From positions 1 through 32,649 of the forward strand of contig CAIKTR010000050.1 in NCBI GenBank assembly GCA_903830425.1: a stretch of DNA of 32,649 bases. Reading direction: 5' to 3'. The position numbers and the translations under genes were made by a program. Positions 1 to 32,649 of this stretch are shown piece after piece. The stretch is from an uncultured Opitutia bacterium (GTDB lineage Bacteria; Verrucomicrobiota; Verrucomicrobiia; Opitutales; Opitutaceae). The notes below the pieces were generated by a model that searched no databases, was not told the origin of the DNA, and worked only from the letters and a program-made list of their open reading frames with translations. Position 1 is the first letter of the stretch, and every line of letters starts with the position of its first letter.

Positions 1-3
1 CCC

Positions 4-26
4 ATTGTCACGTATTACGTGACAAT
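4..26. repeat. 23-bp palindrome, copy 1
   Basis: The arms ATTGTCACGTA and TACGTGACAAT are perfect reverse complements around a single central T. The copy is preceded by CCC and followed by CGGTTTTCC. It is AT-richer than its surroundings. A second identical palindrome starts 205 bp downstream. It could be a dimeric-regulator operator, a dispersed extragenic palindrome, or a hairpin ending transcription. Confidence 0.85.
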
Positions 27-80
27 CGGTTTTCCGGGATAAGGCGCTTGCCGGGCGTCTGCTCCGTGTGACTTCGCTCC

Positions 81-158
81 GTGTGCCCTGCCCGTGTGCC
101 CTACCCGTGTGCCCTGCTCGTGTGCCCTACCCGTGTGGCCTGCTCGTGTGGCCCCCGA
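81..158. repeat. 13-bp tandem repeat array (about six units)
   Basis: The unit is GTGTG followed by CCCTRCYC. Starts of GTGTG fall at 81, 94, 107, 120, 133 and 146, exactly 13 bp apart, with an outlying one at 66. Units alternate GCC/ACC/GCT endings, as expected of slipped-strand expansion followed by drift. The last unit is partial. The array is bracketed by the two palindromes. Confidence 0.85.
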
Positions 159-208
159 CTTTTTTCTCGCTGTTCCGCTGTCGTTCCGGCCGCTCGGAGC
201 AAAACCCC

Positions 209-231
209 ATTGTCACGTATTACGTGACAAT
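209..231. repeat. 23-bp palindrome, copy 2
   Basis: The palindrome is identical to the one at 4-26, and the following CGGTTTTCC is also shared. Here the left flank AAAACCCC complements the right flank GGTTTT, so the potential hairpin extends to about 201-238 with a small bulge. It lies 148 bp past the end of rhaB on the minus strand. Both copies carry the same flank, so they are copies of one longer element rather than chance palindromes. Confidence 0.85.
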
Positions 232-378
232 CGGTTTTCCCGAACGGAGGGCGGGCAGGGGCGGCCGGGAGGGGGCCTGGCCCCGCCCGCAGTCACAGGG
301 GTGGTCGCGGGAGCAGGGCTGGCGCTGGGGGCGCCGGGGGTGGGCGCCGGGGACTCACCGGCGGCGCCGGCCGGGCGC

Positions 379-1806
379 TTACCGGCGCGGCTGGTAGGTC
401 TTCTGCTGCAGGCCGCGGGCGAGGTGCTGGCGGAAGGTCGCGAGGTTCTTCACCGCGCCGAGCGCGATGAGCTGGCGGGCCAGGTTGCCCACCGCCGTGC
501 CCTCGAGGTTGAACGAGACCACCGGGATCCCCGCGGCGTCGGCGGTGGCCTGGCACAGCAGCCGGTTCTTCGAGCCGCCGCCCACCATCAGGATGCGGCG
601 GAACTTCCGGCCGGTCATCTGCTCGAAGTTCGCGGCCGCCGCGGCGTGGCCCTGGCCGATCGAGTCGCAGATCAGCCGGGTGTAGCCGGCCAGCTGGCCG
701 GGGGCCTTCGCCTTCGCCCGCTTCAGCTGGGCGTCGATCGCCGCCCGCATCGACTTCGGCGCGGTGAACGCCGGGTCGGCGGGGTCGAGCAGCACGGCCG
801 GCGGGGGCAGCTTGGCGGCGGCGGCGATCAGGGCGTCCCAGTCGCGCGGCGTCTGCGGACGCGTGCGGAAGTCCTGCATCGTCTGCTCGAGCAGGAAGAG
901 CCCGACGACGTTGGTGAGCGGCCGGTAGCCGCCGCTCCCGGTGCGCTCGTTGGCGACGCGCGCGGCCAGCGCCGCGGGCCCGAGCAGGGGCCGGGGGTGC
1001 TCAAAGCCCACCAGCGACCAGGTGCCGGAGCTGAGGAAGAGGTCGCCGCCGTCGGGCGAGGCGGGCATGGCGTCGTAGGCGCAGGCGGTGTCGTGGCCGG
1101 GGACGGCGATCACCTGCGTCCCGGCGAGCTCCGGCAGCCCGGTGACGCGGCCGAGCTTTTTTCCGGCGCGGACCGGGGTCGTGAACCAGGCCGGCGGGAG
1201 GCGGAAGTGCGCGAGCGCCGCCTGCGACCAGTCGGGCGTGTGCACGTCGAGCAGCTGCGAGGTGCTGGCGACCGTGAGCTCGTTCTCCGCGCGGCCGCTG
1301 AGGAGGAAGTTGAAGTAGTCGGGCAGGAACAGGCAGCGCGTGGCCAGGTCCGTCAGGGCGGGGCAGCGGGCGACGGCCTCGGCCAGCTGGAGGCTGGTGT
1401 TGTAGAAAACGTTCGGGATGCCGGTGGCGGCGTAGAGGCGGTCCGCGCCGTGCGCGGCGAGCGCGGCCAGGCCGGCCTGCGTGCGGTTGTCGCGGTAGGC
1501 GTGGACCGGGAACACCAGCCGGCCCGCGTCGTTGAGCAGGACGTGGTCGCAGCCCCAGGTGTCGACGCCGACGGAGGCGAGCCGGGCGCCGCGGGGCAGG
1601 GCGGCGACCGCCCGGCGCAGCCCGGTCCGGATCTCATGCCAGAGCGTGCCGATCTCCCAGTAGGCATGGTCGCCGAGCTCGCGATAGGTGTTGGGGAAAC
1701 GGTGCGCCTCGGTCAGCGTGAGGCGGTTCTGCGCCCAGGCGCCGAGAATGACGCGGCCACTGGTGGCGCCGAGATCAACGGCGGCGGTGTAGGTGACTTG
1801 GGACAT
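379..1806 (-). CDS. rhaB: Rhamnulokinase (FGGY-family sugar kinase)
   Basis: This enzyme phosphorylates L-rhamnulose to L-rhamnulose-1-phosphate with ATP in the cytoplasm. The protein is 475 aa, close to the roughly 489 aa of E. coli RhaB. The N-terminal phosphate loop AAVDLGATSGRVILG (residues 8-22) is the characteristic RhaB form of the FGGY kinase start. SSGTWSLVGFEHP in the middle and ILMVGGGSKNRLLCQ near the C-terminus are further RhaB-type signatures; the last is the adenosine-binding loop of the second actin-like domain. The ATG at 1806 puts the phosphate loop at the usual distance from the N-terminus. It is divergent from lutA with only 55 bp between starts. Aldolase cleavage of its product gives lactaldehyde, which can become lactate, the substrate of the neighbouring operon. 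Rhamnulokinase fits better than fuculokinase or xylulokinase because of the whole-length match in motifs. Confidence 0.9.
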   Translation of the reverse strand: MSQVTYTAAVDLGATSGRVILGAWAQNRLTLTEAHRFPNTYRELGDHAYWEIGTLWHEIRTGLRRAVAALPRGARLASVGVDTWGCDHVLLNDAGRLVFPVHAYRDNRTQAGLAALAAHGADRLYAATGIPNVFYNTSLQLAEAVARCPALTDLATRCLFLPDYFNFLLSGRAENELTVASTSQLLDVHTPDWSQAALAHFRLPPAWFTTPVRAGKKLGRVTGLPELAGTQVIAVPGHDTACAYDAMPASPDGGDLFLSSGTWSLVGFEHPRPLLGPAALAARVANERTGSGGYRPLTNVVGLFLLEQTMQDFRTRPQTPRDWDALIAAAAKLPPPAVLLDPADPAFTAPKSMRAAIDAQLKRAKAKAPGQLAGYTRLICDSIGQGHAAAAANFEQMTGRKFRRILMVGGGSKNRLLCQATADAAGIPVVSFNLEGTAVGNLARQLIALGAVKNLATFRQHLARGLQQKTYQPRR

Positions 1807-1861
1807 GGCGGATTTTCGTTTGCATCAGGCTTTGCTGCGCCCACGGTTTTCCAATCCCAAA

Positions 1862-2620
1862 ATGCTCAACGCCGAACGAAAGCCCGTGACGGGAAAGCGG
1901 GTGCAGCTGATGGCCACGTGCCTGTGCGACGCCTTCTACGACGACGTCGCCCGGGCGACGGTGGAGGTGCTGGAGCATGCCGGCTGCACGATCGACTTTC
2001 CCGAGGGGCAGACCTGCTGCGGCCAGCCGGCGCTGAACGGCGGCGACTGGGCGGCGGCGCGCAAGGTGGTGCGGCACACGGTGCGCACCTTCGCCGGCGA
2101 GGATCCCGTGATCCTGCCCTCCGGCTCCTGCGCCGCGATGCTGTTCCACGGCGCGCCGCTGGCCTTCGAGCACGAGCCCGACCTCGCCGCGGTCGAGGCG
2201 CTGGGGCGCCGGACCTGGGAGCTGCTGGACTTTCTGGTCAACGGCCTCGGCCTCACCTCCTGGCCGGGCCGCTACGACGCCCGGATCGCCCTGCACCGGG
2301 CGTGCCACGCGCGCGGCACGGGCAGCCTGCCGGCGGCGCTGACGCTGCTGCGGTCGATCCGCGGCGTGGAGGTGGTCGAGTTCGGCGAGCTGGAGCAGTG
2401 CTGCGGCTTCGGCGGGACGTTTTCGGTGGCCTTCCCCCATATCTCGCAGGCGATGGGCGACCTGAAGCTCGAGCACATCCGCGCCGCCCGGCCCGACCTG
2501 CTCGCCTCCGTGGACATGAGCTGCCTGATGCACCTGAGCGGTCGCGCCGCGCACGAGGGCCAGCCGATCAAGATCCGGCACGTCGCCCAGATCCTCCGCG
2601 ACGCGCTGGCGTCCGCCTGA
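1862..2620 (+). CDS. lutA: Lactate utilization protein A (Cys-rich Fe-S oxidoreductase subunit)
   Basis: LutA is one of three subunits of the LutABC complex that oxidizes L-lactate to pyruvate. The 252-aa protein has two copies of the cysteine-rich CCG module: the first with MATCLCDAFYDD then QTCCGQPALNGG and SGSCAAML, the second with HRACHARGTGS then LEQCCGFGGTFSV and MSCLMH. These modules bind Fe-S clusters in LutA/GlpC/HdrB-type proteins. The frame is open upstream to a GTG at 1793, but that start would overlap rhaB, and the family begins just before the KVQLFATCLVD-like segment, so I prefer the ATG at 1862. No clear Shine-Dalgarno is visible at either. It leads an operon with lutB (6 bp gap) and lutC. 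Confidence 0.9.
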   Translation: MLNAERKPVTGKRVQLMATCLCDAFYDDVARATVEVLEHAGCTIDFPEGQTCCGQPALNGGDWAAARKVVRHTVRTFAGEDPVILPSGSCAAMLFHGAPLAFEHEPDLAAVEALGRRTWELLDFLVNGLGLTSWPGRYDARIALHRACHARGTGSLPAALTLLRSIRGVEVVEFGELEQCCGFGGTFSVAFPHISQAMGDLKLEHIRAARPDLLASVDMSCLMHLSGRAAHEGQPIKIRHVAQILRDALASA

Positions 2621-2626
2621 ACCGCC

Positions 2627-4021
2627 ATGGCCCAGCAGCTCATCGACCAGTTTGCCGCCCGCCTGCCCGCCGACCGGCGGGCCGCGGTGTACCAGAGCAC
2701 CAAAACCACGCACGAGAAGCGCACGGCGATGCTCTTCGACCAGTTTGCCGAGCCTCACCGGCTCCGCGCCCTCGCGGGCGGCATCAAGCAGCACGTGCTG
2801 GAAAACCTCGACACCCTGCTGCCGGCGGTCGAGGCGAAGCTGCAGGCCAACGGGGCCCAGGTCCACTGGGCCGCGACCGCCGAGGCCGCCTGCGCCGCGG
2901 TCCTCCGCATCATGCAGGCGCGCGGCGCGACCAAGCTGGTCAAGGCCAAGACCATGGTCAGCGAGGAGATCGCGCTGGAGCACTTCCTGGCGGCGCACGG
3001 CATCGAGGCGCTCGAGACCGACCTCGGCGAGTTCATCGTCCAGCTCGACCACGACCGCCCGAGCCACATCGTCCGCCCGATCATCCACAAGAACCGCCGC
3101 GAGATCGCCCAGAGCTTCGAGCGCCACGGCCTCGGCGCCTACGACGACGACCCGCAGACGATCACCCGGCGGGCGCGGCAGTTCCTGCGGCAGAAATACC
3201 TCCAGGCCGACGTCGGCCTGACCGGCGCCAACTTCGTCTCGGTCGAGAGCGGCCGGCTCGTGCTGGTGACCAACGAGGGCAACTCCCGCTTCAGCCTGGC
3301 CGCGCCGAAGTGCCACATCGCGCTCGTCGGCATCGAGAAGCTGGTCCCCCGCGACCGCGACCTCGGCCTGCTGCTCAACCTCCTCGCCCGCTCCGCCACC
3401 GCCCAGCAGCTCACGGTCTACACCGAGTTCATCACCGGCCCGAAGGCCGCGACCCAGCCCGACGGCCCGGAGGAGCTGCACGTCATCTTCGTGGACAACG
3501 GCCGCACCGACGTGCTCGCCTCCGAGTGCCGGGCGATCCTCCGCTGCATCCGCTGCGGCGCGTGCATGAACGTCTGCCCGGTCTACCGCCAGGCCAGCGG
3601 CCACGCCTACCGCAGCGTCTACCCCGGCCCGGTCGGGGCCGTGCTCTCGCCCCTCCTCGCCGGGAAGAAATTCCCCGAGCTGGCCGACCTGCCCAAGGCC
3701 TCCTCGCTCTGCGGCGCGTGCCACGAGGTCTGCCCGGTCGACATCCCGATCCCCGACCTGCTCCTCCGGCTCCGCGACCAGGGCAAGCGCGCCGGCGCCC
3801 CGCTCGCCGCCGCCGGCACGCCGCCGATGGGCGCCTGGGCGCTGCTCGCCTCGCAGCCCGCCGCGTGGAAGGCCGCGCTGCTCGGCGGCAAAATCATCAA
3901 CTACCTCCCCACCAAGCTCCTCCCGGTGCCCCCGCTGCGCGCCTGGGAAAAGAGCCGCACGCTGCCGGAGTGGCGCGGCGGCGAGTTCCGCCGCTGGCTG
4001 CGGCACCGGACCACCCCATGA
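2627..4021 (+). CDS. lutB: Lactate utilization protein B (LUD domain plus 2x[4Fe-4S])
   Basis: LutB is the central Fe-S subunit of the L-lactate dehydrogenase complex. The 464-aa protein has an N-terminal LUD domain (about residues 65-290, including LTGANFVSVESG) followed by a ferredoxin-like pair of cluster motifs: C307, C310, C313, C317 (CxxCxxCxxxCP) and C362, C365, C369 (CxxCxxxCP). The C-terminal 90 residues include a short hydrophobic stretch near GAWALLASQPAAW. Length matches B. subtilis LutB and E. coli YkgF. The stop overlaps the lutC start (ATGA), so translation is probably coupled. No lactate permease LutP is next to it; the transporter downstream is of the OPT family. Confidence 0.93.
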   Translation: MAQQLIDQFAARLPADRRAAVYQSTKTTHEKRTAMLFDQFAEPHRLRALAGGIKQHVLENLDTLLPAVEAKLQANGAQVHWAATAEAACAAVLRIMQARGATKLVKAKTMVSEEIALEHFLAAHGIEALETDLGEFIVQLDHDRPSHIVRPIIHKNRREIAQSFERHGLGAYDDDPQTITRRARQFLRQKYLQADVGLTGANFVSVESGRLVLVTNEGNSRFSLAAPKCHIALVGIEKLVPRDRDLGLLLNLLARSATAQQLTVYTEFITGPKAATQPDGPEELHVIFVDNGRTDVLASECRAILRCIRCGACMNVCPVYRQASGHAYRSVYPGPVGAVLSPLLAGKKFPELADLPKASSLCGACHEVCPVDIPIPDLLLRLRDQGKRAGAPLAAAGTPPMGAWALLASQPAAWKAALLGGKIINYLPTKLLPVPPLRAWEKSRTLPEWRGGEFRRWLRHRTTP

Positions 4022-4629
4022 GCTCCGACCGCGACACGATTCTCGCCGGGGTGCGCGCCGCGCTGGCGCCGCTGGCCGCCCGCGCCCCGCTGCCGGACTG
4101 GGACCGCGACCTCGTCCGCGTCCGCACCCTCCAGCCCGCCGCCGACCCCTGGGCGCGGTTCGCCGCCCGCCTCACGGCGGTCAACGGCACGCCGCTCACC
4201 GCGGTGGCCGACCTGGTCGCGCTGCTGGAGAAAAACCAGTGGCGGCGCGGCTACTGCGATCCGGCGCTGTGGCCGCAGTTCCAGGGGGCCTTCCCCGCCC
4301 ATTTCACGGTCGAGACGGCGTTCGACCGCACGCGGGTGGACGACTACGACTTCGGCCTGACCGCGGCGGCCGGCGCGATCGCCGAGACGGGCACGCTGAT
4401 CCTGACCGACCGGGGGACCTCCTCGCGGCTGGCCGCGCTCGCGCCGTGGGTGCACATCGCGGTGCTGCGCCGGGAGCAGATTTACGCGGACATTTCCGCC
4501 GCCCTGGCGGCGCTGCCGGACGACCCGAACGTCATCTGGGTCACCGGCCCCTCCAAGACGGCCGACGTCGAGGGCATCCTAATCGAGGGGGTGCACGGCC
4601 CGGGCGTGCAGGTGGCGCTGCTCCAGTAG
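4018..4629 (+). CDS. lutC: Lactate utilization protein C (LUD domain)
   Basis: LutC is the third subunit of the LutABC lactate oxidation complex. The 203-aa protein is a single LUD domain. The conserved core is DYDFGLTAAAGAIAETGT, followed by LAALAPWVHIAVL and, at the end, VTGPSKTADVEGILIEGVHG, which is the family's C-terminal signature. The ATG at 4018 overlaps the lutB stop by four bases, which fixes the start. A much longer frame is open upstream of it but is a GC-driven artefact. Confidence 0.93.
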   Translation: MSSDRDTILAGVRAALAPLAARAPLPDWDRDLVRVRTLQPAADPWARFAARLTAVNGTPLTAVADLVALLEKNQWRRGYCDPALWPQFQGAFPAHFTVETAFDRTRVDDYDFGLTAAAGAIAETGTLILTDRGTSSRLAALAPWVHIAVLRREQIYADISAALAALPDDPNVIWVTGPSKTADVEGILIEGVHGPGVQVALLQ

Positions 4630-4706
4630 CCGCCGGCGAATCCGCCGCCGGGGCGATTCCCGCATTGAGTCGCGCCCCGGCCCCGCAATAGTTCCCGCCC
4701 AACCCC

Positions 4707-7013
4707 ATGCCTTCCCCCTCCGCCCCCCCGGTCGAACCCTACATTGCGCCGGAAACCTCGATGCGGGAGTTCACGGTGCGCGCCGTGCTCACCGGCGCCA
4801 TCCTCGGCCTGATCTTCGGCGCCTCCTCGCTCTACCTCGTCCTCAAGGTCGGCCTCACCGTCAGCGCCTCGATCCCGGTGGCCGTGATCTCGCTCGCGAT
4901 GTTCCGCGGCTGGTCGAAGGTCGGCGGGCGCGACGCCACCATCCTGGAGAACAACATCACGCAGACCGCCGGCTCCGCCGGCGAGTCGCTGGCGTTCGGC
5001 CTCGGCGTGACCATGCCGGCGATCCTCATCCTCGGCTTCGACCTCGAGCTGACGCGCGTCATGCTGGTCGCGGTGCTCGGCGGCCTGCTCGGCATCCTCA
5101 TGATGATCCCGCTGCGCCAGGCGCTGATCGTGAAGGAGCACGGCGTGCTCAAGTATCCCGAGGGCACGGCCTGCGCCGCCGTGCTCAAGGCCGGGGCCTC
5201 GCCCGCCTGCCGCGCCGCCGCCGCGCCCGCCGCCCAGGCCGAGATGCGCGCCGCCGCCGCCGCGGGCCTCGGCCAGTCGCCCGGCGCCCGCGTCATCTTC
5301 ACCGGCTTCGGGCTCGGCCTGCTCTACAAGACCCTCAACGTCGCCGCCAAGGGCTGGAAGGACGTCCCGGAGAAGGTCTTCGGCGCGCCCTTCAAGGCCG
5401 GCTCGATCAGCGTGGAGATCTCCCCCGAGCTGCTCGGCGTCGGCTACATCATCGGCCCGCGCATCGCCTCGATCATGTGCGCCGGCGGCGTGCTCAGCTA
5501 CCTCGTGCTCATCCCGCTGATCAAGTTCTTCGGCGACGCGCTGCCCGGCCCGCTGGCGCCGGGCCTCATCCCGATCTCCGCCATGGGCCCCCACCAGATC
5601 CGCGGCGCCTACATCCTCTACATCGGCGCGGGCGCGGTGGCCGCCGGCGGCATCATCAGCCTGGTGCAGTCGCTGCCCACCATCTGGCACGGGCTCCGCG
5701 GCGGCCTGCGCGACCTCGGCCTCTCCGCCGGCGCCCCGGCGGGCGCCCCGCCGCGCACCGAGCAGGACCTCTCGATGAAGTTCGTCGGCATCGGCATCGT
5801 CGGGATCATCGCCGCCGTCGTGCTCGCGCCCTCCCTGCACATGAACCTGCTCGGCGCCCTCCTCATCGTGCTCTTCGGCTTCCTCTTCGTCACCGTCTCC
5901 TCCCGGCTGACCGGCGAGATCGGGTCGTCCTCCAACCCCATCTCGGGCATGACGGTCGCCACCCTGCTCTTCACCTGCCTGATCTTCCTGCTGGTGGGCT
6001 GGACCGGCGGCACCTACTACGTCACCGCGCTCTCCGTCGGCGCCATCGTCTGCATCGCCGCGTCGAACGGCGGCTCGACCTCGCAGGACCTCAAGACCGG
6101 GCACCTGCTCGGGGCGACCCCCAAGTACCAGCAGCTCGCGATCATCGCCGGCTCCCTGCTCTCCGCGACCCTGCTCGGGCCGATCCTGCTCAAGCTCAAC
6201 GACGCGGCCACGGTCTACGTGCCCGCCGCCCAGGTCGCGCCCGCCGGCCTCCGCACCGACGTGCGGCCGCTGGCCACGACCGAGACCCTCCGCGGCCCGC
6301 AGGCGCGCGACGACGCGGCCACCTACCACGTCTGGCAGAAGACCGACGAGGTGGGCGGCCCCGCCGGCCGCTACCTGGTGAACGACGCCGGCCAGGCGGT
6401 CTGGCTGGTCGATCCCGGCATCAACGGCGCCTACAACACCCGCCCGGACGGCACGACCGTCCGCAAGTTCGACGCGCCCAAGGCCACCCTGATGTCGTAC
6501 ATCATCAAGGGCATCCTCGACCGCCAGCTGCCCTGGGCGCTGGTGCTGCTCGGCGTGATGATCGCGCTGACGCTGCAGCTGTCCTTTCTCCCCGCGCTGG
6601 CCTTTGCCGTCGGGGTCTACCTGCCGCTCTCGTCCTCGAGCCCCATCTTCATCGGCGGGTTCATCCGCTGGCTGGTGGACCGGAAGGCCCGGCAGCAGCC
6701 CTCGCACGCGCACCTGACCGAGGACCAGCTGGCCGCGGAGAGCGACAAGAGCTCCGGCGTGCTGCTGGCCTCCGGCTACATTGCGGGCGGTGCGATCGCC
6801 GGCATCATCATCGCGTTCCTGGCCGGCGCCCTCGACCGCGTCGACGCCGCGCTCACCGCCTGGTCGACGGCGCACAACCCGTTCTTCGAGGGGCCGCACT
6901 CCGATGCGCTCTCCCTGCTGCCGTTCGTCCTGATCTGCGGCCTGCTTTATTTCGTCGGCCGGGAGCAGCTGCTGGTGCCGCGGCCGGGCGGGCGCGACGG
7001 CCCGGCCGGCTGA
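4707..7013 (+). CDS. OPT-family oligopeptide/metal-chelate transporter
   Basis: This is an integral inner-membrane secondary transporter of the OPT family. The 768-aa protein begins with YIAPETSMREFTVRAVLTGA and continues with many hydrophobic segments. Family signatures include EGTACAAVLKAG, SSNPISGMTVATLLF and GGSTSQDLKTGHLLGATP. An alanine-rich soluble insertion (about residues 170-195) and a hydrophilic loop (about 510-590, containing GPAGRYLVNDAGQ) interrupt the membrane region; the second may be a folded extracytoplasmic loop. Prokaryotic OPT substrates include oligopeptides, but most members are uncharacterized. It starts 77 bp after lutC on the same strand, so co-transcription is possible. 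It converges with the GH38 gene, leaving 33 bp between stops. Confidence 0.9.
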   Translation: MPSPSAPPVEPYIAPETSMREFTVRAVLTGAILGLIFGASSLYLVLKVGLTVSASIPVAVISLAMFRGWSKVGGRDATILENNITQTAGSAGESLAFGLGVTMPAILILGFDLELTRVMLVAVLGGLLGILMMIPLRQALIVKEHGVLKYPEGTACAAVLKAGASPACRAAAAPAAQAEMRAAAAAGLGQSPGARVIFTGFGLGLLYKTLNVAAKGWKDVPEKVFGAPFKAGSISVEISPELLGVGYIIGPRIASIMCAGGVLSYLVLIPLIKFFGDALPGPLAPGLIPISAMGPHQIRGAYILYIGAGAVAAGGIISLVQSLPTIWHGLRGGLRDLGLSAGAPAGAPPRTEQDLSMKFVGIGIVGIIAAVVLAPSLHMNLLGALLIVLFGFLFVTVSSRLTGEIGSSSNPISGMTVATLLFTCLIFLLVGWTGGTYYVTALSVGAIVCIAASNGGSTSQDLKTGHLLGATPKYQQLAIIAGSLLSATLLGPILLKLNDAATVYVPAAQVAPAGLRTDVRPLATTETLRGPQARDDAATYHVWQKTDEVGGPAGRYLVNDAGQAVWLVDPGINGAYNTRPDGTTVRKFDAPKATLMSYIIKGILDRQLPWALVLLGVMIALTLQLSFLPALAFAVGVYLPLSSSSPIFIGGFIRWLVDRKARQQPSHAHLTEDQLAAESDKSSGVLLASGYIAGGAIAGIIIAFLAGALDRVDAALTAWSTAHNPFFEGPHSDALSLLPFVLICGLLYFVGREQLLVPRPGGRDGPAG

Positions 7014-7046
7014 GCGCGGCCGCGCCGTCCGCCGGTCCCGCGGCCG

Positions 7047-9521
7047 TCAGCTCGGGGGCAGCTCGGTCAGGGCGACGGCGGTGGCCCGGCCGCGGTGGAG
7101 CCGGTAGGTGGCCAGGCCGTGCGGGGCGAGGGCCCCGAGCGGGTAGGTGCGCCCGGCCAGCGTGAGGCGGGGCTGCGCGGGGCGGCCCGCGACCTCCTGC
7201 AGCCGCACGATTTGCCCGCGGCCGTCCTCGGCCGGCTTGAGCGCCAGCAGCTTCACGCCCGCGGGGGCGAGGGCGGCGAGGCTGCCGGAGCGGCCCAGCG
7301 GGCCGGGGTGGGGCGGCACGGCCAGGGTGACGGCCGGCTGCTCGAGCTCGGCGGCGAGGCGCGGCAGGAGCCGGCCGCTGGTGGTGAGGAGAAAGTTGAA
7401 GCGGTACTCGCCGCGGTCGGCGACGGGCAGCGAGACGGGCGTGGCCGGCGTGTCGCGCAGGTCGAAGCAGTAGCGGGTGGAGCGCACGACGGAGGCCCGG
7501 AAGGTGCCGTCCGAGGTGTCGAAGCCGTAGAGCGCGTCGCTGGCAAAGCCCAGCGTGTGTCCGTCCCGCTGCAGCCGGACCCAGCGTCCGCCGGGCACCT
7601 CGCCCGCGGGCCCGCGCCGCACCTGGCCGCCGGGCACCTCGTAGGTGGCCTGGTCGCCGGCGCCGGGGAACACCAGCTTGAGGCGCGCGCGCGTCTCGTT
7701 CCAGAGCAGCCGCGCCTCGACGTCGATCGCGTCGCGCCCGCGCGCCAGGCGCAGGCACAGGTCGAGCTGGGAGCTGCCGCCGGTGAGCCGGACCCAGAGC
7801 GCGGCGCGCAGGGGGCCGGACTCGAGGGTCTCGACGGCGGTGACCTTCCAGGCGTGGCGCACCGTCATCAGGTGCAGGGAGTCGGGCTCGTCGTAGAGGC
7901 CGCCCCAGGAGCCGAAGGCGTCGTCGACCGTGATCGCGCCGAGCCCGCCGGCGGCGAGCAGGCGGCGGGCGCCCTGGAAGAGGGAGATGCCGCGGGCGCC
8001 GGGGCGGGCGGCGACGCGGTAGCGGCCGTTGGTGATCTCGCCGCGGCGGGGGGCGCGGGTGCCGGCCGGCACCGCGGGCGCGCGGGCGCCCTCGACCCAG
8101 CCGACGCTGAAGAGGCCCCAGCCGAGCGCGGGCAGGCGGGCGGTGGTGAGCACGCGGATGCGCCACGGGATGGCGGGCAGGAAGGAGTGCTCCGGCTTGA
8201 TGCGCTGGAACGGCAGCCGCTGGCCCCCCGGCCCGCGGACCTCGAGCGGGACCTCGCCGGGCCGGTTCTCGTAGGCGAAGATGGGGCGGTAATCGAGGCA
8301 GACCTCGAGCTCGAGCGGCCCGGCGTAGGCGTGCGGGTGGGGGTTCCACACCAGCAGCGACATGGCGCTGGGATGATCCGGGCCGACCGCGGGCACCGTG
8401 GTGTCCGCGCGGCGGGCGAGGGCGTTGAGGGCGGAGAACTCGACCGTGCGGGCGGTGTGGAGCAGGCCGCGGGTCCAGTCGGTCTGCTCGTCGAGGGCGC
8501 GCTCGATGCTGGAGCCGGGCAGGATGTCGTGAAACGAGTTGAACAGGAGCCCGCGCCAGGCGGCGCCGAGGTCGGGGGCGGGCGCGGGGGCGACCAGGCC
8601 GGCGGCGGTGGCGGTGGTCTCGGCGCGGCTGAGCGCCGCCTCGGCCCGGCGGAAGGCGTACTTCAGCTTCGCCGCGGAGGTGTAGCAGCCGCGCTGGCAG
8701 AAGTTGAGCTCGCCCCGGTGCACCGGCGGCGCGGCCTCGGGCCGGGCCGCCACCTCCTGGGCCAGGGCGCCGAAAAACCGGTGCAGGCCCGAGTGGACGA
8801 CCGCCACCTCGGGATGGGCCGCGGCCCAGGCGTGCAGGTCGCGCACGAGGCGGCGGGTCGGCCCGCCGCCGTGGTTGCCCAGGCCGTAGAAGACCGCGAC
8901 GTGGTGGTAGGGCTGCTGCTCCGCCGCCGCGAGAAAGCCGTCCATCCGCCGCGCGGCCTCGTCGCGCTCGCAGCCGTACCAGCCGTGGATCGGGCGGTAG
9001 CCGAGGACGCGGGCGCCGGCGGGCCCCTCCCACCAGAAGGCCGGCCCCGGGAGCGGGTGCTGCTTCGGGTCGGGCCGGAAGAACGAGAAATAGCGCAGGC
9101 CCGCCGCCGCGAGGATCTCGGGCAGGCCGGCGCTGTGGCCGAAGGAGTCGGCGGCCCACGCCGCGGTCGCGGGGCGGCCGAACTTCTCCGCGAAGTACCG
9201 CTGCCCGTGCAGGTAGACGCGCGCAAACGTCTCGGTGGCCGGCAGGTTGGTGTCCGGCTGCAGGTAGCCGCCGCCGATCGGGTCCCAGCGGCCCGCCCGG
9301 ATGTGGCGCAGGATCCGGGCGAAGGTCGCCGGCTCCTCGCGCTCGATGTGCTCGTACAGCGCGGTCTCGCCGCGCGCATAGGTGAGCGCCGGGATCTCGT
9401 CCATCAGCGCCAGCACCGTGCGGACGGTGATGAGGCTCTCATTGAGCCCCTCGCGCCAGTCCCACTGCCAGACCGGGTCGAGATGCGAGTTGGCGATCAG
9501 GTGAAACGTGTAGCGGGGCAT
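7047..9521 (-). CDS. Glycoside hydrolase family 38 alpha-mannosidase-like protein
   Basis: GH38 enzymes are retaining, zinc-dependent alpha-mannosidases. The 824-aa protein opens with LIANSHLDPVWQW, in which H13 and D15 are the expected zinc ligands. AWAADSFGHSAGLPEIL contains D125, the expected catalytic nucleophile. FYGLGNHGGGPT and SFHDILPGSSIE (with the conserved zinc-binding His) complete the active site. The C-terminal half is beta-rich, as in the family. There is no signal peptide, so it is probably cytoplasmic and acts on small oligosaccharides taken up by the cell. It is the last gene of a minus-strand run AraC - FAH-family enzyme - GH38, 48 bp after the FAH gene. The substrate (alpha-mannoside or another sugar) cannot be read from sequence. 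Confidence 0.9.
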   Translation of the reverse strand: MPRYTFHLIANSHLDPVWQWDWREGLNESLITVRTVLALMDEIPALTYARGETALYEHIEREEPATFARILRHIRAGRWDPIGGGYLQPDTNLPATETFARVYLHGQRYFAEKFGRPATAAWAADSFGHSAGLPEILAAAGLRYFSFFRPDPKQHPLPGPAFWWEGPAGARVLGYRPIHGWYGCERDEAARRMDGFLAAAEQQPYHHVAVFYGLGNHGGGPTRRLVRDLHAWAAAHPEVAVVHSGLHRFFGALAQEVAARPEAAPPVHRGELNFCQRGCYTSAAKLKYAFRRAEAALSRAETTATAAGLVAPAPAPDLGAAWRGLLFNSFHDILPGSSIERALDEQTDWTRGLLHTARTVEFSALNALARRADTTVPAVGPDHPSAMSLLVWNPHPHAYAGPLELEVCLDYRPIFAYENRPGEVPLEVRGPGGQRLPFQRIKPEHSFLPAIPWRIRVLTTARLPALGWGLFSVGWVEGARAPAVPAGTRAPRRGEITNGRYRVAARPGARGISLFQGARRLLAAGGLGAITVDDAFGSWGGLYDEPDSLHLMTVRHAWKVTAVETLESGPLRAALWVRLTGGSSQLDLCLRLARGRDAIDVEARLLWNETRARLKLVFPGAGDQATYEVPGGQVRRGPAGEVPGGRWVRLQRDGHTLGFASDALYGFDTSDGTFRASVVRSTRYCFDLRDTPATPVSLPVADRGEYRFNFLLTTSGRLLPRLAAELEQPAVTLAVPPHPGPLGRSGSLAALAPAGVKLLALKPAEDGRGQIVRLQEVAGRPAQPRLTLAGRTYPLGALAPHGLATYRLHRGRATAVALTELPPS

Positions 9522-9569
9522 GGAGGGGATGGTGGGTGGGGCAGGGGGGAAGGGGCGGGCCGGGTCGCG

Positions 9570-10373
9570 TCACACGGGCTCGTTGATGACCGGATTGGTC
9601 AGCGTGCCGATGCGCTCGATCACGATGCTCACGGTGTCGCCGGGCTGGAGGAAGCGGGGCGGCTGGCGGGCGAAGCCGACGCCGTGCGGGGTGCCGGTGA
9701 GGATGACGGTGCCGGGCAGGAGGGTCTTGCTGCCGCTGAGGAACTCGATCAGCGCCGGCACGTCGAAGCACATGTCGCTGGTGTGCGAGTCCTGGAGGGT
9801 CTCGCCGTTGACGAGGGTCTGGATCGCGAGGTTGTTCGGGTCGGGGATCTCGTCGCGGGTCACGAGCACCGGCCCGAGCGGGCAGAAGGTGTCGAAGCTC
9901 TTGGCCTGGCAGAACTGGCCGCCGCCCCAGCGCCGCTGCCAGTCGCGGGCGGAGACGTCGTTGGCGCAGGTGTAGCCGAGCACGTAGTCGAGGGCCTCGG
10001 CCCGGCGCACGTTCTTGCAGCGCCGGCCGATCACCACCGCCAGCTCGCACTCGTAGTCGACCTCGTGGCTGGCGAGGTGGCGCGGGAGCTCGATCGGGTC
10101 GCCGGGATGCTGCAGCGAGTTGAGGCTCTTGAGGAAGAGCATCGGCTGGGCGGGCACGCCCTTGCCGCCCTCTGCGGCGTGCCGCTGGTAGTTGAGGCCG
10201 ATCGCGAGGATGCCGGAGGGCGTGAGCGGCGCGAGGCGCTTGCCGGGGACGACGACGCGGTCGGTGACGTGAAAGTCGCCGAGGAGGTCGCCGGCGATTT
10301 CGCGGGCGGAGCCGTCGGCCTGGAGCGCGGCGTAGGCCGGGCCGGCGGGGGTCAGGTGGCGGAGGATCTTCAT
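9570..10373 (-). CDS. Fumarylacetoacetate hydrolase-family protein
   Basis: FAH-family enzymes hydrolyse or decarboxylate 2-keto or 2,4-diketo acids using a divalent metal. The 267-aa protein has GILAIGLNYQRHA, the metal-ligand region DYECELAVVIGRR (ExE), YTCANDVSARDWQ and a C-terminal TGTPHGVGFARQPP. These are the usual landmarks of the bacterial FAH fold. The frame is open far upstream, but MKILRH at 10373 is the natural start, since the extra N-terminus is a low-complexity Pro/Arg string overlapping the AraC gene. Possible roles include 2-keto-3-deoxy or 2,4-diketo-3-deoxy sugar acid hydrolysis in a non-phosphorylative sugar pathway, suggested by the sugar-related neighbours; sequence alone does not decide it. 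The gap to AraC is 64 bp. Confidence 0.88.
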   Translation of the reverse strand: MKILRHLTPAGPAYAALQADGSAREIAGDLLGDFHVTDRVVVPGKRLAPLTPSGILAIGLNYQRHAAEGGKGVPAQPMLFLKSLNSLQHPGDPIELPRHLASHEVDYECELAVVIGRRCKNVRRAEALDYVLGYTCANDVSARDWQRRWGGGQFCQAKSFDTFCPLGPVLVTRDEIPDPNNLAIQTLVNGETLQDSHTSDMCFDVPALIEFLSGSKTLLPGTVILTGTPHGVGFARQPPRFLQPGDTVSIVIERIGTLTNPVINEPV

Positions 10374-10437
10374 GGGCGGCGCAGGGAGAGCAAGAGGGGC
10401 CGGGCGGCGGAGGGCAAGGGCGGCCGGTCGCGGCCGG

Positions 10438-11268
10438 CTACGGGTCGCCGCCGGCGGCCCAGGCCCCGGGGGGCCGGCCGTGGCGGGCGCGGAACCGCCG
10501 GTAGAAGTGCGAGAGGTCGCCGTAGCCGCTGGAAAACGCCGCGCCGAGCACCGAGTGCCGGCCCGCGCGCAGCAGCCGGGCGGCATGGGTGAGCCGCCGC
10601 TCGGTCAGCTCCGCCAGGAAGGTGCGGCCCGTCACGGTGCGGAACAGGGCGCTGAAGTGGCGCCGCGACATCGCGGCCCGGGCGCAGGCGCGCTCCAGGC
10701 TCCAGGGCTCGTAGAACGTTTCCGCCAGCTCCCGGGCCACCGCCTCGACCCGCCGCCGGGCGTGGTCCGCGGTGGGCTCGGCGGGCCGCCGGGCGAGCGA
10801 CACGAGGATCGTGCCCGCCGCGGCCCCGATGGCGGTCTCGCGCCCGACCTGCGCGCCGGCCTGCTCCACGATCGCCGCGCGCCAGAGCCCCTCGAAGCGG
10901 TGGCCCCAGACCGGGCCCGGGCGCAGGCCCACGCCGCGCCCGCCCGTCAGCCGGCGCCAGAGCTCCGCCAGGCCGGGCTCGCGCCGCAGGAACGCCTGCG
11001 AGAAGCACACCAGCAGCAGCGTCGGCGGCGCCGTGTCCGTGATCCGGTGCCGGTCGCCCGCGGGGATGCAGAGCACGGAGCCGGCGGGGGCGGGCACCGG
11101 CGGGCGGCCCCCGGAGCCGGCGCAGGTCACGCGCCCGTGCAGCACGTAGAGGAGCTTGTGGAAGCGGTCGGCCCGCTCCGCCATGCGAAAGCCCGGCCCG
11201 TGCACGCTCTCGGCGAAGACCACGCCGTGGGCCGGCAGGGTGACGGGGATGGGGCGGGAGACGGGCAT
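10438..11268 (-). CDS. AraC-family transcriptional regulator
   Basis: The 276-aa protein has an N-terminal cupin-like sensing domain (about residues 15-130, with KLLYVLHGRVTCAG and GSVLCIPAGDRHRI) and a C-terminal AraC double helix-turn-helix (about 180-270). Recognizable HTH parts are CARAAMSRRHFSALFR and the hallmark second motif SSGYGDLSHFYRRFRARHG. The ATG at 11268 is chosen; a GTG at 11358 would add 30 poorly conserved residues. It heads the minus-strand run with the FAH-family enzyme and GH38, and is divergent from the one-carbon cassette at 11381, so it may control either or both. Confidence 0.9.
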   Translation of the reverse strand: MPVSRPIPVTLPAHGVVFAESVHGPGFRMAERADRFHKLLYVLHGRVTCAGSGGRPPVPAPAGSVLCIPAGDRHRITDTAPPTLLLVCFSQAFLRREPGLAELWRRLTGGRGVGLRPGPVWGHRFEGLWRAAIVEQAGAQVGRETAIGAAAGTILVSLARRPAEPTADHARRRVEAVARELAETFYEPWSLERACARAAMSRRHFSALFRTVTGRTFLAELTERRLTHAARLLRAGRHSVLGAAFSSGYGDLSHFYRRFRARHGRPPGAWAAGGDP

Positions 11269-11380
11269 GGGCGGCGGCGGGCGGAGTGCCCGATCTGCCA
11301 ATCGAGACAAGCCCGATGCGCCAAGACGGGGCAAGGCAAAACCGGTAGGCTGATTCACCCTTTAGCCCAACCCCGTCCGC

Positions 11381-12439
11381 ATGCCCCGCTCCCCCCATCC
11401 CGTGGCCACCCGCGCCGAAGTCGAGACCGTGCTGCGGGGCGGCGCCCCGCGCCCGGTGCCGCTCTTCCTGCCGGCGATCTACGAGCACAAGGCCTGGTTC
11501 ATCGGCCGCACGCCGTCGGCGATCGCGCGCGACGCCGACCTGCTCACGCGGGCCCTGCTGGCCGAGTTCGAGGCGGTCGGGCCGGACGCCCTCACGGTCG
11601 GCGTCGATGTCTACAACCTCGAGGCGGAGGCGGTCGGCTGCGCCGTGACGTTCTACGAGGGCGACGACCCGAGCATCCCGGGCATCAAGCCCGGCGACCA
11701 CCTCCTCCGGGCGGGCGACGACCTCCGCGCGGCCCCGCTGCCCAATCCGCTCCAGGCCGGCCGCATGCCGGTGAACCTCGAGGCCGCGCGCCGCGTCCGC
11801 GCCGCCCTGGGCGCCGACTTCTGGCTGCGCGGCGCCATCTCCGGGCCGTTCTCGCTCGCCATCAGCCTGATGGGGGCGGACGCCCTCTACCTCGCCTGCC
11901 TCGACGACCCCGCGTGGGTGCAGCAGCTGCTCGCCTACGCCGGCCGCGTGATCAAGGAGTTCGGCAAGGGCTACCGCGACGCCGGCGCCGAGCTGATCGT
12001 GTTCGACTCCCAGGCCTCGCCCGACCTGCTGTCGCCGCGGATGTACGAGGAGCTGGTCCTGCCGATCACCCAGGACCTCGCCGCCTGGGCCGCCGCGCAG
12101 GGGATGCGCGACCTGCCGCTCGTCATCGGGGGCAACACCACGCGGATCGCCGGGCTGCTCGCCCGCACCGGCTGCAACAACCTGCTCTGCGACTTCACCG
12201 CCGACTTTGCCGTCTGGTCCGAGACCTGCCGCACGGCCGGCCGGGCCCTGCGCAGCAACCTCTCGCCCCGCCTGCTCGAGACGGCGCCGCCCGACGAGGT
12301 CTACGCCGCCGCCGCCCGCGAGGTGGCCCGCGGCAAGGACCTGCCCGGCTTCATCATGGGCACCGCCGTCGTCCCGTTCGGCACCCCCACGGCCAACGTG
12401 CTCGCGGTGAAGCGCGCCTGCCTCGACGCCCGTGCCTGA
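11381..12439 (+). CDS. Uroporphyrinogen decarboxylase-fold (MtaA/UroD-like) protein
   Basis: The 352-aa protein has a UroD-type TIM-barrel fold; members are either haem-pathway decarboxylases or corrinoid/THF-linked methyltransferases such as MtaA and MtbA. Family features are LTVGVDVYNLEAEAVGC near the N-terminus, GADFWLRGAISGPFSLAISL in the middle and GGNTTRIAGLLARTGCNNLL towards the end. True UroD motifs for haem synthesis are absent, so it is not HemE. The position where MtaA-type enzymes have a zinc-binding HxCG reads VIGG here, so a classical zinc thiolate site is not evident. It is the first gene of a four-gene plus-strand run and ends seven bases before the ATG of the MetF-like gene. 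Methyl-transfer or methyl-sensing in that pathway is an inference. Confidence 0.8.
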   Translation: MPRSPHPVATRAEVETVLRGGAPRPVPLFLPAIYEHKAWFIGRTPSAIARDADLLTRALLAEFEAVGPDALTVGVDVYNLEAEAVGCAVTFYEGDDPSIPGIKPGDHLLRAGDDLRAAPLPNPLQAGRMPVNLEAARRVRAALGADFWLRGAISGPFSLAISLMGADALYLACLDDPAWVQQLLAYAGRVIKEFGKGYRDAGAELIVFDSQASPDLLSPRMYEELVLPITQDLAAWAAAQGMRDLPLVIGGNTTRIAGLLARTGCNNLLCDFTADFAVWSETCRTAGRALRSNLSPRLLETAPPDEVYAAAAREVARGKDLPGFIMGTAVVPFGTPTANVLAVKRACLDARA

Positions 12440-12446
12440 TTCTCCC

Positions 12447-14033
12447 ATGCGCACCCTGCAGGACCGACTGACCCAGTCGGCCGACTTCCTCCTCGGGGTC
12501 GAACTCGTCTCGACCCGCGGCACGACCGCGGAGCCGCGCGCGGCGAAGACCAGCGCCTTCGCCCGCGACCTCGCGGGCTACGCCGGGCTCGACTGGGTCT
12601 CGATCACGGACAACGCCGGCGGCAACCCGATGCTGTCGCCGCTCGCCCTGGCCCGCCCGCTGCGCGCCGCCGGCCGGGAGACGGTGATCCATCTTTCCTG
12701 CAAGGATTTCAACCGCAACGGGCTCGAGAGCGAGGCCTGGCACCTCGCCGACCAGGGGTTCCGCAACATCCTCGCGCTGAGCGGCGACTACCCGGGGACC
12801 GGGGTCGGCGGCGGCGCCAAGCCGGTCTTTGACACCGACTCCGTCGGGCTGCTCACGCTGCTCGGCCGGCTGAACGCGGGGCTGGACGTCACCCGCCCGG
12901 GGGCGAAGCAGCCGGCGCGGCTCGCCCCGCAGCAGTTCTACCCGGGCGCCGTCGTGACCAATTTCAAGCTGCACGAGAACGAGGTCGTGCCGCAGCTGCT
13001 CAAGGCCGAGCGCAAGCTCGCCGCCGGCGCGCGCTGGTTCATCAACCAGATCGGCTACGATTCGCGCAAGGTGCACGAGCTCATCGCCTGGTTCCGCCGC
13101 CGCGGCCACGGCGCCGTGCCGCTCCTCGGCAACGTGTTCGTCCTCAACCCCGGCGCCGCCCGCGTCTTCCGCGCCCAGCGCATCCCCGGCGTCAGCCTCT
13201 CCGACGAGCTTGCCGCCGTCTGCGAGCGCCACGCCGCGAGCCCCGACCAGGGCAAGGCCTTCTTCCTCGAGCTCGCCGCCCGGCAGATCGCCATCTACCG
13301 CGGCCTCGGCTACCGCGGCGCCTACCTCGGCGGGGTGCACACCCTGGCCGACGTGGACCGCGTGCTCGCGCTCGAGCGCAGCTTCGCGCCCGACGACTGG
13401 CGGGGTTTCGCCCGCGAGATCCGGTTCTCGCGGCCGGGCGAGTTCTTTTATTTCGCCGAGGATCCGGCCACCGGCCTCGCCCACCCCGACGAGCTGCACC
13501 CGGCCTACGCCGCCTCCCTCCCGGCGCGGCCGGCGAGCCGCCACGTCACCTACTCCTACCGCTTCTCCAAGTTCACCCACGGCCTCCTCTTCACGCCCGG
13601 CCGGGGCCTGTGGAACCTTGGCGCGAAGCTCTGCCGCAGCGCGGCCGATTCCCGCCAGGGCCCGCCCGGCATGCACGCGGTCGAGCACCTCGGGAAAAGC
13701 CTGATGTTCGGCTGCCAGGACTGCGGCGACTGCTCGCTGCCCGACATCGCGTTCCTCTGCCCGGAGTCCTCCTGCGCCAAGAACCAGCGCAACGGCCCCT
13801 GCGGCGGCACGCGCGACGGCCGGTGCGAGGTCGAGGACTTCGACTGCATCTGGTCCCGCGCCTACGACCGCCTCAAGCACGAGGGCCGCACGGAGGAGCT
13901 CCTCGCCCACGCCCCCGTCATCCAGGACCAGACCCTCCGCGGCACCTCCAGCTGGGCCAACACCTGGCTCGGGCGCGACCACCTCGCCGCCCGCCCGCCC
14001 GCCGCCCCCGTTTCTCCGCCCGCCCAACCCTAG
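12447..14033 (+). CDS. metF: Methylenetetrahydrofolate reductase, MetF-MetV-like fusion
   Basis: The enzyme interconverts 5,10-methylene-THF and 5-methyl-THF. The N-terminal roughly 300 residues are a MetF barrel: LGVELVSTRGT, ITDNAGGNPMLSPL, VIHLSCKDFNRNGLESE and NILALSGDYP are all typical. The C-terminal part (about 370-480) has the cysteine-rich signature of MetV, the partner subunit of acetogen MetVF: GCQDCGDCSL, FLCPESSCAKN, GPCGGTRDGRCEVEDFDC and WSRAYDRLK. Here both halves are in one chain. Length is 528 aa against roughly 300 for a simple MetF. A GTG at 12432 overlapping the previous gene is an alternative start. With LigM-like protein next, it may run in the oxidative direction to recycle methyl-THF. 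Confidence 0.88.
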   Translation: MRTLQDRLTQSADFLLGVELVSTRGTTAEPRAAKTSAFARDLAGYAGLDWVSITDNAGGNPMLSPLALARPLRAAGRETVIHLSCKDFNRNGLESEAWHLADQGFRNILALSGDYPGTGVGGGAKPVFDTDSVGLLTLLGRLNAGLDVTRPGAKQPARLAPQQFYPGAVVTNFKLHENEVVPQLLKAERKLAAGARWFINQIGYDSRKVHELIAWFRRRGHGAVPLLGNVFVLNPGAARVFRAQRIPGVSLSDELAAVCERHAASPDQGKAFFLELAARQIAIYRGLGYRGAYLGGVHTLADVDRVLALERSFAPDDWRGFAREIRFSRPGEFFYFAEDPATGLAHPDELHPAYAASLPARPASRHVTYSYRFSKFTHGLLFTPGRGLWNLGAKLCRSAADSRQGPPGMHAVEHLGKSLMFGCQDCGDCSLPDIAFLCPESSCAKNQRNGPCGGTRDGRCEVEDFDCIWSRAYDRLKHEGRTEELLAHAPVIQDQTLRGTSSWANTWLGRDHLAARPPAAPVSPPAQP

Positions 14034-14053
14034 GTCCCCCCTCCGCGTTTTTT

Positions 14054-15406
14054 ATGAACGAACCCAAGCCCGCCTCCCTCGAGGCCAAACTCCAACAGTA
14101 TCCCAGCCCCGTCGAAATGCTGCGCCACGCGCCGGTCGGCGGGTACCAGTTCCCGTTCGCGCCCGAATTCACCAACTGGCGCGACGAGCAGGAGGCCTGG
14201 CAGCACAGCGTCGTCCTCTTCGACCAGTCCTACCACATGAAGGACGTCTATTTCGAGGGGCCGGATGTGAAGCGCCTGCTGTCCGACGTCGCCGTCAACA
14301 CGATGAAGAACTTCGGCGCCAACCGCGCCAAGCAGATCGTGACCTGCAACCCCGACGGCCACGTCATCGGCGACGCCATCCTCTTCGGCCACAGCGAGGA
14401 GAAGGTCAGCGTGGTCGGGCGCCCCTCCGTGCCGAACTGGATCGAGTTCCAGGCCCTCCGCGGGAACTACGCGGTCAAGGTCACGCGCGACGAGCGCACC
14501 GTCAGCAACCAGGGCCGCCGCCTGATCTACCGCTACCAGATCCAGGGGCCCAACGCCCTGGAGCTCATCAAGAGCGTGCACGAGGGTCCGTTCCCGGAGA
14601 TCCCGTTCTTCCACCTCGGGGACCTGAAGATCGCCGGCCGCCCGGTGCGCGCGCTCAACCACAACATGTCCCGCATGGGCGGGCTCGAGCTGCACGGCCC
14701 GGTGGACGACGGCGAGGCGGTCCTGAACGCCCTGCTCGCGGCCGGCCCGAAGTTCGGCCTGCGGCGCGGCGGCAGCCGGGCCTACTCGACGGTCTCGCCC
14801 GAGAGCGGCTGGATCCCGTCCCCCATGCCCGCCATTTATGCCGGGGACCAGATGAAGCCCTACCGCGAGTGGCTCCGCGCCGACGGCTTCGAGGCCAACG
14901 CCTCCCTCGGCGGCAGCTTTTATTCGCCCGCGATCGAGGATTATTACCAGACCCCGTGGGATCTGGGCTACGGGCGGCACGTCAAGTTCGACCACGACTT
15001 CATCGGGCGCGCCGCGCTCGAAAAGCTCGCGGACCAGCCGCATCGCCGCAAAGTCTGGCTGCGTTGGAACAACGAGGACGTCCTGCGGATTGATGCCAGC
15101 CAGCTCGGGCGGGGCGAGCGCTACAAGTACATGGAAATGCCGAATGCCTACTATTCGATCCTGCCCTTTGACCAGGTGCTGGCGGGCGGCCGCCTGGCCG
15201 GCCTGTCCACCTACACGGTTTACACGACCAACGTGCGCGGGTGGTTCTCGCTCGCCATGATTGACGAGAGCGTGGCCGATGGCGCCGCGGTGTCGGTCGT
15301 CTGGGGCGAGCAGGACGGCGGCTCCCGGAAGCCCAGCGTCGAGCGGCACGTGCAGACCGAGGTCCGCGCCACGGTTTCCTACCAGCGCCTCAATGAGCAA
15401 ACCTGA
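14054..15406 (+). CDS. LigM/DesA-like THF-dependent O-demethylase (GcvT family)
   Basis: Family members transfer a methyl group from a donor (methoxylated aromatics for LigM and DesA, DMSP for DmdA) to THF. The 450-aa protein begins with SPVEMLRHAPVGGYQFP and PEFTNWRDEQEAW, then VLFDQSYHM (residues 54-62), the layout I know from LigM. LigM is reported to depend on Tyr31, His60 and Tyr247; here Tyr31, His61 and Tyr244 (in RAYSTVSPESGW) fall at nearly the same positions, though an alignment is needed. GRHVKFDHDFIGRAALEKL is the GcvT-like C-terminal part. In Sphingobium SYK-6, ligM is linked to metF, and the same pairing is seen here. The actual methyl donor is unknown. Glycine cleavage T protein is less likely, since these are not GcvT's own motifs and the protein is longer. 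Confidence 0.87.
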   Translation: MNEPKPASLEAKLQQYPSPVEMLRHAPVGGYQFPFAPEFTNWRDEQEAWQHSVVLFDQSYHMKDVYFEGPDVKRLLSDVAVNTMKNFGANRAKQIVTCNPDGHVIGDAILFGHSEEKVSVVGRPSVPNWIEFQALRGNYAVKVTRDERTVSNQGRRLIYRYQIQGPNALELIKSVHEGPFPEIPFFHLGDLKIAGRPVRALNHNMSRMGGLELHGPVDDGEAVLNALLAAGPKFGLRRGGSRAYSTVSPESGWIPSPMPAIYAGDQMKPYREWLRADGFEANASLGGSFYSPAIEDYYQTPWDLGYGRHVKFDHDFIGRAALEKLADQPHRRKVWLRWNNEDVLRIDASQLGRGERYKYMEMPNAYYSILPFDQVLAGGRLAGLSTYTVYTTNVRGWFSLAMIDESVADGAAVSVVWGEQDGGSRKPSVERHVQTEVRATVSYQRLNEQT

Positions 15407-15528
15407 ACCGGCCCGCGGCGGGCCCCGCCACCCTTGATTCTGCCCGGCCACCGGCGCGACCTCCGCCCGGCCCGCCGCCGCGGCCGCCCGTACCCGGGCG
15501 GCGCGCCGGCGCCGGAGGGGGCGGCGCC

Positions 15529-16242
15529 ATGACGTTCACCGAGGTCAACCAGCACCCCGTGGTGCGCGAGGCGGAGTTCAAGCGCCTCCTCGGCGTCCCG
15601 GCGGACTTCGCCTTCACGCCGCTGCTGGCGGAGAACGCGGCCTGGGCGCGCGCCTGGTACGCGGCCCACGGCCGGCCGTGGCTGTGGGCGCGCCCGGCGG
15701 GCAGCTGCGCGGTGACGGGGGAGGTGGTGACGCTGGACGCGCAGGACCTGACGAGCCGCGAGCTGGCGCGGCGCTTCCGGGCGGCGGACCGCGCGGTGGT
15801 GGTGGCCGCGAGTGCGGGCGCCGAGGCGGAGGCCGAGGCGGCCCGGTGCTGGGAGAACGACGAGCCGGACCGGTATTTTTTCATGGAGACCTACGCCTCG
15901 GCGGTGGTGGAGGCCCTGATTGCCGAGGCCGGGGCGCGGCTCTGCTCCTGGGCGGACGGGCTGGGGGCGGTGCTGCTGCCGCACTACAGCCCGGGTTACC
16001 CCGGCTGGTCGGTGGGCGAGCAGGCGCGGGTCTTCTCGCTGCTGACGGCGACGGGCGAGCCGCCCGGCCCGCTGGAGGTGATGGCGTCCGGCATGCTGCG
16101 GCCGAAGAAGTCGCAGCTCGCGGTGTTTGCCCTGGCGCCGGCGGGAAGCGCCGGCGCGGCCCCGGCCGACCTGGTGCCCTGCCACGCCTGCGCCCTCCGG
16201 CACTGCGCCTTCCGGCGCGCGGCCTCGGCGGTCGCGCCCTGA
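15529..16242 (+). CDS. Stand-alone protein resembling the methionine synthase (B12) reactivation domain
   Basis: The 237-aa protein resembles the activation domain of cobalamin-dependent MetH as found in stand-alone proteins of anaerobes. Supporting parts are YFFMETYASAVVEALIAEAG, then HYSPGYPGWSVGEQARVF (from residue 152), and SGMLRPKKSQLAVFAL, which matches the end of that domain where SAM and the corrinoid meet. A Cys cluster, C218, C221 and C226 in CHACALRHC, closes the protein and could bind a metal. A GGAGGGG-like Shine-Dalgarno lies about 8-10 bases before the ATG. It follows the LigM-like gene by 122 bp. The implied role is reductive reactivation of a corrinoid methyltransferase encoded elsewhere; no B12-binding domain is present in this window. 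Confidence 0.68.
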   Translation: MTFTEVNQHPVVREAEFKRLLGVPADFAFTPLLAENAAWARAWYAAHGRPWLWARPAGSCAVTGEVVTLDAQDLTSRELARRFRAADRAVVVAASAGAEAEAEAARCWENDEPDRYFFMETYASAVVEALIAEAGARLCSWADGLGAVLLPHYSPGYPGWSVGEQARVFSLLTATGEPPGPLEVMASGMLRPKKSQLAVFALAPAGSAGAAPADLVPCHACALRHCAFRRAASAVAP

Positions 16243-16276
16243 CCCGCTCCCGCGGCCCCGGCGCGCGGCGGCCGGC

Positions 16277-19144
16277 TCAGCTGGACTCGAGGCCCGCGCA
16301 GGAGCAGAAGAGGTGGCGGTCGCCGTAGACGTTGTCCACGCGGCCGACCGCGGGCCAGAACTTGGCCGCGCGCGTGTGCCGGTCGGGGAACGCCGCGGTC
16401 TCCCGCGAGTAGGGGTGCTCCCAGGCGGTGGCGCAGACCGCCGCGGCGGTGTGCGGCGCGTGCTTCAGCGGGTTGTTCGCCGGGTCGGACGCCCCGGTGG
16501 CCACCGCCGTCATCTCGCCGTGGATGGCGATGAGGGCGTCGCAAAACCGGTCGAGCTCCGCCTTGGTCTCGCTCTCGGTCGGCTCGATCATGAGCGTGCC
16601 GGGGACGGGGAAGGACATGGTCGGCGCGTGGTAGCCGTAGTCGATCAGCCGCTTGGCGACGTCCTCGACCTCGAGCCCGTGCTTTTTCCACGGGCGGAAC
16701 TCGAGGATGCACTCGTGGGCGACGAAGCCGCCGGTGCCGCGGTAGAGGACGGGGAAGCAGGCCTCGAGCCGGCGGGCGATGTAGTTGGCGTTGAGGATGG
16801 CGGTCTGGGTCGCGGCGGTGAGGCCGTCCGGGCCCATCATGCGGAGGTACATCCAGGAGATCACGAGGACGCTGGCGCTGCCGTAGGGGGCGGCGGCGAC
16901 GGCGCCGACCCGGGTGGCGGCCGTCCCGGCGGGGGCGAACACGTGGGAGGGGAGGAAGGGCGCGAGGTGCGGGGCGACGGCGATGGGGCCGACGCCCGGG
17001 CCGCCGCCGCCGTGCGGGATGGCGAAGGTCTTGTGCAGGTTGAGGTGGCAGACGTCGGCGCCGAGGAAGCCGGGCGAGGTCAGCCCGACCTGCGCGTTCA
17101 TGTTGGCGCCGTCCATGTACACCTGCCCGCCGTGGGCGTGGATCACGGCGCAGAGGTCCTTGATGCTGCCCTCGAACACGCCATGGGTGGAGGGGTAGGT
17201 GACCATGAGCGCCGCGAGCTCGCGGGCGTGGGTTGCGGCCTTGGCGGTGAGGTCGGCGACGTCGATGTTGCCCTGGGCGTCGCAGGCGACGGGCACGACC
17301 TGGAAGCCGCCCATGGCGGCGCTGGCGGGGTTGGTGCCGTGGGCGGAGGTGGGGATGAGGCAGATGTGGCGGTGGCCCTCGCCGCGGGACTCGTGGTAGG
17401 CGCGGATGGCGAGCAGGCCGGCGTATTCGCCCTGAGAGCCGGCGTTGGGCTGGAGGGAGACGGCGGCGAGGCCGGTGATCTCGGCGAGCCAGGCCTCGAG
17501 GTCGCGGCAGAGCCGGGCGTAGCCGCGGGCCTGCGCGGCGGGCGCGAAGGGGTGCAGGCGGCTGAACTCGGGCCAGGACACCGGCAGCATCTCGCTGGTG
17601 GCGTTGAGCTTCATCGTGCAGGAGCCGAGGGAGATCATCGAGTGGCAGAGCGAGAGGTCCTTGGCCTCGAGCCGCCGGAGGTAGCGCAGCATCTCGTGCT
17701 CGGTGTGGTGGCGGTGGAAGACCGCCGCCGTCAGATAGGCCGAGGTGCGCGCATGCGGCGCGGCGAAGTCCGCCGCGACGCCGTCGGCCGCGCCGAGGGG
17801 CGCCGCGCCGGCCGCGGCGCCGAAGCAGCCGAGGATCGCCGCCACGTCCTCGCGGGTGGTGGTCTCGTCGAGGGAGACGCCGACGGTGCCGGCGTCGATC
17901 CGGCGGAGGTTGTAGCGCCGGGCGGCGGCGGCGGCGTGGACGCGCTCGGCGTCGACGCCGCGGACGGTGAGGGTGTCGAAGACGGGCTCGGCGTTCACCC
18001 GGGCGCCGAGGGCGGCGAGGCCGCGGGCGAGCAGGCCGGTGAGGAGCTTCGTGCGGCGGGCGATCTCCCGCAGGCCCTCGGGGCCGTGGTAGACGGCGTA
18101 CATGGACGCCAGGACGGCGAGGAGCACCTGGGCGGTGCAGATGTTGGACGTGGCCTTGTCGCGGCGGATGTGCTGCTCGCGGGTGCCGAGGGCGAGGCGC
18201 AGGGCGGGGTGGCCCTGGGCGTCCTTGGAGACGCCGACGAGGCGCCCGGGCATCTGGCGCTTGAAGTCGTTCCGGGTGGCGAGGAAGCCGGCGTGCGGGC
18301 CGCCGAAGCCGAGGGGCACGCCGAAGCGCTGGGCGGAGCCGACGGCGACGTCGGCACCGAACTCGCCGGGGGCGCGCAGCAGGGTGAGGGCGAGCAGGTC
18401 GGTGGCGACGATGGCGTAGGCGCCGGCGGCGTGGGCGGCGGCGAAGCAGGCGGCGAAGTCATGCACGCTGCCGGTCGTGTCGGGATACTGCACCAGCACC
18501 CCGCAGCAGCCGGCGTCGGGCCGGAACGTGCGCCAGTCGCCCACGCGGACGGCGAGGCCGAGGGGCCGGGCGCGCGTCCGGACAATGTCGATGGTCTGCG
18601 GGTGGCAGGCGGCGTCGACGAGGAAGTTCCGCTCGGCGGCCGGATCGGCGTCCTTGAGCCGGTGGCACATCATCATGGCCTCGGCGGCGGCGGTGCCCTC
18701 GTCGAGCATCGAGGCGTTGGCGATCTCCAGCCCGGTCAGGTCGCAGACCATCGTCTGGAAGTTCAGCAGGGCCTCGAGCCGCCCCTGGGAGATCTCGGCC
18801 TGGTACGGGGTGTAGGCGGTGTACCAGCCGGGATTCTCCAGGATGTTCCGCTGGATGACCGCGGGCACGAGCGTGTCGTAGTAGCCGAGGCCGATCTGGC
18901 TGCGGAAGACCTGGTTTTCGCCGGCGATGGCGCGCAGCTCGGCCAGCGCGGCGCTTTCGCCCACGGCGGCGGGGAGCTGCAGCGGCCCGCGGCGCAGGTG
19001 CGCCGGCACGGTGGCGTCGATCAGGGCCGTCAGCGACGGTTGGCCGAGGAGCTGGAGCATGTCGGCGGTGTCGGCCGCGCTGTCGCCGTGGTGGCGGCGC
19101 GCAAATGTGTCGAGGGGGGCGAGGGGGTCGCGGGACGAAGCCAT
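16277..19144 (-). CDS. gcvP: Glycine dehydrogenase (decarboxylating), P protein
   Basis: GcvP decarboxylates glycine with PLP and passes the aminomethyl group to the lipoyl H protein, feeding methylene-THF. The 955-aa single-chain form matches the usual length of about 955 aa. The N-terminal half has [19 protein letters not shown] and [11 protein letters not shown]; the C-terminal half has [32 protein letters not shown] and [19 protein letters not shown], in which Lys705 is the expected PLP Schiff-base residue. The ATG at 19144 starts [18 protein letters not shown], a normal GcvP beginning. gcvT and gcvH are not next to it. The 108-bp space shared with nth is too short for a tandem glycine riboswitch and shows none. 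Function connects to the one-carbon cassette next door, though on the opposite strand. Confidence 0.97.
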
Positions 19145-19252
19145 GCCGCGGACGGTAGGCGAGGGGGTAGTCCGCGCAACCGCGTTCTCGCCCGCGCCGT
19201 CCAAATAAGGGTTTGTTTCCCCGGCGGAAAGCCGGTCTGGTTTCCGCCCCGG

Positions 19253-19924
19253 ATGACCGCCGCGCCCACCTTCCGCACCCGCCAGGCCCGGGCCGACCAT
19301 GTCGACCGGCGGCTGGCCGAGCTGTATCCGGAGACGCCGATCCCGCTGGAGCACCGCGATGCGTTCACCCTGCTGGTCGCCGTGGTGCTGTCCGCCCAGT
19401 GCACGGACGAGCGGGTGAACCGGGTGACGCCGGCGCTGTGGCGGCGGGCCGGCAAGCCGGAGCAGCTGCGGCGGCTCCCGGTGGCGGAGATCCGGCGGCT
19501 GATCCGGCCGTGCGGGCTGTCGCCGCAGAAGGCGAAGGCGCTGGCCGGGCTGGCCGAGCGGCTGGTGACGCAGCACGGCGGCCAGGTGCCGCGGACCTGG
19601 GCGGAGCTGGAGGCGCTGCCGGGGGTGGGGCACAAGACGGCGAGCGTGGTCATGGCCCAGGCCTTCGGGGTGCCGGCGTTCCCGGTGGACACCCACATCC
19701 ACCGGCTGGCGCAGCGCTGGCGGCTGACGGGGGGGCGGCATGTGGGGCAGACGGAGGCCGACCTGAAAAAGCTGTTTCCCCGGGAGCGCTGGAACGCGCT
19801 GCACCTGCGGATCATCTTCTACGGCCGCGGGCACTGCACGGCGCGCGGCTGCGACGGCCGGACCTGCGAGATCTGCCGCACGCTTTTCCCCCGGCGGCGG
19901 CGGGCGGTGCAGACCCGGAAATGA
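19253..19924 (+). CDS. nth: Endonuclease III (DNA glycosylase/AP lyase)
   Basis: Nth removes oxidized pyrimidines and nicks abasic sites in base excision repair. The 223-aa protein shows [17 protein letters not shown] near the start, the helix-hairpin-helix [12 protein letters not shown] with the catalytic Lys, and [14 protein letters not shown] with the catalytic Asp. The C-terminal cluster region reads [15 protein letters not shown]. The spacing is C-x4-C-x4-C-x2-C, not the canonical C-x6-C-x2-C-x5-C, and nothing after it supplies a further Cys. Start is the ATG at 19253. It is divergent from gcvP and precedes the tRNA by 70 bp. Confidence 0.94.
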
Positions 19925-19994
19925 GCGGCGGGAGGGGCCGCGAAATCGTGATTGATTCACCCGCCCGGGCTGTTCACGTTCTCGCCTTCCTCTT

Positions 19995-20071
19995 GGACGC
20001 TTAGCTCAGTTGGTTAGAGCACGTGCTTCACACGCACGGGGTCACAGGTTCGAGTCCTGTAGCGTCCACCA
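19995..20071 (+). tRNA. tRNA-Val (anticodon CAC), CCA encoded
   Basis: The full cloverleaf can be folded by hand. The acceptor stem GGACGCT (19995-20001) pairs with AGCGTCC (20061-20067). The D arm is GCTC/GAGC around AGTTGGTTA. The anticodon stem CGTGC/GCACG encloses the loop TTCACAC, with CAC at 20029-20031, reading the valine codon GTG. The variable segment is five bases. The T stem ACAGG/CCTGT encloses TTCGAGT. Discriminator A68 is followed by an encoded CCA (20069-20071). Its 3' end reappears downstream in partial copies. Confidence 0.97.
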
Positions 20072-20177
20072 GTTCTCGTCCTTCGGCCTGCAACCCGGCA
20101 AGTCAGGCTAATTTTCCAACGGCGAGGGGCGTAATCGCGAAAGAACCTAGGCAGAAGCTAAGCAGCGCGGCCTTCGG

Positions 20178-22463
20178 CTAAACGGGATGGCAGAGAACGA
20201 ACGTCTTCAGGTGAAACTCCCGTTGTTTGGCGACGCGGCATTGCAGGTGCCAGACCGGCTGGTAGCGGTAATCGATCAAGTCTTCCGCCTGGCTGATTTC
20301 CTCGGCCCACGGCGCGTGTAAGACCACGACCCAGCCGGGGAGGTGCAACTGGGCCTCTTTACAGGACGGCTCGATCTGCCAGCGCACGCGGGTTTGCAAG
20401 TGAAAGCTGAGGGTGCTGGGGGCAACCATTTCTCCGGCATCCAACACCGAAAACTCGGCAAACTCGGTGGCAACCAGTTCCCGGGTGCACCGGCTCATGA
20501 TTCCGCGCCAAACAGGTGAGACGTCGATGTGCGTGCGGAACTTGGTTTCGTCACCCTCACCCTCGGGTATGACCGGGGTGTCGATCTCCCCCATGTAGGT
20601 TTGATTGGGGTAGATCTCGCCGGGCAGCACCGGAGTGATGACATTGTGCAACTCCGAGCGCTTCAAGGTCTCGCACCGCGGGTCGTCGTATTTGATCTGT
20701 CCCCGGTCAATGAACACCGGCTCCCGGTCGAGTTCGAGCAGGAACCCGCTCTTGTCGTTGTGCGTGTGCGAGGCTCGAGCCTTGGCGCCCACCAGGTGCA
20801 GCCGGAGGCTCCGCCCGGTGGCGTTCCGGCGAAGACTGGTGATGTGCCCGGTGCTGGGCAGCCGACCGAAGACGGGCACGACGGGACGGGGCGGGCGAAT
20901 GACCGTGGGACCCGCGATGAAACTGTAGATGCCATTTTCAAACCGCCGTGGGTTGTCGCCAGGTGCGGCCAGACACGTCGCCGCGATATCCGCATAGGCA
21001 TCGTCAGGGAAGATCGCCGCGAGCAGCGGAATTGCGTCGGCCCAGAAACGGTCCTTCAGATTGTCCCCATCCATCAGCACCGAGCCCGGCTCCACCGCCG
21101 ACATGATGCTGACGAACCGGCCGCTCTGCGTCAGGTTTTCGGGCAACAGGTCCCGCACCTTGCGACCGCGGGCCCGGGCGTAGGCCAGGACGCCGCCCAG
21201 GGACGTGTGCAAGGTGGCGCAGAAATAGGCCATGCCTTCGGAGGCACCGCCATCCGGTTCGACGTAATTTTGCAGGCCTTCCCGGAGGTCGGCCCAAGCG
21301 CCCTCGACATTTCGCCGGACCCGTGGCCAGTGGGTCTCGAGGTAGAGACAACCCAACAGCCGGCCCCGGCAAAACCACGGGCCCTGGTTGATGTGAAACA
21401 CCTCCTCCCGCCGCATCATGTCCTGTTCGATGACGGCGACACCCTTGTCCCAGAGTGTCTGGCGGGCGAGGGCCTGCGCGCGGGGAGTGAGCGCAAAGTC
21501 GAACCAATCCAGCAGCAGGGCGCAGGCGGTCACGGCAAGTTCCTCGAGAAACGCGCCCTGATCCCAGACACTGCCCCGCGCGCGACATTCGGCCGAAATC
21601 GCCCAGGACTTGGTGTGCAGCATGCTCATCACGTAACGCAGGGCGTGAAAGGCCTGCTGCTTGTCGCCCTCGATCAACCCTACCAGGCCAAGCACGAGCG
21701 CATCGTAGAACAGCGGTTCATGCCCGCGCTCCCGCTCGCGCGTGTAGCGCTCATCGAGGACTGGCAGGAAATCACTGATATAATCCTCGGGCCGCCGCTG
21801 CAGTGCGGCGGCCGCGGCTTCCTGCATGGACCGGTAGTGCAGATCCCAGTGCGGGGCAGTACGCTTGGCCCGCAGCGTCTCCAGCTCGGTTTCGCTGAAG
21901 AGGAGTCCACGCGAGAAACGTACGGCCGGCCACTGCTCCACCGGCAGGATCAGGCCCGACCATTTCCCGTCGTAAACTGGACGCGTTTTTTCCAATTCGG
22001 CCACCAGGCCGGATTGGGCCACCCCCCACCAGCGGAGGGCCACGACGCCGCGGCCGGTCCGCGTGGCCGTGAAGACCGCCGCCACCGCCTGGACCGGACG
22101 CCGGCCCATGGGCAGCGTGATCTCCAGCCGATGGTCATTGCCCGCGACTGGCGGCCCCAACGTCGTCCACGCTCCCTCGCGCTGGGCTTCAAACTGCACG
22201 GTCATTCCCACCGTGAGCACCTGGCAGAAAACGAATTGATCAAAGCGCGCCTCGATCTCCTCGAGCGGCAGTTCCAGGCGCGCCGCGGCCTTCCCGACGG
22301 CGCAATTCTCCCAGGTCAGGGCCCGGCGGTCCCAAAAATCCGTGAGCTTCACCTCCAGGGCTTCAACCGGGATCACGCGCAACGGCAGTTGGGTCGCGAC
22401 AGCGGGATCCTCGAAATGCGCGAAAATGGATTCGGCCGGCGTCAGTTCGAAGAGGTGTTGCAC
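20178..22463 (-). CDS. Heparinase II/III-like polysaccharide lyase domain protein
   Basis: The 761-aa protein ends in a heparinase II/III-like region: KARASHTHNDKSGFLLEL, then EPVFIDRGQIKYDD, which is the classical HxHxD-GSF-D-G-Y pattern of this lyase fold. The middle (about 200-480) is helical, with WFCRGRLLGCLYLETHWPRV and YVEPDGGASEGMAYF, resembling an alginate-lyase-like alpha/alpha barrel. The N-terminal 200 residues are beta-rich and of unknown role. No signal peptide is seen, unusual for a lyase of polymers. The start is GTG at 22463; the frame is closed just upstream by a stop, so no ATG is available. It has clearly lower G+C than genes on either side and lies between the tRNA and a broken tRNA copy, which suggests acquisition by transfer. 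Confidence 0.78.
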   Translation of the reverse strand: MQHLFELTPAESIFAHFEDPAVATQLPLRVIPVEALEVKLTDFWDRRALTWENCAVGKAAARLELPLEEIEARFDQFVFCQVLTVGMTVQFEAQREGAWTTLGPPVAGNDHRLEITLPMGRRPVQAVAAVFTATRTGRGVVALRWWGVAQSGLVAELEKTRPVYDGKWSGLILPVEQWPAVRFSRGLLFSETELETLRAKRTAPHWDLHYRSMQEAAAAALQRRPEDYISDFLPVLDERYTRERERGHEPLFYDALVLGLVGLIEGDKQQAFHALRYVMSMLHTKSWAISAECRARGSVWDQGAFLEELAVTACALLLDWFDFALTPRAQALARQTLWDKGVAVIEQDMMRREEVFHINQGPWFCRGRLLGCLYLETHWPRVRRNVEGAWADLREGLQNYVEPDGGASEGMAYFCATLHTSLGGVLAYARARGRKVRDLLPENLTQSGRFVSIMSAVEPGSVLMDGDNLKDRFWADAIPLLAAIFPDDAYADIAATCLAAPGDNPRRFENGIYSFIAGPTVIRPPRPVVPVFGRLPSTGHITSLRRNATGRSLRLHLVGAKARASHTHNDKSGFLLELDREPVFIDRGQIKYDDPRCETLKRSELHNVITPVLPGEIYPNQTYMGEIDTPVIPEGEGDETKFRTHIDVSPVWRGIMSRCTRELVATEFAEFSVLDAGEMVAPSTLSFHLQTRVRWQIEPSCKEAQLHLPGWVVVLHAPWAEEISQAEDLIDYRYQPVWHLQCRVAKQREFHLKTFVLCHPV

Positions 22464-22552
22464 GGAATGAATGAGTTAGCCCGCGGGGCGCGGCGAACAG
22501 GAAAGCCAACTTGACTCTCCAAAAGCGGCAGGGATTGGCAAACTTTCTTGCT

Positions 22553-22587
22553 CGTGCTGACACCCACGGGGTCACCGGGTTAAGTCC
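22553..22587 (+). pseudogene. Degraded tRNA-Val fragment
   Basis: The segment aligns with the anticodon arm to T arm of tRNA-Val(CAC) at 19995-20071. After CGTGCT and a one-base loss in the anticodon loop, ACACCCACGGGGTCACCGGG matches ACACGCACGGGGTCACAGGT and the sequence continues to GTCC. By hand 23 of 28 bases agree from ACAC to GTCC. The acceptor stem is not present next to it, so it cannot fold as a tRNA. Confidence 0.6.
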
Positions 22588-22610
22588 AGAAGGAGCACGC
22601 CGTCGGATGT

Positions 22611-22672
22611 GCAACCAAACAGCAACCGCGCCTACAGTCACCTATGGCGCGCCGTGAGTCCTGTAGCGTCCA
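22611..22672 (+). repeat. Dispersed repeat copy A, ending in tRNA-Val 3' end (att-like)
   Basis: It begins GCAACCAAACAGCAACC (22611-22627), identical to copy B at 24177-24193. After about 28 divergent bases it ends GAGTCCTGTAGCGTCCA (22656-22672), a 17-base exact match to the tRNA-Val 3' end at 20052-20068. Such partial 3' ends are what tRNA-targeting integrases leave as attR-like scars. Only 2.6 kb separates it from the intact tRNA. Confidence 0.75.
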
Positions 22673-22690
22673 TTCTCTCGCTTGAGGTCA

Positions 22691-22720
22691 GACACGAGCG
22701 GGCGCAGCCCGCTCGTTGTC
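22691..22720. terminator. Strong GC hairpin downstream of propeller gene
   Basis: Stem GACACGAGCGGGC (22691-22703) pairs with GCCCGCTCGTTGTC (22707-22720) across the loop GCA, with one bulged T. It lies about 87 bp beyond the propeller gene stop on the minus strand. No T-run follows on either strand, so it may be an RNA-stabilizing or REP-like hairpin instead of a classical terminator. Confidence 0.4.
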
Positions 22721-22806
22721 TGTGCCGACTGGATCGGCCTTCTTCGTCAGGATTCGACCAGCGAGAAAGAACAGGAATGAAGACCAAATATTCGCGCAGC
22801 GGGTGA

Positions 22807-23922
22807 TTAATAGACCTTGTCGAAGGACGTGCCGTTGAACCGGTAGACACTGCCGTCGCCCAGGCCGAACCAGAGCCTGTCTCGTCGGTCGCGATAGATG
22901 GTCCACACCATGGAGCTGGTCAGTCCGTCGCGTTGGGTGAAGTGAGTCAGCCGCTCACCGTCGTAGCGCCACACACCGCTGTCGCGCGTGCCGAACCACA
23001 TGTTGCCGGCCGCGTCTTCGGCGATGGAGAACACCCGACTCAAGGATCCCGACGCGCCCTTGTCCTTGAGACTGAGGCCGTGCTGCTTGGTGAAGTTGGA
23101 CAGGGATCGACCGTCATACCGCAGCACGCCGAGGCCGTTGTTGCCGATCCACAGCACTCCGCGGCTGTCTTCGAAAACACTGCGGACGTGAAACGGCTCC
23201 TCTTCCGCCGCGAGGCCCAAGGTTCGGTCGTCTAGGATCGTGAAGTTTCGTCCGTCATATCCAAACACCGCAGGATACGTCCCGAACCAGATCATCCCGT
23301 TGCGCCCGCGGCTGATGTCGGTGACGCGATAGTCGCCACTGGTGACAACATCGGCCGACACCGGGAAGGGCAGAAATTCCAGCCTCCGGCCATCAAAGCG
23401 ATACACCCCTTGGCCATTGAACTGGGCAGCTGGTTTTCCGCTATCGCCGATAAACCAGAGATCACCGGCGTCCTTGCGCCAGGTATGTCCCAGTGCGACG
23501 TTCCAATCGTCCTGATTTCGTCCGACTTGGGTCGTGAACGATTTGCCACCGAAACGGCTGATCCCATGTTCGGTCTCGAACCACAAGTCTCCGGCAGCAT
23601 CTTCCTGAATCGTTCGGACCTGATTTCCGCTCAAGCCATCGGCCACCGTGTAGTAGGAAAACTCGTGCCCATCCCAACGGCTCACGCCCTCATCGTGGCT
23701 TCCGAACCAGAAGCGCCCCTGGCTATCCTCAAAAATCGAGCGAATCCCGGAGGTGAACCGGAGGGACACCCTCGAAGGTTTCGCCTTCGCGACCGTTTCG
23801 GGCGATCGGTTAATCTGGACCTCCCGCCCATTTGCATCGGATGCGCTCTGACCCGATTGAGAGCCTATCGTAAACGCGAAGCTGCAGATAATAGAAATCT
23901 GCCGAGGGATGGACGTCTTCAT
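22807..23922 (-). CDS. Secreted two-component-regulator-type beta-propeller protein (sensor part only)
   Basis: The 371-aa protein starts with a signal-like segment (ISIICSFAFTIGS) and then has repeated Reg_prop-type blades of the form I-x-EDxxGxxWFGT-x-G-V-x-R-x-DG. Clear copies include IFEDSQGRFWFGSHDEGVSR, IQEDAAGDLWFETEHGISRF, VFEDSRGVLWIGNNGLGVLR and IAEDAAGNMWFGTRDSGVWR. In hybrid two-component sensors such propellers sit in the periplasm before a Y_Y_Y domain, a membrane helix and a kinase. Here nothing follows the blades. It could be a stand-alone ligand-binding protein or a remnant of a larger sensor. G+C is lower than the surroundings. Start is the ATG at 23922. Confidence 0.8.
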   Translation of the reverse strand: MKTSIPRQISIICSFAFTIGSQSGQSASDANGREVQINRSPETVAKAKPSRVSLRFTSGIRSIFEDSQGRFWFGSHDEGVSRWDGHEFSYYTVADGLSGNQVRTIQEDAAGDLWFETEHGISRFGGKSFTTQVGRNQDDWNVALGHTWRKDAGDLWFIGDSGKPAAQFNGQGVYRFDGRRLEFLPFPVSADVVTSGDYRVTDISRGRNGMIWFGTYPAVFGYDGRNFTILDDRTLGLAAEEEPFHVRSVFEDSRGVLWIGNNGLGVLRYDGRSLSNFTKQHGLSLKDKGASGSLSRVFSIAEDAAGNMWFGTRDSGVWRYDGERLTHFTQRDGLTSSMVWTIYRDRRDRLWFGLGDGSVYRFNGTSFDKVY

Positions 23923-24176
23923 CTTCTTCCGCCGATCGTTGATTGAACCAACCTTGGGATGGTTTATCCAAATTCAGATTTCTTTAGCGACTAGATGTTT
24001 GCGGAAAAACGACCCTGGTTCGCAATCGAGGGTTGAAGATATCTTCATGAATCGAAAGCCGTTCGGTTCAACCAGTTTTGTTAAATGATGAACGCTAGAC
24101 GTTAGCCCATTTTGTATCCGAAATCATGCACCGGGTAAAGGCCCAAGACGGCAACACCACTTGTCAGCTTAGCTTC

Positions 24177-24240
24177 GCAACCAAACAGCAACCAAGCCTT
24201 GGATTACCTCTATGGTGCTGTGGCTCCTGTAGTGTCCGCC
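24177..24240 (+). repeat. Dispersed repeat copy B, ending in tRNA-like 3' end (att-like)
   Basis: It opens with the same 17 bases as copy A (GCAACCAAACAGCAACC). Its end, CTCCTGTAGTGTCCGCCAGT and following TTCG-like bases (24224-24248), matches the tRNA 3' end and its immediate downstream sequence at 20054-20078 in about 20 of 25 positions. The match continuing past the CCA suggests it derives from the tRNA locus including its flank. Confidence 0.68.
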
Positions 24241-24274
24241 AGTCTTCGCCGCCGCGACCGCGGCCAGAAGACTG
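24240..24274. repeat. Hairpin directly after repeat copy B
   Basis: Arms CAGTCTTC (24240-24247) and GAAGACTG (24267-24274) are exact reverse complements, enclosing an inner GCCGC/GCGGC pairing. It could be the transcription end of the ancestral tRNA unit, since copy A is also followed by a hairpin. No T-run follows. Confidence 0.4.
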
Positions 24275-24476
24275 CCGCGCCGAAGCCCGCGTCCAGCGGG
24301 CGCAGGCGGGCGGAGGGCCGGGGTGGCCCGGCGATGTCGTTTCGCGCCCCGCCGCATTTTATCCGGGTTTCCCGCATGCCGCGGCTCTCGGGGCAGAGAG
24401 CCTTGCGGCCCCCAAATTTTGAGAAAGAAACTCGGCGCCACTGGCGGATTCGAGTATCCGGAGTGTCGTGTGCAGT

Positions 24477-26909
24477 ATGATGAAGGTATCGGTACCCTCT
24501 GGCCGGTTGATCCGCGCCCGGTGCTCCGCGGTCGCGATTCTTCTGGCTCTCGTCTGCGCCTCGCGCCTGGCGGCCGAAATCCAGGTTGGCGTCGTCGGCC
24601 AATCGAGCCCGTCGCTGCCGCGGCAATACGCCCCCGGCACCTCCCTCCAGTTTGCCGTCAGCGGATCGATCACCGGCCCCAGCCTCCAATGGTATCACAA
24701 TGACGCGCCGATTCCGGGGGCCACCTCCTCCGCGTACACCATCACCAGTCTCACCGCGGCTGACACCGGAAACTATGAGGTGCGGGGCACCGCCCAGGGC
24801 GCTCCCGACGCCAGTCGGCCGATCACGATCAACGTGCTGCCGTTTCCCCCGTCGCCGGTCGACCCCGCTTTTATCCCCTCGATTCCGCCGGAGTTGCGTC
24901 CACTGGAGGTTTTCCCGGGCGCGTCCGACGGCAGCGTCATCGTCCAGTGCTATCCGGCAACCGACCCGTATAACAACGGCGATCACCTCTCCGTCATCCG
25001 CCTCAATCCCGATGGCAGCCGCGATGCGACGGTGTTGCTCCCGACCAGCCCCCACAGCGTCACCGCGGTGCTGCCGAACGGGGACCTGATCGTGACGGGG
25101 GCGCCGTATCGCCTCCAAGTCGACGGCACGCCCGGCCCGTTCACGCTGCCGGCCGCCTTCAACGCCGCCGCCGGCCTGCGCGCCGTGGTCCAGGCCGACG
25201 GGAAAATCCTCCTCTTTCAAAATAACCTGCTCGCGCGCCTCAACGCCGATGGGTCGACCGATGCCGCCTTCAGCGCGGTGCCCCGGCCCGGATCGATCTA
25301 TGCGGTGCGCCTGGATTCCGCCGGCCGCATCACGATCAGCGGCGGCCGTCCGGCCGCGACGACGTACGGGCAGGCGGGCTATGTGCATCGGCTCCTGCCG
25401 TCCGGCGTCGACGACCCCGCCTTCCAGCCGGCCAACTCCGTCGGAACCAGCGTGGAGGCTTATCCCCTGGACGACGGCAGCGTGCTGCTGCGTTATTTTA
25501 TTTTCAGCCACGAAGGCCCGTTCCTGCAGAAACTGCGCGCGGACGGGACCGCGGACCCGCACTGGACGATGTCCGGGATCCTGGACACCAGCGCACTCGT
25601 GGTCGATCCGGTGACCGCCCGTATTTTCTATCTCGACCGGATGTCCGGGCTGCATCGGGCCGCGATCGACACCGGCGCGGTGGTTGACGACCCGGCATTT
25701 TACGGCGGCGAACTCTATCCGAACGCCCTGAAGCTGAGTCTCGACGGGAGCTTGTATGCGGGGGTTTACCGCGTGCTCACGAATAGCACGGTCACGACGT
25801 TGCCTGCGACCGTGAGCGTCGGCGCGAACGACCTCACGCCGGTCCAGGGGTCGACCCTCGTGCTGTCGTCCCGGCTCACGGGCACCGGTCCGTTTTCCTA
25901 CCAATGGCTCGCGCTGGACGGGCAGCCGCTGCCGGCCGAGGTCACGGCCTCCGCCCTGACCATGCCCAACGTGGGCGCCGTGAACTTCGGGCGGTATCAA
26001 CTGCGGGTGACCGGCGCCGCCGGACCTGTGCTCAGCGAGGTCGTGCGCATCGGGTACGACACCTATCAGGTCCCCTATCTCGCGAACCTTTCAGGCCGCG
26101 CGTTGGTCGGCACGGGCGATGACACCGCGATCGCTGGCGTCGCGGTGAAGATCAACGCCGGCGCCCGCGGCCTCACCACCCTGATCCGCGGGGCGGGGCC
26201 GGCGCTGCAGCCTTACGGCGTGGGCCAATTCCTCCCCAACCCCGCCCTCAACGTGTATGGCGTCGGCGCCCACTTGATCGGCAACAACGACAACTGGGGC
26301 GGCACGCCCGAGATGCGAAACGCGGCCCTCGCGGTTGGCGCCTTCCCCTTCGCCGCCGACAGCCACGATGCGGCGTTGCTCCAGACATTCGGCACCGGCA
26401 ATACGACGATCCAGCTGATCGACCAGACCGGGGCGAGCGGGGTGGGGGTCCTCGAGATTTATCGCCTGGAATCTTCTCCGCCGGTGCCGGGTGAGATCCT
26501 CAATCTCTCCCTGCGCGCCCGCACCGCCCCCGGCGAGCGAGTCGCGACGGCGGGATTCGTCATCGCCGACCCGCAGAACTTCGGCCGCTCCGCGCGACTG
26601 GTGATTCGAGCGGTCGGACCCGCCCTCGCGGGGTACGGCGTCGCCTCGCCGCTGCCGGACCCCGTCCTGACGCTCTATCGCTCGGACGGCACGATCGCCG
26701 CGCAAAACGACAACTGGTCGGCGGGATCAGGCGTCGGCGACCTTACGGCCGCGATGAGCCAGGTCGGCGCCTTCGCGCTGCCCCAGGGCAGCCGGGACGC
26801 CGCCCTCCTCCTCGACCTGCCGGCCGGCGTCTACTCGGTCCAAGCCTCGGGCGCGGCGGGCACGCTCTCCACGGGGGTCGTGCTGATCGAGACCTACCTC
26901 GTGAAATAG
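24477..26909 (+). CDS. Exported Ig-like / delta-60-like repeat protein with duplicated C-terminal domain
   Basis: The roughly 810-aa protein has a signal peptide (AVAILLALVCASRLAA). An Ig-like domain follows (about 40-120: LQWYHNDAPIPGATSSAYTI, then TAADTGNYEVRG). Next comes a beta-propeller-like stretch (about 130-450) with delta-60-like repeats such as NPDGSRDATVLL, NADGSTDAAFSAV and PSGVDDPAFQPAN. A second Ig-like domain lies near 460-530 (SYQWLALDGQPLPA). The end consists of two related modules of about 130 residues, each with an R-GAGPAL or R-VGPAL core, a YGV-LP-P-L segment, NDNW, VGAF and DAALL. No catalytic motif is visible; it is likely a surface or secreted adhesive protein. The start is ATG at 24477 or 24480; a GTG at 24468 is less likely. 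Confidence 0.78.
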   Translation: MMKVSVPSGRLIRARCSAVAILLALVCASRLAAEIQVGVVGQSSPSLPRQYAPGTSLQFAVSGSITGPSLQWYHNDAPIPGATSSAYTITSLTAADTGNYEVRGTAQGAPDASRPITINVLPFPPSPVDPAFIPSIPPELRPLEVFPGASDGSVIVQCYPATDPYNNGDHLSVIRLNPDGSRDATVLLPTSPHSVTAVLPNGDLIVTGAPYRLQVDGTPGPFTLPAAFNAAAGLRAVVQADGKILLFQNNLLARLNADGSTDAAFSAVPRPGSIYAVRLDSAGRITISGGRPAATTYGQAGYVHRLLPSGVDDPAFQPANSVGTSVEAYPLDDGSVLLRYFIFSHEGPFLQKLRADGTADPHWTMSGILDTSALVVDPVTARIFYLDRMSGLHRAAIDTGAVVDDPAFYGGELYPNALKLSLDGSLYAGVYRVLTNSTVTTLPATVSVGANDLTPVQGSTLVLSSRLTGTGPFSYQWLALDGQPLPAEVTASALTMPNVGAVNFGRYQLRVTGAAGPVLSEVVRIGYDTYQVPYLANLSGRALVGTGDDTAIAGVAVKINAGARGLTTLIRGAGPALQPYGVGQFLPNPALNVYGVGAHLIGNNDNWGGTPEMRNAALAVGAFPFAADSHDAALLQTFGTGNTTIQLIDQTGASGVGVLEIYRLESSPPVPGEILNLSLRARTAPGERVATAGFVIADPQNFGRSARLVIRAVGPALAGYGVASPLPDPVLTLYRSDGTIAAQNDNWSAGSGVGDLTAAMSQVGAFALPQGSRDAALLLDLPAGVYSVQASGAAGTLSTGVVLIETYLVK

Positions 26910-27027
26910 GGAGGGGAAACCGGGCGGGGACCGGACTCGCGGGCGGCGGGTCCAGGGTCGCGGCGGCGCGATAATTTTAGCCATGGGTTCGTAAGGCCGG
27001 CCATTCCCAGGCGGGGCCGGGCGTGCT

Positions 27028-28203
27028 ATGATGCCGGCGATGAACCTGAGCTCCGCCTTTACGGTCGATCCCGACGCGCCGGCGATCCGGCGGCACAACG
27101 CCCAGGTCGCCGCCGCGCAGGAGGCCTCCGACGCCGGCCGGCCGACGCGGGTGCTCCTCAAGTGCAGCGAGTGGGTCGGGCAGCACGGCTTTTACGCCGA
27201 CGAGATCGGGCTCGATTACCGCGAGTATTACACCAACCCCGACCGGATGCTGCAGGTGCAGCTGGAGGCCGCGCGGCGGCGGCGCGAAATCCCGGTGCAC
27301 GACATCATCCTGGGGGCGCCGCCGCGGGATAGCTGGTGCACCGGCGTGGACCTCTGGCCGGCGGTCGCGCCGGGCGCGTTCGACTGCGAACTCATGTACC
27401 GGCGGGAAACGGTGATCGCCAACCGCTCGCGGCACCTTTCGCGGGAAGCGTGCGATGCCCTCGTCCTGCCCAGCCTTGAGGACGGCGGCTTGATCGGCAC
27501 CATCCGCCGTTTCCACGAGCACCTGGTCGACCAGTACCAGGACAAACTGGTCTTCCTCGGCAAGACCGTGGACCGGATCCAAAATGGGATGGGCACGAGC
27601 GGTTTCTTCAGCCTCGCGCTCGACCTCCGGGGCGAGGCCATCATGGCGGACATGTACGAGGACGAGGCCTTCGCGCACCGGTTCCTGCGCAAGCTGGCCG
27701 ACTGGACCGACGCCCTGACGCGCCGCTGGGCCGCGCCGGCGGAGCGCCACGCGCCCTTTCCGCTCACGGACCACGGCATCGACATGCTGTCGCCGGCGAT
27801 GTACGAGAAATATATCCTGCCGATCCTGCTGGCCAAGAACCGCGGCCGGACCGGCGAGCCGCAGCTCTTCCACCACTGCGGCCGTGGCCAGCACCTGTTC
27901 CCGATCGTCAGCCGCCACTTCAAGCTGCAGACGCTCCATGCCCTCACCTACCCGCTGCTCGACATCGAGCGCATCCGGCGCGAGGTCGGCCCGGAGGCGC
28001 ACCTCATCGTGCTCATCTCCGACGGCATCCTCAACCTGGGCACCGCCGCCGCCGTGCGCTCCGCGGTGCAATCGCTCCTCACCGACCGGCTCAAGCGGAG
28101 CGGGCCGCTCACGCTGATCTCCGGCGACCTGCTGCCCGGCACCAAGCTGGACAACCTCCACGCCCTCTACGAAGCCGTGAAGGAATTTGGCGCCATCGGC
28201 TAG
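27028..28203 (+). CDS. Uroporphyrinogen decarboxylase-fold (COG0407-like) protein
   Basis: The 391-aa protein belongs to the UroD superfamily but is not HemE: PTRVLLKCSEWVGQHGFYAD near the start is unlike the haem enzyme's N-terminus. Supporting features are GFFSLALDLRGEAIMADMYE in the middle, HGIDMLSPAMYEKYILPILL, and QLFHHCGRGQHLFPIVSRH, in which the HxCG-like HHCG is close to the zinc motif of methylcobalamin:coenzyme M-type transferases. The closing SGDLLPGTKLDNLHALYEAV matches uncharacterized homologues. Several ATG codons (27028, 27031, 27040) could start it. It follows the Ig-like gene on the same strand. Methyltransferase activity is possible but unproven. It is a distant paralogue of the gene at 11381. 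Confidence 0.78.
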   Translation: MMPAMNLSSAFTVDPDAPAIRRHNAQVAAAQEASDAGRPTRVLLKCSEWVGQHGFYADEIGLDYREYYTNPDRMLQVQLEAARRRREIPVHDIILGAPPRDSWCTGVDLWPAVAPGAFDCELMYRRETVIANRSRHLSREACDALVLPSLEDGGLIGTIRRFHEHLVDQYQDKLVFLGKTVDRIQNGMGTSGFFSLALDLRGEAIMADMYEDEAFAHRFLRKLADWTDALTRRWAAPAERHAPFPLTDHGIDMLSPAMYEKYILPILLAKNRGRTGEPQLFHHCGRGQHLFPIVSRHFKLQTLHALTYPLLDIERIRREVGPEAHLIVLISDGILNLGTAAAVRSAVQSLLTDRLKRSGPLTLISGDLLPGTKLDNLHALYEAVKEFGAIG

Positions 28204-28233
28204 TTTTCCGCCGCGCCGGGACAAGGGCGGCCG

Positions 28234-28264
28234 CGGCCGGCGGGGCCCCCGTCGGGGCCGGCCG
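28234..28264. terminator. GC hairpin after second UroD-fold gene
   Basis: Arms CGGCCGGC (28234-28241) and GCCGGCCG (28257-28264) are reverse complements, 30 bp beyond the stop at 28203. No T-run follows, so termination is only plausible. Confidence 0.35.
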
Positions 28265-28274
28265 ACCGCCCCGG

Positions 28275-28334
28275 GGCCAAGCAGCAATCAAGCTTGCGCT
28301 TGCCTCTGACGTGCCGTGACTCCTGTGGCCTCCC
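28275..28334 (+). repeat. Dispersed repeat copy C (diverged)
   Basis: It aligns with copies A and B along the whole length: CCAAGCAGCAATCAAGC corresponds to CCAAACAGCAACCAAGC in B, GTGCCGTGACTCCTGTGG to GTGCTGTGGCTCCTGTAG, and the ending CCTCC to the tRNA-like GTCC. About seven of ten positions agree with B by hand. It is the most decayed of the three and sits just after a GC hairpin. Confidence 0.5.
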
Positions 28335-28395
28335 CCATCCCCCGGGAGAGGCTTTTCAGGGGGTCCGATCACACGCCAAGCCACCTCCCCCCGCC

Positions 28396-29604
28396 ATGCG
28401 CTGGTTCTTCGCCCTGAACGAAAATTCCCCGGCCTTCTGGGACTACGCGAACCTCCTCCAGGTCGCGGTGCACAGCGCGCGGCAGCACACGGCGCTCCGC
28501 CCGGTCTGCATCTACGACGGCGAGGAGAACGCCCTCATCGGCTGGCTGCGCGCCGCCGGCGTGACGGTCGTGCGCCGCAGCACGTTCCTCGGCGCGTTCA
28601 CCGTGGAGTTCTCCCCGATCGCCCGCGGCGCCTACCTGCGGCTGGAGATCCCGGCGATCTGCCGCGAGCAGGGCTGGGACGACGAGTTCGCGCTCTACAC
28701 CGACTGCGACGTGATGTTCCAGGGCGACGTCGCCCCGTGGCTCGCGTCGCTGCGGCCCCGGTTCCTGGCCGCCGCGCCCGAAAACGACCGCGCCGACCAC
28801 GTCCATTTCAACAGCGGCGTGATGCTCATCAATCTCCCCGCCTGGGAGCGCGAGCTGCCCGCGCTCACCGCCACGTTCCTCGCGCACCGCGAGGAATCGC
28901 TCGCCCCGCCCTACGATCAGGCGCTGCTGCAGCGCCACTTCCACGGCCGCACCGACGCCCTCCCGCTCGAGCTCAACTGGAAGGCCTACTGGCCCGGCGC
29001 CGAGCGGGCCGCCCTCCTGCACTTCCACGGCCCCAAGCCCGCCCACAAATACCTCGTGCTCAACCGCCGGGCCCCGGCCGCGATCCAGGACCTCGCGTCC
29101 CCGGCCTACCTCCAGGCCTGCCACCGCTGGGACGCGGCCCTGCTGGCGGCCCTCGCCTCGCAGCCGCTGCCGGCCGATCCCGGCGGGCAGCGGGTCGAGC
29201 CCGGGTTCGAGGGCTTCACCGCCGCCGCCGGGCTCGGGGTGTCCGAGGGGCCCTTTCCCCTGATCATGCTGCCCGCGGTCCGCTGGGGGCTGGCCCCCGC
29301 CACCGAGCTCACCTTCACCGTGCCGGCCGGATGCCGCGGGGAATTCGAGGCCAAGTTCCAGTGCCCGCACACCGATCAAATCGTAACGGTCCTGCTGGAC
29401 GACCGCGAACTGGCGTGCGCCCCGGTCCAGCGCGTGTCCGATCCCCAGTCCCTGATGGTCGCGTTGCCCGTTGGTCCGGGCCAGCACCGCCTGCGCCTGG
29501 GCTATGCGTGCGGCTACCCGCAGAGCAACGGCGACCCCCGGGTGCTCGCCGTCCTCTTCCACGCGCTCCGCTTTCGTTTTGTGGCGGCTGCGGCCACCGC
29601 CTGA
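28396..29604 (+). CDS. Glycosyltransferase (GT8-like) with C-terminal beta-rich domain
   Basis: The 402-aa protein begins MRWFFALNENSPAFWDYANL, the start of a cytoplasmic nucleotide-sugar transferase fold. FALYTDCDVMFQGDVAPW contains D103-C-D105, a DXD-type metal and UDP-sugar motif. HFNSGVMLINLPAWE follows, and HFHGPKPAHKY (H209 and H211) matches the metal-binding His of GT8 enzymes. The last 110 residues (from about 290) are beta-rich and look like a separate domain of unknown role. The ATG at 28396 is chosen; the frame is open upstream, but the extra residues are low in similarity and lie over repeat copy C. It may be a lipopolysaccharide or exopolysaccharide transferase; the sugar is unknown. 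Confidence 0.82.
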   Translation: MRWFFALNENSPAFWDYANLLQVAVHSARQHTALRPVCIYDGEENALIGWLRAAGVTVVRRSTFLGAFTVEFSPIARGAYLRLEIPAICREQGWDDEFALYTDCDVMFQGDVAPWLASLRPRFLAAAPENDRADHVHFNSGVMLINLPAWERELPALTATFLAHREESLAPPYDQALLQRHFHGRTDALPLELNWKAYWPGAERAALLHFHGPKPAHKYLVLNRRAPAAIQDLASPAYLQACHRWDAALLAALASQPLPADPGGQRVEPGFEGFTAAAGLGVSEGPFPLIMLPAVRWGLAPATELTFTVPAGCRGEFEAKFQCPHTDQIVTVLLDDRELACAPVQRVSDPQSLMVALPVGPGQHRLRLGYACGYPQSNGDPRVLAVLFHALRFRFVAAAATA

Positions 29605-29985
29605 GCCGGACTCATGCCGCGCCAGGGTGGAGGGGCGGGGCCGATCTGGCGGCGGATGTGCATTTGCTGCGTGAGCAAGAAATGAGCATTCATTGTCTGA
29701 AATTTGTGTGGCCCTTGCGCCGATACGGCCGTAATCAAACCACTGTGGTCAGCAACGAATCCGCTAAGTAGCCATGCATTTTTCGCCCCCCCCCCAGAGA
29801 TTATCGGTGGGAAAATTATACCAATCGATTGCTGAGTTGGCCATGACTGGGATCAGCCAGCCAGCACTAGTATTGTGTCAGGAGTTTTCGCCGAATATTT
29901 TGAGTCCGTGCCAAATGCCTTGGTCAACGTGGTTAACAGCTGCATTTCCCTTTCAGGTGCAGCGTATGCGAACTAGCCTCCCGTG
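29605..29985. other. AT-richer upstream region of the CheB-CheR gene
   Basis: 381 bp without a convincing gene. From about 29700 the G+C drops and a run of ten C (29786-29795) occurs. A 70-residue open frame (29774-29986) shows no recognizable motif and is probably chance. The region most likely holds the promoter of the downstream hybrid signalling gene; I could not pick a reliable -10/-35 pair. Confidence 0.55.

Positions 29986-32649
<2,664 letters not shown>

Follow-up and report, generated by a model that had tools for sequence, protein, structure and literature searches.

Introduction

The closest described counterpart of the locus reported here is the ligM-metF-ligH operon of Sphingobium SYK-6, and LigM and DesA are given as tetrahydrofolate (THF)-dependent O-demethylases in the accessible part of the source (PMC6888825). 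A second chemistry is represented by the corrinoid O-demethylase systems MtvB, OdmB, and VdmB and by MtoABCD, which use an MT1 of the UroD superfamily according to the accessible sections of their reports (PMC13222342, PMC8630106). Type 1 mlp gene clusters are reported from bacteria that are obligate anaerobes, and their proteins are described as having probable zinc ligands (PMC10418091).

The window, meaning the whole stretch of 32,649 nucleotides from an uncultured Opitutia bacterium, harbors an operon that resembles the SYK-6 operon in its LigM/DesA-family protein, its MetF partner, and the presumed entry of methyl-THF into C1 metabolism. Compared with the SYK-6 operon as given in the accessible text, however, the MetF of the window is fused to MetV, an AraC-family protein takes the place of MarR-type control, and a UroD-superfamily protein and a MetH-activation protein (ACT) are added (PMC6888825). 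The UroD-superfamily protein is shared with the corrinoid systems, as far as their accessible descriptions go, whereas the window has LigM in place of the corrinoid protein, the pterin-binding methyltransferase (MT2), and the activase (RACo). No published description of the window operon was found in a literature search of one collection, made mostly by title. With a probability of about 0.58, we consider this locus to be a methoxyl-harvesting operon under AraC control that arose from a corrinoid O-demethylation operon; in the present operon, UroD and ACT would form a second, corrinoid-dependent entry.

Operon organization

Four intact open reading frames lie on the forward strand between positions 11381 and 16242 in the order UroD, MetFV, LigM-like protein, and ACT, with intergenic gaps of 7, 20, and 122 bp. 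The first-pass annotation had proposed a one-direction four-gene cassette with short gaps, and all four frames were indeed recovered where it had placed them. The UroD gene (11381–12439) starts with ATG, as do the genes for the MetF-MetV fusion (methylene-THF reductase plus a DUF5981 domain; 12447–14033) and the LigM/DesA-family protein (14054–15406). An alternative GTG start of MetFV at 12432 would overlap UroD. A longer LigM frame from 13610 was rejected as only a mechanical extension, and the ATG at 14054 was taken. The ACT gene (15529–16242) likewise begins with ATG and encodes a C-terminal CxxCxxxxC motif. Selenocysteine in ACT was considered and rejected; the lone in-frame TGA, seen in three genomes, seems to be where a shorter ACT normally ends, its reading having run on into the overlapping next gene.

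An AraC-family regulator with HTH_18 and AraC-binding domains (10438–11268, reverse strand) is divergent from the operon, and its gene is adjoined by that of an FAH-family hydrolase (PF01557; 9570–10373, reverse strand), which NCBIfam does not place clearly: it scores 205 as an HpaG-type protein and 204 as a rhamnonate-pathway hydrolase, each under the respective cut-off. A 45-bp putative operator on the forward strand (11284–11328) contains two direct half-sites, GCCCGAnnnGCCAA, spaced 23 bp start to start. Both the divergent AraC and this putative operator, which were absent from the first-pass annotation, appear to belong to the LigM system. A pattern scan of positions 11150–16400 gave no promoter-like site (0.2 expected) and four terminator-like sites (1.9 expected, sd 1.5), all within MetFV or LigM. 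A GH38 mannosidase gene is also found near the operon.

The LigM-like protein and MetFV

The LigM-like protein scores 563 bits for DesA, 517 for LigM, and 68 for GcvT in NCBIfam, and it matches the solved LigM structure 5tl4 with an E-value of 4e-127, giving full-length homology to LigM/DesA over GcvT. These data bear out its earlier assignment to the LigM/DesA family. A GcvT identity was rejected from the bit scores, and the LigM trees include no GcvT rows; the one other match in the same genome (27%, contig C38) is taken to be GcvT. Since both curated cut-offs (800 for DesA and 580 for LigM) lie above its scores, the protein belongs to the family but cannot be called a true LigM or a true DesA. 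It further differs from them at Tyr31, where it has Phe, as do 55 of the 81 aligned relatives. His60 (H61 in the window) is kept in 81/81 of these relatives and Tyr247 (Y244) in 80/81, the window included in both counts, so that two of the three residues named earlier for checking were retained and the third was replaced. The numbering was transferred by hand through the alignment to 5tl4, and PMC8091115 contains nothing on the roles of the three residues. The protein is probably a THF-dependent O-demethylase.

The expected linkage of the LigM-like gene to a MetF-type enzyme was also found, the partner being MetFV (PF02219 and PF12225). Among 80 named loci, 16 have a long MetFV immediately before LigM.

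The UroD-family protein and ACT

The first protein of the operon belongs to PF01208 (128 bits), and its NCBIfam MtaA/CmuA score of 106 bits is under the 235-bit cut-off. Its best matches, both by fold (model pLDDT 67, moderate confidence) and by sequence, are 4ay7 and 4ay8; the E-value is 9e-21 for 4ay7 against 3e-13 for the best HemE structure, which argues against a true uroporphyrinogen decarboxylase. Soluble CoM-type thiol methyltransferases (MtaA/MtbA) have His-x-Cys and a C-terminal Cys as zinc ligands. In the alignment to 4ay7, the window protein has I, G, and T at the H, C, and C positions that we take to be the zinc ligands; the MtaA/MtbA-type ligands are thus absent, and the assignment as a thiol methyltransferase was rejected on the same grounds. 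Its agreement with the MT1 of corrinoid O-demethylase systems is at the superfamily level only (PF01208, 4ay7). It is probably a corrinoid-dependent methyltransferase of the MT1 type that lacks the MtaA zinc ligands.

ACT has no Pfam (including PF02965) or NCBIfam match by sequence. Its predicted structure (pLDDT 80) best matches Thermotoga maritima TM0269 (1j6r), presumably also a separate gene, with a Z score of 17.6 and an rmsd of 2.5 over 191 residues, compared to Z scores of 12.9–14.4 for other MetH activation domains. The first-pass annotation had singled out the partnership of a UroD-fold protein with a stand-alone activation protein, and this pairing is real and unusual. The fold of ACT, together with the thiol methyltransferases (4ay7) in the UroD superfamily, might suggest that the two proteins serve methionine synthesis or MetH repair by drawing on LigM-made methyl-THF. 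This is very improbable, given the substitution of the three 4ay7 positions in UroD and the presence on contig C133 of the same genome of a MetH that itself includes an activation domain (PF02965, 391 bits), whereas ACT sits with methyl-transfer genes.

Variation of the operon and its relation to corrinoid operons

The grouping is no mere coincidence of one genome: three others have the full UroD-MetFV-LigM-ACT set (L062, L064, and L067), and a further five have UroD-MetFV-LigM (L060, L061, L063, L072, and L112). ACT is absent from four of the eight UroD- and LigM-containing loci in which its position is readable (L060, L063, L072, and L112; L061 is cut). Among the 16 named MetFV-LigM loci, UroD is absent from the seven with PurU and from L082; L061 and L082, whose contigs stop ~200 bp past LigM, were left out when PurU was counted. 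The steady core among the relatives is a divergent AraC with MetFV-LigM, and UroD and ACT come and go; hence the proposed co-occurrence of the four genes stands as a recurring set and fails as a fixed unit. FAH is a conserved neighbor of the LigM operons, lying beside AraC in 14 of the 16 loci, the exceptions being L080 and L082, the latter cut by the contig end.

Nine related loci carry a type I corrinoid operon composed of UroD, corrinoid protein, MetFV, pterin methyltransferase, amidohydrolase, RACo, and ACT, together with two small unnamed proteins; one of the nine is without AraC and the corrinoid protein. These loci share the UroD-superfamily protein, corrinoid protein, pterin-binding MT2, and RACo with the MtvB, OdmB, VdmB, and MtoABCD systems, and ACT, the amidohydrolase, and the small proteins are extras relative to the accessible descriptions of those systems. 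Relatives of ACT occur in both type I and type II corrinoid clusters. In quick trees, MetFV of the LigM operons plus L055 forms one clade (SH-aLRT 97), as do their UroD (support 93) and AraC (support 99) proteins. Each clade joins some type I rows first (L177, 87; L175 and L176, 92 and 81), so that these three proteins of the LigM operons fall beside or inside type I, UroD grouping with type I UroD in a tree whose outgroup branches are very long. A single origin of the UroD-bearing state is compatible with the MetFV tree. The type I corrinoid operon is the likely source of UroD and ACT in the LigM operons, as far as these comparisons of sequences can tell.

A common regulator and predicted operator

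An AraC match lies beside MetFV-LigM in all 16 named loci and beside eight of the nine type I operons. The 45-bp operator model, derived by alignment of 25 spacers between AraC and the first gene, gave 36 matches above 12 bits across all loci analyzed and none in a Markov control. With the LigM operons and L055 as the training set, five of eight type I spacers outscored the highest control value and the other three failed; with type I spacers as the training set, 17/17 other spacers scored above that value. The predicted operator also heads the L093 operon, which carries a second LigM lineage, and was not found in the supercluster stretches L184–L188. The predicted operator is common to LigM operons and most type I corrinoid operons. 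Together with the branching of MetFV, AraC, and UroD, this suggests that LigM probably displaced a corrinoid module under one switch.

Corrinoid parts elsewhere in the genome

The corrinoid protein, MT2, and RACo are all absent from the window cluster, and relatives of the three are found on contig C55 of the same genome. The C55 supercluster resembles type 1 mlp clusters in having several UroD-family proteins, one corrinoid protein, and one activase; unlike those clusters, so far as the accessible part of their description goes, it also has MetFV, a pterin-binding MT2, and FTHFS (PMC10418091). This cluster fits the earlier suggestion that methyl-THF is either oxidized by MetFV or handed on to a corrinoid enzyme encoded at another locus. 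In one relative (G004), a type-I-like MT2 (63%) is inside the corrinoid supercluster, with UroD, MetFV, amidohydrolase, and ACT at the cassette locus.

The operon might also be an ordinary LigM-MetF operon, with UroD and ACT as leftovers of a corrinoid operon that have no further importance. The loss in cis of the corrinoid protein, MT2, and RACo is consistent with this, as is the patchy distribution of UroD (missing in the seven PurU loci and L082) and of ACT (missing in half of the readable loci). However, UroD and ACT are under purifying selection: dN/dS is 0.23–0.35 for UroD in the four closest pairs and 0.32–0.39 for ACT in the closest pairs, within the range of FAH (0.27–0.60) though above LigM (0.10–0.16) and MetFV (0.13–0.26). 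In addition, of the 11 genomes found to have both a cassette operon and a trans corrinoid protein, all except L082 retain UroD. We therefore regard the leftover explanation as quite unlikely.

A stand-alone corrinoid protein is found elsewhere in all 10 UroD-bearing genomes and, at an identity of at least 86%, in none of eight LigM-PurU genomes, in which a genome-wide search also found no UroD; on that search L065, cut upstream by a contig end, was scored as lacking UroD. Four genomes have the corrinoid protein but no UroD (G001, G003, G005, and L082), and because genome completeness is mostly unstated, absences of either protein may be gaps. Raw Fisher tests, which ignore kinship, gave 4e-4 for UroD with the corrinoid protein and 1.6e-4 for UroD with PurU. 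Correction on the LigM tree left just two independent pairs for the corrinoid protein (1.9 in the expected direction on average; sign test p 0.5), and these associations are thus not claimed as significant.

Substrate

Our best guess for the substrate is a methoxylated aromatic compound. An O-methylated sugar acid or sugar is suggested by the type II sister corrinoid clusters, in which UxuA (8/10 loci) and GH115 (4/10) point to 4-O-methylglucuronate, by the nearby GH38 gene, by the failure to find LigB ring-cleavage enzymes in the genus (0/12), and by the Phe replacing Tyr31. However, the type II UroD is only 22–24% identical to that of the window, and characterized LigM and DesA use methoxylated aromatics in the accessible part of the source (PMC6888825). 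Moreover, L098 and L104 belong to the group that is sister to the Opitutales LigM clade (support 93); both lie near FAH, and L098 also has a confirmed intradiol dioxygenase. A sugar-type substrate thus seems unlikely. No substrate gene is fixed beside the LigM operon in related loci, nor is one a fixed neighbor of the type I loci.

Proposed mechanism and implications

In the methoxyl-harvesting operon that we favor, AraC would bind at the conserved site 11284–11328, sense the methylated substrate or a product, and switch the operon on. The LigM-like protein, judged by its family, would take the methyl group from an O-methyl substrate and load it onto tetrahydrofolate, the likeliest substrate being a methoxylated aromatic. 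MetFV would then oxidize methyl-THF to methylene-THF for C1 metabolism. In the ancestor, to follow the type I gene order, the methyl group may have passed through UroD (MT1) to the corrinoid protein and from there to THF by way of the pterin-binding MT2, while RACo and ACT maintained the cobalt in its active state. Gene content, trees, and the common operator suggest that the cis-encoded corrinoid protein, MT2, and RACo gave way to LigM, and co-occurrence with the C55 parts suggests that UroD and ACT probably still provide a second entry through that corrinoid protein, RACo, and MT2. It seems that, in one group of Verrucomicrobia, a B12-dependent methyl-removal set was mostly replaced by a folate-dependent LigM relative under the same switch, with two old parts under selection. 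A more tentative extension is that one AraC and operator run interchangeable demethylation systems, namely type I, LigM with UroD (the carrier coming from another locus), LigM-PurU, and the second LigM lineage; the window would then encode a dual-route demethylase, with a folate route that tolerates oxygen and a corrinoid route that is sensitive to it, both acting on the same substrate.

A literature search of one collection, by listing, found no pathway for the demethylation of 4-O-methylglucuronate from xylan, and the type II sister clusters are a testable candidate for this bacterial activity. For the Verrucomicrobia, LigM-type enzymes would be tied to corrinoid demethylation. One methyl-transfer chemistry appears to be caught mid-replacement by another in a single operon while the regulator and operator stay, and because these persist across the swap, the common operator may offer a direct handle on the substrate that AraC senses.

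Gene Content of the Operon

The four-gene set described in the first-pass annotation is present in the window, contig C50 of the draft genome G000 (254 contigs, 95% complete), where all four genes are intact and lie on the + strand at 11381-16242. They encode a UroD-family protein (11381-12439; URO-D, PF01208), a MetF-MetV fusion (MetFV, 12447-14033; MTHFR and DUF5981), a LigM/DesA relative of GCV_T fold (14054-15406), and a protein without family match, named ACT here (15529-16242), which is modelled as a MetH activation fold. The region upstream encodes a divergent AraC regulator at 10438-11268 and an FAH-family protein at 9570-10373, and GcvP is found downstream on the opposite strand (16277-19144). 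The assignment of the third protein to the LigM/DesA family rather than GcvT was borne out by its scores of 563 bits for DesA and 517 for LigM, both below the equivalog cut-offs, versus 68 for GcvT. The predicted ACT structure (pLDDT 80, pTM 0.80) superposes on TM0269 at Z 17.6 and on other MetH activation domains at Z 12.9-14.4, the next folds reaching Z 5.6 at most. The operon is a new combination of parts from two known demethylation systems. Farther upstream (379-7013) are genes that we take by eye to be rhamnulokinase, LutABC, and OPT transporter lookalikes.

Distribution of MetFV-LigM Loci

Eight aligned LigM sequences served as the query against a named genome collection, and the best 80 of 386 relatives were read. 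Among these, a long MetFV lies directly 5′ of LigM in 16 loci. The earlier interpretation of the four genes as one system was partly right; the full set recurs with ACT in L062, L064, and L067, but UroD accompanies only 8 of the 16 loci (L060-L064, L067, L072, and L112) and ACT only these 3. Seven of the 16 (L069, L076, L079, L080, L083, L094, and L117) carry PurU, whose Formyl_trans_N and Pfam ACT domains indicate a formyl-THF deformylase. Every judged locus of the 16 carries either UroD or PurU, never the two together; the stretches of L061 and L082 end too early for PurU to be judged. L062, L063, L064, and L112 are identical to contigs of G010, G009, G007, and G011, respectively, and each was counted once. 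Of the 12 genomes of the window's genus, counting G000, eight encode a full LigM, which in three (G001, G003, and G005) is a 64-65% relative in a different gene context.

The reverse-order fusion, MetV-MetF, is found near LigM in 13 of the best 80 of 386 loci (L066, L068, L071, L074, L077, L078, L085, L087, L088, L092, L096, L097, and L099), and Pfam confirms the MetV-first order in L085. In Streptomyces coffeae (L098, 7694-11347) and Geodermatophilus sabuli (L104, 4644-11347), FAH and a catechol-type intradiol dioxygenase are encoded in the vicinity of a LigM relative, the dioxygenase being confirmed by Pfam in L098 and recognised by likeness of the sequence start in L104.

Related Corrinoid Operons and Probable Origin of UroD and ACT

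When 372 genomes sampled from the window's order were searched with an ACT alignment, 25 had relatives. Reading of 18 added and five earlier stretches revealed two recurring cluster types, with domain names each taken from one or a few examples. Type I (L056, L059, L175, L176, L178-L181, and L177) has a divergent AraC followed by UroD, corrinoid protein, MetFV, pterin-binding methyltransferase (MT2), amidohydrolase, corrinoid activase (RACo), ACT, and two small unnamed proteins; L177 lacks matches to AraC, the corrinoid protein, and the small proteins, and the MT2 of L175, missed by gene calling, was found by tblastn. All ten type II clusters (L057, L058, L166-L172, and L174) contain RACo, ACT, and a different UroD, together with a corrinoid protein (9/10), MT2 (7/10), amidohydrolase (6/10), and MetFV (5/10), some stretches ending within the cluster. 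Three further loci, L173, L182, and L183, carry partial or distant clusters. UxuA is present in 8 and a GH115 alpha-glucuronidase in 4 of the 10 type II clusters; type II is a strong candidate for 4-O-methylglucuronate demethylation. Several also contain a LacI-type regulator, a homocysteine S-methyltransferase, and an SDR, all Pfam-confirmed in L168. In the majority of type I and of type II clusters, RACo and ACT are accompanied by two small protein families of ~155 and ~113 aa (L056, 8857-9662, and equivalents), which match nothing in Pfam or NCBIfam; most type II clusters have the larger one as a fusion with ACT.

In quick trees, the LigM operons and L055, a locus of G004 with the further state UroD-MetFV-amidohydrolase-ACT without LigM, form one clade for MetFV (support 97), AraC (99), and UroD (93). 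Because each clade joins some type I rows ahead of others (supports 87, 92, and 81), the trees suggest that these three genes arose within type I. The UroD-bearing state requires 3 changes on the MetFV tree, 4 on the AraC tree, 3 on the GcvP tree (bootstrap 3-4), and 3 on one LigM tree and 2 on another, and a single origin is still compatible with the MetFV tree. In the simplest history, LigM would have taken the place of the corrinoid protein, MT2, and RACo in an ancestral type I operon, and UroD and ACT would later have been lost repeatedly in PurU-carrying lines. Past PurU, L094 still encodes a relative (40% over 146) of the small DUF155 protein.

A Shared Putative Operator Element

An element of two direct half-sites, GCCCGAnnnGCCAA, spaced by 23 bp and located at 11284-11328 in the window, is common to the spacers between AraC and the first gene in 25 operons (9 with UroD and LigM, L055, 7 with LigM and PurU, and 8 of type I). 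Of these spacers, 20 contain the 8-mer GCCAAGAC, and the top count of any 8-mer over 50 shuffles was 5. A 45-column matrix gave 36 matches above 12 bits in the 4.54 million bases of all collected loci (both strands counted, many overlapping), and the Markov control gave none, with a maximum of 6.4. The 36 comprise the 25 training sites, five duplicate stretches (L032-L035 and L164), and six untrained loci (L082, L093, L070, L068, L078, and L183). The element lies between AraC and the first gene in five of the six; in L183 it is loose, with AraC on the same strand. The match that matters most is L093, where the element (50.9 bits) heads a second-lineage LigM with a short MetF. With site positions taken from the joint matrix, a matrix trained on only the LigM operons and L055 failed to lift L175, L176, and L178 over the control maximum (11.0) but scored the other five of the eight type I spacers above it, and one trained on type I only placed all 17 other spacers above 15.7. 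One type of regulator is thus placed ahead of a corrinoid system as well as of two LigM lineages, and this points to an inducing substrate class common to the corrinoid and LigM operons.

Selection on UroD and Possible Corrinoid Partners

UroD and ACT are under purifying selection that is weaker than that on LigM; the four closest pairs per gene gave dN/dS values of 0.23-0.35 (UroD) and 0.32-0.39 (ACT), compared to 0.13-0.26 (MetFV), 0.10-0.16 (LigM), and 0.27-0.60 (FAH). Contig C55 of G000 (L184 and L185) carries a supercluster that has counterparts on G004 C18 (L186 and L187) and G007 C22 (L188). It consists of a single stand-alone corrinoid protein together with RACo, DUF1638, a pterin-binding MT2, and several UroD-like proteins. 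In G000 it also includes a MetFV paralogue, the second MetFV of that genome, and FTHFS, and two of its UroD-like proteins are Pfam-confirmed, the rest by BLAST only.

The corrinoid proteins of C55 and G004 share 89% identity, and a protein of this type (at least 86%) occurs in 8/8 other UroD-bearing genomes, or 10/10 with the own genome and G004, and in 0/8 LigM-PurU genomes (L065 included; L069 has a 51% relative), although these counts are non-independent, amounting to two independent pairs on the LigM tree. Among the five remaining genomes, L068 and L070 have 60-64% relatives and three have MetH-like matches only. UroD was found in none of 15 UroD-negative genomes searched (L065, L069, L076, L079, L080, L082, L083, L094, L117, G001, G002, G003, G005, G006, and G008) and in 4/4 positive ones. 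Because the MT2 of G004 closest to type I (63%) sits within its supercluster, the operon and the supercluster may share parts. However, the matrix scan found no operator in L184-L188, and the corrinoid protein is also present in genomes without UroD, such as UroD-negative L082 (at least 86%); both observations count against the link.

Proposed Mechanism and Substrate

From its family, the LigM-like protein would transfer a methyl group to THF, and MetFV would carry out the oxidation step. The C1 unit could leave via PurU, a paralogue of which (44-46%) is encoded elsewhere in 11 of 12 genomes of the genus, or via the FTHFS of C55. Since vanillate, 3-O-methylgallate, and syringate are described as substrates of characterised LigM and DesA (PMC6888825), and methoxylated aromatics as those of UroD-superfamily O-demethylases (PMC13222342 and PMC8630106), methoxylated aromatics are the presumed substrate class by analogy. 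Ring opening probably does not follow the LigB route, because LigB has no match in the 12 genomes of the genus. The replacement of Tyr31 by Phe in the LigM-like protein and the GH115- and UxuA-bearing clusters of the sister type II make an O-methyl sugar acid a possible alternative substrate. The shared operator opens the substrate question to a direct test.
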